DNA of 64,000 bases from Beijerinckia indica subsp. indica ATCC 9039. GTDB lineage: Bacteria > Pseudomonadota > Alphaproteobacteria > Rhizobiales > Beijerinckiaceae. The position numbers were made by a program, and so were the translations under genes. Each line of letters starts with the position of its first letter. Positions within the stretch are counted from its first letter, which is position 1. Where the stretch lies: contig NC_010581.1 of assembly GCF_000019845.1 (NCBI RefSeq), positions 811,501 through 875,500 on the forward strand. The letters run 5' to 3'. The notes below the pieces were generated by a model. The model did no database searches and had not been told where the DNA came from. It saw nothing but the letters and a program-made list of their open reading frames with translations. Shown here one piece after another: positions 1 to 64,000 of this stretch.

Positions 1-45
1 CTTGGCTCAGCCTGATCGCTAGAGAGCGGGGCTGAGCGTTTTAGC

Positions 46-1461
46 TCAAGCTTGCCGGGCCGCCCGCGCGTGATCCAGAAGGAAGCTCTCGATCGCGGCC
101 TGATCATTGGGAAGCACGGTAAAATGTTCTGGCTTTTTGATGATTTCGGCAAGATGTTCGGGCAAAGGAGGACGCAGGCCTGTCGCTGCTTCCATGGCAT
201 CCGGGAATTTAGCGGGATGGGCGGTTCCCAGAACCACCATCGGGCTGGTGCTCGCATGCTGTTTGGCATGGCGATGGGCAGCAGCCATGCCGACCGCCGT
301 ATGAGGGTCGATCAGCATTTCGGCGTTCCGCCAAATCCGGGTGATCTCCGCCGTGGTGTCCGCTTCGCCAACGCTGATGGCGTCGAATTCTGCGCGAATG
401 GTTTCGAGCGGGCCGGAATCGATGGTGAACCCGCGCGATTGCCCGAGTTGCGCCATCAGGCGGCGCAAGGATGAGGCGTCGCGGTTGTAAGCTTCGAAGA
501 GCAGGCGCTCGAAATTCGAGGAAACTTGAATGTCCATCGAGGGGGATTGGGTGGGCTGCACGCCCTTCACTTCGTAGCGTCCCTCCGCCAAAGCGCGGAC
601 CAGAATGTCATTGGCATTGGTGGCGATCACCAGCCGATCGATGGCTAGACCCATCCGTTTTGCGATCCAGCCAGCGAGAATATCACCGAAATTGCCGGTC
701 GGGACCGTATAGGACACCGGCCGGTGGGGGGCGCCCAGCACGACGGCGCTCGTGAAATAATAGACGCTCTGGGCGACGACACGCGCCCAATTGATCGAAT
801 TGACCCCGGAAAGATTCAGACGCTGGCGCAGGGCCTCGTTCTGGAACAGGCCTTTGAGAATGGCCTGCGCATCGTCGAAGGTCCCTTCGAGGGCGATGGC
901 GTGAATATTGGCATCTTCGACCGTGGTCATCTGTCGGCGCTGGACATCCGAGACGCGTCCATGCGGATAGAGGATGAAGACATCGACCTGTTCGAGACCT
1001 CGAAAAGCCTCGATCGCCGCCGCGCCCGTGTCACCCGAAGTCGCCCCGACAATCGTCGCCCGCGCACCACGCTCCTTGAGCACATGGTCCATCAGCCGCC
1101 CGAGCAATTGCATGGCGACATCCTTGAACGCCAAGGTCGGGCCATGGAACAATTCGAGGAGGAACGTGCCACTATCGATTTGCGAGAGCGGTGTGACGGC
1201 CGGATGCCGGAACCCCGCATAGGCCGCTTCGATCATGTCGCGCAGAATCGGCAATGGCAGATCGTCGCCGACGAAAGGCGCGATGACCTGAGTCGCGACC
1301 TCGGCATAGGGTTTTCCGGCAAAGCCCTTGATCGTTTCCGGCGTGAAATGCGGATAATGGTCCGGCAGATAGAGACCGCCATCCGGCGCGAGGCCAGTGA
1401 GCAGGGCTTGCGTGAAGCTGAGCGGCGGAGCCTCGCCGCGCGTCGAAAGATATTTGATCAT
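46..1461 (-). CDS. thrC: threonine synthase
   Basis: Converts O-phospho-L-homoserine to L-threonine with pyridoxal phosphate, the last step of threonine synthesis in the cytoplasm. The protein (471 aa) has the expected N-terminal YLSTRG and APDGGLY motifs, the LAFKD motif with the PLP lysine near residue 113, and the phosphate-binding GATSGDTG loop near residue 139, so it is full length for the long proteobacterial form. The frame stays open up to 1530, but the ATG at 1461 (MIKYLSTRG) matches the family start. It lies downstream of the cytochrome oxidase/SURF1 genes on the same strand, separated by a hairpin-rich gap, so it may be read from its own promoter. Confidence 0.95.
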   Translation of the reverse strand: MIKYLSTRGEAPPLSFTQALLTGLAPDGGLYLPDHYPHFTPETIKGFAGKPYAEVATQVIAPFVGDDLPLPILRDMIEAAYAGFRHPAVTPLSQIDSGTFLLELFHGPTLAFKDVAMQLLGRLMDHVLKERGARATIVGATSGDTGAAAIEAFRGLEQVDVFILYPHGRVSDVQRRQMTTVEDANIHAIALEGTFDDAQAILKGLFQNEALRQRLNLSGVNSINWARVVAQSVYYFTSAVVLGAPHRPVSYTVPTGNFGDILAGWIAKRMGLAIDRLVIATNANDILVRALAEGRYEVKGVQPTQSPSMDIQVSSNFERLLFEAYNRDASSLRRLMAQLGQSRGFTIDSGPLETIRAEFDAISVGEADTTAEITRIWRNAEMLIDPHTAVGMAAAHRHAKQHASTSPMVVLGTAHPAKFPDAMEAATGLRPPLPEHLAEIIKKPEHFTVLPNDQAAIESFLLDHARAARQA

Positions 1462-1572
1462 CGAACCTCGAACCCATTCCGGCAGATGCTGGAACGGTCT
1501 GTCAAAACCATTGCTCTCGTCGCTATTCAAGAGAGCGGTGTTTCGTCAAACAAAATCCGCTAAGCAGCCTCG

Positions 1573-1665
1573 CGTGGCTAAAGCCACGATTGATTTTGCT
1601 TTTCTAAGGCAAAATCAATGCTGCCTATTGGTTTAAGTGTAAGCAGACTTTGAAAAGTCTGCTTA
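1573..1665. repeat. three consecutive hairpins between SURF1 gene and thrC
   Basis: Three inverted repeats stand side by side: 1573-1588 (6-bp arms, loop TAAA), 1589-1619 (11-bp arms, 9-nt loop) and 1640-1665 (about 10-bp arms). They lie after the SURF1 stop codon and before thrC on the minus strand. They could terminate the oxidase transcript, attenuate read-through into thrC, or be a mobile palindromic unit. Confidence 0.6.
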
Positions 1666-1680
1666 GCCGGCGGTTCGGCA

Positions 1681-2448
1681 TCAGGCCGCCGCGCCTTTTC
1701 GCGCATTCCAAACGAAGACGAGAAAGACCAGGAGAAGGCCAATCGCAAGGCCGAACCAGGTCAGAGCGTAGGAAAGATGATTGTTGGGGAATGAAATCTC
1801 GGTCGTGCCCGGACGCGGCCAGGTTGTGTCTTGGTGCGGTTCGGGATCGAGATCGATGCTGAAAGGCGCGGCATTGTCGGCCTGCAAGGCGCTGGCGATC
1901 AGTGCCGGGTCTCTCGTGAAGAACTCGCCTTTTTCCGGCTTGTCGGCTGGGGTGAAGAGATTGCGCTCCTCGGGCGGCCGCATCAATCCGCTCAGGGTCA
2001 CGGAAGGCGAGGGGGATGCGGCGGGAAGCAGCGCCTCGTTTTTGCGATCGAGTGGCACGAAGCCGCGATTGACGATGACGGTGCCGCCGCTGGAGAGCAG
2101 GAAGGGCGTCATCACGAAATAGCCGGGACCGCCGCCGGCCGCCACGGCATTGGCGGAGCCGCGAAAAACCAGGGCGTCGCGGCCGGTCAGGAAAGACCCG
2201 CTCAAGGTGACATGCCGGTAATCATAATCCGCCGGCGCGAGGCTTGGCCATTGCGCGGGCGGAGGCAGGGCCTGCGGCGGGCTTTTGGCGCGCGCTTCGA
2301 TCTTCGCGATCAGATCTTCTTTCCAGGCGAGACGCTGCAATTGCCAGACGCCGAGCAGGATCAACAGGACGAAGGAAAAGACCGCGAAAATCGTGGGCCA
2401 GAACAGGCCGCGGGAGGCGCGCATATCGGCTCGCTTTGATGAGGTCAC
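1681..2448 (-). CDS. SURF1 family cytochrome oxidase assembly protein
   Basis: A 255-aa inner-membrane protein with one transmembrane segment near residues 15-37, a large periplasmic loop, and a second membrane segment near the C terminus (about 228-248). This is the two-helix layout of SURF1/Shy1. The motif LGVWQLQRLAWKE just after the first helix is typical. SURF1 proteins help insert heme a into subunit I of aa3 oxidases. The gene overlaps the end of the DUF983 gene by 4 bp and closes the cytochrome oxidase cluster. Confidence 0.9.
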   Translation of the reverse strand: MTSSKRADMRASRGLFWPTIFAVFSFVLLILLGVWQLQRLAWKEDLIAKIEARAKSPPQALPPPAQWPSLAPADYDYRHVTLSGSFLTGRDALVFRGSANAVAAGGGPGYFVMTPFLLSSGGTVIVNRGFVPLDRKNEALLPAASPSPSVTLSGLMRPPEERNLFTPADKPEKGEFFTRDPALIASALQADNAAPFSIDLDPEPHQDTTWPRPGTTEISFPNNHLSYALTWFGLAIGLLLVFLVFVWNARKGAAA

Positions 2449-2828
2449 TGGTTTTCGAGCCGGCCCTGTTCGGCTTTATGCTTATATTGCATGGCAATGA
2501 GCCAGCCCTTCAAAGGGCGTAGCAAGCCGCCGCAAATGAGGACGGTCAGCGGGAAAAACAGGATGATATGGACCCAGATAGGCGGCTCATAAGTGAGTTC
2601 GGTCCAAAGCGCTAGTCCAAGGACGATGAAACCGCCGATCAGGGTCACAAAGACCGCTGGCCCGTCACCCGCATCGATAAAGGTGAAATCCAGGCCGCAA
2701 TGGGTACAGCGCGGATTGAGCGTCAGAAAATTATGGAACAGCTTGCCCTCGCCGCAGCGTGGACAGGTCCCCTTCAATCCGGTGAGCAGGGGTGAAAGCG
2801 GGGGAACTGGTGTGTTGGGTTCATTCAT
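2445..2828 (-). CDS. DUF983 family membrane protein
   Basis: A 127-aa protein with two CxxC pairs (CPRCGEGKLF and CTHCGLDF) that probably bind zinc, followed by two hydrophobic segments. This is the DUF983 pattern found beside ctaE in alphaproteobacterial cytochrome oxidase clusters; the biochemical role is not established. The open frame extends to 2960, but the ATG at 2828 (MNEPNTPVPP) lies directly before the conserved part, and the upstream extension runs back into the ctaE 3' region. It overlaps the SURF1 gene start by 4 bp, which suggests translational coupling. Confidence 0.85.
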   Translation of the reverse strand: MNEPNTPVPPLSPLLTGLKGTCPRCGEGKLFHNFLTLNPRCTHCGLDFTFIDAGDGPAVFVTLIGGFIVLGLALWTELTYEPPIWVHIILFFPLTVLICGGLLRPLKGWLIAMQYKHKAEQGRLENQ

Positions 2829-2922
2829 GGCGAATCGTAAGCCTTCGAGACCATCGGCGCAATGAAAAGGGCGGCCGTGGCCGCCCTTGAAGATATGAAG
2901 AGGGAAGGAAGCTTTGGAGGCC

Positions 2923-3786
2923 TCAGCCTTCCATCGCGGCGCCCCACGAACCCCAGACATAGATGCTGGCGAACAGAACCAGCCAGATCACGTCAACGAA
3001 GTGCCAATACCAAGCGGCGAATTCGAAGCCGAGATGATGCGTGGGGGTGAATTGGCCGGCTTGGACGCGAATCAGGCAGACCAGCAGGAAGATCGTGCCG
3101 ACGATGACGTGGAAGCCATGGAAGCCCGTCGCCATGAAGAAAGTGGCGCCGAAAATCGAGCCTTTGAACGCGAAGGGAGCGTGCAGATATTCATAACCCT
3201 GCACGAAGCTGAACACGACGCCGAGCACGACCGTGAGAAGCAGGGCCTTCTTGACCGTGCTGCGGTCGTTTTCGAGAAGGGCATGATGCGCCCAGGTGAC
3301 CGTGGTGCCGGAGGTCAGCAGAATGAGCGTGTTGAGGAGCGGCAGGCGCCAGGGGTCGATGACCTCGAGGCCCTTCGGCGGCCAGACCCCGCCGAGGAAC
3401 TGCGTCCGCAGATATTCGGTCGGGAAGTTCGGGAAGAGGCTGGTGTTGAAGAACGCCCAGAACCAAGCGACGAAGAACATCACCTCGGAGGCGATGAACA
3501 AGATCATGCCATAACGATGGCTGAGCTGAACGACGCGGGTGTGGTAGCCGCCATATTCGGCTTCCCGGATGACATCGGTCCACCAGGCCGCCATGACGTA
3601 CAGCACGCCGATAAGGCCGGCGAAGAAGACATAAGAGCCGATTTTCGCGCCGCCGAAGGTCAAGCCCTTCATATACATGACACCGCCGACGGCCAGGACG
3701 AAAGCGCTGATCGATGCGGTCAGAGGCCATGGGCTCGGATCGACGAGATGATAATCGTGGTTCGGTTTCGCATGCGCGTCCGACAT
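2923..3786 (-). CDS. ctaE: cytochrome c oxidase subunit III
   Basis: A 287-aa seven-helix membrane subunit of the aa3-type oxidase. Family signatures are visible: HDYHLVDPSPWPL at the N terminus, EVMFFVAWFWAFF, the GFHGFHV segment and a C-terminal WYWHFVDVIWL helix. Subunit III stabilises subunit I and supports proton uptake in the terminal oxidase. It is the most 3' core oxidase subunit of this cluster and is followed by the DUF983 and SURF1 genes. The upstream gap carries a dispersed repeat, so it may have its own promoter. Confidence 0.96.
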   Translation of the reverse strand: MSDAHAKPNHDYHLVDPSPWPLTASISAFVLAVGGVMYMKGLTFGGAKIGSYVFFAGLIGVLYVMAAWWTDVIREAEYGGYHTRVVQLSHRYGMILFIASEVMFFVAWFWAFFNTSLFPNFPTEYLRTQFLGGVWPPKGLEVIDPWRLPLLNTLILLTSGTTVTWAHHALLENDRSTVKKALLLTVVLGVVFSFVQGYEYLHAPFAFKGSIFGATFFMATGFHGFHVIVGTIFLLVCLIRVQAGQFTPTHHLGFEFAAWYWHFVDVIWLVLFASIYVWGSWGAAMEG

Positions 3787-4159
3787 GAGAGTCTACCTTC
3801 TTTATGGCTGCGAGAGCCTGTTCTCCGGTCGTGGTTCCATTCGAGGCTGAATGGAAATGGATAATCGTCCTGTTCCAAACGCGAGGCCCATCACGGGCCT
3901 TTAGTCTAATCTGCTCTCTGCCGGCTTTGCCTTGTTTGACCGGCAGGGTCAAGGCGAACTGGTCGTTTTTGAGGCCACCCGCGTTGATGTAACGCATATA
4001 TCAAAAGACTAGGTCCAACGGTCATGAGACTGATACCAACGGTCATTCTTTACGACCTTTGGTATGACAGTTGGACCATTCTCGAATTTTCCTCATGTCT
4101 TTGAAAAGACGGAAAACCCAAGAAGGGAACCGAGAGACGCATATCGTGCCTCTAGGCTT
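3787..4159. repeat. intergenic gap with dispersed repeat copy A
   Basis: No gene is seen in this gap between ctaG and ctaE. About 4012-4140 is a repeat: an ATACCAACGGTCAT-type stretch with its inverted partner GACCTTTGGTATGAC, then TTGGACC, a GAATTTTCC half-palindrome and TCTTTGAAAAGAC. It aligns closely with 41383-41500 and more loosely with 27063-27145. Confidence 0.65.
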
Positions 4160-4786
4160 TTACAGCGGTTTGTCGGCCCCTTCGCGATGATCGCTTGAAG
4201 CCGTGACAGGAGCCTTGGGCTTCGAGGCGAAAAATGTATAGGAAAGGGTGATCTGATCGACGCCTTTCATCGTGGCGTCCTGTTCGAGTGCCGGGTCAAG
4301 AAAGAAGACGACTGGCATGTCCACGGTTTCATGCGCGGCGAGCGTCTGCTCGCTGAAGCAGAAACAGGAGATCTTATCGAAATAGCCGCCACTGTTTTCG
4401 GGCGTCACATTATACATGGCCTGGGCGGAGACCTCGTGATCGGCCTGATTGGTGACTTTATAGAACACGGTCGCGACCGTGCCGGTCCGCAGGCGAATCT
4501 GTGCGGTTTCGGGTGCAAAGCTCCAAGGCAGGCCTCTAGCGACATTGGCGTCGAACCGCACGATGATTTCGCGTTGGCCCGGCGCCGCCGGCGCCTCCTT
4601 GGCGACCTGAGTCGTGCCGCCATAGCCTGTCGCGGCGCAAAACATCCGATAAAGCGGCACGGCGGCGAAGGAGAGACCGAGCATGCCGAAAATGACGCCG
4701 GTCACGAGGATGGCGCTCAAAGCTTTGCCACCCGTTGAACCGGCATTGCGGGACGGACCCGCCTCGGGAGAGGGGGAATCGCTCAT
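4160..4786 (-). CDS. ctaG: cytochrome c oxidase assembly protein Cox11/CtaG
   Basis: A 208-aa protein anchored by one N-terminal transmembrane helix (about residues 22-44) with a periplasmic domain that delivers copper to the CuB site of subunit I. The motifs AAVPLYRMFCAATGYGGT and the copper-binding CFCFSEQ are clear. The frame is open to 4882, but the ATG at 4786 (MSDSPSPEAG) starts just after the CoxF stop codon, and the upstream extension is an overlap with coxF in another frame. It belongs to the oxidase assembly run ctaB-coxF-ctaG. Confidence 0.94.
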   Translation of the reverse strand: MSDSPSPEAGPSRNAGSTGGKALSAILVTGVIFGMLGLSFAAVPLYRMFCAATGYGGTTQVAKEAPAAPGQREIIVRFDANVARGLPWSFAPETAQIRLRTGTVATVFYKVTNQADHEVSAQAMYNVTPENSGGYFDKISCFCFSEQTLAAHETVDMPVVFFLDPALEQDATMKGVDQITLSYTFFASKPKAPVTASSDHREGADKPL

Positions 4787-4787
4787 C

Positions 4788-4955
4788 TCATAGAGGCCTG
4801 TTGAGGACACCAGGGCCGAGTTTGGCGATGGTGACCAGATAGAACAACAGAATGAAGAAAGCGACGGCAAGGCCAATCGCAATATTGCGCTGCCGCCGGC
4901 TTTTCTCTTGCTCCGGCGTCAACACGATGCCTTCCGGCTTATTCTCTTCCGTCAT
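4788..4955 (-). CDS. CoxF-like small membrane protein
   Basis: A 55-aa protein translated directly from the sequence; it begins MTEENKPEGIVLTPEQEKSR and has one hydrophobic helix (about residues 25-44). A small CoxF-type protein between ctaB and ctaG is usual in alphaproteobacterial oxidase clusters, and the N-terminal basic stretch plus single helix fits. It ends 1 nt before the ctaG start codon, so the two are probably translationally coupled. Its exact role in oxidase assembly is not known. Confidence 0.8.
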   Translation of the reverse strand: MTEENKPEGIVLTPEQEKSRRQRNIAIGLAVAFFILLFYLVTIAKLGPGVLNRPL

Positions 4956-4973
4956 GAGCGGATCCTTTCCAGC

Positions 4974-5939
4974 TCAATGAAAAAACCCGGGGAACATGCC
5001 CGAGGTCAACCAGGCGCCCATCGCGACGACGATTGGCACGAGCCTTTCGACGACGATCTCGGCGAACAGCAGGAACAGATAGAGGATAGAAAAACCGAAT
5101 AGGGCCTTGGCATGACGATCGGCCGAGGGCCCCTCTTGCACGATATAGACACGCGCCGCGAAAAAGAGCATGGCGGCGCCAAGTGCGATCGACAGCATGC
5201 CATAGACGAACGAAGCGAAACCGAGCAGCCAGGGGGCGACACCGAGCGGGGCGAGCAGCAGCGTATAGAGAAGGATTTCCAGCCGCGTGCGCGCGGCGCC
5301 CTTGACGTTGGGCATCATCGGGATGCCGGCCTGCCGGTAATCTTCCGAACGCCCCAAAGCGAGCGCCCAGAAATGCGGCGGGGTCCAGATGAAGATGATG
5401 GCGAAGAGGATGAAGCTTGAGAGGCTGAAGTGGCCAGTCGCCGCGGCATAACCGACCATGGGCGGAAAGGCGCCGGCTGCGCCGCCAATGACAATATTCT
5501 GAGGCGTCGAACGCTTCAGCCACATTGTATAGATGACGACATAGAAAAAGATGGTGAAGGCCAGAAAGCCGGCGGCCAGCCAATTCGCGACAATGCCGAG
5601 CGTGAAGACTGAGAGGAAGGACAGCGTCAGGCCGAAGGCCAAAGCCTCGTTCGGCATAACCCGACCAAGCGGAATCGGGCGTTTGGCCGTGCGCTTCATC
5701 ACGGCGTCGATATCGGCGTCATACCACATATTGAGGGCGCCCGAAGCGCCGGCGCCGACGGCAATGGCGAGCAGGCTTGCGAAACCGACGATTGGATGGA
5801 CGGGATCGGGAGCGATCAACATGCCGGCCAAGGCGGTAAAAATGACCAGCGACATGACCCGGGGTTTCAGCAGCGCGAAATAATCGGACGGACCGGCGCT
5901 CGAAATCGAAACGGAGGGTGCTTGGCTGATAAAGGTCAT
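4974..5939 (-). CDS. ctaB: protoheme IX farnesyltransferase (heme O synthase)
   Basis: Adds a farnesyl group to heme b to make heme O, the precursor of heme a for the oxidase encoded beside it. The 321-aa protein has the UbiA-family pattern: [16 protein letters not shown], the first Asp-rich motif [15 protein letters not shown] near residue 90, and multiple transmembrane helices. It follows ctaD on the minus strand after a gap with a strong hairpin, and precedes coxF by 18 nt. Length is normal for CtaB/CyoE. Confidence 0.95.
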
Positions 5940-6106
5940 GTTGAAAGCGTGCCGGGTTGGGCCGAAGCCTGAAGCTTTGTAAGTCTTTCCGCCGCGAGCC
6001 CTATGGCTTCAGCGGGAAAAGGCGCGAAAGATCGAAACCTAGAACTAGAAAGTAAACCAGTGACCAGGGGTTCACTGGCGGCAGAACCGGGAGAAGCCAA
6101 TCTCCT

Positions 6107-6150
6107 GGATAAAATCTGGCCTTCGAAACACCAAACGCCAGATTTTATCC
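6107..6150. repeat. 14-bp inverted repeat between ctaD and ctaB
   Basis: Perfect 14-bp arms (6107-6120 and 6137-6150) around a 16-nt loop. A second weaker 7-bp stem lies just upstream near 6057-6078. The position, after the ctaD stop and before ctaB on the minus strand, suggests an mRNA stabiliser or a partial terminator that sets the ratio of subunit I to the assembly factors. Confidence 0.6.
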
Positions 6151-6198
6151 ACGAAAGGGAAACCGCGGCGCGCCGGAAGACGCGCCGCGGGAGAAGTT

Positions 6199-7866
6199 TT
6201 AGTGATCCGAACCGACGATGCGCGGCAGGGTCTCATATTGATGGAACGGAGGCGGCGAGCTCAGGGTCCATTCGAGAGTTGTCGCACCCACACCCCAGGG
6301 ATTATCGCCGGCAAGACGCTTCTCGGAGAAGGCCTTGAAGACGATGTAGAGGAAGAAGACGACGCTGATGCCGGAGATATAAGCGCCGATCGAGGAAACC
6401 GTGTTCCACAAAGTATAGGCGTCGGGATAGTCGATATAGCGCCGCGGCATGCCAGCAAGACCCAGGAAATGCTGCGGGAAGAAGGTCAGGTTGACGCCGA
6501 TGAAGAACATCCAGAAGTGAATCTTGGCGAGGCTTTCATTGTACAGATAGCCCGACATTTTCGGGAACCAGTAATAGAAGCCCGCGAAGATCGCGAAGAC
6601 GGCGCCGAGCGACAGCACGTAATGGAAGTGCGCGACGACGTAATAGGTTTCATGCAGAGCGCGGTCGGTTGCGGCATTGGCGAGGACGACGCCGGTGACA
6701 CCGCCGACCGTGAACACCATGATGAAGCCGATCGCCCAGACCATCGGGGCGCGGAAGCTGATGGAACCACCCCACATGGTGGCGATCCAGGAGAAGATCT
6801 TCACGCCGGTCGGAACCGCGATCACCATCGTCGCGAAGACGAAATAGCGCTGCGTGTCGAGCGACATGCCGACGGTGTACATGTGGTGCGCCCACACGAC
6901 GAAGCCGACGACGCCGATGGCGACCATGGCATAGGCCATGCCGAGATAACCGAAGATCGGCTTTTTCGAGAAGGTCGAAATGATGTGGCTGATGATGCCG
7001 AAGGCCGGCAGGATCATGATGTAAACTTCGGGATGGCCGAAGAACCAGAAGAGATGCTGGAAGAGGAGCGGATCGCCGCCACCGGCCGGATCGAAGAAGG
7101 TGGTGCCGAAGTTACGGTCCGTCAGCAGCATGGTGAGCGCGCCGGCGAGCACCGGAAGCGACAGGACGAGAAGGAAGGACGTGGTCAGGACGCCCCAGGC
7201 GAACAGGGGCATCTTGTGCAGGGTCATGCCCGGCGCGCGCATATTGAAGATCGTGGTGATCAGGTTGATGGCGCCGACCAGCGAGGACACGCCGGCGATA
7301 TGCAGGCCGAGGATGAGGAAGTCCATGGCCGGGCCGGGATGGCCGGTGTTGGAAGACAGGGGCGGATAGAGCACCCAACCGCCGCCAAAACCCTTCATGC
7401 CAGGCGCGCCTTCGACGAAGATCGAAATCACGGCAAGCGTAAGAGAAGCGGGGAGCAGCCAGAACGAAATATTGTTCAGGCGGGGGAAGGCCATATCCGG
7501 TGCGCCGATCATCAAGGGCACGAACCAGTTGGCGAAGCCACCGATCAGCGCCGGCATGACCACGAAGAAGATCATGATCAGACCGTGGGCGGTGATGGTG
7601 ACGTTATAAAGGTTTTTGGCGGCGTCGATCGCGGTTTCCGGAGAGGCGCCGTCGATGAACTGGGCGAGATGATTGAAGATCTGAATACCTGGATGCTGCA
7701 ATTCCATGCGCATCAGGACCGACATTCCGCCGCCGACAATGGCAGCGATGACGGAGAAGATCAGATAGAGGGTGCCAATATCCTTGTGATTGGTTGAAAA
7801 CAGGAATCGTTTCAACCCGGTCGGATGTGGTGGATGATCTGTCGAATGGGCTGTGGCTGTCGCCAT
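6199..7866 (-). CDS. ctaD: cytochrome c oxidase subunit I
   Basis: Catalytic subunit of the aa3-type terminal oxidase; holds heme a and the heme a3/CuB centre that reduces oxygen to water while pumping protons. The 555-aa protein shows twelve hydrophobic helices, [10 protein letters not shown] with a heme a histidine, the CuB motif [14 protein letters not shown] with the cross-linking His/Tyr pair, [10 protein letters not shown] with the other copper histidines, and HFHYVLS with the heme a3 ligand. It lies just downstream of ctaC in the same direction and is followed by ctaB. Confidence 0.98.
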
Positions 7867-8026
7867 CAGAGGGTCTCCTCAAAGCTGAAGATCGCGGCTC
7901 AATTGGGACGAGTGGCGGGCGGGTCAAATCCGATCGAAACCGCCGCTCGTTTTTGTCTCAGATGCATCGCCCCGCTTGGGTCGGAATAAAACGATGCGTG
8001 TTGATTCCCCTTGAAGAATCGCCCGC

Positions 8027-8914
8027 TCAGGGCTGGACCTTGATCGGGGAGGCTTCCGCGACATGCATCGGTTCGGCATCGGAAGATGCGAATTTCTGCT
8101 TCGCCGAGGCGAGCCAGGTGGCGTAATTTTCCGGGCTCACGACGCGGAATGCAATCGGCATATAGGCGTGGTCCTTGCCGCAGATCTTCGAGCATTGCCC
8201 GTAATAGATCCCTTCACGCTCGGCCTTGAACCAGGTCTCGTTGGTGCGGCCGGGCACGGCGTCGATACGGATGCCGAAGGCGGGAATGGTGAAGGAATGG
8301 ATGACGTCGTCGGCGGTCACGAGGACATGCACGACTTTGCCGACCGGCACGACCGCCTCATTGTCGACGGAAAGCTGACGGATGAAGCCGTCTTTCTCGT
8401 TACCCTCGGTGAGAAGGGTCGAATCGAACTCGAAACCGCCGCCCTGATCCTTCGGATAGGCGTAGCTCCAGTACCATTGCTTGCCGGTGACCTTAACCGT
8501 CAGATCGGACGGAGGCACCACCAATTGGTGGGTGAGCAGCCGGAACGAGGGAATGGCGATCACGACGAGAATCATCACCGGCAGGATCGTCCACGCAACC
8601 TCGAGACCGGTATGATGGGTTGTGCGGGAAGGAACCGGATTGGCCTTTTCGTTGAACCGGAGCATCACGAAAACGAGCAGGCCCAGCACGAACAGGCAGA
8701 TCACTGTGATGATCGGCAGCAGGATCCAATTGTGGAAGACATGCAGCTCTTCGGCGATCGGGGTGACAGCTTCCTGCATGCTGATCTGTCCCGGACGGGC
8801 GAAACCGTCGGCGTGGGCGATGCCCATGGACAGGATGGAAGCAAGCAGTGAGCCCAATCCGATCGAGTTTCGGAGCGACCTTGGGGATCGCGCGGCTGGT
8901 TGGACAAAATTCAT
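8027..8914 (-). CDS. ctaC: cytochrome c oxidase subunit II
   Basis: Periplasmic CuA-bearing subunit that accepts electrons from cytochrome c. From the ATG at 8914 the protein is 295 aa, with a signal peptide ending near AHADG, two transmembrane helices, the aromatic GKQWYWSY patch for electron transfer, and the CuA motif YYGQCSKICGKDHAYMP (Cys-x3-Cys-x3-His-x2-Met). The open frame runs to 9091, but the ATG at 8914 has a GAGG ribosome site 8 nt upstream and gives a proper signal peptide. It is the first gene of the oxidase cluster. Confidence 0.95.
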   Translation of the reverse strand: MNFVQPAARSPRSLRNSIGLGSLLASILSMGIAHADGFARPGQISMQEAVTPIAEELHVFHNWILLPIITVICLFVLGLLVFVMLRFNEKANPVPSRTTHHTGLEVAWTILPVMILVVIAIPSFRLLTHQLVVPPSDLTVKVTGKQWYWSYAYPKDQGGGFEFDSTLLTEGNEKDGFIRQLSVDNEAVVPVGKVVHVLVTADDVIHSFTIPAFGIRIDAVPGRTNETWFKAEREGIYYGQCSKICGKDHAYMPIAFRVVSPENYATWLASAKQKFASSDAEPMHVAEASPIKVQP

Positions 8915-9546
8915 GAATATCCTCGCTCCGCTGCACGGCATAGGGCCGTGTTGACTCAAAAGCGGCCTTGGGGGCGCATTTGGCGGCGCGCCATGCGCCA
9001 ACCCGTCCAGCCTGAATGGATGAACCTTTTCGGGTTCAAAACACAAACAAGATTGAAGCGCAATAAGCCCGCATTTCATTCGTTGCGGCATAAAGGCGCT
9101 ATCACGCGCTGTTTAAGCTGCACCTTGCGTGAAACAAATGCTTCCGGCTCCGGTTTCGGGCCGATGGCTCTGCCCGTCGGTGTGGCTTGCGAGCGCCGCT
9201 TGACAGCACGGTGCGATTTGCTAGTGCTCCAGCATCGTTACCCGCCGCTTTGCGAAAGATGGCGAAAATCTGCCGATAAAACATTGTTTTCGTGGTTGAA
9301 ATCGAAAACCATCGAGGCCGCCCCGGCTCTCAGGCGGAAACAAAATCTTATGAACTCAATGACATGGTCGCGCGGTGGCCGATCCTGTCGGAACTCTGAC
9401 TAAAGTCCGATAGCCGATAGGCTCGGTCGGTGTCCTTGGGAGCAAGCATGGCTGAATGGACGGATGGTGAAATGTGGGGGCACCCACGCTTTGCTGGAGC
9501 CTTTGCGAGGCCGGCGCGATTCTTTGAGGTCACAAGCTCATGGGCG
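8915..9546. other. divergent intergenic region upstream of ctaC and the IalB gene
   Basis: About 630 bases with no convincing gene. It should contain the promoter of the oxidase operon (minus) and of the IalB-like gene (plus). Short open frames here lack ribosome sites and family features. Confidence 0.5.
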
Positions 9547-10089
9547 ATGAACTCAAGGGCGGTCAATTCGCGGCCGCAGCGGATCTGGCGCCACCTGGCC
9601 AGCTTCGGCTTCCTTGCCGTCGCGGCGCAAGCTTTCCTTGGGGGGCAGCCGGCCCTGGCGCAAGGTGTCGTCAAGGCAAAGCATGGCGATTGGGAATTGC
9701 GGTGCGAGACCCCGCCTGGGGCGCAGAGTGAGCAATGCGCCCTGTTGCAGAGCGTTGCGGCGGAAGACAAGCCGAACATCAATCTCGTCGTCATCGTCCT
9801 GAAGACAGCGGATGGCAAGAGCCGCCTGTTGCGGGTCATTGCGCCGCTCGGTGTCCTTTTGCCGTCTGGTCTCGGCCTCAAGATCGATGCGACCGATGTC
9901 GGGCGCGCTGGTTTCGTGCGCTGCCTACCCACCGGCTGCGTCGCCGAAGTGGTGATGGATGAAAAGCTGATCGACCAGATGAAGACGGGCAAGAATGCGA
10001 CCTTCATCATCTTTCAGACCCCGGAAGAAGGGATCGGCATCCCGCTCGCCCTCAATGGGTTCAAACAGGGGTTTGAAAGCCTGCCATGA
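9547..10089 (+). CDS. invasion-associated locus B (IalB) family protein
   Basis: A 180-aa secreted protein from the ATG at 9547, with a signal peptide (hydrophobic run LASFGFLAVAAQAFL, cleavage after ALAQG). The mature part has the IalB pattern: KHGDWELRCE, then paired cysteines (EQCALLQ and RCLPTGCVAE), then a C-terminal LNGFKQGFESLP typical of the family. IalB-type proteins occur across Hyphomicrobiales, mostly in non-pathogens, and their function there is unclear. The frame is open to 9430, but only the 9547 start gives a standard signal peptide. Confidence 0.85.
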   Translation: MNSRAVNSRPQRIWRHLASFGFLAVAAQAFLGGQPALAQGVVKAKHGDWELRCETPPGAQSEQCALLQSVAAEDKPNINLVVIVLKTADGKSRLLRVIAPLGVLLPSGLGLKIDATDVGRAGFVRCLPTGCVAEVVMDEKLIDQMKTGKNATFIIFQTPEEGIGIPLALNGFKQGFESLP

Positions 10090-10110
10090 CGTTTCAATCT
10101 TCAATTCCTA

Positions 10111-10165
10111 GTATCCACCTCATTGAAGCGCGACGTGTCGCGCTTCAATGAGGACAAGTGGATAC
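10111..10165. terminator. long palindrome after the IalB gene
   Basis: Nearly continuous hairpin: 17-bp arms 10118-10134 and 10137-10153 with a 2-nt centre, plus outer arms 10111-10118 and 10158-10165. It follows the IalB stop by about 20 nt. It probably ends or protects that transcript; no clear T-tract follows. Confidence 0.6.
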
Positions 10166-10270
10166 GGTTTAAAAAGCGACGATTCTCGATACTAGGGCTG
10201 GGTCGATTTCCTTTCCTTCCGTCCCAGTTTAAGAAAGACCCTCTTGAAATATTGGCTGGAGCTTTAGCGC

Positions 10271-10969
10271 ATGCGGCGGGCCTTGCGTCGACACTTGCCC
10301 TTTGCCTTGTTCCCTGCGATGCGGACGGCGGCGATTGCCGTTGCGCTCGTGGGCCTCGCCGGTTGCGGAGGCAAGGGCGGTGGGGGCGCTTTCGACGGCG
10401 CGAGCGTTGAAAATAGCAGCGGCTCCAGCACCCAGGTGAGTCTCACGCCGAAGCTGGCGAGCCTATTGGGTCTCAGAAGCTCGGCTACGACCGCGGATGG
10501 GAAAGAGGAAGTCTCGCGGATCGCATGCCCGGAGGTGATTCTGCTCGATGGTGATGCCGCCAAGCGAGTCTATGCCAGCGGCGAGGACAATGCCAGCTTG
10601 CGCTACCAGGTTTCCATCAATGATGCCGCGCGTGAATGCGCGCGCGAGGGAGACGAATTGGCGATCAAGGTCGGCGTGCGCGGCAAAGTGCTGCTCGGGC
10701 CGGTGGGCAGTCCTGGGACATTCAACGTCCAACTCCGCGTCGCCATTATTGACGAGGCTGAAAAGGATGAAATTTTCAGCAAGATCTACCGCACAAATGT
10801 GACGATCGCCCCTGGTCAGACCGAGGGAGTCTACACCCTGATCTCAGATGTTCTGAAGATGGAATTCCGGCATGAACAGGCGGATCAGGATTATTCGATC
10901 AAGATTGCCCTGGCCGATGGCAGCGCGAGTGCAAGCGCGCCTGCACCGCGCCGTAAAAGAGGGCATTGA
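10271..10969 (+). CDS. putative lipoprotein, uncharacterised
   Basis: A 232-aa protein with a signal peptide and a lipobox LAGC (Cys near residue 32) followed by a Gly-rich linker, so it is probably a lipoprotein. The mature part contains EEVSRIACPEVILLDGDAAKRVY and predicted beta-rich segments; similar conserved hypothetical lipoproteins occur in Hyphomicrobiales, but no function is known. A shorter start at the Met near residue 17 would still keep the lipobox. The C terminus is Ala/Ser/Arg-rich. It stands alone between the IalB gene and the glycine riboswitch. Confidence 0.75.
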   Translation: MRRALRRHLPFALFPAMRTAAIAVALVGLAGCGGKGGGGAFDGASVENSSGSSTQVSLTPKLASLLGLRSSATTADGKEEVSRIACPEVILLDGDAAKRVYASGEDNASLRYQVSINDAARECAREGDELAIKVGVRGKVLLGPVGSPGTFNVQLRVAIIDEAEKDEIFSKIYRTNVTIAPGQTEGVYTLISDVLKMEFRHEQADQDYSIKIALADGSASASAPAPRRKRGH

Positions 10970-11032
10970 TCCAGAGCACGCGGCATTGACAAGCTGACCG
11001 GCCTCGATCAAAACTCCGCGCGTCAGACCAAA

Positions 11033-11154
11033 TCCCTAGCGGGAGAGTCCGTTTTCCAAGACAGGTTGGAAGCTTCCGACCGGTTTCGCTGAAAACGGCG
11101 CCGAAGGCGCAACCGCCCCGGAAACGCTCAGGCCCACGGACCGCTAGGGGATGA
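11033..11154 (+). promoter_or_regulatory. glycine riboswitch, aptamer 1
   Basis: Conserved glycine-aptamer segments are readable in order: CTAGCGGGAGAGTCCG (11036-11051), GCGCCGAAGGCGCAACCG, CCCCGGAAACGCTCAGG, then CGGACCGCTAGGGGATGACA. The end segment ACCGCTAGGG pairs with the start CCCTAGCGG to close P1. It lies about 260-380 nt upstream of gcvT and probably turns on the glycine cleavage operon when glycine is high. Confidence 0.88.
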
Positions 11155-11325
11155 CACTCTGGAAAGCGATCGTCGCACGCAAGCAGATTGGAAATTTCCA
11201 ATTTTGAGTCTGCTCAAGTCGCCGATCCACCGACGGGCGTAACTCCAAGCCTCCCAATGGTCATAATGCTGACCTTGGTATAGGCGCGGCGGAAATCTCT
11301 CAGGTCACCGGACAGAGGGGGCAAG
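11154..11325 (+). promoter_or_regulatory. glycine riboswitch, extended second aptamer
   Basis: After aptamer 1 the sequence ACTCTGGAAAGCG begins a second aptamer, and GGAAATCTCTCAGG followed by CGGACAGAGGGG (11309-11320) ends it; CTCTG and CAGAG can form its P1 stem. Between them lies an unusually long segment with a strong stem-loop (AGCAGATTGGAA pairing toward TTCCAA and TCTGCT, about 11182-11213) and a GGTCAT/TGACC-type stretch near 11259-11282 that resembles the dispersed repeat of this genome. Confidence 0.65.
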
Positions 11326-11414
11326 GTATTCGTTGACGCTTCGGGATGGTGTCATTGGCCGTCCTTGCGCACGAATCGCCTTTCCTTAAGGCCTCTCTCT
11401 GGATTTGCCGCGCC

Positions 11415-12569
11415 ATGTCGCAAGCTGCCTCTGCCTCCGACACCTCCGGTTCGACGCCGGCGCTTCTGCATACGCCCCTTTACGCGCTGCATTGCGCGCG
11501 CGGCGCCCGCATGGTCCCTTTCGCCTGTTATGCCATGCCGGTGCAATATCCAACCGGCATTCTTGAGGAACATCTGCATACCCGCGCCAAGGCCGGGCTG
11601 TTTGATGTCTCGCATATGGGCCAAGCCCTGCTCGAAGGCCAAGGGGCCGCTGCACGCCTTGAAACTCTGGTGCCGGGCGATCTCACGACACTTGCCCCCG
11701 GGCGCATGCGCTATACGCAACTGCTGAATCCTGAAGGTGGCATTCTCGACGACCTGATGGTGACGCGCCTCGCCGATGATGCGGCTGGCGAGCGTTTGTT
11801 CCTCGTCGTCAATGCGGCGACCAAGGCGCAGGATTTCGCCCATATTGGTGCGTCTTTGCCGGATCTGCGGCTGACCCTTCTGGAAGATCGTGCCCTCCTG
11901 GCCTTGCAGGGGCCGAGCGCCGCGACCGTGCTGGCGAAACATTTTCCTGCCGTCGCCACCATGCCCTTCATGAGCCTGATCGAGACCGAGCGAGAGGGGG
12001 CGCTCTGGCGCATTTCGCGCTCGGGTTATACGGGCGAGGACGGTTTCGAAATTGCCGTGCCGGCTGGCGCCGCTGAGGCCTTCGCCGAAACCTTGCTTGG
12101 CGATGAAGAGGTCTGGCCGATTGGCCTTGGCGCCCGTGATTCGCTGCGGCTCGAAGCCGGCCTCTGCCTTTACGGGCATGATATCGATCCGATCACGACG
12201 CCGATCGAGGCCGGACTCCTCTGGTCCATTTCCAAGCGCCGGCGTGAGGGGGGCGGTTTTCCCGGCGCGGCGCGCGTCCAGCGCGAGATTGCCGAAGGAC
12301 CCGCTCGCCGCCGTGTCGGCTTGAAGATCGAGGGCAAGATCCCAGCCCGCGAGGGAGCAAAAATCGAGACCCTGGAGGGTGAGGTGATCGGCCTCGTCAC
12401 TTCGGGTGGTTTTGCGCCGAGCCTCGGCGCGCCGATCGCCATGGGATATGTGGCGAGCGCCCATGCGGCCAATGGGACTGCCTTACAGGTGATCGTCCGA
12501 GGAAAACCACTCGCCGCGACGATTACCTCCATGCCTTTTGTTCCGAATCATTATTACAGGGGCGCCTGA
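11415..12569 (+). CDS. gcvT: glycine cleavage system T protein (aminomethyltransferase)
   Basis: Transfers the methylene group from the aminomethyl-lipoyl H protein to tetrahydrofolate and releases ammonia. The protein (384 aa) has the N-terminal [19 protein letters not shown] motif, FDVSHMGQ and the [10 protein letters not shown] folate-site motif. The ATG at 11415 is chosen over an upstream in-frame start at 11346 because the extension is not family-like. In the PFAGYDMPVQYP motif of the family, this protein reads [11 protein letters not shown], a small deviation. Its stop codon overlaps the gcvH start by 1 nt. Confidence 0.94.
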
Positions 12570-12943
12570 TGTCGATCACCCGCTACACCAAGGACCATGA
12601 ATATATCCGCGTCGAGGGAGAGACCGGCACGGTCGGCATTACCGATTACGCCCAGTCGCAATTGGGCGATGTCGTCTTCGTGGAACTGCCGGCCATCGGC
12701 AAGGCCCTGACCAAGGGCGGTGAGGCTGCGGTCGTTGAAAGCGTGAAGGCCGCGAGCGAGATCTATGCCCCGGTGTCGGGCGAGGTCGTGGCGGTCAACG
12801 AGGCTTTGGCCGAGGCACCGGGCACCGTCAATGAAGATGCAGCCGGCAAAGGCTGGTTCCTGCAAATCAAGCTCGCCGATGCCAAGGAACTCGACGGCCT
12901 GATGGACGAGGCCGGCTATCAGGATTTCCTGAAAACGCTTTGA
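12569..12943 (+). CDS. gcvH: glycine cleavage system H protein
   Basis: Lipoyl-bearing shuttle protein of the glycine cleavage complex, 124 aa, full length. The N terminus reads [14 protein letters not shown], and the lipoyl lysine sits in [16 protein letters not shown] near residue 60. It overlaps gcvT by 1 nt and precedes gcvPA by 36 nt, so it is co-transcribed under the glycine riboswitch. Confidence 0.97.
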
Positions 12944-12979
12944 GCCGATCAGATGGTTTCGATCCGATAGGAGAAAGAA

Positions 12980-14323
12980 ATGCGCTATCTGCCTTTGACG
13001 CCGGAGGATCGGACCGAAATGCTGGCGCGCGTCGGCGTCCCCTCGGTCGATGCTCTCTTCGAGGATATTCCAGCCGCCAAGCGCCTGGTAGAACTGCCGG
13101 ACTTGCCGCTCCACAAAGGCGAATTGGAAGTCGAACGCTGGCTCGGCCGGCTTTCTGCCAAGAATCTCGCGGCTTCCGCCGCGCCTTTCTTTGTCGGCGC
13201 TGGCGCATACAAGCACCATGTGCCGGCCAGCGTCGATCATCTGATCCAACGCTCGGAATTCATGACGAGCTATACGCCCTATCAGCCGGAAATCGCCCAG
13301 GGCACCCTGCAATATGTGTTTGAGTTCCAGACGCAGGTCGCGGCCTTGACGGGCATGGAGGTCGCTAATGCCTCCATGTATGATGGCTCGACCGCGACGG
13401 GTGAGGCTGTGCTGATGGCTCATCGCCTGACCAAGCGCGGTAAGGCGATACTTTCAGGGGGGCTGCATCCCCATTATGCCCAGGTCGTCACGAGTCAGGC
13501 GGCTCTGACAGGTCATGACGTCGTGGTCATGCCGCCCGACTTGCAAGCCAAGGAAGATCTCGTCGGTCGGCTTGACGCGCAAACCTCCTGCCTCGTCGTG
13601 CAATCGCCCGACGTCTTCGGCAATTTACGCGATCTCGAACCATTGGCCGAAGCCTGCCGCAAACAGGGTGTCTTGCTCATTGCCGTCTTTACTGAAGCCG
13701 TTTCTCTTGGCCTTGTCAAAGCACCGGGTGATATGGGCGCCGACATTGTCGTTGGCGAAGGTCAATCGATTGGCAATGCGCTGAATTTTGGCGGCCCCTA
13801 TGTCGGGCTTTTTGCGACGCGCTCGAAATATCTGCGGCAAATGCCAGGACGCCTCTGTGGCGAAACACTCGACGCGGATGGAAGGCGCGGTTTCGTGCTG
13901 ACCCTGTCCACCCGCGAGCAGCATATTCGCCGCGATAAGGCGACCTCGAATATTTGCACGAATTCAGGGCTTTGCTGTCTCGCCTTCACCATCCATCTAA
14001 CGCTTTTGGGCGAGCAGGGATTGCGGCAGTTGGCGACGATCAACCATGCCCATGCGGTCGATCTCGCCGATCGTCTCGCCAAAGTGCCCGGCGTCGAACT
14101 CCTCAACGAGACGTTCTTCAACGAATTCACGATTCGCCTGCCGGGGCGGGCGGAAGATCATGTCGAAGCCCTGGCGGCGCAGGGCATTCTCGCCGGTGTC
14201 CCGGTCTCGCGTCTACTGCCGGGGCAGGGTTGCGATGATTTGCTGATCATCGCCAGCACTGAAGTGAACAGCGACGATGACCGGGCGGCCCTGGTCGATG
14301 CGCTCGCCAAGCAAATTGCCTGA
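12980..14323 (+). CDS. gcvPA: glycine dehydrogenase (decarboxylating) subunit 1
   Basis: N-terminal half of the split P protein, 447 aa. The P protein decarboxylates glycine with PLP and passes the aminomethyl group to GcvH. The [15 protein letters not shown] start, [17 protein letters not shown] segment (here [13 protein letters not shown]) and the [14 protein letters not shown] motif are typical. The GGAG ribosome site lies just upstream of ATG 12980. The split-subunit arrangement gcvPA-gcvPB differs from the single-chain P protein of enterobacteria. Confidence 0.95.
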
Positions 14324-14367
14324 ACGCGATATTTGAGGCGCGATATTTGAGGACGGAGTGCGAAGCC

Positions 14368-15924
14368 ATGTTGGATAAGCCGGAGACGGGCCTCGAAGAG
14401 GCGGACGGGGTGCTGGTCGATCGTGCGACTTTTACCGGCAATCGGGGGCTGGCGATCGAGGAGGGCCTGATCTTTGAGCTTGGCCGGCCGGAAGCTTCGG
14501 GCGTTGATCTGCCAGAACCCGCGCCGTTCCAGAGCCGCCTCGGCGGGCTTGAACGCAAGACGCCGATCGGTCTGCCGGGTCTCAGCGAACCTGAGACGGT
14601 GCGCCATTATGTGCGCCTCAGCCAGAAGAATTATTCCATCGATACGGGCATTTTCCCTCTCGGCTCCTGTACGATGAAGCATAATCCGAGGCTCAATGAA
14701 CGCATGGCGCGTTTGCCGGGTTTTGGCGATATCCATCCGCTGCAGCCGCAATCGAGTGTTCAGGGCGCGCTCGAATTGATGAAAGAGATCAGCCATTGGC
14801 TCTTGACGCTGACGGGCATGCAGGCGGTCGCGCTTTCGCCGCGGGCCGGTGCGCATGGCGAGGCCTGCGGCATGATGGCGATCAAACAAGCTTTGATCGC
14901 CAGGGGCGAGGCTGAACAGCGTAAGGTGGTTTTGGTCCCAGATTCAGCGCATGGCACCAATCCGGCGACGGCGACACTGGTCGGTTTCGAGGTGCGTTCG
15001 GTGCCGGCGCGCGAAGACGGCATTGTCGATGTGGAAGCGGTGCGCCAGGCGCTGGGACCGGACGTCGCCGCTATCATGCTGACCAATCCGAACACCTGTG
15101 GATTGTTTGAAAAGAACATTGTCGAAATCGCCGAGGCCATGCATGAGGCCGGCGCTTATTTCTATTGCGATGGCGCCAATTTCAACGCGATCGTCGGGCG
15201 CGCCCGGCCAGGCGATCTTGGCGTCGATGCCATGCATATCAATCTGCACAAAACTTTTTCGACGCCGCATGGCGGTGGCGGGCCGGGCGCGGGGCCGGTC
15301 GTGCTCTCGAGCCGGCTTGCGCCTCATGCGCCGCTGCCTTTCCTTGTCCAAGAAAAAGCGGGTCTGAGGCTTGTCGAGGACAAGGCCGAGGCTCCCGGCA
15401 CATTTGGCCGTATTGGCGCCTTCCATGGCCAGATGGGTATGTACGTGCGGGCATTGACCTATATGCTCTCGCATGGCGCCGATGGTTTGCGTCAAGCGTC
15501 GGAAGATGCCGTCCTTAATGCCAATTATGTGCGGGTGGGTCTTGCCGATCTGATGTCACTGCCCTTTGGCAACCGCCCCTGTATGCATGAGGCTCTCTTC
15601 GACGATGCGTGGTTGAAGGGGACGGGCCTGAGCGTGCTCGATTTCGCCAAGGCGATGATCGACGAAGGTTTCCATCCGATGACGGTCTATTTCCCGCTCG
15701 TCGTACATGGAGCCATGCTGATCGAGCCGACCGAATCGGAATCCAAGGCGACGCTCGACCTGTTCGTCGCGGCCCTGCGCGATCTGGCCATGGCTGTACA
15801 GCGGGGCGATAAAGAGCGTTTCCTTGGCGCCCCGCATTATGCGCCGCGCCGCAGGCTCGATGAAACGCGGGCGGCGAGAACGCCCGTGCTCAAATGGACG
15901 AAGCCGGCGCCGATCGAGAATTGA
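14368..15924 (+). CDS. gcvPB: glycine dehydrogenase (decarboxylating) subunit 2
   Basis: C-terminal half of the split P protein, 518 aa, carrying the PLP lysine in the NLHKTFSTPHGGGGPGAGP motif. Other family blocks are NYSIDTGIFPLGSCTMKHNP and PDSAHGTNPATA. The ATG at 14368 (MLDKPETGLEE) is chosen; an in-frame TTG at 14347 is less likely because a GGACGGAG ribosome site sits 8-15 nt before the ATG. The upstream gap contains a 13-nt direct duplication (14326-14338 and 14340-14352). Confidence 0.94.
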   Translation: MLDKPETGLEEADGVLVDRATFTGNRGLAIEEGLIFELGRPEASGVDLPEPAPFQSRLGGLERKTPIGLPGLSEPETVRHYVRLSQKNYSIDTGIFPLGSCTMKHNPRLNERMARLPGFGDIHPLQPQSSVQGALELMKEISHWLLTLTGMQAVALSPRAGAHGEACGMMAIKQALIARGEAEQRKVVLVPDSAHGTNPATATLVGFEVRSVPAREDGIVDVEAVRQALGPDVAAIMLTNPNTCGLFEKNIVEIAEAMHEAGAYFYCDGANFNAIVGRARPGDLGVDAMHINLHKTFSTPHGGGGPGAGPVVLSSRLAPHAPLPFLVQEKAGLRLVEDKAEAPGTFGRIGAFHGQMGMYVRALTYMLSHGADGLRQASEDAVLNANYVRVGLADLMSLPFGNRPCMHEALFDDAWLKGTGLSVLDFAKAMIDEGFHPMTVYFPLVVHGAMLIEPTESESKATLDLFVAALRDLAMAVQRGDKERFLGAPHYAPRRRLDETRAARTPVLKWTKPAPIEN

Positions 15925-15969
15925 AAACAGGCTGACGTAGCGTGCCCTGTGAGGGAGTGCCCATTCGAT

Positions 15970-17340
15970 TTATCGGATGGGCACGTTTTCTGTTTTTGTG
16001 GCCGCAGAGGATGCGGTGACGCGCCAGATAATATTGCCGACATCATCGGCGACGAGCACTCCGCTGTGCTTGTCGACCAGAACGCCGACCGGCCTGCCTT
16101 GCGCCTTGTCCTCCTCATTCAGGAATCCGGTGAGAATGTCTTCTGGGGGACCGAGGGGCCGGCCGTTCTCGAAGGGCACGAAAATGACGCGATAGCCCGC
16201 AAAGGGGATGCGGTTCCATGAACCGTGCTGGCCGATGATCGCTCCGTTCTCATAGTGCTGGCCGAGGCGGGACGTGTGGATAAACGTGAAACCGAGAGAG
16301 GCTGAATGCGCACCAAGCGCGTAATCGGGCTTGATCGCTTTCGTCACAAGATCGGGCCTTTGTGGTTCGACACGCTTATCCACATGTTGCCCAAAATAGC
16401 TATAGGGCCAGCCATAGAAGCCGCCTTCCTTCACTGAAGTCATGTAGTCTGGCACGAGATCATTGCCAATCTCATCGCGTTCGTTGACGGCCACCCAGAG
16501 TTCACCGGTCACGGGATTCCAATCCATGCCGACCGGGTTTCTCAAACCCGAAGCGAAAACCCGCGACGTCTTGGCAACAGGATCGATTTCCAGAACCGCC
16601 GCGCGATTTTCCTCTTCCTCCATCCCATTCTCGGCGACGTTTGAATTCGAACCGACACCGACATAAAGCCGCGATCCATCCGCATTGGCGATGAGGCTCT
16701 TGGTCCAGTGATGATTGCGGCCCGCTGGAAGATCCACGATCTTGACGCCGGGTGTTTCTATCCGCGTCGCATTCGCTTGATAGGGAAAGCGCATGAGGGC
16801 ATCCGCATTCGCGACATAAAGCTGATCGCCGATGAGCGCCATGCCGAAGGGTGAAACGAGATTTTCCAGAAAGGTGGATTTGATCTCGGCGATGCCATCA
16901 CCATTTTTGTCGCGCAGCAGTGTAATGCGGTTGGCACTTCGCTCATGTGAGCCGGCGCGCTTCATGACCAGCCCCTCGATCCAGCCGCGAAGACCGCCGC
17001 TCTTGCCTTCGGGTTTCGACGGTGCATCGGTTTCCGCAACCAGAATGTCGCCGTTGGGCAATTCGTAAAGCCAGCGGGGATGGTCGAGACCGGATGCAAA
17101 GGCGACGACCTCGAATCCCTTTGCCGGTTTGGGTGTCTGGCCCTTTGCCCAGCCGATCGCCTGCGCAATCCTCACTATGGGAATGAAGGAACTCTCGGGC
17201 TCGGGAAGCTGTGGATCGGCACCATATCCCGCGCTTTCCGGCAGGCTGGACGGACGATTGCAGGAGACAAGTGACAGAATGAGCGCTCCGATACCGGCGC
17301 TCGAAGCTAGCTTCGCCACCATGCGAATGCGCATGAACAA
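15970..17340 (-). CDS. sorbosone dehydrogenase family lipoprotein (PQQ-type beta-propeller)
   Basis: A 456-aa exported protein: signal peptide with lipobox LVSC (Cys near residue 27), then a six-bladed soluble glucose/sorbosone dehydrogenase-type propeller. Visible blocks include [21 protein letters not shown], the DKNGDGIAE loop, [24 protein letters not shown] and [11 protein letters not shown], all typical of the family. Such proteins oxidise sugars or aldose-like substrates in the periplasm with PQQ, but the true substrate cannot be told from sequence. Stands alone, convergent with gcvPB. Confidence 0.87.
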
Positions 17341-17433
17341 GGCTCCTTCCGTTCGATTTCGTCGGAGGCCGCTCGCAGACGGAAAAGGCCTGTCGCTTGT
17401 TCAATCGCCGTGCTTGCTCATGTGCCTGTCAGA

Positions 17434-17598
17434 TCAAAGTCGGCCCATGAGGAGCAATATAAGCACGACGATCAGAATGATGCCGAGGACACCCATGCCC
17501 CCGTGGCCGTAACCATAGCCATAGCCTCCGAAGCGACCGCTGAAGCCGCCAAGCAGGAAGATGATGAGGATAATGAGGAGAATGAGTCCAAGCGACAT
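17434..17598 (-). CDS. DUF3309-like small membrane protein
   Basis: A 54-aa protein read directly from the sequence: MSLGLILLIILIIFLLGGF, then a Gly/Tyr-rich centre (GGYGYGYGHGG), then GVLGIILIVVLILLLMGRL. Two hydrophobic helices flanking a short Gly/Tyr loop match DUF3309 micro-proteins common in Hyphomicrobiales. Function is unknown; stress-linked expression has been proposed for relatives but nothing here shows it. Confidence 0.8.
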   Translation of the reverse strand: MSLGLILLIILIIFLLGGFSGRFGGYGYGYGHGGMGVLGIILIVVLILLLMGRL

Positions 17599-17838
17599 GA
17601 TCTATCTCCCATCGCAGCTCCAAAGGAATGCCGGCAAAAAGACGGGGCTATCGTGTGCTGATTGACCGATAAATTGATCCTATTGAAGTGTGGTACACTT
17701 TGATGATGAAACAGGTGCTGCTCGGGTTGGTCAATCCGAAGTCAGGCAATGACCAAGACCGGCATGCCATTTTCTGTTTCGAAGTCACCGGTTACACATA
17801 CCTCTCCCGTATGTGACACAGGCGTCCCGATGACTGTT

Positions 17839-18354
17839 TCACAAAGCAGGCATGAAGCTTCGGGGATGCCTGCCTTCGAATTCGGTCTTCATGAATCGGA
17901 TCAATGTATGCTTCTGGTGATTGTCCAGATTATTATAGAGTGGCTCAGCCGCATTGGCGAGCTTCGTCAAGGATGCGGCCCGCGAGGTGAGTTCGGTAGC
18001 TTGATCTCGCATCTGAATGATATCATTGGGACGCTCGTTGCGCAGACGTTGTCCCTCGCGATCTTGGTAAACACTTCTGCCGGCCGTGAGAGTCTTGAAT
18101 TGTCCGACTCCATAGTCGTGGAGCGCGGTCTGTAAGCCTGACCAATTCTTTTCCTGGTCAGGTGTCAATTGCAGATTGGCCTTGAGCCGAGCAATCCTTG
18201 CATCGACCTCGTTGACGATTTGATTGTCTGGAGGTTCAGCTCGCACTGCTTGCGCAGGTGGGGAGGTTTCACTTGTTTGGGCAAATGAATCATGGATATG
18301 AACAGCGCCGATCAATGTCGCGCTTGCAAGCCCGATAAAGAAAACTTTCTTCAT
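17839..18354 (-). CDS. Spy/CpxP-like periplasmic protein (LTxxQ motif)
   Basis: A 171-aa exported protein with a clear signal peptide (MKKVFFIGLASATLIGAV, cleavage near SFAQ). It has the LTxxQ motif of the Spy/CpxP family as LQLTPDQEKNW and is predicted mostly helical. Spy relatives act as periplasmic chaperones during envelope stress. The frame is open to 18420, but the ATG at 18354 begins the signal peptide. It lies next to the DUF3309 gene, and both could be part of an envelope-stress response; that is inference. Confidence 0.75.
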   Translation of the reverse strand: MKKVFFIGLASATLIGAVHIHDSFAQTSETSPPAQAVRAEPPDNQIVNEVDARIARLKANLQLTPDQEKNWSGLQTALHDYGVGQFKTLTAGRSVYQDREGQRLRNERPNDIIQMRDQATELTSRAASLTKLANAAEPLYNNLDNHQKHTLIRFMKTEFEGRHPRSFMPAL

Positions 18355-18581
18355 TTTGTCCACCAGGGAAGCTTCGGCCACTATCCCCATAATCGTGGGA
18401 AGCGCCGCAAAATCGTCCAACGCACATACACGATCGGCGGTAAACGCTTGACGGTTTACCCAGTTCCCACATTGGTTCAGCTAAGGACCATCAAACGATT
18501 TGAAGTAATACTATGGCTCTGTAAGGCTTTGGTCTTGCCCGGTGAAGGCATGGGTCTATTTTGCAAGATTTGCCGCAGGCA

Positions 18582-18621
18582 AAAAAAGCCCCACTGGATT
18601 TCAATCCAGCGGGGCTTTTTA
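18582..18621 (-). terminator. Rho-independent terminator of the atp operon
   Basis: A long hairpin, AAAAAGCCCC-A-CTGGATT against AATCCAG-C-GGGGCTTTTT, with one mismatch and a tiny loop, flanked by A and T runs. It lies 25 nt after the atpF stop codon on the minus strand and could work in both directions. Confidence 0.85.
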
Positions 18622-18645
18622 AGGAGTGAACTTTGGTTTGAGCGT

Positions 18646-19131
18646 TCAGTGAGCTGCGGCTTTGAGGCCGTCAATGCCTTGGTCGATCAGCTTCTGGCCG
18701 TAAGCACCCTTGGCTGCATCCGTCAGAAGAATTTCGGCGGCTTTGGTGGCGGCATCGGCGGCGATGGCCTTGACCTCGGCCATCGCTTGCGCTTCGGCAT
18801 TGGCGATCTTGTTTTCCGCCTGCTGGGTGCGACGCTGCACGAATTCCGCCAGCCTCTCGTGGGCTTCCTTGGCGATCATTTCGGCTTCAGTCCGGGCTTG
18901 CGCGACAAGGGCCTCGGCCTCGGCCTCGGCTTCAGCCTTGCGCTTCTCAAAGGAAGCCAACAAAGCGGCAGCTTCTTCGCGCAGGCGCACGGCATGGGCC
19001 AGATCTTCGCGGATACGATCCGCGCGCTTGTCGAGCGCTGCATTGAGCTTATTGTGGACGCCATAATAAAGCAGGATGGCGACAAAGATCACAAATCCCA
19101 GCGCGACGTAAAATTCCTCGTTAAATTCCAT
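18646..19131 (-). CDS. atpF: ATP synthase F0 subunit b
   Basis: A 161-aa stator subunit: one N-terminal transmembrane helix (FYVALGFVIFVAILLYY) followed by a long Ala/Glu/Lys/Arg-rich helix that dimerises and links F0 to F1. The MEFNEEFYVALGF start is typical of alphaproteobacterial b subunits. It is the last gene of the F0 operon, directly followed by a strong terminator, so the F1 genes must be elsewhere. Confidence 0.93.
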   Translation of the reverse strand: MEFNEEFYVALGFVIFVAILLYYGVHNKLNAALDKRADRIREDLAHAVRLREEAAALLASFEKRKAEAEAEAEALVAQARTEAEMIAKEAHERLAEFVQRRTQQAENKIANAEAQAMAEVKAIAADAATKAAEILLTDAAKGAYGQKLIDQGIDGLKAAAH

Positions 19132-19212
19132 CTCGCTTATCCTGCCTCCAAAAGCATCGGCTCTCTCTGGCCTGATGCTCTTTTCATTTCATTCGCGCAA
19201 CTTCGGCTGGGT

Positions 19213-19776
19213 TTAGGCCTTGGCTTTGAGCGCAGCGGTGAGTTTTTTCGCGTCGGGCGCCTTGCCAGTGAATTGCTGCACGATGGCGCTGGCGGCTTCC
19301 TGGGCAATGGCGGTGACATTGCTCATCGCGGCGGCCTTGGTTTCGGTAATACGAGCCTCGGCGGCAGTGAGCTTGGCGGCGAGTTCGGCTTCCACCGCAT
19401 GCTGCTTCGCATCGGATTCAGCACGCAACTTGGCTTGGTTCTCCTGAGCCAAAGCAATTGCCTTGGCCTTGGCGTCGGCAATGGTCTTCTCCTGCAAGGC
19501 GGCCGCTTCCTTGGCCTGAGCATGCAAGGCTGTGGCCTCATGCATGTCCGAGCGGAGCTTTTCATTGCGCGTGTGCAGAATGCCGCCGATCCGGGGAAGG
19601 ACCAGTTTCGACATCAGGGCGTAGAGGAGAAGGAAGGAAATCGCCAGCCAGATGAGAAGGGGCGCGAAATTCGACGAGTCGAAGGGGGGGAAGGGTTCTC
19701 CCTGTCCTTCATGGGGCACGCCCGTGCTTGTCGTGTGTTGGTCGGCACTTTCGTGTTCGGCGCGCTCTTGGGCCAT
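19213..19776 (-). CDS. atpG: ATP synthase F0 subunit b'
   Basis: A 187-aa b-type stator subunit of the form used with b in alphaproteobacteria and cyanobacteria. It has an extended N terminus, a PFDSSNFAPLLIWLAISFLLLYALMSK membrane segment near residues 30-56, the LPRIGGILHTRNEKL hinge, and a long charged helix. The b and b' subunits form a heterodimeric peripheral stalk. It sits between atpE and atpF with a gap of about 80 nt on its downstream side. Confidence 0.92.
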   Translation of the reverse strand: MAQERAEHESADQHTTSTGVPHEGQGEPFPPFDSSNFAPLLIWLAISFLLLYALMSKLVLPRIGGILHTRNEKLRSDMHEATALHAQAKEAAALQEKTIADAKAKAIALAQENQAKLRAESDAKQHAVEAELAAKLTAAEARITETKAAAMSNVTAIAQEAASAIVQQFTGKAPDAKKLTAALKAKA

Positions 19777-19898
19777 GGCGATATCCTAATCAGAAATCCG
19801 GGTACTTCTCTCGGAAGCTTCATGGATGGACAGCCGAGGAGAAGGAAGCAGCGGAGCATGCCGGTGACCGGCATGCTCCGCAAGGTCTTGATCGGATC

Positions 19899-20129
19899 TT
19901 ACTTCATCACGAAGAGGAGTAGAATGGCGACGAGGAAGGAGAAAATCCCCAGACCTTCGGCAAGAGCCGCGCCGATGAACGCGCGACCAAACTGCGCATC
20001 GGAAGCGGTGGGATTGCGCAAGGCGCCAGACAGGAAGCTGGCGAAGATGATCGCCACGCCGATGGCGGCGGCGCCCATGCCAATAACGGTAAAGCCCGCG
20101 CCGAGATATTTTGCTGCCAGGGGATCCAT
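19899..20129 (-). CDS. atpE: ATP synthase F0 subunit c
   Basis: A 76-aa proteolipid that forms the proton-driven rotor ring. Two hydrophobic helices flank a polar loop (ALRNPTA), and the proton-carrying glutamate is at about position 58 in FIGAALAEGLGIF. The Gly-rich first helix is typical. It lies between atpB and atpG in the F0 operon. Confidence 0.97.
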   Translation of the reverse strand: MDPLAAKYLGAGFTVIGMGAAAIGVAIIFASFLSGALRNPTASDAQFGRAFIGAALAEGLGIFSFLVAILLLFVMK

Positions 20130-20185
20130 TGAAAACTCCTAAGGGGACGATGAAAGGGCAACTTATTGTTGTTACAGATCTTTAT

Positions 20186-20965
20186 TCAGTGGCCCGGATG
20201 AACCGCGTCGTTCAGATAGACGCAGGTAAGGATGGTGAACACATAGGCTTGCAGGAAGGCGACAAGCAGTTCGAAGGCGGTGAAGATAACGACCATGGCC
20301 AATGGCAGCGGCGCGACCAGCGCATAGACGGAGCCGGCGCCGAGCAGGCCGGCGACGAAGCCGCCCATGACCTTCAGGGTGATGTGGCCCGCGAGCATAT
20401 TGGCGAAAAGACGAATGGAGAGGCTGATCGGGCGGGAGATGAAGGAAATCACCTCGATCATGATCATGAAAGGCAGCAGCAGGGGCGAAACACCGGACGG
20501 CGCGAAAATGCCGAGAAAATGCGTGCCGTGCTTGATAAGGCCATAGATGACGACCGTGCCGATGACGATCATTGCGAGACCGAAAGTGACAGCGATCTGG
20601 CTGGTGACCGTGAACGTATACGGGACAAGGCCGATCAGATTCGCCAGGAAGACGAACATGAAGATCGAGAAGACGAAGGGGAAGAACCGCATGCCGTCCC
20701 GACCAGAGGAGAGCTGGAGGGTCGAGGCAATGAATTCATAAGAGACTTCGGCAATCGATTGCAGCCGTCCCGGCACCAAGCTGTGATTGCGCGTGCCCGC
20801 GAGCAGCACCAGGCTCGCCAGGGCGACGATCACCAGCATGAAAAAGGCGGCATTGGTAAACGACACATCCGTGCCGAGAAAATGCAGGGGTATGATCCGG
20901 TCGATGTGGAATTGATGAATTGGATCAATTTCGTGTGGTTCCGCCATCTCATGTCCCCTGGGCAT
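20186..20965 (-). CDS. atpB: ATP synthase F0 subunit a
   Basis: A 259-aa membrane subunit that forms the proton half-channels against the c ring. It has about six hydrophobic helices, the essential arginine in [19 protein letters not shown], and a C-terminal [20 protein letters not shown] helix. It starts with [19 protein letters not shown]; an ATG six codons downstream (MAEPHEID) could also be the start and is closer to homologues. It follows atpI in the operon. Confidence 0.95.
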
Positions 20966-21136
20966 GTTCGGGGAAAGCGTTCGGCTTTCCGAAAATGCGT
21001 AAAATCAACATTCTCCAACACGTCTCCCGACAAAGTGACGGGTTCCGCCCTGGACTTCGGCATCTTGCGACACCATAACTAAACCGTAGCTCATTCTAGA
21101 GCAGTCCCATGGTCATCGAAGGATGACCATGATGTA

Positions 21137-21508
21137 TCAGATCAGCCTATCGCGCGATCCCTTGGCAGGCATGGCGATGCGATAGACATTCCAAAAAGCC
21201 GCCGCCGTCCCGAACCCCAGGAAGACGATGAGCAGGATCGGTGAGGTCCCGAACCATGCATCGAATTGCCAGCCGAGGACGCCACCGACGATGATGGCCG
21301 CGACAAATTCGGTAAGAACCCGAAAGCCGAGACTCATCGCTTGGCCCATGGTTCGTTGGGCCTTTTCGGCGGCATCTTCCTGCTTTCGGGCGCTTTCTGC
21401 TCCAGATTGAGCATCAAGCGCATTCGATAAGCGTTCGAGCCTTGCGCGCAGGGCTTCGTCCTTGCCGGCTTCCTGGCCATTATCATGGCCGTCACCTTGA
21501 CTTTGCAC
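21137..21508 (-). CDS. atpI: AtpZ/AtpI family protein
   Basis: A 123-aa protein with a hydrophilic N-terminal half and two C-terminal membrane helices (LTEFVAAIIVGGVLGWQFDAWF and PILLIVFLGFGTAAAFWNVYR), the AtpI/AtpZ pattern found first in bacterial F0 operons. These proteins help assemble the c ring or move magnesium. The start is a GTG at 21508 with an AGGAGG-like site about 9 nt upstream. Confidence 0.88.
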   Translation of the reverse strand: MQSQGDGHDNGQEAGKDEALRARLERLSNALDAQSGAESARKQEDAAEKAQRTMGQAMSLGFRVLTEFVAAIIVGGVLGWQFDAWFGTSPILLIVFLGFGTAAAFWNVYRIAMPAKGSRDRLI

Positions 21509-21711
21509 CGGAATTCCTCCCGCCCTCTCGAAGGGACACGAGAAACCTATAAAGCCGCCCCTCGCAAAAAGCGAGTAGAGTGGCCTAAAGCGACCGGGCG
21601 CAAAGAGACAAATAACCGCAAGCCTTTGCGAGCGAGCGGACCATATTGACCGATTTTTCCCCTGTCAAGATTTAGCCTTGAACGGAGCCGGATCGTTCCT
21701 ATGGAATTGGG

Positions 21712-24700
21712 TTATGCGGTTTCCAGGAAACGCTCGGCCTCTTCGAGGTTTACCGAGACAAGTTGGCTGACGCCGCGTTCCACCATGGTGACGCCGAACA
21801 GGCGGTTCATCCGCGCCATCGTGATCGGATTATGCGTGATGGTGATGAATCGCGTTTCGGTCTTGCGACTCATATGGTCGAGCAGATTGCAGAATCGCTC
21901 GACATTGGCGTCGTCGAGCGGGGCATCGACCTCGTCGAGCACGCAGATCGGGGCGGGATTGGTCAGAAAAATCGCGAAGATCAGCGAAAGAGCGGTAAGC
22001 GCCTGCTCGCCGCCCGAGAGCAGGGTCATCACCTGCGGCTTTTTGCCAGGTGGACGGGCCAGAATCTCAAGCCCCGCCTCGAGCGGATCGGCGGCCTCGA
22101 TCAATTGCAATTCGGCCCAGCCACCGTCGAACAAGGTTGTGAACAAATCCTTAAAATGCGTCTGGACGCGGTCGAAAGCTGCCTTGAGCCTTTCGCGACC
22201 CTCCTTATTGAGGTTGGCGATCGCCTCATGCAATTGCTGAATGGCGCCGCTCAAATCACTCCGTTCCTCGTCGAGGCTCTGGCGTGATTGCTCGATCGCA
22301 TTCAATTCGAGATCGGCGCGCAGATTGACGGCGCCGAGCTTCTCGCGCTCGCGTTTCGCCGTTTCGAGCCTTTTTTCGACGACGGAGGGGGCCGGCGGCT
22401 CTACACCGGGTTCCAGGCCAGCGCGCACGGGCAAAGCCTCGACAGGGCAATCGAGATCCTGGGCGATCATATGCAGCACAGTCTCGCAGCGCGCGCGGGC
22501 GGCCTCGAGACGCGTCTCGGCCCGTGCTTGTTCGGCGCGCGCCGCGCCCAAGGCTTCGAGCGCCGCATGAGCGGCCTTTTCGGCTTCGGCGAGTGTCTTT
22601 TCCGCCGCCACACGGTCCTTGGTCGCCTGTTTGGCCACATGCTCGCTCACAGCGATCTCGTCCTGGATCTGCTTGCGCCGCTGCTGGAATGTATCTGGTG
22701 CCTCAATCAGCACCGCGAGTTCCGCCCGCGCCTCGCCGAGACGGGTCTTGAAGGCGGCGATCTGGCCCGCCGCGCCGCCGGCGCGCGCCTGCCAGGATTG
22801 CTGTTCGTCATGCAAGGCGCGTTGCCGCTCGCCACGCGTCTGCCGCTCGCGCAAGAGCGCGTTCAAGGCCGTGCGCGTCTCGATCATGGCCGCGCGGCGC
22901 GTGGCTGCCTCGAGCCTGGCGGTTTCGACGCGGCCATGCAGATCAGCGGCAATGTCGAGCCCCGCGAAATCCTGTTCCGCGCGTTCCAGCCGCGCATTGG
23001 TTTCGGCCTGATCAGCGGCAAGACGGATCTTGGTGTCCTGCAGGCCTTGGATGCGCGCGTAGGTCTGAGCTTCACGCGTTTCAGCAGCCGCCTGGCGCTG
23101 GCGCACAGCATCACGTGCGGCAAGCATGGTCTTGAACTGTTGGCGCGCCTCGCGTTCAGCCTCGGCCGCGAGGGCAAGGGCTTCTTGCGCCGCTTCCACG
23201 TCCTCGCGCAGAATATCGGCGGTCTGCCGCGCCGCCTCGGCGGTCTTGGTCAGATCGGCGAGCCGATTCTTTTCGACGAGCCGGCGAGCCGCTGGGGTTG
23301 GCGCCTCGGCCGCTTGGACGAAACCGTCCCAGCGCCACAGATCGCCTTCCTGCGAGACCAGTCTTTGGCCGGGCACCAGCAAGGCCCGCAGGGCAGCGCC
23401 CTCCGAGCGCAGGACGACACCGATCTGGTCGAGGCTCCGCTGCAAGGCTGGGGGCGCCTCGACATAGGCGGACAAGGGTTTCACGCCCGGCGGCAAGGAA
23501 GGGTCGCCCTTGGCCTCGCTCAAGGCCCAATGCGCGGGGGCGGAAGGATTGGTCGAGGCTTCGAGATCGTCACCCAAGGCCGCGCCAAGGGCTGCTTCAT
23601 AACCCTTTGTGACGCTGATCGATTCCGTTACCGCCGGCCAGAAACCACCCGTGCCGGAGGCCAGCAATTTGGTGAGCGTCGCCACTTCGGTAGCGAGAAC
23701 CTGGGCCTTGCGTTCGGCCTCGGCGAGAGGGGCGCGCAACTGGATATCGGCCTCGCGCGCCGAGCCATGGGCTTTTTCCGCTTGGGATTGCCGCGTTTCA
23801 GCGGCGTGGAACGCCGCCTCGGCTTCCTCGAGCTCCCGCCGCAGCGCCGCGGTCTCTTCTCCTAGGGCAGCTTCGCCGCCGAGTTCTTCCCATTCCCGCG
23901 TGACCTTGTCGATTTCCGCCGAGAGACGCGCGAGCCTGCGGCCTTCCTCTCGAACGGCGGCCTCCAATGTCGTGCGCCGGGCTTCCATGCCGGCGCGCAA
24001 ATCTTGAACCTCAGTCAAGGCCGCTTCCGATTGCGCCAGGATGGCTTCGGCTTCGATCAGCCGATTGCGTGTCTCGCGCTCCTCCGCCGCGCCATCGCCG
24101 AGCATGGCCAGTTGGCGGGCTTCCTCTTCGAGTTTCGCCAGAACCGCTGCAGCATCTTCGATAAGCGCGGTTTCGCGCGTGAGATCGCCTTCCATTTCCG
24201 CAATGCGGCGTTCGAGTTCAGCACGGCGCAGCTTGGAGCGCTTTTCTTCCGCTTCCAGAGCATTACGCCGGCCAATGGCCTGTTGCAGGGCTCCCGCCGC
24301 GGCGGTTTCCGTCTCACGCAAGGGCGGCAGGGCATGGGCGGCGATGCCCTGCTGACGCGCCGTTTCTCCCTGAATGCCGACCTGATCGGCGAGAGCGAAA
24401 CGGGAGGTCTCGAACCCCGTTTCGGCCTGGCTCAGCGCCTGCGTGGCCTGTTGGTAGCTAATGAAGGCGAGCAGCGCTTCATCGCGTTCGATCTCTCCTG
24501 CCAGTGCCCGGTAGCGGATCGCCTGTTTGGCCTGGCGTTTCAGACCCTCGGCCTGGGAATCGATCTGCCTGACGACATCATCGAGGCGGCTGAGATTCTC
24601 TTCCGCCGCCTTGAGGCGCGTCTCGGCCTCCTGCCGGCGGGAATGCAGCCCGGCTATGCCCGCGGCTTCCTCGAGAATGCGGCGGCGGGCCTGCGGCTTG

Positions 24701-25164
24701 GCGGAAATCAATTCGCCGATCTGGCCTTGGCGTACCAGGGCTGGTGACTTCGCCCCGGTCGAAGCGTCGGCGAAAAGAAGTTGCACATCCTTGGCACGGA
24801 CCTCGCGGCCATTGATCCGATAGACCGAGCCCGAGGCGCGCTCGATGCAGCGGGTAACCTCGATCGCCGGGCAATCCTGGAAGGCCACGGGCGCGCTGCC
24901 GTCGCTATTGTCGAGGACCAGGCTGACTTCGGCCTGATCGCGCGCCGGCCTTTCGCCGCTGCCGGAAAAGATGACGTCATCCATGCCCGAGGCGCGCATG
25001 GCCTTGAACGAATTCTCGCCCATGACCCAACGCATAGCCTCGACAAGATTGGATTTGCCGCAGCCGTTCGGCCCGACAATACCGGTCAGGCCGGGTTCGA
25101 TCAGGAAATCCGTGGCATCGACGAAGGTTTTAAAGCCGGAAATGTGCAGCTTGGTGAATTTCAT
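21712..25164 (-). CDS. smc: chromosome segregation protein SMC
   Basis: Large ATPase that compacts and segregates the chromosome with ScpA and ScpB. The 1150-aa protein has the N-terminal Walker A GPNGCGKSN near residue 32, two long coiled coils (about 165-500 and 660-980), a hinge domain near 510-640, and the C-terminal signature LLSGGEQALTALSLIFAIF followed by Walker B PICVLDEVDAPLDD. Length is normal. It sits downstream of the DsbA and DciA genes, the usual alphaproteobacterial order. Confidence 0.97.
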   Translation of the reverse strand: MKFTKLHISGFKTFVDATDFLIEPGLTGIVGPNGCGKSNLVEAMRWVMGENSFKAMRASGMDDVIFSGSGERPARDQAEVSLVLDNSDGSAPVAFQDCPAIEVTRCIERASGSVYRINGREVRAKDVQLLFADASTGAKSPALVRQGQIGELISAKPQARRRILEEAAGIAGLHSRRQEAETRLKAAEENLSRLDDVVRQIDSQAEGLKRQAKQAIRYRALAGEIERDEALLAFISYQQATQALSQAETGFETSRFALADQVGIQGETARQQGIAAHALPPLRETETAAAGALQQAIGRRNALEAEEKRSKLRRAELERRIAEMEGDLTRETALIEDAAAVLAKLEEEARQLAMLGDGAAEERETRNRLIEAEAILAQSEAALTEVQDLRAGMEARRTTLEAAVREEGRRLARLSAEIDKVTREWEELGGEAALGEETAALRRELEEAEAAFHAAETRQSQAEKAHGSAREADIQLRAPLAEAERKAQVLATEVATLTKLLASGTGGFWPAVTESISVTKGYEAALGAALGDDLEASTNPSAPAHWALSEAKGDPSLPPGVKPLSAYVEAPPALQRSLDQIGVVLRSEGAALRALLVPGQRLVSQEGDLWRWDGFVQAAEAPTPAARRLVEKNRLADLTKTAEAARQTADILREDVEAAQEALALAAEAEREARQQFKTMLAARDAVRQRQAAAETREAQTYARIQGLQDTKIRLAADQAETNARLERAEQDFAGLDIAADLHGRVETARLEAATRRAAMIETRTALNALLRERQTRGERQRALHDEQQSWQARAGGAAGQIAAFKTRLGEARAELAVLIEAPDTFQQRRKQIQDEIAVSEHVAKQATKDRVAAEKTLAEAEKAAHAALEALGAARAEQARAETRLEAARARCETVLHMIAQDLDCPVEALPVRAGLEPGVEPPAPSVVEKRLETAKREREKLGAVNLRADLELNAIEQSRQSLDEERSDLSGAIQQLHEAIANLNKEGRERLKAAFDRVQTHFKDLFTTLFDGGWAELQLIEAADPLEAGLEILARPPGKKPQVMTLLSGGEQALTALSLIFAIFLTNPAPICVLDEVDAPLDDANVERFCNLLDHMSRKTETRFITITHNPITMARMNRLFGVTMVERGVSQLVSVNLEEAERFLETA

Positions 25165-25259
25165 CGGAGTGCGCGCCAGCCTGTAAGCTCAAGCGATAAT
25201 ATCGCTTGAAGCGGGAACAAGGGGTTAAAATGGTTGGAGACCGGCGCCACGGAGCTGTC

Positions 25260-25937
25260 TCAGCCTTTCAGCAAAGGCTGCAGCAAGGCGTCGAGTGCAT
25301 CAGGTGAAATTTCGCCGTTCTGTTTCTTGCCGTTGATGAAAAAGGTTGGTGTCGCGTTGACGTTGAATTTTTCCGCCGCCTGATCGCGCACCTTGTTCAC
25401 TTTATCAAACAGGTCTTGATCCTTCAGGCAGGCCTCGAAACGGTCCTGGCCTATACCCGTCTGCTTGACGAGAGCGGCCAGTGCCTCGAGCGGCTTATCG
25501 ACGAAAGCCCAGTTCTTCTGTTGCGCGAACAGGAGATCGACCATCGCCTCGCGTTTGTCGGGCCCGGCGCAGCGGGCGAGCATGAAGCCGGCGGTGGCGA
25601 GTGGATCCAGGGGAAATTCGCGCAGGATGAAGCGAACTTTGCCGGTATCGATATATTTGCTCTTGAGCACCGGATAGGTCTCGGCATGGAAAGCGGCGCA
25701 ATGCGAGCAGGTCATCGAGGCATATTCGACGATGGTGATCGGCGCTTGCTCAGATCCGAGCGCAATGTCGGGCAGGGCCTGGGGAGCCATCAATTGATCG
25801 GTAGGAATCGATGTGCCTTGCGCCGTCGCGTGACTTGCCGCAAGGGGGGCGAGCGCCAGGCTGAGAGCGAGCGCCGTGAAAAGGCTGCGGCGCGAGAAGG
25901 CCAGGGGGGAGATCATCGAAGGGGTCGGCAAAGTCAT
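25260..25937 (-). CDS. DsbA family thiol:disulfide oxidoreductase
   Basis: A 225-aa exported protein with a signal peptide ending near HATAQG and a thioredoxin fold with the active site CSHC at residues 77-80. The rest matches the DsbA/DsbG-type pattern: a helical insertion with KQTGIGQDRFEACLKD, and the cis-Pro loop ATPTFFINGKKQNGEI near the end. It probably catalyses disulfide formation in the periplasm. A DsbB homologue is encoded at 39.5 kb. It lies between dciA and smc. Confidence 0.9.
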   Translation of the reverse strand: MTLPTPSMISPLAFSRRSLFTALALSLALAPLAASHATAQGTSIPTDQLMAPQALPDIALGSEQAPITIVEYASMTCSHCAAFHAETYPVLKSKYIDTGKVRFILREFPLDPLATAGFMLARCAGPDKREAMVDLLFAQQKNWAFVDKPLEALAALVKQTGIGQDRFEACLKDQDLFDKVNKVRDQAAEKFNVNATPTFFINGKKQNGEISPDALDALLQPLLKG

Positions 25938-26438
25938 GGAACGATCCGTTGCGGCAAGTGAAAGCGCACGTGCAAAACGCGAATGCAGGGCGCGAATAGA
26001 CAGGCGAGTGCGAGTGCGAATGATGGAGCCTTCCCTTAAACGATCAGCGTCAGCTTGAAAGGGGGGAGGCAGGGCAAGCCCATGCCCGTCGGTCTCGATC
26101 GAATCACTTCAAGATCGTTATGACCGATGGTTGCCTCATCCCCGAACTTTTCCCCATGCTTGAACCGCATGTCTTTCGAAGAGACAGTTCATAAAACACA
26201 GTGACTTACGATCAAGGAGCCGGTTTGTTCATGCCGGCTGACATATTTGGAGAAAGAGCGTCCGACTCAAATTCTGGTCAAAATTCGTCGGTTTTTTTGG
26301 CCGCAAGGACGCCAAGCGCAGCCCATTCTCACAAACCTTTTAGAATATTCCGCCCGCTGTTTGAAACCGTGTTTTGCCTAAAAGCGCAGCAATTAACTCG
26401 AAATTGGGCATTTCCTGGCGCAGTGATGCCGGCAAGCC
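25938..26438. other. intergenic region between the DsbA gene and dciA
   Basis: About 500 bases without a convincing gene. A plus-strand open frame crosses it (26201-26656), but its second half is antisense to dciA and it has no family features. Around 26112-26195 there is a degenerate stretch that resembles the dispersed repeat of 4.0 and 41.4 kb (TGACCGATGG, then GTCTTTCGAAGAGAC). Confidence 0.4.
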
Positions 26439-26954
26439 TCACTGATCTTCTTTTGCTTGGCGGAGAATGGATGCGCCAAGCCTCGTTAGGGCCTGCCGGA
26501 GTTTTGTATCCGCAATACCTTGTACAACGCTTGCGGCTTGCCGCAAAGTTTCGGGTCCAGGGGCGCCGCGCGGCGTCTTGCGTTGCGGGGGGCGCGGCAA
26601 AGGTCCCTGTTGCATCACGAGTTTGGCGATGCAGTTCCAGCCAAGATGGGCATTGACCCTTTCGATGAGGACACTTGTCTCATGCTGCAAATCGAGAGCG
26701 AAGGCGGAATCGACGCGCAGGACCAGGGTCGCTTGACCCGCCCCGCCAAAGCCATCGAAGTCCATGCCGGCTTTCTGGCGGGCCGGCCATTGCAGCTTGA
26801 TGGGCCGCGCCATGCAGGCCAGTCTTTCGCCGACAATATCGTCCCAATAAAGAATGAGATCGCTCTCGCCGAATCCTTGTTTGTTCATGAGCGGCCGCAA
26901 AGAGCCGCCGACGAGATCGGCGAGGGGTTGTTGGCGAGGAAAAGGTTTGCGCAT
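26439..26954 (-). CDS. dciA: DUF721 domain protein, DciA-like helicase loader
   Basis: A 171-aa protein whose N-terminal part matches the DUF721/DciA domain: PLADLVGGSLRPLMNKQGFGE, then LILYWDDIVGERLACMARPIKLQW, then the LVLRVDSAFALDLQHET and RVNAHLGWNCIAKLVM blocks. DciA loads the replicative helicase DnaB in bacteria that lack DnaC, so this gene likely acts in replication initiation. Divergent from mutY and followed by the DsbA and smc genes, the usual alphaproteobacterial context. The symbol is assigned by family. Confidence 0.82.
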   Translation of the reverse strand: MRKPFPRQQPLADLVGGSLRPLMNKQGFGESDLILYWDDIVGERLACMARPIKLQWPARQKAGMDFDGFGGAGQATLVLRVDSAFALDLQHETSVLIERVNAHLGWNCIAKLVMQQGPLPRPPQRKTPRGAPGPETLRQAASVVQGIADTKLRQALTRLGASILRQAKEDQ

Positions 26955-27062
26955 GGTCTTTTAGATCTAAAATGCTGGGAGCGCCCTCGAAACCTTTGGT
27001 GCGCGAGCGACTTTGTCAATAATACACTGTTCTATAGGGTCTGGAATGTTCAAGGGCGCCAG

Positions 27063-27145
27063 CGGTCATGCAAGGATGAGCGTTGGGATCCTCTCGAATG
27101 TTCATGATGTCTCTGAAAGGACGAACATTCGAGACTGCAACCGGG
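27063..27145. repeat. dispersed repeat copy C, upstream of mutY
   Basis: An 11-bp inverted repeat (CTCGAATGTTC at 27093-27103, GAACATTCGAG at 27123-27133) with GTCTCTGAAAGGAC in the loop, preceded by TTGGGATCC and followed by GCAACC. The layout matches copies A (about 4.05 kb) and B (about 41.4 kb). Confidence 0.55.
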
Positions 27146-27231
27146 AGGCCCCCGTGAGGCTCCCATTGTGTCTCTTGGCGTAAGGCGGCGAATGGGCAAG
27201 GGAGCATGCGAGGGAGCATGACGGAGTGAAA

Positions 27232-28383
27232 ATGGAGCCGCCCTTGACGGGCTATTCCCTGTCGGAGCCATCCGTTTCGCGGGCCTTGCTCGCCTGGTAT
27301 GACGCGCATCGCCGTGATCTGCCCTGGCGCGCCAAACCGGGCGAACAGGCTGATCCCTATGCCGTTTGGCTCTCCGAGATCATGTTGCAGCAGACTACGG
27401 TCACGGCAGTCAAACCTTATTATGCGACTTTTCTTGGCCAATGGCCGCGTCTCGAAGATTTGGCCGCCGCCCCGCTCGACGCGGTTTTGCGGCAATGGGC
27501 TGGGCTCGGTTATTATTCGCGGGCGCGTAACCTTCATGCTTGCGCCATTATGGTCATGCAGCGCCATGGCGGTGTTTTTCCCGCCGAGGAATCTCTTCTC
27601 AGGGCTTTGCCAGGGATCGGCGCCTATACCGCGGCGGCTATTGCCGCCATCGCCCATGGCCGCCGCGCCGTGGTTGTTGACGGTAATGTCGAGCGGGTCA
27701 TCAGCCGGCTCTTCGCGATAGAGAGTCCTTTGCCGGAAGCAAAGGCGGTGATTCGCGCCGAAACGGATCGGTTGACACCCAACGAGCGGGCTGGTGATTT
27801 CGCCCAGGCGATGATGGATCTCGGCTCGATGATCTGCACACCCCGGCAGCCGCAATGCCTGCTGTGTCCATTGGCGGCGTTCTGTGTCGCGAAAGCAGAA
27901 GGCCGCGCGGGTGAATTTCCTATCAAGGCGCCGAAGCGGGAAAAACCCATCCGCCATGGCGTGGCCTTTTTTCTGCGGCGCGGCGATGGCGCCGTTCTTC
28001 TCACCCGGCGCCCGGCGCGTGGTCTTCTTGGCGGCATGATGGAAATTCCAGGCGGTGCATGGAACGAAACGCCCGACCTAGAACCCTTGCGCCTGGCACC
28101 CGTCGCGGCCGATTGGCAAAGGCTGGAGGGTGAAGTGACGCATGTCTTCACCCATTTCGCATTGCGGCTGAGTGTCTATGCGGCGAAAGCGCCATCCACC
28201 CTCAAAGTCCCCGATGGGTGCCGCTTCGTCGCCGAAGAAGATCTCGACGCCGAGGCGCTGCCGAGCCTGATGCGCAAAGCGGTTGCAGCCGGGCGGGCCT
28301 TTTTCGCAGACAAACAGGAACGAGCAGGCGAGAGGAAGAAGCGATGGCCAAACGGCGAGGCCCGGAACTCAAGGTCGAACTGA
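27232..28383 (+). CDS. mutY: A/G-specific adenine DNA glycosylase
   Basis: Removes adenine mispaired with 8-oxoguanine. The 383-aa protein starts at ATG 27232 with a GGAG site 5 nt upstream; an in-frame GTG at 27226 is less likely. Blocks include LPWRAK, SEIMLQQTTVTAVKPYY with the catalytic region, the helix-hairpin-helix LPGIGAYTAAAIAAIA with its Asp, and the [4Fe-4S] cysteines in CTPRQPQCLLCPLAAFC. A C-terminal MutT-like domain follows. Divergent from dciA. Its last 40 nt overlap the next gene. Confidence 0.96.
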   Translation: MEPPLTGYSLSEPSVSRALLAWYDAHRRDLPWRAKPGEQADPYAVWLSEIMLQQTTVTAVKPYYATFLGQWPRLEDLAAAPLDAVLRQWAGLGYYSRARNLHACAIMVMQRHGGVFPAEESLLRALPGIGAYTAAAIAAIAHGRRAVVVDGNVERVISRLFAIESPLPEAKAVIRAETDRLTPNERAGDFAQAMMDLGSMICTPRQPQCLLCPLAAFCVAKAEGRAGEFPIKAPKREKPIRHGVAFFLRRGDGAVLLTRRPARGLLGGMMEIPGGAWNETPDLEPLRLAPVAADWQRLEGEVTHVFTHFALRLSVYAAKAPSTLKVPDGCRFVAEEDLDAEALPSLMRKAVAAGRAFFADKQERAGERKKRWPNGEARNSRSN

Positions 28384-28613
28384 CGGAAGGTGCCGTCAGG
28401 ATCATCAAGGGAGAAAAAATCCTGACCCTGGTGCGGGCGGATTGCCCACCCGGGGAAGAAGATCCCGCCGATTTCATCATCTTTCTCGATGATATCACGT
28501 GTTGGGACGCGCCTCATGACTCGGTGGAGATCGAGATCGATGAAGTGCAAACCATCGTCCAGGCGATCGAAGGCGCTTTTGACGAACATGGGCTCCGTGT
28601 CGCTTTTGAGTAA
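28344..28613 (+). CDS. small conserved protein, Imm74-like
   Basis: An 89-aa acidic protein (MAKRRGPELKVELTEGAVRI...) with the look of the Imm74 immunity-protein family, a beta-rich fold with KGEKILTLVRADCPPG and the FDEHGLRVAF end. It begins inside the last 40 nt of mutY in a different frame, with an AGAGGAAG site 7 nt before the ATG at 28344, so the pair is translationally linked. No toxin partner is visible nearby, so a house-keeping role in Hyphomicrobiales is as likely as immunity. The Imm74 call is by memory of the family pattern. Confidence 0.55.
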   Translation: MAKRRGPELKVELTEGAVRIIKGEKILTLVRADCPPGEEDPADFIIFLDDITCWDAPHDSVEIEIDEVQTIVQAIEGAFDEHGLRVAFE

Positions 28614-28636
28614 AGCCATCGCTTTTGAAATGGAGC

Positions 28637-28666
28637 TGACGTGTTTAAAGACGCCGAAACACGTCA
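28637..28666 (+). terminator. hairpin after the mutY operon
   Basis: A perfect 10-bp inverted repeat (TGACGTGTTT and AAACACGTCA) with a 10-nt loop, 24 nt after the stop codon of the small gene following mutY. No strong T-tract, so it may stabilise the 3' end rather than terminate fully. Confidence 0.5.
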
Positions 28667-28875
28667 CTAGATGCGCGAGATCCTTGGCTTGCATGGACCG
28701 AGCGACCAGAAGCCATGACACAATCTTCTTGCGCGATTTTTACGGCCTCTTTGTAGCGCAAGCAGGCAATTGGTGACAAAGCCACGCGCAGGGAGCTGAC
28801 CAACCGCATTGTATCCACCACGGATGATTGTGTGGCTCGACCGGTGATCAGTTCGACGCCGGGAATACAGGGCGG

Positions 28876-30426
<1,551 letters not shown>

Positions 30427-31815
30427 ATGGCCGTCGAAAGCTGGTCGCCTGCGAGTTGGAGAAATAAGCCGATCGTGCAGGTGCCCGAATTTACCGACGC
30501 GGCGAAACTCGCCGATGTCGAGGGCCAGCTCGCCGGTTTCCCTCCCCTCGTCTTCGCCGGCGAGGCGCGCAAGCTCAAGAGCCTGCTTGGCAAGGTTGCC
30601 GATGGGGAAGCTTTTCTCCTGCAGGGCGGCGATTGCGCGGAAAGCTTCGCCGAGCATCATGCCGATAATATTCGCGATTTCTTCCGGGTCTTTTTGCAAA
30701 TGGCTGTGGTCGCGACCTTCGCCGCCGCTTTGCCGGTCGTGAAAGTCGGGCGCATCGCCGGCCAGTTTGCCAAGCCGCGTTCAGCGCCCAATGAAAAGGT
30801 TGGCGACGTCGAATTGCCGAGCTATCGCGGCGATATCGTCAATGACATTGCCTTTGACAGCGCGGCGCGCGAACCAGATCCCGTGCGCCAGCTCATGGCC
30901 TATCGGCAATCGGCGGCGACCTTGAACCTGTTGCGCGCCTTCGCGACCGGTGGCTATGCCAATCTGGAAAATGCGCATCGCTGGATGCTTGGCTTCGTCT
31001 CTGATAGTCCTCAGTCGGCCCGCTACCAGGAATTGGCCGACCGGATCACTGAGACGCTCGGTTTCATGCGGGCGATCGGCCTTGATCCGGAATCCCATCA
31101 TGAATTGCGGCAGACGGATTTCTTCACCTCGCATGAGGCCTTGCTGCTTGGCTATGAAGAAGCCCTGACCCGCATCGATTCGACGAGCGGTGATTATTAT
31201 GCGACCTCGGGCCATATGCTCTGGATTGGCGATAGGACCCGCGATCCGGGCCAGGCGCATGTGGAATATGCCCGTGGCGTGAAAAATCCGATCGGCCTCA
31301 AATGCGGCCCTTCGCTGAAGCCCGACGATCTTCTGCGCCTGATCGATCTGCTCAATCCTGCGAACGAGGCAGGGCGGCTCACCTTGATCTGCCGTTTCGG
31401 TGCCGACAAGATCGGCGATCACCTGCCAGCCTTGATCCGCGCTGTGCAACAGGAAGGGCGACGCGTTGTCTGGTCCTGCGATCCCATGCATGGCAACACG
31501 ATCAAGGCGGCGTCCGGTTTCAAGACGAGGCCTTTCGAAAAGATCATGAGCGAGATCCGCAGCTTCTTCGCGGTGCACCGGGCCGAGGGCACCTATGCCG
31601 GCGGCGTTCATCTCGAAATGACCGGCAAGAACGTCACCGAATGCACGGGCGGCGCGCGGGCCATCACCGATGCCGATCTGCATGATCGTTATCACACTTA
31701 TTGCGATCCGCGCCTCAATGCGGAACAGTCGATCGAGGTGGCGTTCCTGGTGGCCGAATTGCTTAAGGAAGAGCGGATTGGACGCGGCCAGCGTCTCATC
31801 CATGCGGCCGAATAA
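30427..31815 (+). CDS. 3-deoxy-7-phosphoheptulonate synthase, class II
   Basis: First enzyme of the shikimate pathway; condenses PEP and erythrose-4-phosphate. The 462-aa protein is of the plant/Mycobacterium class II type: WSPASWR start, [33 protein letters not shown] and [10 protein letters not shown] motifs, ending with the ECTGGA block. The ATG at 30427 is chosen because [12 protein letters not shown] matches the family start, while the upstream extension to 30331 is not family-like. It stands alone on the plus strand. Confidence 0.95.
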
Positions 31816-31901
31816 AATTTCTCACTCGTCGATCCCAATGGCGTCAAAGCGCGAAAGCTGATTATTCGCGCTTTGACTCCGTTCAACTTGCGAAATTCGA
31901 T

Positions 31902-32690
31902 ATGCCTGTTTTTCCCACGCTTTTTCTTTCGCATGGAGCGCCCGATTTCTCGCTTCATGCGAGCCCCGCAAGAGACTTTCTCCAGACTTTTGGCGAAAAG
32001 CTCGGCAAGCCGCAGGCAATTTTGATCCTGAGCTCGCATTATGACATGGCGCAACCCTCGTTCAGCGCCGACGAAAAGCCTGGGATGCTCTATGATTTTG
32101 AGGGCTATCCCGAAGAAGTCAGCAAGATCGATTATCCGGCTCCGGGCCTTCCGCAATTGGCGACAATCGCCGCGACCCTGGTCGAACAATCCGGTTTGCC
32201 GACGCAGGAAATCATTGGGCGAGGGTTCGACCAAGGTGCCTGGGGGCCTCTCAGTCTGCTTTATCCGGGCGCTGATATTCCTGTCGTCGAAGCGGCGATT
32301 CAATCGGAAGAAGGTGCTGGGCACCATTTCGTGCTCGGCCGCTGCCTGGCGCCCTTGCGTCAGCATGGGGTTTTGATCATCGGCTCCGGCCATCTCAACG
32401 CCCCGAACGAGGTTTTGGAAAGCAGCGACCCCGCCGCGCCACCGCAGACACCCGACTGGGTTACGGAATTTGGGGAATGGGTGAGGGAGAAAGCTGAACT
32501 GGGAGACTTCGATACGCTCGTCGATTACAAGGCTTTCGCTCCGCATTCCGCACGCAATCATCCTGAGCCCGATCATTTTATGCCCTTTCCTTTCGCTCTC
32601 GGCGCGGCGGGGGAGGGTGCGAAAGGACGACGCGTGCATCATTCCGTGCAACAGGGCACTTTGCTGATGGATGTTTATCTTTTCGAATAG
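31902..32690 (+). CDS. class III extradiol dioxygenase, DODA/YgiD type
   Basis: A 262-aa protein of the 4,5-DOPA dioxygenase family, small cytosolic non-heme metal enzymes. The N terminus reads PVFPTLFLSHGAPDFSLH with a metal-binding His, followed by ILILSSHYDM and the GFDQGAWGPLSLLYP block with conserved Asp and Trp; IIGSGHLNAPNE carries another His. The natural substrate in bacteria is unclear. It lies 86 nt after the DAHP synthase gene on the same strand, so an aromatic-metabolism link is possible but unproven. Confidence 0.88.
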   Translation: MPVFPTLFLSHGAPDFSLHASPARDFLQTFGEKLGKPQAILILSSHYDMAQPSFSADEKPGMLYDFEGYPEEVSKIDYPAPGLPQLATIAATLVEQSGLPTQEIIGRGFDQGAWGPLSLLYPGADIPVVEAAIQSEEGAGHHFVLGRCLAPLRQHGVLIIGSGHLNAPNEVLESSDPAAPPQTPDWVTEFGEWVREKAELGDFDTLVDYKAFAPHSARNHPEPDHFMPFPFALGAAGEGAKGRRVHHSVQQGTLLMDVYLFE

Positions 32691-33045
32691 GGATCACGAC
32701 CTATCGTGATCCAGGAGGTCCGGCGGAAAGCCGCCGCCCCGCCGCCGTGGGGCCAGCATGAGAGTGAAAGAGGTCACCACGTCCTGGGTGTTTTGAGAAC
32801 ATTTTCTGTTTCAAGGGATCAGGAAATGTTCTCTATCTCTTTGTTTTACCTATTGTCTTGACACGAAGCAAAGACGCTTCGGCGGAAAATATTCTAGCGT
32901 ATCAGACCCAAAAATGGCTCCCCCTTTTGGGACCAATCTGATGCGTTTACAGAAAGAGAGAGCATCGGGCAGGATTCAATTTGAAAGTCCGATGCTCTAG
33001 AGCATTCTCAAGCAAGTCCCGAGATTGGAAGAGGAGCCGGCAGGC
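32691..33045 (+). ncRNA. hairpin-rich leader of nadE, possible structured RNA
   Basis: No gene is seen. 32691-32712 is a 9-bp hairpin after the dioxygenase stop. 32711-32787 can form a closed structure: CCAGGA (32711) pairs with TCCTGG (32782), enclosing hairpins at 32721-32736 (6 bp), 32737-32752 (4 bp) and 32764-32777 (4 bp). 32795-32833 is a 14-bp hairpin with one mismatch. 32892-32948 resembles the repeat at 42.3 kb. The RNA call is tentative; no known riboswitch class was recognised. Confidence 0.3.
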
Positions 33046-34719
33046 ATGAGCGACACGCGTCCAGTGGATCGCCTCGTCATCGCGCTCGCGCAGATCAATT
33101 CGACAGTCGGTGATATCGACGGCAATCTCGCCCGTATTCGAGAGGCACGCGCCAAGGCGCACGGCTTCGGCGCTGATCTCGTCATGTTTTCTGAGCTCTT
33201 CATCTCCGGCTATCCCCCGGAGGATCTGGTTCTGAAACCCAGCTTTCAGGACGCCTGCCGCGTCGCTTGTGAAAATCTTGCCCGCGAGACGGCGGATGGT
33301 GGCCCAGCCATTCTCGTTGGCTTGCCCTGGGGCGAATTGGGCGCCTGCTATAATGCTTATGCGCTGCTCGCTCATGGCCGGATTGAAGCCATGAGGTTCA
33401 AGGTCGATTTGCCGAATTATGGCGTTTTCGACGAAAAGCGCGTTTTCCGTGCGGGTCCCTTGCAGGGGCCCATTATCTTCAAGGGCGTGCGTATCGGCAT
33501 TCCGATCTGCGAGGATATTTGGGGACCTGATCCCGTCGAATGCATTGCCGAAACGGGTGGTGAAATCCTGCTCGTGCCGAATGGCTCGCCTTATTGGGAA
33601 TCGAAGAGCAGCGAGCGTTTGTCAGTCGTCAAGGCACGGATCAGTGAGACCCATCTGCCTTTGATCTATCTGAACCAGCTCGGCGGTCAGGACGAATTAG
33701 TCTTTGATGGCGCCACTTTCGCGTTAAACGCGGATGGAACACTCGCCTGCCAGTTGCCGGCTTTCGAGGCCATTATCGCCAAAACCGTCTGGGAACGCCG
33801 GGGCGATACATTCGTCTGCGTCGAGGCACCGAAGACACAAGTGATTGAGGGTGACGACGCGGATTACACGGCCTGTATGCTGGGCCTGCGGGATTATGTC
33901 GAAAAAATCGGTTTTCCTGGTGTCGTGCTGGGCCTCTCTGGCGGTGTCGATTCCGCGCTTTGCGCGGCGCTCGCTGTCGATGCCCTGGGGCGTGAGAAGG
34001 TTCATGCCGTCATGCTGCCCTATCGTTACACCTCCCAGGAATCCTTGATCGATGCCAAGGCCTGCGCCACAGCGCTTGGTTTGCGTTATGATATCGTACC
34101 CATTGCGCCCGCGGTTGAAGGTTTCGAGACGTTGCTCGCGCCGATGTTCGCCGGTACGGCGCCGGGGTTGACGGAGGAAAATCTGCAGAGCCGTACACGT
34201 GGCACAGTGCTGATGTCGATCTCCAATAAATTTGGCTCCATGCTGGTCACGACGGGTAACAAGTCGGAAATGTCGGTGGGCTATGCGACGATCTATGGCG
34301 ACATGAACGGCGGCTTCAATCCGATCAAGGATATTTACAAAACGCAGGTGTTTCGCCTTTGTCATTTGCGCAATCGCTGGAAGCCAAAGGGTGCGCTCGG
34401 ACCTGACGGTGAAGTCATTCCGTATAATATTATCGTCAAGCCGCCATCCGCCGAATTGCGCGAAAATCAGAAGGATCAGGATTCACTGCCTCCTTATGAC
34501 ATCCTCGATGGGATCCTCGAAGGTCTCGTCGAGAAGGATCAAGGCGTCGCGGATCTGGTCGCTGCGGGTTATGAGGAACCCACAATACGCCGGGTGGAGC
34601 GCCTTCTTTACCTGGCGGAATATAAAAGGCGGCAATCGGCGCCGGGCGTAAAGGTGACGCGCCGCAATTTCGGGCGGGACCGCCGCTATCCGATCGTCAA
34701 TGGTTTCCGGGATCGGTAG
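33046..34719 (+). CDS. nadE: glutamine-dependent NAD+ synthetase
   Basis: Makes NAD+ from deamido-NAD+ using ammonia that its own N-terminal domain takes from glutamine. The 557-aa protein has a nitrilase-like amidase domain (residues 1-260) with the catalytic Cys in IGIPICEDIWGP and FSELFISGYPPEDL near the start, and a C-terminal synthetase domain with the P-loop LGLSGGVDSALCAALAVDALG and TTGNKSEMSVGYATIYGDM. The ATG at 33046 is chosen over an in-frame TTG at 33025 because of the nearby GAGGAG and GGCAGG sites. Confidence 0.96.
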   Translation: MSDTRPVDRLVIALAQINSTVGDIDGNLARIREARAKAHGFGADLVMFSELFISGYPPEDLVLKPSFQDACRVACENLARETADGGPAILVGLPWGELGACYNAYALLAHGRIEAMRFKVDLPNYGVFDEKRVFRAGPLQGPIIFKGVRIGIPICEDIWGPDPVECIAETGGEILLVPNGSPYWESKSSERLSVVKARISETHLPLIYLNQLGGQDELVFDGATFALNADGTLACQLPAFEAIIAKTVWERRGDTFVCVEAPKTQVIEGDDADYTACMLGLRDYVEKIGFPGVVLGLSGGVDSALCAALAVDALGREKVHAVMLPYRYTSQESLIDAKACATALGLRYDIVPIAPAVEGFETLLAPMFAGTAPGLTEENLQSRTRGTVLMSISNKFGSMLVTTGNKSEMSVGYATIYGDMNGGFNPIKDIYKTQVFRLCHLRNRWKPKGALGPDGEVIPYNIIVKPPSAELRENQKDQDSLPPYDILDGILEGLVEKDQGVADLVAAGYEEPTIRRVERLLYLAEYKRRQSAPGVKVTRRNFGRDRRYPIVNGFRDR

Positions 34720-34852
34720 AAAGCTTGGGCATGATACCGGAAAGCGGTCCCGCTATCGGAGCGAATGATAGCCCGATAGTCGCCGATCTAAATCCTGGAA
34801 GCGCACTCGTTGGTCAGCACTCAAGCTCTGGTTTATATGGTCAAAAAGCAAT

Positions 34853-34872
34853 AACCTTTTCATGAAAAGGTT
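34853..34872. terminator. 20-bp perfect palindrome at the end of the AT-rich gene
   Basis: AACCTTTTCATGAAAAGGTT, self-complementary, overlaps the stop codon region of the minus-strand gene at 34860. On the minus strand it is followed by TTATTGCTTTTT, so it may act as a terminator for that gene. Confidence 0.55.
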
Positions 34873-35624
34873 TGACGGAAAAGTTCAACCACTTGATTGA
34901 CAGCCTCAGCCATCTTCAAAAGCGTAGGGATTAAAGGCTCGCTTTCGATGACGCCAGCTTCATTGACAACTATGTCCACGGGGGCCGCGATTTCGTAGTC
35001 CAATTCTACTTTACATCCTGGGGAGCCGACTGCCGCCAGGGGGACTTCTTGGCCTACTACTAGAGTGAAACCGCTTGGTGAAGAGATACACGAGCCATCA
35101 CTTGCAGTAACATTGAGCTTCGAAAAGCTGATTTTTCCTAGGGATACAATTAAGAGATTATGTTTGTCTCGATTGTCTAACCGATTGAGTTGCCAGAGCA
35201 ACTCGTTCCCAGCTTTATATGGTGCTATCTTATCAAAAATGAATGTCTCTATTTGTGGTAATGTCCAACGTTTTGAAGCCTCAGAGACAGGAGATACAAG
35301 ATTTTGCCGTTCTTCATGGACAGGGAAAGTTTTCTTCTTTGCAGAATCTCCAAAAACGGATCGCTCTAATCCCATCCAGCAGTAATCTAAGGCACATCTA
35401 AGCGCATGAACAATGTCGCCTGCAAACAATGGGATTTGAGGGGGAATTCCAGGAGAAACACCAGTTTGAATAATGGCAACCCCTTCGTTATTTCGTTCAG
35501 TACGAATCGTGTATGGCTTTGCGTTGATGAACCCGTGGCAGAACCAATTCAGATCATTAATGTGTCTAAAGGCCCATTGGACTTTAAATGATGCATGGGT
35601 GAATGAGTCTTGCGGCTCTGTCAT
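34860..35624 (-). CDS. uncharacterised 254-aa protein
   Basis: No function recognised. The protein is hydrophilic, with ALRCALDYCWMGL and QLNRLDNRDKHNLLIV blocks that recur in a widespread family of hypothetical proteins, the latter after a PYKAGNELLW segment. No signal peptide or membrane helix is seen. Base use is clearly richer in A and T than its neighbours, which suggests recent arrival. It is isolated between nadE (plus strand, convergent) and the TPR gene, with a palindrome at its 3' end. Confidence 0.65.
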   Translation of the reverse strand: MTEPQDSFTHASFKVQWAFRHINDLNWFCHGFINAKPYTIRTERNNEGVAIIQTGVSPGIPPQIPLFAGDIVHALRCALDYCWMGLERSVFGDSAKKKTFPVHEERQNLVSPVSEASKRWTLPQIETFIFDKIAPYKAGNELLWQLNRLDNRDKHNLLIVSLGKISFSKLNVTASDGSCISSPSGFTLVVGQEVPLAAVGSPGCKVELDYEIAAPVDIVVNEAGVIESEPLIPTLLKMAEAVNQVVELFRQTFS

Positions 35625-35730
35625 GTTTTGGAATTTCGATCAAAAAGGGAAAGGAAAACTCAATAAAGCATGACCACTTTAACTAAACGAAGTTTCTTAT
35701 AGCAAAACTCGCGCATCAACGCCAAGAGCT

Positions 35731-37719
35731 TCACAACGGATCCCCGTGAAGACTCAATTCCTGTCGCTCCGTGATCAAGGATTGCAAGATCGGCTGTATG
35801 CGCGTAACGAGCGCTTCCCAATTCTCTCCTTGATTGCATCGAAAGAGACGCATCGAAGGATACCAGGGGCTATCCTCGCGTTCGAGAAGCCAGCGCCAAT
35901 CGGGCACATGTTTGAGTAGGACCCACACGGGACGGCCAAGCGCTCCAGCCAAATGCGCGATGGATGTATCACACGTGATGACGAGATCGAGCGTCATCAT
36001 AAGGGCGGCGGTCTCGATGAAGGCATCTCCCCGAGGATCGCGATCGAGGGCATAACCCTCGATCGGCACGCCGGAGGTTTGCAGGCTGGTGAGATCCGCC
36101 CCTTGTTGCAGGCTGATCAAGCGCAGTGCGTCGAGGCCCGCGAGGGGCGCGAAAGCCGAGAGGGGAATGGAACGAGCGGGATCGGCATCGAGATTCTGAC
36201 TGCCTTGCCAGCAAAGGCCGACGCGAAAGCCCTGATTGCCGAGAAGCTCTGCAAAACGGTGCACCAGATCTTCTTCCGCATTCAGATAAAAGGGGAAAGC
36301 GGGAATTGTGTCGACTCTGGTCTTGAAGGCGCGGGGCAGCGAAGAAAGCGCGATCTGGCTGTCGAAGCTGCCGGGATCATCAAAACTGTCGATAAGCGTG
36401 ATCGTGGGAGCAAAACCCTGGAAAAGTCTGTGCAGCTTGTGGCGGCACAGGAACGTCACCTTCACGCCTTGCGCGGCCATAAGAAGAAGATAACGCGAAA
36501 ATTGGATGGCGTCGCCAAACCCTTGTTCATCGAAGACGAGAACACGTTCCCCTTGTGTGAAATGTCCGTTCCATTCGGGAAGGTCGAATTTCAGGTCTGC
36601 CTTAGGGGTCTGCCTGGCGATCCAGCGAAATTCATAATCGTCGAGACCCTCGGCAAAACGTCCAAGCAAGAGCAGGAGTCCTGCTCTATTATTGCGCGCG
36701 TGGGTGAGGTTGGGGTCGAAAGCAAGGGTCGCATCATAGGCGGCCAGCGCTTCGTCGAAGCGTCCGGCATGTTGCAAGGCGACGGCCTGGCTGCTCATGG
36801 CTTCGCCATAGGCGGGCCGCAATTCGAGCGCCCGTTTGAAACAGGCAAGCGCCTGCTCCGGTTCTCTGGACTGGATATGGACATTGCCTTTGTTGAACCA
36901 GGCCTGGGCAAAATTGGGTCTGAGGGCAATGGCTCTCTCAAGATCAGTGAGTGCCTCGGAAAAACGCCCGAAACATTGCAGCGCGGTCCCACGATTGTTC
37001 AAGAGCTCGGCATTATCCGGCTGCAAGGCATGAGCAGCGTTGTAGCATGTGAGGGCTGCGTCAAACTGTTTCACTGTCTGCAAGAGCGCGCCGCGATCGA
37101 TTAGGGCTTCAATAAAACGGGGCTTGAGCGACAAGGCTTTGTCATAAAATGCCAGCGCGTCCTCGAAATGGCCGCTGGCCTGCAGAATTTGCCCACCTGT
37201 ATGCAAAGCCTCGGCATGATCGGGTTGCAGCATCAAGGCTATATCGAGAGCGGCGATCGCTTCATCCAACCGGCCGAGATCACGCAGGAGCACACCCCGG
37301 CGATAGTAAAGATCGGGATTATGCGCGCCTCGTTTCAAGGCGTGATCAGAGGCATAGAGGGCTTCCTCGAAACGCTGCAAATCCTGCAAGGCGATGGCTT
37401 TGTTCGACCAGGCGCCAGTGAAGCCTGGATCGAGCACGAGCGCGCGTTCGAACCAATCCAGGGCTTCTTCCTTCGCCCCGGCGGCAAGCCGGATCAGACC
37501 GATGAGATTGCAACGGATTGGATCATTGACCAGCTTCTGATCGAGATTTTGCAATTGCTCGACGGCTGCATGTGGCTGCCCGGCGTTCAAGAAGGTGATC
37601 GCGCGATTGATGTTGTGATCGACCTGGATGTCCAATGTGTCGGCTTTCGGAAAAGAGAAACATCCTCTCTCTGCCAAAGTGACCTTGTGCCGGACTGACC
37701 TCTCTGTAGCATCGCTCAT
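35731..37719 (-). CDS. TPR-repeat protein with C-terminal glycosyltransferase-like domain
   Basis: A 662-aa protein. Residues about 40-410 hold roughly eleven tetratricopeptide repeats with the W-LG-A-P spacing (such as PDNAELLNNRGTALQCFGRFSEALTDLERAI). Residues about 430-640 resemble a glycosyltransferase-9-like domain, with VGLCWQGSQN and DLVITCDTSIAHLAGALGRPVWVLL. Proteins of this architecture may act in O-linked glycosylation or cell-surface assembly; no catalytic claim is made here. No signal peptide is visible, so it probably acts in the cytoplasm. Confidence 0.8.
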   Translation of the reverse strand: MSDATERSVRHKVTLAERGCFSFPKADTLDIQVDHNINRAITFLNAGQPHAAVEQLQNLDQKLVNDPIRCNLIGLIRLAAGAKEEALDWFERALVLDPGFTGAWSNKAIALQDLQRFEEALYASDHALKRGAHNPDLYYRRGVLLRDLGRLDEAIAALDIALMLQPDHAEALHTGGQILQASGHFEDALAFYDKALSLKPRFIEALIDRGALLQTVKQFDAALTCYNAAHALQPDNAELLNNRGTALQCFGRFSEALTDLERAIALRPNFAQAWFNKGNVHIQSREPEQALACFKRALELRPAYGEAMSSQAVALQHAGRFDEALAAYDATLAFDPNLTHARNNRAGLLLLLGRFAEGLDDYEFRWIARQTPKADLKFDLPEWNGHFTQGERVLVFDEQGFGDAIQFSRYLLLMAAQGVKVTFLCRHKLHRLFQGFAPTITLIDSFDDPGSFDSQIALSSLPRAFKTRVDTIPAFPFYLNAEEDLVHRFAELLGNQGFRVGLCWQGSQNLDADPARSIPLSAFAPLAGLDALRLISLQQGADLTSLQTSGVPIEGYALDRDPRGDAFIETAALMMTLDLVITCDTSIAHLAGALGRPVWVLLKHVPDWRWLLEREDSPWYPSMRLFRCNQGENWEALVTRIQPILQSLITERQELSLHGDPL

Positions 37720-37800
37720 TCAATTGGATGCATGAGCGATGGTAAGCCTTTATAATCGCGCCCAATTTATCCTGAAGGAGCATCCGCGGCTGGGCCGCGT

Positions 37801-38607
37801 TCAACGGGATCTGAAGGAAAGTATGCCGCTCGTATAGGTTTCAATGACCAAGCTGAAGGGCTGGTGCTCCGATGTCGAGAGCAAAGCGCGATGTTCCAGC
37901 AAATGGGCTGGGATTTCGAGAGGGGGGACGGGCGGATCAGCCGGCCTTGGGGCCGCCTGAACGGGGTTTTCGGGCATTGCCATTTCCCAGCCGTCCGGCA
38001 AGGGATGCCAAAGGATACGCGCCGAAAATGTATGCCTTTGCGGCGCCAAGGGCCGCACGACGCGGCCAAAGGCGCTATCGGTCTGTTCCAGGGCCTCGTT
38101 CATGGCGGGAGTCAGCCGGCTTGGCACATACCAGTTTTCGGCTTCTGAGAGGACGAGATCACCGCAATGGAGGGCGACACGGCGATAGGCGACGGGTTCC
38201 TCGGTACCGATCCGCAGATCATTCCTCTGCTGCGGTGTCAGCGGTTTTTGCTCCGTATCGGTGCGGCGGGCGAGGATTTGCGCGCCGGGCGCGAGCTGAT
38301 GATCACGACACCATTTGTCGAGGGTCAGGGTCGCACTGTCGGCCGCCAGGAGCTCGGCATTCAGTGTCTCGATTAGTGCCCATATTTTCAGGCGGGAGAC
38401 GAATGTATCGGGCCAGGTCACGCGAGGATTCGCTTGTGGGATTGCTGGTGAAGGGGATGGTGTCTGAGCGGCAAGGGGCGAGATCGAACTTCCCGCCAGG
38501 AATAGGAAAAACAGGCTAAAAGAGAAATGTTGCTTCCAGGTTGTTCCTGTCTGGGCCTTCCCTCCGGCATGTCCCGCGCTTCCTCCCTTGCTGTGCAATT
38601 CAATCAA
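37801..38607 (-). CDS. secreted protein with chorismate-lyase-like fold (predicted)
   Basis: A 268-aa exported protein. No in-frame ATG precedes the signal peptide; the best start is TTG at 38607 with an AGGAAGAGAG site just upstream, giving a signal peptide that ends near SPLAAQ. The mature part shows PVAYRRVALHCGDLVLSEAENWYVPSRLT and FGRVVRPL, and near the end EHRALL with VIETY, a pattern like the chorismate lyase/UTRA fold. A periplasmic chorismate-lyase-like protein is unusual; function is unknown. Open frame upstream of 38607 (to 38907) is not coding-like. Confidence 0.6.
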   Translation of the reverse strand: MIELHSKGGSAGHAGGKAQTGTTWKQHFSFSLFFLFLAGSSISPLAAQTPSPSPAIPQANPRVTWPDTFVSRLKIWALIETLNAELLAADSATLTLDKWCRDHQLAPGAQILARRTDTEQKPLTPQQRNDLRIGTEEPVAYRRVALHCGDLVLSEAENWYVPSRLTPAMNEALEQTDSAFGRVVRPLAPQRHTFSARILWHPLPDGWEMAMPENPVQAAPRPADPPVPPLEIPAHLLEHRALLSTSEHQPFSLVIETYTSGILSFRSR

Positions 38608-38905
38608 TTTCTCTCTTCCTTTTAATCTGCACCGGCTTTTAACTCCGGGAAAAGGGGTGATATTGCTTTCCTTCACAATTCTCTGCTTTGTTACTGGTAA
38701 AGAAGAGATTTGTAATGGCGGTGCGAAGCAAACTTCAACGCGTTCGCTTCCATTTAAATGCTGTAGCGTATTGAGTTTGCAACAAAACTCAATCAACTGT
38801 GGCTTTGGCCTGGCACCGCTCCTGCGCGGCTTCGCCGCCCGTGCAAAAAAAATCGAGTCCAAGCCGTGGGGGCTGGACGTGTAGGTTCGAGGATTTGAGT
38901 CCAGC

Positions 38906-39538
38906 ATGAAAAATGCCCCGTCGACAGCGTCTATCTCACCGTCCGAGAAACGTAGCGTTTTCCAAAGGCTTTACGATTGGACCTTGAGTCTTGCGGAGAG
39001 CCGTCACGCGCCCTTGGCCCTTGGCCTCGTCGCTTTCGCGGAGAGTTCCTTCTTTCCGATTCCGCCCGATGCCCTTCTGGTGCCGATGTCGGTCGCCAAG
39101 CCCAAACGCGCTTGGGTCTTCGCGCTGATCTGCACCATTGGATCGGTGCTCGGCGCGCTTCTTGGCTATGCGATCGGCGCCTTTCTCTATGAGACCGTCG
39201 GCAAATGGCTCATCAATCTCTATGGCTATGGGGCGCGGGTCGACGAATTGCGCGCGCTTTACGCGCAATGGGGCTGGGCCGTCATTCTCATCAAGGGCCT
39301 CACGCCCATTCCCTTCAAGATCGTCACCATTACCAGCGGTCTTTTGGCCTATAATATTCCGGTCTTCGTCGCCTTGTGCCTGCTCACGCGCGGAGCACGC
39401 TTTTTCATTCTGGCCCTGCTTCTGAATTTCTATGGTGAACCGATCAAGCGGCTGCTCGATCAATATTTTGGCCTCTTCTTGATTTTGCTCCTCGTAACCG
39501 TGGTCGGCGGTTTCTGGATCGCCACGCGCGTCCTGTGA
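38906..39538 (+). CDS. DedA/YqaA family membrane protein
   Basis: A 210-aa polytopic membrane protein of the DedA superfamily (SNARE-associated fold). Visible blocks: AFAESSFFPIPPDALLVPM with the conserved Glu and Pro residues, GSVLGALLGYAIGA, and IKGLTPIPFKIVTITSG with the Arg/Lys-Pro motif. DedA proteins act in phospholipid transport and proton-motive-force homeostasis. Its stop codon overlaps the start of dsbB by 4 bp, so the two are coupled. Confidence 0.88.
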   Translation: MKNAPSTASISPSEKRSVFQRLYDWTLSLAESRHAPLALGLVAFAESSFFPIPPDALLVPMSVAKPKRAWVFALICTIGSVLGALLGYAIGAFLYETVGKWLINLYGYGARVDELRALYAQWGWAVILIKGLTPIPFKIVTITSGLLAYNIPVFVALCLLTRGARFFILALLLNFYGEPIKRLLDQYFGLFLILLLVTVVGGFWIATRVL

Positions 39539-40041
39539 TGAGCTTGGCCCTTTTGTCTCGTCCCAAAGTGCCTCTGCTGCTCGCCATTGTTCTGCTGGCG
39601 AGCGGCGCCATTATCGGCGCGTGGATTTTTCAGGCCTTTGGCGTCGTTCCTTGCGAACTCTGCCTCAAGGAACGCTGGCCTTATTATGCCGGCATCCCGC
39701 TTGGCCTTGCTGCCCTCTTTTTTGCTGTTCGGGGCGCGGACCGGAGTTGCAGGAGCTTGTGCAGCGTGCTGGCGATTATTTTCGTCGTCAGCGCTCTTTT
39801 TGGCCTCTATCACGCCGGGGTCGAATGGGGGTTTTGGAAAGGCCCGACGGATTGCACCGGTCCCTTGCAAAGGGGCGGTTCCATCAATGATTTCTGGCAG
39901 CAATTGCAAAGCGTGAAGGTCGTGCGCTGTGACGAAGCGGCGCTTCGCATCCTTGGTCTTTCCCTGGCCGGATGGAACGCAGTCATTTCCGTGCTTCTGG
40001 CAGGGCTTGCCTTCAAAGCTGCCGCACCGAGCCGGTCCTGA
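39535..40041 (+). CDS. dsbB: disulfide bond formation protein B
   Basis: A 168-aa inner-membrane protein with four helices that reoxidises DsbA and passes electrons to quinone. The first cysteine pair is in VPCELCLKERWPYY (CxxC after the first helix), and the second is in the periplasmic loop (GPTDCTGPL and KVVRCDEAA). The start overlaps the DedA stop by 4 bp (ATGA). The matching DsbA-like oxidoreductase is at 25.3-25.9 kb. Convergent with rlmN. Confidence 0.88.
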   Translation: MMSLALLSRPKVPLLLAIVLLASGAIIGAWIFQAFGVVPCELCLKERWPYYAGIPLGLAALFFAVRGADRSCRSLCSVLAIIFVVSALFGLYHAGVEWGFWKGPTDCTGPLQRGGSINDFWQQLQSVKVVRCDEAALRILGLSLAGWNAVISVLLAGLAFKAAAPSRS

Positions 40042-40042
40042 T

Positions 40043-41236
40043 CTAATCCTCGCCGAGCAGGCGGGCTCGGGCGCGCAATTTCTCGGTTTCGCTCTTCAAT
40101 TGGCCGCAGGCGGCGAGAATATCGCGGCCGCGCGGCGTGCGCACCGGGCTCGCGTAACCGGCATTGAACACAATGTCGGAAAAACGCTCGATCCGGTCCC
40201 AATCGGAGCAGTCATAGGGCGCGCCGGGCCAGGGATTGAAGGGGATGAGGTTGATCTTGGCTGGAATGCCTTTGAGCAGGCGGATGAGTTCGCGCGCCTC
40301 GGCTGGCGAATCGTTGATATCCTTCAGCATCACATATTCGAAAGTGATGCGTCGGGCATTCGAGGCGCCGGGATAGGTGCGGCAAGCTTCGAGCAAGGTC
40401 TTGATCGGATATTTCTTGTTGAGCGGCACAAGCTTGTCGCGCAGATCGTCGCGGACCGCGTGCAGGGAAACGGCGAGCATGCTGCCGGCCTCGCGTCCGA
40501 GAGCTTCCATTTGCGGGACCACGCCGGCCGTGGAAACGGTGATGCGCCGGCGTGAGAGCGACAGGCCCTCGCCATCGGAGAGGACGCTGACAGCTTTGCG
40601 GACATTGTCGAAATTATAGAGAGGCTCGCCCATGCCCATGAAGACGATATTGGTGATGGGCCTGTTGCCCTCAGTTGGCAGAAGACCGTCTTTCGGCGGC
40701 ACAAGACCAGGAAAATCGCCGAGTTTCTCCCGCGCGACGACGAGTTGCGAGACGATTTCCCGCGCGCTTAGATTCCGGACGAGTTTCTGCGTGCCGGTAT
40801 GACAGAAGGAACAGGTCAAGGTGCAGCCGACCTGGCTCGAAATGCACAGAGTGCCGCGGTCGCTTTCGGGAATATAGACGCATTCGACTTCCGCGCCGCG
40901 ATCTTGAGCATCGACCGGCGGGAGCCGGATCAGCCATTTGCGCGTGCCATCCACCGAGACCTGTTCACTGACGACTTGTGGCCGTTCGAGCGAATAATGC
41001 GCGGCTAGCGTTGTCCGCAAGCCCTTGCCGACATTGAGCATAGTGTCGAAGGAACGGATGCCGTGGAAATAGATCCAATGCCAGACCTGCGCGGTGCGCA
41101 TGCGGATTTCCCGCTCCGGCACGCCGATCGCGGCGAGCGCGTCGCCAAGCTCCTCCCGTGTCGCGCCGAGCAGGGAGGGGAGGGTGCCAATCGTCGCCTC
41201 GGGGGCGGGGGCGGACATTAAGGAAATCTCGTTCAT
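40043..41236 (-). CDS. rlmN: dual-specificity 23S rRNA/tRNA adenine-C2 methyltransferase
   Basis: Radical-SAM enzyme that methylates A2503 of 23S rRNA and A37 of some tRNAs. The 397-aa protein has the CxxxCxxC cluster motif in [13 protein letters not shown], the [11 protein letters not shown] block, and the C-terminal [13 protein letters not shown] with the methylated cysteine. Translation may start at 41236 ([13 protein letters not shown]), or at 41251, which gives 402 aa. It is convergent with dsbB; only one base separates the stop codons. Confidence 0.95.
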
Positions 41237-41382
41237 GGGCCCTTTTATCATTGGTCGCCCGGCTGCGAAATGTTTTCGAAATCATTCGGCCTGGTAAGGC
41301 ATGGGCAATGGTGAGCCTTCACAATGGACATATAGGGAAGGCAACGCTCTTCATGCATGCGTTTTAAAAAGTATATTGGTCT

Positions 41383-41500
41383 TATACCAACGGTCATGAT
41401 CAATGACCGTTGGACCGCTCTTGAATTTTCGCCATCGCTTTGAAAAAGCGAAAATTCAAGAAAGGAACCAAAGGTCGTTCTTCAAGACCTTTGGTATGAC
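41383..41500. repeat. dispersed repeat copy B, upstream of the SIMPLE-domain gene
   Basis: Has outer ATACCAACGGTCAT / TTTGGTATGACT arms and an inner perfect 13-bp hairpin (41420-41432 with 41448-41460). It matches copy A at 4.0-4.14 kb over its whole length and copy C at 27.1 kb over the inner part. It sits 23 nt before a start codon, so it could affect transcription or translation of the gene below. Confidence 0.7.
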
Positions 41501-41522
41501 TCACAATGACAGGGTGTGCTCC

Positions 41523-42299
41523 ATGATCGAAAAAAGCGCGTTGAGCCTTTCCTTTGTTCTGACGATTTTCTCATGCCTCACCTTTGGATCGGCAGCAGGT
41601 GTTCGGGCGCAGGGGCTTTCGGTTCCCTTGCGGGACTCGGTGCCGGCGATCACCGTCACAGGCCAGGCGAGCACGGAGATTGTCCCCGATACGGCCCTGA
41701 TTTCGCTCGGTGTGGAAACCGAAATGCCAAGGGCTTCGGATGCGTCCGCGGAAAACGCCCGCTCCGTGCAAACGCTCATCGACACGTTGAGGGGGCAAGG
41801 CGTCGAGTCTAAGGATATCAGGACATTACAAGTTAGTCTCGTACCGGTCTATGAGGACAGCCACGATCCGGCGGGAGAGCTGAAAAAACGTGTCTTGCGA
41901 GGCTACAGGGCGCGTAATGAATTCGTCCTGCGCGTCTCGCCTCTCGCTCTAGCGGGCCAGCTCGCGGGAAGCCTCTTCGACAAGGGGCTCAATGTCATCG
42001 ATGGAATTGATTTCCAACTGGCCGACAAGAGCAAGGTTTTGGACAAGTTGCGCGGGGAGGCGGCAAGCGATGCCTTGGCCCAGGCGAAAAGCTTTGCCGC
42101 GCCGCTCGGCTTGCAGCCCGGCCGGGTGTTGGTGATTCAGCCGCAAGGGCCAGTCGGCTTTCCCATTCCCATGGTCCGGGCGCAAAAGGCGGTTTTCGCT
42201 CAGGCCGATCATCCGCCCGTGCTGCCCGTCGAACCTGGTACGCAGAAAGTGCAGGTGGAAACGCAGGTGACCTTCGAACTCACGCCCGCGAAACCTTGA
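41523..42299 (+). CDS. SIMPLE/DUF541 domain protein, periplasmic
   Basis: A 258-aa exported protein from the ATG at 41523 with a signal peptide (ALSLSFVLTIFSCLTFGSAAG, cleavage near VRAQG) followed by the DUF541/SIMPLE fold: PAITVTGQASTEIVPDTALISLGVETE, then DIRTLQVSLVPVY and DGIDFQLADKSKV. Such proteins are periplasmic and linked to oxidative stress (E. coli YggE) in other bacteria. The open frame extends to 41403 but runs through the repeat B element, so it is not used. Confidence 0.85.
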   Translation: MIEKSALSLSFVLTIFSCLTFGSAAGVRAQGLSVPLRDSVPAITVTGQASTEIVPDTALISLGVETEMPRASDASAENARSVQTLIDTLRGQGVESKDIRTLQVSLVPVYEDSHDPAGELKKRVLRGYRARNEFVLRVSPLALAGQLAGSLFDKGLNVIDGIDFQLADKSKVLDKLRGEAASDALAQAKSFAAPLGLQPGRVLVIQPQGPVGFPIPMVRAQKAVFAQADHPPVLPVEPGTQKVQVETQVTFELTPAKP

Positions 42300-42306
42300 G
42301 TAGCTT

Positions 42307-42363
42307 CTAGAGCATCAAATCAGACAAGGGGGTACCACTTTTTGGATGAATTTGATGCGTTTG
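42307..42363. repeat. dispersed repeat family 2, copy at 42.3 kb
   Basis: AGAGCATCAAATCAGA ... TTTGATGCGTTT, an imperfect palindrome with CAAGGGGGTACCAC and TTTTTGG in the middle. The copy at 32892-32948 shares ATCAGAC, a GGGGG/CCCCC block and TGATGCGTTT. Similar GAGCATC elements are scattered in Hyphomicrobiales genomes. Confidence 0.5.
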
Positions 42364-42550
42364 GAAGGATTTATGGCGTCGTTCCTAACGAGCGATGCCA
42401 TCGAACACTTCCCGTGAAAATGCTCACAATATCTTTATTTTAACGCATAATCCGTGTCTAGAAAGTTTCCAACTTTCGAGGTTTGCCGGCTGCCAAATTA
42501 TAATGCGACCAACTCACCAGTCGTCAAATTTGGCAGATCGTCGCGGGGGG

Positions 42551-42970
42551 TTATTGAAGGAACGCGCGGAGTTTGTTAGTTAACGCCTCGCGGTTCTCAA
42601 TCTCGCACTCCCACACGACCAGCGCCAACCAGCCAATATTTTCCATGGCTGAGAGTACTGCTATGTCCCGGGCTCGGTTTCTTGCCAATTTGGGCATCCA
42701 GTATTCTATTCTAGAATGTGGTATGTGCGCCTTCCGGCAGCCCTCGTGCTGATGCCAAAAGCAGCCATGCACGAAAACTGCCTTCCTCTTCACCGGAAAA
42801 ACGATGTCCGGCTTTCCCGGAAGATCGCGGCGGTGTAGCTGATATCTATATCCTAAAGACCAGAGCAAGGACCGAACTGCGACTTCAGGGCGCGTTCCTT
42901 TTGATTTGTTGGATCGCATCGAAGCGCGGACACTTTCCGGTACGTCATCCCATCGCGAACGCATTTTCAC
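42551..42970 (-). CDS. vsr: very short patch repair endonuclease
   Basis: A 139-aa Vsr-type nicking endonuclease that cuts next to T in T:G mismatches arising from deaminated 5-methylcytosine. The family pattern is complete: SNKSKGTRPEVAVRSLLWSLGYRYQLHRRDLPGKPDIVFP, the zinc-site HGCFWHQHEGCRKAHIPHSR, and the end WALVVWECE-type block (here WLALVVWECEIENRE). A Vsr gene beside a C5 methyltransferase is the usual pairing. The start may be GTG at 42970 or ATG at 42964. AT-rich island gene. Confidence 0.94.
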   Translation of the reverse strand: MKMRSRWDDVPESVRASMRSNKSKGTRPEVAVRSLLWSLGYRYQLHRRDLPGKPDIVFPVKRKAVFVHGCFWHQHEGCRKAHIPHSRIEYWMPKLARNRARDIAVLSAMENIGWLALVVWECEIENREALTNKLRAFLQ

Positions 42971-43303
42971 AAAATGTCGAGCATCGTGTCAGTCACCGCC
43001 TTAAATAACGATGGCCGGACAAAGTTGATTTGGCGGTGCGCACGATCGAACTCGCGGTGGAGGTAGCTAAAGTAGCGCACACCGACGCTCTCGCCACGTG
43101 CCATGAACAATAAAACCGCCGTCGGCATCTCTGTTCCAAATCCGATCTAGTAAGAGTGCTCCAAACCTAAGGAACCGCGAAGCAAATCTCATCTTACTTC
43201 CTCAATAGGCATGAGTAAGGCGCCGGCGTAGCAGCCGAGAAATGCCACTTTGATTGATGTGACCTCATTCGAAGCTCGTCTGCAAGAGGGATGACCCACC
43301 AGC
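42971..43303 (-). pseudogene. spacer with short open segments, possibly a decayed gene or a 53-aa gene
   Basis: This 333-nt gap in the island operon holds several short open segments on the minus strand in different frames. One begins with ATG overlapping the upstream stop (MSWWVIPLADELRMR...), one reads NEVTSIKVAFLGCYAGALL, one reads MRFASRFLRFGALLLDRIW, and the last is an uninterrupted 53-codon frame (MPTAVLLFMARGESVGVRYF..., about 43127-42966) whose stop overlaps the vsr start. The pieces together look like one protein broken by frameshifts, or only the last is a real small gene. Confidence 0.35.
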
Positions 43304-44257
43304 TCATCCGATTCCCAGTTTGCGACCTAAATGGCCGACGATGGCATGTCGCCGTGGATTCGGTTCTATGATAAAATGAATTCGACCTTCGCCAGGTGCG
43401 AAATCAACATGATCACTGAATGTCCTCGGTGACCCGTTTTCATCATTGAATGAGACAAGATGCAATCTACTTCGGCTTTCTGGGCGTACGTTGAATGGGA
43501 AAATTGGATGGTCTGATTTTTCCTGGCTCCACAGTGCAATAGCTTGATCGATGCCCGCCAGTTTTGTCCAAATCGACAAAAGTGCCGGATCTCCTTCTAG
43601 GATCCCCTCGATTTGTGGCCGTGTCCGCGGGATGAAGCGGAGATTTGGAAGCAATTCGCTCCGCGACGCCCAAAGTTCGCGACCGTTTTGGAAGGTAGGC
43701 TTGCCAACTGACCGAAGGGCGACCTCGTGTTCGTTAATGTGGTCTGGGCTACAAGCGTTTCTGGCCTCAACAGAAGAAATTTCCAGATTACCGTTTGCGT
43801 CGAGTTGAAGCCGTCTCAGTGAAATCGATATCTTATGCCAAAAAACATGTGAAGGAAAACTTATTGTGAGGCCGTCAAATAGATGAGCTAGTCCTAGCGC
43901 TTCTGCAGGTTCAGCCGCTCTGACCGGAGCGTCTGCCAATAACCTGTATTCGAATTCTGAACCGTCTATATGCTTTAATATGGCTAACGCCTGTCGCAGC
44001 GGCGCACGGTTTTGCAAAGCCTTCAGAAACAGACTTTCCTCAACGCATTCACCGCGATTACGGATGGAAGCAATCGAGCAAGCTGTGCCCAAGGACAAGG
44101 AATGAACGGGCGTTTCGCTGTTCAACGTAAGTCCAGGGTCGATACGAAACGCAGCGCGCGTCGTAGCAACTATCGCTTTGAGGTAGTTCGTTGCGACCTC
44201 GTACGGTAGCGCCTTATTTGGCGACGACAGTTCATTAAGAAAAAGCTCTAGAGACAT
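43304..44257 (-). CDS. unrecognised 317-aa protein of the restriction/defence operon
   Basis: No family recognised. The protein is soluble, with no signal peptide or membrane helix; an LGLAHLFDGLTISFPSHVF segment near the middle, SPDHINEHEVALRSVG after it, and EGRIHFIIEPNPRRHAIVGHLGRKLG at the C terminus are the most distinctive parts. It begins 7 nt after the DUF3696 ATPase stop, so it is probably co-expressed with it. It could be the effector or a toxin-like partner of the ATPase, but this is inference from context only. AT-rich like the rest of the island. Confidence 0.7.
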   Translation of the reverse strand: MSLELFLNELSSPNKALPYEVATNYLKAIVATTRAAFRIDPGLTLNSETPVHSLSLGTACSIASIRNRGECVEESLFLKALQNRAPLRQALAILKHIDGSEFEYRLLADAPVRAAEPAEALGLAHLFDGLTISFPSHVFWHKISISLRRLQLDANGNLEISSVEARNACSPDHINEHEVALRSVGKPTFQNGRELWASRSELLPNLRFIPRTRPQIEGILEGDPALLSIWTKLAGIDQAIALWSQEKSDHPIFPFNVRPESRSRLHLVSFNDENGSPRTFSDHVDFAPGEGRIHFIIEPNPRRHAIVGHLGRKLGIG

Positions 44258-44264
44258 TTAGAAG

Positions 44265-45380
44265 TTACCCGAGCAAGCTATCAAGGCTTTTTTCCCACTG
44301 ATCGAAAAATCCGGATGGCCAATACGACAAGCGACCACCTTCACCAACCACGGGCGTCTCGTAGCTACTTGCCTTACCAGGTAAGCGAGAGAAAAAATGA
44401 AATTGTGCTTCCGACGATGCTAATTGCTTGTCCTTCACAGCGAGCCGAATGCCGTTAAGAACGTGATCGCTATGACTTTCTACGATGACCTGAACGCCGC
44501 CTGCCGCCGTTAACGCCAGTAGTCGCCCGATCGCCACCTGCCCACGAGGATGGAGTTGAGCTTCTGGATTTTCAACAATAAGCAACGAGCCAGGAGAAGC
44601 TGCGAGACACGCTACTATAACAGGGAGTGCATGCGTCAGCCCGAATCCGACATTCGTCGGACGCAACGGCTCTCCGTATGCAACTCCTTCCCCCTTATAT
44701 GAGAATACAAGTCGAATAAAGTCCGTCATTGGCACTGGAACTGCCTCTACACGTACACCTGGACTGAACTCCTGCATCCATGCGTTTACCTGGGCGCCAA
44801 GACTGGCTACTTCCGGCTCACCCGGCCAACGTAGCAATTTCGCAGTGCTGATCTCCTCTCCAAATTCCAAGAGAAAATGTGCTGTATATTCGCCTCGTGC
44901 ACCAAGAAAACGCTGTTGACGTACGGCGTGTTGCGATTTCGGGAACGTCGTTGATGGCGTGATTCGATCGGCTCGAAGGAGCTGAAATCCCGGCCTAAAT
45001 AGATCAAAATCTGCCAAAGCATGGTCGTCCGGCTTTTCGTTGCAGGTTAGAACGTCGCCATCTGTCGGAACTTCCGCCGCCCAAGATAAAATAGCTTCCT
45101 CGGTCCCTCGACGGGTGCCCAACACAATTCTGATCTGCGGGATGTCGAAACCGTGATAAAGAACATCGCGACCAGTTCCGATCTCCACGAGCTCGCCGTT
45201 CAGAGCGAGGGCGCCAGACGTAAGAAATCTTGCGTCAAAAGACTGGCGCAAAAGACCGAGAGCTTGAATAACGGTGCTCTTGCCACTGCCGTTTAGACCT
45301 GCAAGCAATGTTAACGAACCAAGATTTAGCTCTGTTTCGTCGAATGTCTTAAAATTTCGCAGTTCAATAAACTCAATCAT
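44265..45380 (-). CDS. DUF3696 AAA ATPase (SMC-like, OLD/AAA-15 type)
   Basis: A 371-aa ABC/SMC-like ATPase with Walker A GLNGSGKST near residue 29, a Walker B LLIVENPEAQLHPRGQ in the C-terminal third, and an H-loop VIVESHSDHVLNGIRLA. The C terminus LSYWPSGFFDQWEKSL is the mark of DUF3696. There is no TOPRIM nuclease domain, so it is probably a sensor or motor rather than the nuclease. It overlaps the end of the DUF262 gene by 8 nt and is followed 7 nt later by the unknown gene. Confidence 0.9.
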   Translation of the reverse strand: MIEFIELRNFKTFDETELNLGSLTLLAGLNGSGKSTVIQALGLLRQSFDARFLTSGALALNGELVEIGTGRDVLYHGFDIPQIRIVLGTRRGTEEAILSWAAEVPTDGDVLTCNEKPDDHALADFDLFRPGFQLLRADRITPSTTFPKSQHAVRQQRFLGARGEYTAHFLLEFGEEISTAKLLRWPGEPEVASLGAQVNAWMQEFSPGVRVEAVPVPMTDFIRLVFSYKGEGVAYGEPLRPTNVGFGLTHALPVIVACLAASPGSLLIVENPEAQLHPRGQVAIGRLLALTAAGGVQVIVESHSDHVLNGIRLAVKDKQLASSEAQFHFFSRLPGKASSYETPVVGEGGRLSYWPSGFFDQWEKSLDSLLG

Positions 45381-47226
45381 CGCGCAACGCCGTTGTGATC
45401 ATTTCCGAAACCCTTGTAAATCGTCGCTTTACTTTCCGTACATCGCCGGTACCTTGCGAAATCGAGGATTCGAACGCACGATCATTGCAAAGCCGAATAA
45501 TGCCCTCATGCAGCCTTTCTTTCCGTTCGATTAAACGAACTACTTGCGATTGATCGAGATTTGCCAGGTTCACAGACACCGCTTCGAATAATGCTTTGTT
45601 GATCGGCAGGCGGCTATTTTCCGGACCAAACCTTTTTCGGAAGGCATCATTCCCAAACACAGCATACGCTGTGTTCAGCGCTCTGTAGAATGCGGATTGG
45701 GTCTCCACTATTTGTTCCTCTGAAAAACCGTTGATCGCCTTCATAGCATTGACGAGAAACCCGTCCATATCCGGTTGCCTGTATGCAGGTAGGCCGAGCG
45801 AATAGAACGCAATAAAGCGCAATACGAGTTCACGATCATCCATTCTGATCGGCTGGACGCTTCCGTCCGTTGCACGCTTAAAAACGTCGGACTTCGCCCA
45901 GTCTTGGAGAACAATCCTCGCTCGGCCCGGGGTGATCGCGTGACGAAGCTCCTGCGGCGATAGCGGAACTCCGCCAGTGTTGATACGCGCGAAAATATTA
46001 TATTTGACCTCAGGTGGGGTGCCTTTTCTGATCAAATGGATCACTAACTCCGTTTCGCGTAGGCGCATTTGCATACGCTGACTTAGATCCATGAATTTCT
46101 TTCCATCATACGATTTCAGATACTCGAGATTAGACAGTTCAAGTGGCTCGCTTTGGATGACCGTCGGCCTTATGAATCGGGCAATCGCAGACAACCTCTG
46201 AATTCCATCAACGATTTCCCATCGCTCGTCGTCGTCTTCCGCTGCGTAAAGGACAGGTAACGGAATTCGTAAGAGCAAGGACTCAATCAAACGGCTTTGC
46301 CGTCGATTGTCCCATATACCCCATCGGCGTTGAAAATCTGGCTGGAGATCGATCATCTGAGATTCTGTGCGCGACAGAAGAAGATCGACTGTCATTGAGC
46401 GTGTGATGACGTCAATATTTTCTGGATCAAATGGTTCTGCGATCTTCTCAAGATCGTCATCCTCAGAAACAGAGCGTTCGGATTCAACACCAGTGTCGAC
46501 TTGTGTAATATCAATTCGCCCGACAGGCGCTCGGTCCGTTGGCTCCAAAGCAGAAATCCGTGCGGCAGCCGTTTCAATAGGCTCAGGCGGCACTTCCTTC
46601 GCGGAGATCCGGGCCTTTAACGTCTCTACTATTTCCTGGATTCTGTCTGTGGCACTTGCCGTTTCATCTTTGAATCGAAGAAGGTGCTCACGTACCTCAC
46701 CAAATGTCGGATGATTCTCAGACAGAGGGGTCCACCATACATCAGGCTTCTCTAACGTCGCATACATAGAGATCGTCACATTCCCGAAATGAGGTGAAAG
46801 TGTGAAAGTCGCTGTCCTAGATGGTAGTCTCGGTTCTATTTTCGATTTCTTTGTAAAGGCTCCAAATAGTTTTGCTGCTGACACTGCCATTATCTGATTG
46901 CCGACATAATCAAAAACTAGCAAAAACGGATTTTCTTCAAACAGTTTGCCATTGGCAGCTGCAAGCGCTCTACCGAAGGCTTCAGCGCGAGTATTCGATC
47001 TGGTTTGGCCGTTTAAAACTAGCGAATAAGCAACAAAGTTTACTTCTTGATTGTCATCATTCAGTTTAAATCTATATATATGGTTACGAGATTTGATATC
47101 CGAGCCTAAGAGGCTCCCGATAAATCTTGCATCGAGAACTTCAAAATATAATTTATTTTTTGAATCTCTCGCAAGATTCGAAAAATGTTTCTCTAGCGGA
47201 AGGTGTCTGAGCTTTTCATCATCCAT
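45373..47226 (-). CDS. DUF262 (ParB-like) protein with unassigned N-terminal half
   Basis: A 617-aa protein. The DUF262 domain occupies about residues 275-500, with SMTVDLLLSR, QPDFQRRWGIWDNRRQSRLIESLLLRIPLPV, and the ParB/Srx-like catalytic motif VDGIQRLSAI (DGIQR in place of the usual DGQQR). A DUF1524 HNH domain, which would make it GmrSD-like, is not visible. The first about 200 residues match no family I recognise. Its start codon overlaps the methyltransferase stop (TAATG), so the two are co-translated. Probably binds or cleaves DNA. Confidence 0.8.
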   Translation of the reverse strand: MDDEKLRHLPLEKHFSNLARDSKNKLYFEVLDARFIGSLLGSDIKSRNHIYRFKLNDDNQEVNFVAYSLVLNGQTRSNTRAEAFGRALAAANGKLFEENPFLLVFDYVGNQIMAVSAAKLFGAFTKKSKIEPRLPSRTATFTLSPHFGNVTISMYATLEKPDVWWTPLSENHPTFGEVREHLLRFKDETASATDRIQEIVETLKARISAKEVPPEPIETAAARISALEPTDRAPVGRIDITQVDTGVESERSVSEDDDLEKIAEPFDPENIDVITRSMTVDLLLSRTESQMIDLQPDFQRRWGIWDNRRQSRLIESLLLRIPLPVLYAAEDDDERWEIVDGIQRLSAIARFIRPTVIQSEPLELSNLEYLKSYDGKKFMDLSQRMQMRLRETELVIHLIRKGTPPEVKYNIFARINTGGVPLSPQELRHAITPGRARIVLQDWAKSDVFKRATDGSVQPIRMDDRELVLRFIAFYSLGLPAYRQPDMDGFLVNAMKAINGFSEEQIVETQSAFYRALNTAYAVFGNDAFRKRFGPENSRLPINKALFEAVSVNLANLDQSQVVRLIERKERLHEGIIRLCNDRAFESSISQGTGDVRKVKRRFTRVSEMITTALRDD

Positions 47227-48692
47227 TAGGTGTTGGGACCTCTGGCGGAAACAACCTTGTCAAAAATCTTTCGTTCATCGAAGCCATAATATACGTCAAG
47301 AACCCCCTTTACCTGCTTGGCAATTGCTTGCGCCATTAAAGGAGGAACAGCGTTCCCACAAAGCCTGTATTGATCCACTTGACCCCCATAAAAAACGTGC
47401 CTGTCGGGAAATGACTGTATTCGTGCAGCTTCACGAACGGAAATTAGCCTTTGCTGCGCCAAGTCGTAGTGGATGAACGTGCCCCAGTGTGGATCAGGTT
47501 TTGTCAACAAAGTGCCAGCCAGTTGCGTCGGAGAAAGGCGCCCGTAGCGCTTAGTATGATCTTTTCGCAGCGCCCTTTGCATTCCAGGGGGAAGTAGATC
47601 GCGGGGAATCGAGCGCCAGTCTCCACCTGCGGGAATATGCTTTATGCGTTCTGTATTCGGCGGATAAAGGGCTCGGCACCAATGATTGGCTAATAGCTCG
47701 CCATCAGAGCGCATATTCTGCTGGTATTTACTTAGCTGCGGCGCGTCTTTGTTGTAGCCGTAGCGCCCAACATTTTCTCCTCCACCGTTCGTGAGCTTAG
47801 GCAAGTCGCCTATAGCATCTATAACAGTCACAAACGGCTCAAGCTGGGGACCTATGTGTGAAATCTGGTCAGTTGATGGATGCTTTCCACGTCCGATGGC
47901 ATAATGAAACGTATGGGTCCGTCCTCCCTTGAAGTGTGCTTGAGCTAATGAAAAATGGTGCGGAATAGGCAAAGATACGACGCCTGCTCTATCTGCAACA
48001 TCCTTGCGCGTTCCGACTACAACGACACGGAATCTTTCCTGAGGCACACCATAATGTGCGGCGTTCAATATTTTGAATCTCACCTCATATCCAGGACAAT
48101 CCACTGTCGTCGAGAGCGACACTTCTCTCAAAAACTCCTCGAAGAAATGGCCTCCTTCGAGCGACAGCATTCCAGGGACATTCTCAAGCACGAAGATTTT
48201 CGGTGACAGGCCCTTAAGCAATCGTACGTAATGCCGAAACAGGTAATTCCGAGGATCCTGTACAGACCGCACATGTGAATTAAGCGAGAAGCCTTGGCAC
48301 GGTGGTCCTCCGAGCAAAACGTCGATTTCGCCTACCTTCAGGGATCCCTCTCCACTGGAGGAGGAAATTTTCGGCAGAATATCCGATATTGAAATATCCT
48401 CAACCGAACCCACTAGACCCAAGATGTCGCCATGATGTGTCCCGCTTGTTGCGGCGTATGTTGCATCGAAATTCATTAGAAAGTTGTATAGAGCCAATGG
48501 CCAAACGTCATTGGCAAATTTGGGTTCAAAGCCCAGAGAATGGAACCCTCGTGACAAGCCTCCGATTCCACAAAAAACTTCTCCAGCCGTGTAGCGCGGT
48601 TGGATTTCAATTGATTTTCGCTGCACGCTCGCTGTCCAGGCTTTGTGAATTCTACCTCTGATTCGCCACTTCAAGAATATATCCGCTGGCAT
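47226..48692 (-). CDS. DNA (cytosine-5) methyltransferase
   Basis: Methylates the C5 position of cytosine within a specific DNA site (site unknown). The 488-aa protein has the m5C motifs in order: I, GEVFCGIGGLSRGFHSLGF; IV, GGPPCQGFS with the catalytic Cys; VI, VLENVPGM; VIII, QERFRVVVVG; and X, YRLCGNAVPPLMAQAI. A target-recognition domain lies between VIII and IX. The translation start is uncertain (ATG 48692 or a GTG about 23 codons later). Head of a four-gene operon; the partner Vsr repairs deaminated product. Confidence 0.93.
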   Translation of the reverse strand: MPADIFLKWRIRGRIHKAWTASVQRKSIEIQPRYTAGEVFCGIGGLSRGFHSLGFEPKFANDVWPLALYNFLMNFDATYAATSGTHHGDILGLVGSVEDISISDILPKISSSSGEGSLKVGEIDVLLGGPPCQGFSLNSHVRSVQDPRNYLFRHYVRLLKGLSPKIFVLENVPGMLSLEGGHFFEEFLREVSLSTTVDCPGYEVRFKILNAAHYGVPQERFRVVVVGTRKDVADRAGVVSLPIPHHFSLAQAHFKGGRTHTFHYAIGRGKHPSTDQISHIGPQLEPFVTVIDAIGDLPKLTNGGGENVGRYGYNKDAPQLSKYQQNMRSDGELLANHWCRALYPPNTERIKHIPAGGDWRSIPRDLLPPGMQRALRKDHTKRYGRLSPTQLAGTLLTKPDPHWGTFIHYDLAQQRLISVREAARIQSFPDRHVFYGGQVDQYRLCGNAVPPLMAQAIAKQVKGVLDVYYGFDERKIFDKVVSARGPNT

Positions 48693-49073
48693 CGATGCGG
48701 AAGCGCTGCAGGCTTAGAGGCAGCCGTTCACCGGCGGGATTTCGGCCGTTCGCAGAGGAATGGTTCTCAGTTGCACGCTTCGGCGGCTAATACGCTGAAG
48801 CGTGTGATCGTTCTTCATAATCCCATTCTGAGGAAAGCCAAGTGCTGCTTCGCGCCGCGAAGCGAGAGTATGTCGCGGGCCGGCTGCGGACTGAAGGTGC
48901 ATGATGTCTTTGGTAAAGCGATCCGATCAATTTGATAGCATAACCTGATAGAAGGATCGATGCTTACACTCCTTCGGTGGCCTTCCCATTGGGGTTAGCA
49001 ATAGTCGAGCCGTCAAGTGGCGCCTAGAAAGACCGCCATAAGATTTTGGCAGGGCTGAGGATGCAATATATAA

Positions 49074-49101
49074 AAATGTCACCTGTGATCTGGTGACATT
49101 T
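49074..49101. repeat. perfect 10-bp inverted repeat with GTGAC half-sites
   Basis: AAATGTCACC, an 8-nt loop, and GGTGACATTT; followed by more GTGAC words (CACGGTGACC and GAGTGACATTA) up to 49131. The cluster resembles operator half-sites but could be chance or a decayed element end. Confidence 0.45.
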
Positions 49102-49160
49102 CACGGTGACCATTCGTCTGCCAGAGTGACATTATATTTGTCAGCCGACAATTATGCTCG

Positions 49161-49190
49161 AAAAGACAAGGGCCGCATATGCGGCCCTTG
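49161..49190 (-). terminator. Rho-independent terminator of the CoA-transferase gene
   Basis: A perfect 24-bp palindrome (49167-49190) read on the minus strand as a GC-rich hairpin followed by TCTTTT. It lies 42 nt after the stop codon of the CoA-transferase gene. Confidence 0.85.
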
Positions 49191-49231
49191 CGATTCCTTC
49201 CGATCGAAACCGGTGATGGCTGACGCGTGCC

Positions 49232-50725
49232 TCAGCTGAGCCGCATGCTGCCGGTTTTGGCCCGTTGCTGGTGCCAGGAGAAGGCTTCCTCCAGGACATG
49301 CGGCGTCTGACCGCCGCGCGCCAAGGCCCGATTGTGGTAATCGAGCGCCTGATCGCGATAGGCCGGATCGACGCAATTGTTGATGACGATTTTCGCGCGT
49401 TCGCGCGGGGCAAGTGCCCGCAGATCGGCGAGGCCGTGTTCGGTCACCAGAATATCGACGTCATGTTCGTTGTGGTCGCAATGGGTGACCATGGGAACGA
49501 CGGTCGAGATGGCGCCGTCCTTGGCTGTCGACTTGGCCACGAAGATCGCCATATAGGCGTTACGCGCGAAATCGCCCGAACCGCCGATGCCGTTCATCAT
49601 ATGCGTGCCATTGACATGGGTGGAATTGACATTGCCATAAATGTCGCATTCCAGCGCCGTATTGATGGCGATGATGCCGAGGCGGCGGATGATTTCCGGA
49701 TGATTGCTGATCTCTTGCGGACGCAGGACCAGGCGATCCTTGTATTTGGCGATATGGGGGAAGAAAGCGTCGGCGACGGGTTGGCTGAGTGTCATCGACG
49801 CGCCCGAGGCGAAGACCAGCTTGCCGGAATCGAGCAGGGCTACCGTGCTGTCCTGCAGCACCTCGCTATACATGGTCAACTGTTCAAAGGGGCTATGGAC
49901 CAATCCATAGAGAACGGAATTGGCGATATTGCCGATGCCGGCCTGAAGCGGGTTGAGGCTATTGCTGAGCCGTCCCTGCTTGACTTCATTCGAAAGGAAG
50001 TCGGTGAGATGAGCGGCAATGGCAATGGTTTCCGAGTCCGGCGCGGCGAGAGAGGCGGGACTATCGAATTTGTCTGTGAGAACAATGGCCGCTATATTGT
50101 CGGGATTGACCGGAATGGCATGCGTGCCGATCCGGCTGTTGCTGGCGACGACCGGAATGGAATCGCGAAGGGGCCTTTTGCCAGGAATATAGATGTCGTG
50201 CAGGCCCTCGAGCTCGGCGGCATGGCTCGAATTGAGCTCGACGATGATCTGCTTGGCGGACAAAGCGAAAGACGCGGAATTGCCGACCGAAGTGGTCGGC
50301 ACGATGCCGCCGTCCTCGGTGATTGCCACCGCCTCGATGATCGCGACATCGACGGGCTTCATCTGATGCGAGCGCAGGAATTCGACCGTTTCCGAAAGAT
50401 GCTGGTCGATGAACAGGACGTCGCCTTGATTGATCGCATTACGCAGAGTGGCGTCTGACTGGAACGGCAGGCGGCGGGCCAGCACGCCAGCTTCGGTCAG
50501 GAGTTTGTCGATATTATTGCCCAGCGAAGCGCCCGTCAGGAGGGTGATCTTGATGGGATGGGCGGCGTTGCGGGCGGCAAGCGCGAGGGGAACGGCCTTG
50601 GCTTCGCCGGCGCGTGTGAAACCGCTCATGCCGACGGTCATACCATCGTGGATGAGACTGGCGGCTTGGTCAGCGCTGACGACCTTGGACAGGAGGGAGG
50701 GCCGACGGATACGGTCTTTTGACAT
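49232..50725 (-). CDS. acetyl-CoA hydrolase/succinate CoA-transferase family protein
   Basis: A 497-aa CoA transferase of the acetyl-CoA hydrolase/AarC family, which moves CoA between acetate (or propionate) and succinate. Key parts are VGMSGFTRAGEAKAVP near the N terminus, GDVLFIDQHLSETVEFLR, and the C-terminal GIGGSGDFARNAYM loop with TEHGLADLRALAPRERA. The catalytic glutamate should lie in the AIIEAVAITEDGGIVPTTS or the NSRIG region but was not located with certainty. Start ATG 50725; an in-frame TTG at 50746 is less likely. Confidence 0.87.
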   Translation of the reverse strand: MSKDRIRRPSLLSKVVSADQAASLIHDGMTVGMSGFTRAGEAKAVPLALAARNAAHPIKITLLTGASLGNNIDKLLTEAGVLARRLPFQSDATLRNAINQGDVLFIDQHLSETVEFLRSHQMKPVDVAIIEAVAITEDGGIVPTTSVGNSASFALSAKQIIVELNSSHAAELEGLHDIYIPGKRPLRDSIPVVASNSRIGTHAIPVNPDNIAAIVLTDKFDSPASLAAPDSETIAIAAHLTDFLSNEVKQGRLSNSLNPLQAGIGNIANSVLYGLVHSPFEQLTMYSEVLQDSTVALLDSGKLVFASGASMTLSQPVADAFFPHIAKYKDRLVLRPQEISNHPEIIRRLGIIAINTALECDIYGNVNSTHVNGTHMMNGIGGSGDFARNAYMAIFVAKSTAKDGAISTVVPMVTHCDHNEHDVDILVTEHGLADLRALAPRERAKIVINNCVDPAYRDQALDYHNRALARGGQTPHVLEEAFSWHQQRAKTGSMRLS

Positions 50726-50970
50726 GCGAGCAAGAGATCCTGGCAAAATATCGAAAAAGGAAAATCCCTAAGCGGGACCTTGTGAGTTTATCAGCCTGTC
50801 GTCTTTCCCTCTCTCGGCTTTGAGACGGATGCGACATCACGAAAATGTGATATCATTTTCTTGCGATCTCGCAACCGACCTTGGGCTTGAACGCAGGAAC
50901 CAAGCTGTTTTGCGGGCGGTTTCTCCTCGCAATTCATGGCCTGCAAATTGTCGCAGGGGAGATCACTCTC

Positions 50971-51597
50971 ATGGCGGAAACCAATGTCCTGATCGCCTTT
51001 TATTCGCGCAGTGGCGTGACCGAGGCTCTGGCGAAAGCCATAGCCGAGGGAGCGGAGGCTTCGGGCGCGGTTGTTCGCCTGCGGCGGGCGCGCGAACTCG
51101 TATCCCCTGAAGTCATGGCGCTCGCACCCGGCTGGAAGGAAGCCGCCGAGGCCATGAATGCGCGATATGAGGCTCCGACGAGTGCCGATGCCGAATGGGC
51201 TGATGCCTTGGTGCTGGGGACGCCGACACGGTTCGGCGCGATGTCCTCGGAGCTCAAGGCCTATATTGACGGGCTGGGCGGGCTTTGGGTGAAAGGGAAG
51301 CTGGTTGGCAAGGCGGGCTCGGTCTTCTGTTCCACTTCGACCCCGCATGGCGGCAATGAATCGACCTTGCTGTCCATGTATAATCCGCTGGCGCATCTCG
51401 GCTTCATTATCGTTCCGACAGGCTATGCCGATCCCAGCCTCTACAAGGCGGGCACGCCTTATGGCTCTAGCGCCATCTCCTTTAGCAAGGCGGAGCCACC
51501 GACGGCGGATGATCTCGAAGTGGCCCGTTTTCAGGGCCGCCGAGTCACGGAAGTCGCGGCGGCCTTGAAGGCCTTTGCTTTGGCCAAGGCGGCATAA
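50971..51597 (+). CDS. wrbA: NAD(P)H:quinone oxidoreductase, type IV
   Basis: Flavodoxin-like FMN enzyme (208 aa) that reduces quinones in two-electron steps and guards against oxidative stress. The FMN-phosphate loop FYSRSGVTEALAKAIAEG opens the protein, followed by DALVLGTPTRFGAMSSELKAYIDGLGGLW and TPHGGNESTLLSMYNPLAHLG. The ATG at 50971 follows a strong AGGGGAG site; the longer frame back to 50881 has no role. Divergent from the CoA-transferase gene. Confidence 0.93.
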   Translation: MAETNVLIAFYSRSGVTEALAKAIAEGAEASGAVVRLRRARELVSPEVMALAPGWKEAAEAMNARYEAPTSADAEWADALVLGTPTRFGAMSSELKAYIDGLGGLWVKGKLVGKAGSVFCSTSTPHGGNESTLLSMYNPLAHLGFIIVPTGYADPSLYKAGTPYGSSAISFSKAEPPTADDLEVARFQGRRVTEVAAALKAFALAKAA

Positions 51598-51621
51598 TCA
51601 TCAACATCATCAACCTGGTGC

Positions 51622-52599
51622 TCAAAGGTCTTCCAGCCCCAAAGCGGCGGTGAATTCCCGCCATTCGCGCTCGCCGAGCCCGCTCGATGTTTGCGTAATT
51701 TTTTCCCCGCGGATCATGCGGGCGACGAGGCCAATCGCGGTTTTCGACAAAGTGACCGCGCCGAGCCTGTAGTCGATAAAAGCCTCGTGAGTGAGGGGCG
51801 TCCAGGCCGCGACGATCTTCAAAATCGCCTCGGCATAGGCGCGAATCTCATATTGGGCGTGGCTGTCGGCGCGCAGGCTCAGGAAATGCAGAAGATTGTG
51901 GAGATCCGCCTTCCAATACCATTGGGTATAGGTGTTGAGGGTCAGGTTAATCCGTGCCAGTTCGCGCGCGAGACCCTGGCGCGCCGGATCGCGTGTCTCC
52001 CCTTCATTCAGCATGAATTCGTAATCACGATAAGTGCGCAGCGCATCCTCGCGTAGAATTTCTAGAACGCGTGCGGCTTCCTCGCCTTCGAGGACCGTGC
52101 CGCGTCCCTGCCTGTTATCGGTGGATTGGGCGGCGAGCTGGCCGGCCGAGGGCAGATAGAATTCATTATCGAGAATTGAATAGCGTGCTGAAATTTCATT
52201 CACGCTCGCCATGCGGTGCCGGATCCATTGCCGCGCGATGAAAATCGGCAATTTCACGTGCAGCTTGATCGCGCACATTTCAAAAGGCGTCGTATGGCGA
52301 TGGCGCATCAGATAGCGGATGAGACCGCGATCCTCGCTGACCTTTTTGGTCCCCCGGCCATAGGAGACGCGCGCGGCTTGCACCACGGCGGAATCATCGC
52401 CCATATAATCGATGACGCGAACAAAGCCGTGATCGAGCACGGGAATCAGTTCGTGCAGAAGAGCTTCCAGCGCCGGCACGGTGGGGCGCAGGGTTTGCGC
52501 AGGGTTTTGCCGCGCTTCGGCAATGTCCCTCCGGCGCACTTCGGACAGTGATAAGGACGATTCGAGCCGATCAGCATGATCGGCATTTTGCGATGCCAT
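51622..52599 (-). CDS. thyX: FAD-dependent thymidylate synthase
   Basis: Makes dTMP from dUMP with methylene-tetrahydrofolate and FAD, replacing ThyA. The 325-aa protein has the ThyX motif RHRxxSxNExSxR as [15 protein letters not shown], the [15 protein letters not shown] segment near residue 73, and the [18 protein letters not shown] block. Convergent with wrbA, with a 24-nt gap between stop codons. The CPBP gene lies upstream. Confidence 0.95.
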
Positions 52600-52669
52600 G
52601 GCGGCCTGACGATGCGTGAGAGGTGGGAATTTATAAGTTTAATGAAGTGAGTCCTCACTACCAACTTGA

Positions 52670-53464
52670 CTAATCGTTTCCAATAAAACTCACGGCGCAA
52701 GCGGCAAAATTGAAAAGGGCATGAAAGCCGGTCGAGGCGGCAAGGCCGTTCCTTTCGCGAATCACGCCCAAAGCGAGGCCGATCGGAAAGATGATGAGCG
52801 CGTAAAGATGCGTCTTTTCATAATGCAGAAAAGCGAAAATGCCGGAACTGACGAGAAGGGCCAGGATCAAGCCAAATTGGGCTCTGAGGCTCGTATAAAT
52901 CCAGCCACGGAAAAATAATTCCTCGCAGATCGGCGCGAAAACAACGGTCAGAAGCAGAACGAGGCCGGCGATGCCCAAGTCCTTGGGGATGTTGAACCAG
53001 TTTTCCGATTGCGGATAAAAATGGGTGAGGGCGAAATCGGCGGCGAAACTATAGGCAAGAGTAGCTCCTGCGATCAGCCAGAAGATTTTATCCGCGCGAA
53101 AGGGGTTCCAGGGCCGCCAGCCGATGACGTCGCGAAACGCTCGCCCGCCGCGCCAGCGCGCGACGACCAGGATCGCGGCGGTCGCCGCCGCATAAAACAG
53201 GAAGGACGTCGCGAGCCCGAGGTCGCGCAACGCGGCTTGGGACAAAGCCTGTTTGCGATTGGCCTCGAAGAGGCCTCGCAACAGATTTGCAATATGCGCG
53301 GCCGGAGAGAAGATTTGACCGAGGCCAATCACAAGGCCTGTGCAAATAAGGCAGAAAAGCAAAGTGAGGCCGGCAATGACAAGCAGGCTGACGCAAAGCC
53401 CGAAGAATTCGTAAGGCTTTGCTTTCCCTGGCATTTGATCGGATGAGGCGAGGCTCATTCGCAA
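52670..53464 (-). CDS. CPBP family intramembrane glutamic endopeptidase
   Basis: A 264-aa polytopic membrane protein of the CAAX protease/bacteriocin-processing (Abi) family. The motifs are EELFFRGWIYTSL (EExxxR), FAFLHYEK (FxxxH) and GFHALFNFAA (HxxxN) in the second half. Substrates are unknown for most bacterial members. Upstream on the same side lies the divergent tmRNA gene; downstream is thyX. Confidence 0.88.
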   Translation of the reverse strand: MRMSLASSDQMPGKAKPYEFFGLCVSLLVIAGLTLLFCLICTGLVIGLGQIFSPAAHIANLLRGLFEANRKQALSQAALRDLGLATSFLFYAAATAAILVVARWRGGRAFRDVIGWRPWNPFRADKIFWLIAGATLAYSFAADFALTHFYPQSENWFNIPKDLGIAGLVLLLTVVFAPICEELFFRGWIYTSLRAQFGLILALLVSSGIFAFLHYEKTHLYALIIFPIGLALGVIRERNGLAASTGFHALFNFAACAVSFIGND

Positions 53465-53482
53465 AATTCCGCCTTATTTGGC

Positions 53483-53511
53483 TTGAGCGATGCCTTCCCG
53501 GCCTTTTTAAA
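53483..53511 (+). promoter_or_regulatory. putative sigma-70-type promoter of ssrA
   Basis: TTGAGC at 53483-53488 as a -35 box and TTTAAA at 53506-53511 as a -10 box, with a 17-nt spacer, just upstream of the permuted tmRNA acceptor piece. Confidence 0.45.
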
Positions 53512-53529
53512 TTGGGCGAGACGCTTTAT

Positions 53530-53865
53530 ATAGAACCTGCCGCTCTGCGGCTATGGCGATAAACGGCTTCGAAATAAGCTCTTCGGACCCGGGGGCGGTA
53601 CCCGGCGCCTCCACCAAAGCCCAAAGGCTCGATTTGGCCATTGGTTTTTGGCGGGGGCGAAATAGGTTCGACGGGGGGTGTAAAGGATGACCTTTCGCTC
53701 GGCATGGTTCCGCCGTCATCGGGCCGATTTTATAGTTGCCAACGACAACTATGCTCCGGTGGCCGTTGCCGCGTAATGCGGTAATAGTACCGATTCAAAG
53801 CCCTTGTGGGTAGCACTTCAAGGCGGGGTTCGGAGGCACCTGGCAACAGAAGCCTCCACTTCAAG
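53530..53865 (+). ncRNA. ssrA: circularly permuted (two-piece) tmRNA
   Basis: The acceptor piece comes first and ends in CGCCTCCACCA (53606-53616), with a T-stem at 53589-53605 and an unusual 7-nt T-loop. After a spacer, the coding piece starts at about 53653 with GGGGGCGAAATAGGTTCGAC, whose GGGGGCG pairs with the acceptor CGCCTCC. The tag frame reads ANDNYAPVAVAA-stop at 53738-53776. The piece ends in a hairpin near 53832-53857. This order is the alphaproteobacterial two-piece tmRNA, which frees stalled ribosomes and tags their products. Outer ends are approximate. Confidence 0.93.
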
Positions 53866-53928
53866 ATAACGCATCTTGATTTCGCCTTCTGTTCCCCGCG
53901 CGCGGCCTCGCCGCTGATTGGACTGTCG

Positions 53929-54483
53929 ATGGCCGTTGATCTGATCCGCTACGATCTCCTCGTTCAAGATGCCTTGCGTGGCGTCGTCCGCAAGGTTCTG
54001 ACCGATGCCGTGCGGGAAGGTCTGCCTGGCGAACACCATTTCTACATCACCTTCAGGACACATGCGCCGGGCGTCCGACTGTCGGCTGCGATGCGGGAGC
54101 AATATCCCGATGAAATGACGATCATTCTCCAGCATCAGTTCTGGGATTTGAGCGTCAATGAACAGGCGTTCGAGGTCGGTCTGTCCTTCAAGGGCGTGCC
54201 GGAAATTCTCCGCATCCCATTCGACGCCGTGACAGGGTTCTTTGATCCTTCCGTGCGCTTCGCCCTCAAATTCGAGCTTGAGGACGAGGCTGTCGAAGCC
54301 GGTGCCAATGACACGGATACGCCGGACCAGGGCCGGCCCGATGGGGCTGTGCCTTTGCTTGTTGCGAGCGAAAGTCCAGCGCAGGGATCGTCCACCGCCG
54401 CAGGTTCCTCGGAATCCTCTTCACTGCCGGCGCCCGAGGAGGCCAAGGTTGTCTCGATCGACGCTTTCCGCAAGAAGACTTGA
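53929..54483 (+). CDS. sspB: SspB family ClpXP adaptor protein
   Basis: A 184-aa protein that begins MAVDLIRYDLLVQDALRGVVRKVL and carries the alphaproteobacterial SspB (DUF-type) fold through about residue 125, followed by a variable acidic tail. The C-terminal end VVSIDAFRKK is the short motif by which SspB proteins dock on ClpX. SspB carries ssrA-tagged proteins to ClpXP. The gene lies 63 nt after the tmRNA gene on the same strand, so the tag RNA and the tag receptor are encoded together. Start ATG 53929. Confidence 0.92.
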   Translation: MAVDLIRYDLLVQDALRGVVRKVLTDAVREGLPGEHHFYITFRTHAPGVRLSAAMREQYPDEMTIILQHQFWDLSVNEQAFEVGLSFKGVPEILRIPFDAVTGFFDPSVRFALKFELEDEAVEAGANDTDTPDQGRPDGAVPLLVASESPAQGSSTAAGSSESSSLPAPEEAKVVSIDAFRKKT

Positions 54484-54506
54484 GGAGAGTAGAAGGGAAG
54501 AGCTTG

Positions 54507-54716
54507 ATGGGGGAACTCGTCAACCTGCGCCGTGCGCGCAAGGACAAGGCACGGCAGGCCAAAGATGAGCGCGCCGCCGCCAATCGCCTCCTCCATGGCC
54601 GCACGCGCGCCGAGCGCGAAAAACTCGATGCCGAGAAAGGTCTGGCCGAGCGTCGTCTCGATGCGCATCTGCTCCTGAAAGATCAGGAGAAGGGCACTAG
54701 CGACTCCAGCTCCTGA
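54507..54716 (+). CDS. DUF4169 family small protein
   Basis: A 69-aa, highly charged protein (MGELVNLRRARKDKARQAKD...) matching DUF4169, found near sspB and the ribbon-helix-helix gene in Hyphomicrobiales. It is predicted to be one long helix. Function is unknown. The ATG at 54507 is chosen because the family begins with MGE-LVNLRRARK; the longer frame from 54480 overlaps the sspB stop. Confidence 0.8.
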   Translation: MGELVNLRRARKDKARQAKDERAAANRLLHGRTRAEREKLDAEKGLAERRLDAHLLLKDQEKGTSDSSS

Positions 54717-54722
54717 ACGGCC

Positions 54723-54986
54723 ATGCAGGACGTGCCGTCACACAAGGCCGCATCCCCGACGCCGGCGAGCATTATCAAACATTCCGTCACGATCGCTGGC
54801 CACGCCACCAGCATTTCGCTCGAATCTGCTTTTTGGGATGCGTTGAAGGAGATTGCCGAGGCGCGCACTCTTTCTGTCGCCGCACTCATTGCCGAGATCG
54901 ATGCCGCGCGTGTCGAGAGTTCGCCATCGCGCAAAAATCTATCCTCTGCGATCAGGGTCTATATCCTGCGCACCGTCCGGAAGTGA
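54723..54986 (+). CDS. ribbon-helix-helix domain protein
   Basis: An 87-aa protein with the ribbon-helix-helix pattern of PF13467-type proteins: KHSVTIAGHATSISLESAFWDALKEIAEARTLSVAALIAEID, a beta strand followed by two helices, then SSAIRVYILRTVR. Probably a small DNA-binding regulator, though such single-domain proteins may also bind other partners. It begins 6 nt after the DUF4169 gene, so the two, and perhaps sspB, share a transcript. Confidence 0.85.
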   Translation: MQDVPSHKAASPTPASIIKHSVTIAGHATSISLESAFWDALKEIAEARTLSVAALIAEIDAARVESSPSRKNLSSAIRVYILRTVRK

Positions 54987-55244
54987 TTTCGCTAAAGCGC
55001 AGCGGCAAATCTGCAAGAATATTCAAATTCTTGTGACGGAGGGAACGATAATCTCCGGCTGAAGTTTATCGCCTGTATCGGGTGAACGGGGTGAATACTG
55101 GCCTGTATGTTCGTTCGATGCTCTCGCCTTCAGAGCATGATTCCATCAATCGGAATCAACGATCATGTTCGAGCGCTTTCCCGCAATCACATGACCATGA
55201 CGCTGTTCAATCGATTGAATGATCGATCACCAGGAGACTAAACA

Positions 55245-56273
55245 TTGGCGACTAAGATGAAGGCGGCGCTTGTCCATGCATTCGGGAAGCCGCTGAGCAT
55301 TGAGGAGATCGATATTCCCTCGATTGGTCCAGACCAGATTCTCGTAAAATTGACGGCCTGTGGTGTCTGCCATACGGATCTGCATGCGGCGAGTGGTGAT
55401 TGGCCGGTCAAACCGAAACTGCCTTTCATTCCTGGGCATGAAGGCGTGGGGCAAATTGCAGCGGTCGGACAATCGGTCACATGGGTCAAGGAAGGTGATA
55501 TCGTCGGGGTGCCCTGGCTTTATTCCGCCTGCGGCCATTGTGATCATTGCCTGGCCGGCTGGGAAACACTTTGCGAGCATCAGCAGGAAACCGGCTATTC
55601 GGTCAATGGCTGTTTCGCTGAATATGTCGTCGCGGATCCCAATTATGTCGCGCATCTGCCGCAAGGTCTCGACCCGATCAAGGTCGCGCCGGTCCTTTGC
55701 GCCGGGTTGACGGTCTACAAGGGCCTCAAGATGACGGATACAAAGCCCGGAAATTGGGTGGCGATTTCCGGTGTTGGCGGATTGGGGCAAATGGCAGTGC
55801 AATATGGTATTGCCATGGGATTGAATGTCATCGCCATCGACATCGACGAAGAAAAGCTTGCGACCGCGAAAAAGCTCGGGGCAGCCTTGACCATCAATGC
55901 CCTGCATCAAGATCCGGGCGAAGAGATACACAAAGCGGTTGGGGGTGTGCATGGCGCCTTGATTACCGCTGTCTCTCCCAAGGCTTTCTCGCAGGCGATG
56001 AAGGTCACGCGCCGTGGCGGAACCATTGTCCTGAATGGTCTGCCGCCGGGCGAATTTCCCATCTCCATCTTCGACATGGTCATGGATGGCACGACCGTGC
56101 GCGGATCGATTGTCGGGACGCGTCTCGATATGGTGGAAGCGCTTGACTTCTTTAAGCAGGGCAAGATTTCGACCGTTGTCGCGACCGACAGGCTGGACAA
56201 TATCAATGCGATTTTTGATCGCCTGCAACACGGCAAGGTCAATGGCCGTATCGTGATCGATTACAGATCCTGA
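55245..56273 (+). CDS. adhP: zinc-dependent alcohol dehydrogenase
   Basis: A 342-aa medium-chain NAD-dependent alcohol dehydrogenase. Catalytic zinc residues lie in CGVCHTDLHAA and GHEGVG, the structural zinc cysteines in CGHCDHCLAGWETLCEHQ, and the Rossmann loop in SGVGGLGQMAVQYG. The start is a TTG at 55245 with a CAGGAGAC site 8 nt upstream; the in-frame ATG at 55257 is too far from it. An aldehyde dehydrogenase gene follows 43 nt downstream, so the pair can oxidise an alcohol to the acid. Confidence 0.9.
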   Translation: MATKMKAALVHAFGKPLSIEEIDIPSIGPDQILVKLTACGVCHTDLHAASGDWPVKPKLPFIPGHEGVGQIAAVGQSVTWVKEGDIVGVPWLYSACGHCDHCLAGWETLCEHQQETGYSVNGCFAEYVVADPNYVAHLPQGLDPIKVAPVLCAGLTVYKGLKMTDTKPGNWVAISGVGGLGQMAVQYGIAMGLNVIAIDIDEEKLATAKKLGAALTINALHQDPGEEIHKAVGGVHGALITAVSPKAFSQAMKVTRRGGTIVLNGLPPGEFPISIFDMVMDGTTVRGSIVGTRLDMVEALDFFKQGKISTVVATDRLDNINAIFDRLQHGKVNGRIVIDYRS

Positions 56274-56316
56274 TTCTGCCGATGGGCGATATTGCAAACG
56301 AGCAAAGGAGGACAAG

Positions 56317-57708
56317 GTGGCTTACCAAACTGTCAATCCTTATACCAATGAAGTCGTGGCGACTTTTCCCGACCTCACGGACGCTGAGCTGACCAGGCTG
56401 ACCGATCAGGCGGAAAAGACCTATGAAACCTGGTCCGTCGCCTCTTATGCGGATCGGGCGAAAATCGTCGGCAAGGCCGCCGAGATCCTGCGCGCGCAAG
56501 CGCAGGATTATGCCCGCCTTTTGACGCTCGAAATGGGCAAACTCTATCGCGAAAGCTTGGCTGAGGTGGAGCTTTCCGCTGACATTCTGGCTTATTATGC
56601 GAAGAACGCCGAGACCTTTCTGGCGCCGAAGGAACTGCCCGAAGCGCAGGCCTATGGCGCCAAGGCGATGATCGTCAATCAGCCGCTCGGAATCATTTTA
56701 GCCATCGAGCCTTGGAACTTTCCCTATTATCAGCTCGCGCGCGTTGTTGGGCCGCAATTTATGGCCGGCAATGTCGTGATGGTGAAACATGCCTCCTGTG
56801 TGCCGCAATCGGCGGCGGCCTTTGAAAAGCTCTTCCGCGATGCCGGCGCGCCGGCCGGCCTTTACACGAATCTTTATGCGACCCGTGCGCAGCTCGAACG
56901 ACTGGTCGATGATCCCCGCATTGTCGGCGTCGCCTTGACAGGCAGCGAGGGAGCGGGGGCTAAGATTGCCGCGCAGGCTGGACAGAATTTGAAAAAGACC
57001 ACGCTTGAGCTCGGCGGCAGCGACGCCTTCATCGTGCTGGAGGATGCCGATCTCGAAAAGGCCGTGAAATGGGCGGTCTGGGGCCGCATGAACAATGGCG
57101 GCCAATGCTGTGTCGCGTCCAAACGGATCATCGTTGTCGATTCAATCGCTGATAAGTTCCTGACGAAATTCGGCGAAGAGCTTGGCAAACTGCAACCCGG
57201 CGATCCGATGGATGAGGCCACCGGCCTGCCGCCCTTATCCTCGCAAGGCGCAGCGGATCAGCTCAACGAGCAGGTCGCAACGGCAGTGAAACATGGCGCT
57301 CACGCGCTTCGCGTCGGGCCTGTGCCACCCAACAAGGGCGCCTTTGTCCAGACGACGATCCTGACCGACGTGAAGCCCGAAAATCCGGTCTATTATCAGG
57401 AGCTTTTCGGCCCGGTCGCGATGTTCTTCAAGGTCAAGGATGACAAGGAGGCGATCAAGCTCGCCAATGACAATCCTTATGGTCTTGGGGGCTCGGTCTT
57501 CACGCAGAACACGGAGCACGGTGTCGAGGTGGCGAAACAGATCGATACCGGCATGGTCTATATCAACCATCCGACCTGGACCAAGGCCGATATTCCCTTC
57601 GGTGGCGTCAAGCGTTCGGGCTTCGGACGTGAATTGTCAGCTCTCGGCATTGAGGAGTTCGTGAACAAGAAACTGATCAATGTCGTGCCCATCGATCATC
57701 CGGCGTAA
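56317..57708 (+). CDS. NAD(P)-dependent aldehyde/succinate-semialdehyde dehydrogenase
   Basis: A 463-aa aldehyde dehydrogenase. Typical blocks are PLGIILAIEPWNFPYYQLAR for cofactor binding, LELGGSDAFIVLEDAD with the catalytic Glu, and GRMNNGGQCCVASKRI with the catalytic Cys. The closest family pattern is NAD-dependent succinate-semialdehyde dehydrogenase, but the substrate is not certain. The start is GTG at 56317 after an AAAGGAGG site. Follows adhP and precedes a bidirectional terminator. Confidence 0.9.
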   Translation: MAYQTVNPYTNEVVATFPDLTDAELTRLTDQAEKTYETWSVASYADRAKIVGKAAEILRAQAQDYARLLTLEMGKLYRESLAEVELSADILAYYAKNAETFLAPKELPEAQAYGAKAMIVNQPLGIILAIEPWNFPYYQLARVVGPQFMAGNVVMVKHASCVPQSAAAFEKLFRDAGAPAGLYTNLYATRAQLERLVDDPRIVGVALTGSEGAGAKIAAQAGQNLKKTTLELGGSDAFIVLEDADLEKAVKWAVWGRMNNGGQCCVASKRIIVVDSIADKFLTKFGEELGKLQPGDPMDEATGLPPLSSQGAADQLNEQVATAVKHGAHALRVGPVPPNKGAFVQTTILTDVKPENPVYYQELFGPVAMFFKVKDDKEAIKLANDNPYGLGGSVFTQNTEHGVEVAKQIDTGMVYINHPTWTKADIPFGGVKRSGFGRELSALGIEEFVNKKLINVVPIDHPA

Positions 57709-57735
57709 GCTTCATCATCGACAGGCATTCATTCA

Positions 57736-57767
57736 TCGCACGGAAACGCGTGATCGTTTCCGTGCGA
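57736..57767. terminator. bidirectional terminator between the aldehyde dehydrogenase gene and prmA
   Basis: A perfect 13-bp inverted repeat with a 6-nt loop between two converging genes; a T-rich stretch follows on the plus strand (TTATTGTTTCC). Confidence 0.8.
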
Positions 57768-58670
57768 TTATTGTTTCCGAAGATGCAGCGTGACCCAGCC
57801 TTCAAGATCGAGCCGATCGCGCAAGGCCATGCCCTGTATGCGGTAGGCGCTCAGGACACCGGGGACATCGCGCGCGAGCAGGCCGGACAGAATGATATCG
57901 GCGCCGCGCTGTGTCACACGTGCGACGGAAGGCGCAAGCCCGCGTAGGGGACGGGCAAGAATATTGGCAAAGACGAGATCATAAGGCGCCCCCGCGTGGA
58001 TTGCGGGATGACTCGTACCCGAGGCGACGACCGGGCGCACGAGGCGCGCGACGCCATTGTGCCGGGCATTGCCGCGCGCGGCGAGAACCGAATCCTTATC
58101 GATGTCGCAGGCCTCGACCTTGCGGTGCAGCAGGCGGGCCGCCGCCATGGCAAGAATGCCGGAGCCCGTGCCGAGGTCGAGGATCTGTTTGGGGTGTCTC
58201 GCCTTGGTCACACGATCAAACATCAAGAGGCAACCGCGCGTCGAGCCGTGATGGCCCGTACCGAATGCGAGCGCCGCCTCGATCTCGATGGCGAGATCAT
58301 TGACCCGCACGGCATCGCGGCGATGGGCGCCATGGACGAGAAAACGGCCGGCCCGCACAGGTGCCAGGCCTTCGAGAGCGGCGGCGACCCAATCACGTTG
58401 CTCGATGGGCGTGCTGGTGGCGGCCGTCGCGACCTCCGCGCCGGCGATCGTTGCCACGAGTGCGCGCACGGCTTCCTCGCTGACCGAGGCGGTGAGGAAG
58501 ATTTCGACGCGCCAGCCGGGCAGGCCTTCCTTCCTCTCAGCGGGTTTCAGTTCGAATGTGCTGGCGGCGGCTTCATCGGAGGAGAAGGTTTCGGCGACAA
58601 GATCGGCGATCTGTTCGGCGATTGCTTCCTCGCAATCAAGACGCAGGACGGTGGACGTATCGGTGCTCAC
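57768..58670 (-). CDS. prmA: ribosomal protein L11 methyltransferase
   Basis: A 300-aa SAM-dependent methyltransferase that modifies lysines of ribosomal protein L11. The C-terminal Rossmann domain has [18 protein letters not shown] and the AdoMet motif [17 protein letters not shown], followed by NILARPL (the NPPY-type motif position). The N-terminal domain with its variable linker binds L11. The start at ATG 58670 is normal. Converges with the aldehyde dehydrogenase gene. Confidence 0.93.
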
Positions 58671-58718
58671 AAATCCATCCGGAACAATAAGGCTCGAAAG
58701 CGCTTTGAACTTAAAACG

Positions 58719-58765
58719 AGAGCAGGCTCCGATCAGAGGGAAACCTTCTGATCGGAGCCTGCTCT
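58719..58765. repeat. 19-bp inverted repeat upstream of prmA
   Basis: Perfect 19-bp arms (58719-58737 and 58747-58765) with a 9-nt loop, AGAGCAGGCTCCGATCAGA. It lies 50 nt upstream of the prmA start and downstream of the ompW-like gene. GAGCAGG/CCTGCTC elements of this kind resemble the repeat units seen elsewhere in the window. Confidence 0.65.
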
Positions 58766-58820
58766 AGCATGTCCGCGCGTTTTGTAACAGGGCGGTTATG
58801 CGCGATCGGCGGATCGACAA

Positions 58821-58851
58821 GAAAGGCCCGTGGCGCGCCGTTGGGCCTTTC
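58821..58851 (-). terminator. terminator of the ompW-like gene
   Basis: Nine-bp arms (GAAAGGCCC and GGGCCTTTC) with a 13-nt loop, followed on the minus strand by TTGTCG. It lies 27 nt after the stop codon of the OmpW-like gene. Confidence 0.7.
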
Positions 58852-58878
58852 TGTCCGGCGCTGATGAAGCGGCCGAAA

Positions 58879-59628
58879 TCAATATTTCGCAAGAACCGGG
58901 GCTGGCGCCGCATCCGGGCCACCGAAGCGATAAGTGATGCCGGCGCCGATGAGCCAGGGATCAATCCTCGCGCCGCCGCGCAGCAGGGTGCCGTTGCCGA
59001 GGTTGGCCGTGACGCTCGGCTCCATCATGATCTTCTTGACGTCGACGTTGACGCCCCAATGATCATTGATCATGTAATCAAAACCGACCTGACCGGCGAT
59101 GCCCCAGGAATCATTGACACTCAGATGGCTGAGAACGCCATAGGCCGCCTGCTGGTTGAAGTAATGCGTATAGTTCACACCGACGCCGATATAGGGCTGA
59201 AACTTGCCAAAATCGGTCCAGTGATATTGCAGCATGACCGTGGGCGGGAAGACCCAGGTATCGCCTACCTGCGTATTCGCCAACGGGCCGCCCTTCAGGA
59301 AGAGCTTGTGATAGGAGACGCAGCAAACGAGTTCGAGAGCGAAATTCTTGGTCAGGTAATAGCTGATATCGATTTCCGGAATAACAGCATTGCTCGCCTT
59401 GATGCCATCACTGACATAAGCACCGTTTGCTTGCGCGCGAACAGTATTGCCGCCGCCCGATGACGTGATGAGGCCGACGGCGCGCAGACGAATCTGCCAG
59501 GGCTGGAAGGCATCCGGAAGAGTCGGCGCGGGCGTTGCCGGAACAGGAGGAAGATCAGCCGCCGTTGCTTCGACCGCTGCCGAACTCAAGAGAAAAGCAG
59601 CGAGAACAAACCGAATGAATTTACGCAA
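58879..59628 (-). CDS. OmpW family outer membrane protein
   Basis: A 249-aa predicted eight-stranded beta-barrel with a signal peptide (RKFIRFVLAAFLLSSAAVEATAAD). Blocks such as PWQIRLRAVGL, VLSHLSVNDSWGIAGQVGFDYMINDHWGVNVDVKKI and a C-terminal LIGAGITYRFGG match OmpW, which is linked to small hydrophobic solute or cation transport. The start is a TTG at 59628 with AAGGAG 6 nt upstream; the open frame extends to 59682 but lacks a ribosome site. Confidence 0.88.
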   Translation of the reverse strand: MRKFIRFVLAAFLLSSAAVEATAADLPPVPATPAPTLPDAFQPWQIRLRAVGLITSSGGGNTVRAQANGAYVSDGIKASNAVIPEIDISYYLTKNFALELVCCVSYHKLFLKGGPLANTQVGDTWVFPPTVMLQYHWTDFGKFQPYIGVGVNYTHYFNQQAAYGVLSHLSVNDSWGIAGQVGFDYMINDHWGVNVDVKKIMMEPSVTANLGNGTLLRGGARIDPWLIGAGITYRFGGPDAAPAPVLAKY

Positions 59629-60039
59629 GGGCAACTCCTTAATACTGGCCTGGCTGATTGGATCTTCGCAGAGAGTCGTCATCGTGATTGTTGATTCTGC
59701 TCGGATGAACGACGACTAACGGCGATCCGATTGAATTATAAGGTGGTCTCGACTGTTAATTGACTGTCTGTGGCAGCGAGGCAACGATCGCGGTGCTTTT
59801 TGGAATCGTTCAAATATGTTTCACGGCAGGGTTTTTTTGAACAAATTGTGTAAATGGAGCGTGATCTTCGCCGCATTCTTTCTCAAAAGCGATGATAGCA
59901 AAGCGCTATCATCGAAAAGTCGCCGGCGTTTTGAGAAGTCGTCATGAGGCCTGCGTCATATTTGGGTATGTGACTGCGCCAACAGGTCGCAACTGTTTGG
60001 TGATCTTCACGAACCGAATCTTTTGCTTGTGCGTAAAAT
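59629..60039. other. intergenic region upstream of the OmpW-like gene
   Basis: About 410 bases without a gene. The OmpW promoter must lie here. A 10-bp inverted repeat (CGATGATAGC and GCTATCATCG, 59890-59914, loop AAAGC) may be the operator or a terminator for a transcript entering from the right. Confidence 0.45.
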
Positions 60040-60336
60040 GTGATCACGCATACTTGGACAATTCGACGCAGCCAGCAGGTCAGTTCCGTGCGATCCACCA
60101 CATTATGTTTTATAGGCCTTATCCTGGTCTTCTTGATCTTTCCCTCTGCGACGGGAGAATTGCCGCCGAGGGTGATTTCGGTGGAACAATTCGGGCTGGC
60201 GCGAGATGATTGCGCCGAATGGACCGATGGATGTGTCGTCTGTATCAGGGAGGCTGAAGGGGCGATCCATTGTTCGACGCCTGGAATTGCCTGCCTGCCG
60301 GCGGCGCCAGTCTGTAGGGCAACGCTAACGCGATGA
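60040..60336 (+). CDS. small secreted Cys-rich protein
   Basis: A 98-aa protein with a hydrophobic signal segment (LCFIGLILVFLIFPSATG, residues about 22-39) and a Cys-rich mature part: CAEWTDGCVVCIRE, HCSTPGIACLPAAPVC. Six cysteines in about 45 residues suggest disulfide bonds. Such small CxEWTDGC proteins occur in Hyphomicrobiales, but no function is known. The start may be GTG 60040 or the internal GTG at 60088 with an AGGT site upstream. It stands alone before rph. Confidence 0.6.
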   Translation: MITHTWTIRRSQQVSSVRSTTLCFIGLILVFLIFPSATGELPPRVISVEQFGLARDDCAEWTDGCVVCIREAEGAIHCSTPGIACLPAAPVCRATLTR

Positions 60337-60508
60337 AACGCCAATTCCCTTCCAGGTAGAAATTCTCAGAGACCCTCGGAAAACCAAATCTTATTGGGAA
60401 GGGCGCCTTTTACGGGTTTCACTCGCGCTGAAACCGCGCTAAAGGCGAGCGCCGCGAGGTTGAAGATCGGATGTCCTCTGATCAGTCTCACCCCATTGAG
60501 GAAGATTC

Positions 60509-61222
60509 ATGCGTCCCTCCAAACGTGCCGCCCAGGACTTGCGTCCGGTGACGCTCGAACGCAATGTCGCCCGCTATGCCGAAGGCTCCTGCCTCGTCAA
60601 ATTTGGCGGCACTCATGTCCTTTGCACGGCCTCGCTCGAGGATAAGCCGCCGCCGTGGCTGCGCGGGCAGGGACGTGGCTGGGTGACGGCTGAATATGCC
60701 ATGTTGCCCCGCGCGACTCATACACGCACGCGCCGTGAATCCATGTCCGGCAAGCCATCCGGGCGGACGCAGGAAATCCAGCGCCTGATCGGGCGCAGCC
60801 TGCGCGCGGTCACGAATCTTCCGGCTTTAGGCGAGCGTCAGATCACCCTCGACTGCGATGTCTTGCAAGCCGATGGCGGCACGCGGACGGCCGCGATCAC
60901 CGGGGCCTGGGTTGCCTTGCATGATTGCTGCAAATGGATGCATGGCCGCTCGATCATCAAGGAATTTCCGTTGCGCGAACATGTGGCGGCGGTGTCCTGC
61001 GGCATTTACCAGGGCGAAGCGGTTCTCGATCTTGATTACGAGGAGGATTCTGTCGCCCAGACCGATGCAAATTTCGTCATGACGGGCGGCGGCGCTCTGG
61101 TCGAGGTGCAGGCGAGCGCCGAGGGGGCCGTCTTCAGCGAGGACGAGTTGAGCGTCCTTTTGGCTTTGGCCAAGGGCGGGATCGCCCAATTGGTGAATAT
61201 CCAGAAGCTCGCGATCGGCTGA
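60509..61222 (+). CDS. rph: ribonuclease PH
   Basis: A 237-aa phosphorolytic exoribonuclease that trims tRNA 3' ends. Conserved blocks are [77 protein letters not shown] and [21 protein letters not shown], covering the phosphate-binding and catalytic positions. It starts at ATG 60509 after a GAGGAAG site. rdgB follows by 4 nt. Confidence 0.97.
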
Positions 61223-61226
61223 CCCC

Positions 61227-61874
61227 ATGCCTTTATCCCCTTCCGGTGCCGACCGATTGGTGATCGCCACGCATAATGCCGGCAAGCTGCGGGAAATGCG
61301 CGAATTGCTCGCGCCCTATCGCATCACGGCTGTCTCGGCGGGCGAATTGAGGCTGCCTGAGCCGGAGGAAACCGGCGCAACTTTTATCGCCAATGCCGAG
61401 ATCAAGGCGAAAGCCGCCGCCGAGCGTTCGGGCCTTCCGGCGCTGGCCGATGATTCCGGCCTCTGTGTCGAGGGACTTGGCGGCGCGCCGGGCATTTATT
61501 CCGCGCGCTGGGCGGGCGAGGGCAAGGATTTCGCTGCCGCCATGAGCCGTATCGCAATGGAGCTCGAAAAGGCCAAGGTGCCACCTCCGCATCGGGCCTA
61601 TTTCGTCTCCGCGCTCGCTCTGGCTCTGCCGGATGGCACGATCTCCACTTTCGAGGGCAAGGTTTTCGGAATTTTGGTCTTTCCGCCTCGCGGCACGCGC
61701 GGTTTTGGCTACGATCCGATTTTCTTACCGGATGGCTATGAAAGAACCTTCGGGGAAATGGAGGCAGAGGAAAAGCACGGTCTGCCCGCCGATGGCTCGC
61801 AGGCCCTGTCGCATCGGGCGCGCGCCTTTCAGCTTTTTGCCCGCGCCTGTTTGACGCAAGGCCCCCCTGATTGA
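61227..61874 (+). CDS. rdgB: RdgB/HAM1 family non-canonical purine NTP pyrophosphatase
   Basis: Hydrolyses ITP, dITP and XTP to keep non-canonical bases out of DNA and RNA. The 215-aa protein has the [17 protein letters not shown] start, the [28 protein letters not shown] active-site block and the [12 protein letters not shown] motif. It begins 4 nt after the rph stop, the standard rph-rdgB pairing in alphaproteobacteria. A hemW homologue, which often follows, is not present in this window after it. Confidence 0.96.
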
Positions 61875-62089
61875 TTTTAAAGCGTCAATCTTCTATATTG
61901 CACTGCAATATCACTGACGATGAAGATCAGGTTCAGGGGGGCGTTTCATTCCTTTCCGTGAAATCTTCTCGATTCGTGCGCTGGTTGGGCCATGTGTTCA
62001 GCCAGGGTTTGGTGTCCTCATGGCTCCATGGGGAGAAGGTCGGCGCGGGCTTTGAAATGCCAGTCCGTTCATTGAGAAGGGTATGATTC

Positions 62090-62404
62090 ATGTCATCAGT
62101 CTGGAATACGAAATTCGGCCCCCGTCGTGTTCGCTATGATCCGCCGACCCTGAAGGAAGCCATTATCGCGGCGCAGGGCTTGACCGATCAATTGAATGAA
62201 CAGATTGAGATTGCCGCCTCTCTGATGGACTTGCCTGAGGCCGAAGTCCGCACCGAGATCCTGAAATCCGCCGCTCCGCGCAAATCGGCGCAGATCGTTT
62301 TGTCGGCGGGACGCGAAAGGACTGTCGGCCGGACCGTGATTGTCGAGCGCAAGCCCGCCCGCCGTCCGCTGGGCGCTGCGAGGAACTCGCTTTCGCACTC
62401 TTAA
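62090..62404 (+). CDS. conserved 104-aa hypothetical protein
   Basis: A small charged protein beginning MSSVWNTKFGPRRVRYDPPTLKEAIIAAQGLTDQL, with a predicted helical middle and an Arg/Lys-rich C terminus (VIVERKPARRPLGAARN). Similar short proteins with VWNxKFGxRRVRYDPPTLxEA occur in Hyphomicrobiales; function unknown. It has an AGAAGG site upstream of the ATG. It stands between rdgB and the PhyH gene. Confidence 0.7.
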   Translation: MSSVWNTKFGPRRVRYDPPTLKEAIIAAQGLTDQLNEQIEIAASLMDLPEAEVRTEILKSAAPRKSAQIVLSAGRERTVGRTVIVERKPARRPLGAARNSLSHS

Positions 62405-63010
62405 GGAGAATAGCCCTTTCTCGATGAGTCTGGCACAGATCCAGCGCCGTGAAAGGGCAAGGTTTCTTGACCGCCTGTCCAGGCTCCCGCATTGGAACCG
62501 GCTATATTTTTCGTAATCATTGTTGATAACATTTCATTTTCTCGCTTGAAAGCGAGAGGTGCTTCATGTCATGGACATGACGGTCCTGGGTGAAGCATCC
62601 TAAGGGGCTGTGCTCACGAAGCTTGCGCGGCTGTTTCCCCCTCATCGAGAAAATGAAAACCGACGTGAAATGCGGACTTGAACTGTATATTTTTTTATAT
62701 AGTATGTCCGGCGAGCGCATGCTGCTCCCGGCGTCGAACTTGGAATTTGCACCGATTCCAGGGCCCCTTTCGATGGCGTGACAAATAAAGAGAGCGTCGG
62801 ACTCTGTCTGACGCTCCTCCCGCGAAGCCATTTCGCCCGGAAGTCCGATCTTTCCGGGCAGTCTTATCGGGTGCGTGTCGCCCGTCGATCATTCTCTGAC
62901 GCGGGGGATTTTCATTTTTCAACTGGGCGGTCAACGCCCTGCGACGAGGTTTCCTCGTCTTGCTCCGGGGTCGGGGCGAAACTTTTGTGGCAAGCATGTC
63001 AGGAGTCATC
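62405..63010. other. 606-base gap rich in hairpins, no gene seen
   Basis: Several short inverted repeats are present: CTCGCTT/AGCGAG near 62542, GAGCGTC/GACGCTC near 62791-62815, GCCCGGAA/TTTCCGGGC near 62838-62862, GGGCG/CGCCC near 62924, and GACGAGG/CCTCGTC near 62943-62960. No frame has coding features. Confidence 0.45.
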
Positions 63011-63871
63011 ATGCAGCGGGATTGGCGTGAGGATTTTAGCGCTCAAGGCTATGTTATTTGTAAAAACATCCTGCCGCCCGATCTCATCGACGACCATGTG
63101 AAACAAGTCGCAGCGCTTTGCACCCGCTATGGCGTCGTCGATACGGCGAGCCTCGCCGCGCTGCCGATCGAAACCGACGATCAGTTCATGCAGGCCATGC
63201 TTGATCTGCATTATCGCAATGAATTGGCCCGCAAGCTGATCTTCAATCGCATCATGCGGCATATGCTGTCCGAATTGTTCGGCGACGAACCGATTCTCTC
63301 CTTCGCACGCAGCTCTCTTTGGGAGCCCGGAAATATGCGGGCGCATGTCGATACGGCGTTCCGTTCACCCGATGCGCCTTATAGCGTTTGCCGGACCTGG
63401 TGCGCGCTGGAAGATATCGATCCCGAGAGCGGCCGCTTCTATCTGATTCCTGGCTCGCATCGCACCTTGGTTCCACGCCTCTGTGACGAGGTTCTGGAGG
63501 AAAATCCGGAACTTCTCGCCTTGTCGCAAAAGATCAGCGAGGAACCAGCGTCCTGGTGGCGTCTGTTTGCTCGCGGCTGGCCGAAGGTGAATGCGAAAGT
63601 GCCAGAACGGATTGATGGCAATGCGAAACTATCCTTCGACATGAAGAAGGGCGATGTGATCTTCTTCAATCCGGCCCTTGTCCATGGCACCGTTGATTGC
63701 CTCAATTCGAACGGAACCCGCAAAGTGATGATCTGCGAATGGACGACGCGTGCGGCCTGGGCCGCTTCCGGTTTCTCACGGCCCTTCTACGAGGAAAATC
63801 CCGCGCCGTCCGTCGAAGAAGACAAAGAGGAGATCGAACCGTTGATCGCCGCGCGCGTGGCCGTGGGGTAA
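63011..63871 (+). CDS. phytanoyl-CoA dioxygenase (PhyH) family protein
   Basis: A 286-aa Fe(II)/2-oxoglutarate-dependent oxygenase of the PhyH family. The iron ligands are HVD in NMRAHVDTAFR (HxD) and the distal His in FFNPALVHGTVDC, with the 2-oxoglutarate Arg expected after it. The start is ATG 63011 with AGGAG 5 nt upstream (63001-63005); earlier in-frame starts at 62996 and 62960 lack this. Substrate cannot be told from sequence. No obvious pathway partners nearby. Confidence 0.88.
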   Translation: MQRDWREDFSAQGYVICKNILPPDLIDDHVKQVAALCTRYGVVDTASLAALPIETDDQFMQAMLDLHYRNELARKLIFNRIMRHMLSELFGDEPILSFARSSLWEPGNMRAHVDTAFRSPDAPYSVCRTWCALEDIDPESGRFYLIPGSHRTLVPRLCDEVLEENPELLALSQKISEEPASWWRLFARGWPKVNAKVPERIDGNAKLSFDMKKGDVIFFNPALVHGTVDCLNSNGTRKVMICEWTTRAAWAASGFSRPFYEENPAPSVEEDKEEIEPLIAARVAVG

Positions 63872-64000
63872 TGATCGTCCAATCTCTGGGCTGAACAGAA
63901 TCCGCGCGAGTCGAAGATCGTTGACCTCCATTACAGAGGGGAAGCCTCACCGGATAGAGGAGTGAGGCTCTGATCTTTCTGTCCCTTTCCAAGAATGAAA

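Follow-up and report, generated by a model that had tools for sequence, protein, structure and literature searches.

The stretch of Beijerinckia indica subsp. indica ATCC 9039 DNA analyzed here (64,000 nt, hereafter the window) encodes a variant of the Menshen defence system in which the NsnA protein has an additional N-terminal domain and a linked C5 cytosine DNA methyltransferase gene (Table 1). Menshen itself is already known as a three-gene system against phages, and its domain polymorphism is reportedly treated in a 2025 paper. On balance, it is somewhat probable that this NsnABC system has its own methylation-based self-marking, with unmethylated sites read by NsnA and NsnC acting as the effector.

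Table 1. Positions of the island and its genes and domains in the window.
Feature	Position	Strand	Remarks
C5 cytosine DNA methyltransferase, predicted self-marking enzyme	47226-48692	-	488 aa; Pfam PF00145 6.8e-54
NsnA, full-length ORF	45373-47226	-	617 aa
NsnA N-terminal reader domain (predicted)	46513-47226	-	residues 1-238; model confident to ~213
NsnA DUF262/GmrSD_N core	45373-46521	-	residues 236-617; PADLOC NsnA, Pfam PF03235
NsnB, AAA_21/DUF3696 ATPase	44265-45380	-	371 aa; PADLOC NsnB, Pfam
NsnC, proposed effector, C-terminal part RelE-like	43304-44257	-	317 aa
Vsr mismatch endonuclease	42551-42970	-	139 aa; TIGR00632, Pfam Vsr
Five-gene island, flanked by two convergent genes	42300-49231	.	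flank matches 126 nt apart in G001

The five minus-strand ORFs at 42551-48692, which the earlier note had placed in an AT-richer stretch, are present in the ORF list, and the G+C content of the island (0.47-0.52 between 43 and 49 kb, compared with 0.55-0.61 for most of the surrounding sequence) agrees with that description. The spacing given there matched the ORF coordinates: the methyltransferase gene overlaps nsnA by 1 nt, nsnA overlaps nsnB by 8 nt, and nsnB is separated from nsnC by 7 nt. The vsr gene lies 333 nt past nsnC. The families had also been named as Pfam now identifies them (DNA_methylase 6.8e-54, GmrSD_N 4.2e-24, DUF3696 8.3e-16, and Vsr 4.3e-27). In G001, a genome of the same genus, the regions matching the flanks of the island, a SIMPL-like and a CoA-transferase-like gene (both named by eye), end 126 nt from each other, compared with a distance of 6.9 kb in the window. 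The window therefore has a 6.9-kb island of five genes that G001 lacks, and because the flanking matches lie so close together there without the five genes, their grouping goes beyond chance. The lower G+C of the island favours a gain in the window rather than a loss in G001, as judged from this one genome compared. The neighbouring window ORF at 41403-42299 had a split match in G001, with its first 33 residues matching a different contig than the remainder, so the annotated start or the upstream end may differ between the genomes. Elsewhere, a 254-aa minus-strand ORF (34860-35624), neighboured by an NAD synthetase-like gene and a TPR protein gene (both named by eye), lies in the kilobase with the lowest G+C in the window (0.46) and is possibly another insertion.

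PADLOC assigned the 617-aa protein to NsnA (1.6e-140; residues 238-614 only, with a model of 385 aa), the 371-aa protein to NsnB (4.4e-108), and the 317-aa protein to NsnC (3.8e-77), the Nsn models being those which we take to represent the Menshen genes. Sharing all three genes and their order with Menshen, at a spacing of -8 and +7 nt, the trio is, by its sequence, Menshen NsnABC in one predicted operon. This corrects the earlier note, where the combination was not recognized as a named system and where both the name of the trio and the extra N-terminal domain of the DUF262 protein were overlooked. Its other proposals found support: the trio appears linked to the methyltransferase and is the likely effector, and no standard restriction enzyme came to light. 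The window locus differs from Menshen by the ~235-residue N-terminal domain of NsnA and the overlapping C5 methyltransferase gene.

The core of NsnA is ~60-72% identical to the best-listed NsnA relatives of ~387 aa. Its GmrSD_N match (DUF262 family, PF03235) spans residues 288-430, VDGIQR is visible in the translation, and no second Pfam family was found at E 0.1, neither AAA_5 nor DUF1524/HNH. NsnB matched AAA_21, AAA_15, and DUF3696, with no TOPRIM family at the same Pfam threshold, at which NsnC had no match at all. A DNA-pattern search of the genome contigs with NsnC as the sole query retrieved no relatives, and nothing useful came from sequence searches of the PDB with NsnA, NsnC, or the profile of the N-domain. 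Other identities considered for the ATPase were discarded: HEC-03, AriA, PDC, GajA, and mad3 gave weaker PADLOC matches than NsnB (best 25 of 131 families), and for MADS (methylation-associated defence), the MAD3 ATPase model scored 49.4 bits against an NCBIfam cut-off of 420.

The methyltransferase contains PPCQG, ENV, and QxRxR, which we take to be the C5 methyltransferase motifs. No other protein of its genome matched PF00145, and 2 of the 385 genomes of the class, including the window's own, matched it at 1e-80. Vsr (TIGR00632, 139.1 bits against a cut-off of 97.85) was the only nuclease family that Pfam detected in the five-gene island. Its gene looks like an accessory of the methyltransferase, with a probable role in the repair of deaminated 5mC; a Vsr gene also adjoins, together with a NotI-family enzyme, the best plasmid relative of the methyltransferase (45% identical). 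According to PMC12907096, a Vsr-like protein can by itself harm cells that lack the methylation.

The ~235 extra N-terminal residues of NsnA fall outside the PADLOC match. Among the best 120 of 4058 relatives, three metagenomic NsnA proteins covered the full length, with extensions 56% (P0001), 45% (P0002), and 32% (P0090) identical to that of the window. Residues 1-238 used as the query found five proteins, namely P0001 and P0002 and three McrB-like AAA_5 proteins (P0241-P0243) with 42-48% identity to the window N-domain, while P0090 was not recovered by this search. In the searches made, the extension was common only to the three metagenomic NsnA and the McrB-like AAA proteins, and it was not found in the viral contigs, plasmids, and phages searched. 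The N-domain model aligns with nucleases including SwaI, HincII, PvuII, and BsaWI, and the NotI-family enzyme beside the 45%-identical methyltransferase would likewise suit an ordinary Type II restriction-modification system fused to Menshen, the N-domain being an active sequence-specific nuclease and Menshen a second line. Such an arrangement is, however, quite improbable: across 10 aligned N-domains, the only invariant acids are E82 and D106, Lys occupies no position in at least 8 of the 10, the hairpin, as read by eye, has no D..(D/E)xK, and a stand-alone N-domain was not found among candidates of ~209-665 aa. As modelled, the N-domain probably adopts the fold of restriction enzymes while lacking their usual catalytic residues.

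A profile scan of the genome contigs with the N-domain returned three loci, from a Mesorhizobium MAG (L013), Ancylobacter defluvii (L014), and Sphingobium sp. Leaf26 (L015). All three have a reader fused to AAA_5, a C5 methyltransferase gene of the same clade directly upstream of it (-4 to +2 nt), and a downstream gene of 408-414 aa. These methyltransferases are 63-70% identical to that of the window, compared with at most 46% for the relatives found elsewhere (best 45-46%). The downstream product, for which there was no Pfam or PADLOC match, contains GAD..ECK in 3/3 loci, read by eye as a putative PD-(D/E)xK motif; a weak PDB match of the McrC-like protein of L013 (E 0.0042), to a single unrelated entry, was set aside. 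L013 also has a Vsr gene, whose product is 43% identical to that of the window, and none was detected in L014 or L015. The recurrent unit is the methyltransferase plus the same N-terminal reader, seen in 3/3 loci with a McrB-like partner. Because the same methyltransferase clade is upstream in each of these, the methyltransferase and the reader look like a cassette usable by either effector. As passages of one source state (PMC11090510), the methyltransferase association of McrBC-like systems was already known; the standout point here is the link of the cassette to Menshen.

L013-L015, the closest non-Menshen relatives of the window N-domain, have the layout of LlaJI. In that system, specificity lies solely with the McrB-like subunit R1.LlaJI, which has a unique N-terminal half, and the DNA restricted is unmethylated (PMC1459862). 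The window locus resembles LlaJI and other McrB-like Type II systems in having a C5 methyltransferase gene next to one for a protein whose specificity is expected to reside at the N-terminus. It appears to differ in motor and effector, which are DUF262-DUF3696-NsnC as opposed to a McrB-like GTPase and a PD-(D/E)xK subunit: no McrB-like GTPase was found in the window trio (NsnA without AAA_5, Pfam E 0.1), and no PD-(D/E)xK Pfam family was detected among its proteins, of which NsnC has no family assignment.

Several other readings of the window N-domain were weighed. It might read modified phage DNA in the Type IV style, the methyltransferase and Vsr being a chance orphan pair, since the DUF262 proteins GmrSD and BrxU target modified-cytosine DNA according to parts of one source (PMC10952713), and solitary cytosine methyltransferases are described in a section of another as prevalent in Alphaproteobacteria (PMC12907096). 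This is rather unlikely, given that the same methyltransferase clade stands directly upstream of the same N-domain in all three McrB-like loci, that the window methyltransferase gene overlaps nsnA, and that a domain recognizing the system's own 5mC would turn against host DNA. NsnA shares the DUF262 domain with GmrSD/BrxU but has no detected DUF1524 HNH domain, and it has a linked methyltransferase. Alternatively, methylated host DNA might arm NsnA, so that methyltransferase loss would merely switch the system off. The DUF262 protein SspE, in passages of PMC11662687, requires the host phosphorothioate mark for its activity and is harmless without it; even so, the LlaJI layout of L013-L015, together with the restriction of unmethylated DNA by LlaJI, makes such licensing unlikely. 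A last option is that the methyltransferase mainly keeps or spreads the island and the N-domain is structural or regulatory, unrelated to DNA sequence. The absence of the island from the one same-genus genome checked would fit, as would the stabilising effect that genes like vsr can have on those for cytosine methyltransferases (PMC12907096), but it would be left unexplained why McrB-like proteins have the same N-domain next to a methyltransferase of this clade, and this option is very improbable. Reading of unmethylated sites by NsnA is the preferred interpretation.

The survey comprised 39 Menshen loci (NsnA adjoining NsnB), namely the window locus plus 26 genomic and 12 plasmid loci, collected by similarity to the window NsnA or NsnB, or to P0087. 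An N-terminal extension of at least 148 residues occurred in four of them (the window, L025, L067, and L069), compared with at most 71 residues in the other 35. A C5 methyltransferase gene immediately precedes nsnA in 4/4 loci with the long extension (by Pfam; same strand, -1 to 155 nt) and in 0/35 without it, a co-occurrence with p = 1.2e-5, which is a guide only, as the loci are not phylogenetically independent. With the same non-independence, leaving out the window gave 3/3 vs. 0/35 (p = 1.2e-4), and counting L063, L070, and L072 as modification-linked gave 4/4 vs. 3/35 (p = 4e-4). The upstream genes of the 35 were assigned by Pfam for a part and for the rest by BLAST, the queries being the methyltransferases and the HsdS and HsdM proteins identified in this survey; in most plasmid loci, the record annotation was also used. 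A C5 methyltransferase directly upstream of the trio is thus a feature of 4/39 Menshen loci, including the window, and not of the majority, and none of the other loci examined repeated the order of all five genes.

The readers of L067 and L069 are 37% alike, as are their methyltransferases, a second reader type being paired here with a second methyltransferase clade; profile comparison found no similarity between the window and L067 N-domains. An HNH gene near L069 and, weakly, near L025 makes these two weaker as cases. The N-domains of L069, L067, and L025 were not found in plasmids.

Some other loci had different modification genes close by. In L063 (6433-10565), nsnA has no real N-extension, and its start overlaps the stop codon of a gene for an N6/N4 DNA methyltransferase of 981 aa. 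An HsdS gene is directly upstream of nsnA in L070 and L072, and in the latter (912-15503), the Menshen operon lies between hsdS (Pfam) and an hsdR-like gene (by eye), with hsdM-like, RhuM/Fic, and ORF6N genes upstream; from its gene order, L072 appears to be Menshen within a Type I restriction operon. In L084 (5761-8141), a Vsr-like gene precedes nsnA at a distance of 275 nt, and the stretch examined showed no C5 methyltransferase; in L074, Vsr and C5 methyltransferase genes lie ~3.5-4 kb downstream on the opposite strand.

Other NsnA proteins bear different N-termini, among them that of the 563-aa type and one with Mrr_N (PF14338, P0116). Rhizobial plasmids (L032-L034) encode 'hypothetical' proteins of ~500 aa that also contain the N-domain of the 563-aa type, and the 563-aa NsnA type (P0087) was not found in viral contigs. 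Since different NsnA carry different N-domains, one of which is also in non-NsnA plasmid proteins, the N-termini look exchangeable. Dnd-like genes were close by in two of the three plasmid regions viewed, one having cysteine desulfurase and PAPS-reductase-family genes, another dndB, and the third neither. A broader and more tentative proposal, possible but somewhat short of probable, is that the NsnA N-terminus is a socket taking unrelated DNA-reading domains, each with its own methyltransferase; here, it would hold an inactivated restriction enzyme that Menshen and McrBC-type systems have exchanged, so that one reader-methyltransferase pair could drive DNA cutting in the McrBC-like setting or RNase-based cell shutdown in Menshen. 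If true, one abortive Menshen effector would be wired to restriction-style self/non-self recognition.

In the proposed mechanism, the C5 methyltransferase would methylate one sequence in the host DNA as the self mark, and the N-domain of NsnA would bind the same sequence when unmethylated, e.g., in incoming phage DNA. Binding would shift the state of the DUF262 NTPase of NsnA, and the ATPase NsnB would relay the signal, releasing NsnC as the effector. The latter is perhaps a RelE-like RNase, the most likely activity for it, and would halt the infected cell. Vsr would mend the T:G mismatches resulting from 5mC deamination. The recognition site shared by reader and methyltransferase, the trigger by unmethylated DNA, the relay order, and the RNase activity of NsnC are what we infer.

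The action of a DUF262 protein being set by the host's own DNA mark has likeness in DndI and SspE, and DndI harms cells without the host mark, as given in passages of PMC11662687. Their mark is, however, phosphorothioation, whereas that of the window would be 5-methylcytosine; moreover, NsnA has no detected HNH domain, and the island has no dnd/ssp genes. The linked methyltransferase makes the Menshen trigger testable, as the methylated site is the expected NsnA target. Overall, the locus suggests that one defence system can receive the self/non-self discrimination of another. If so, specificity modules (reader + methyltransferase) would swap between DNA-cutting enzymes and cell-shutdown systems, a possible route to assembling new self/non-self rules.

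Apart from the island, the window contains a glycine riboswitch at 11030-11153 (Rfam RF00504, 66.9 bits) and a tmRNA gene of the alphaproteobacterial type at 53500-53867, with the tag ANDNYAPVAVAA.
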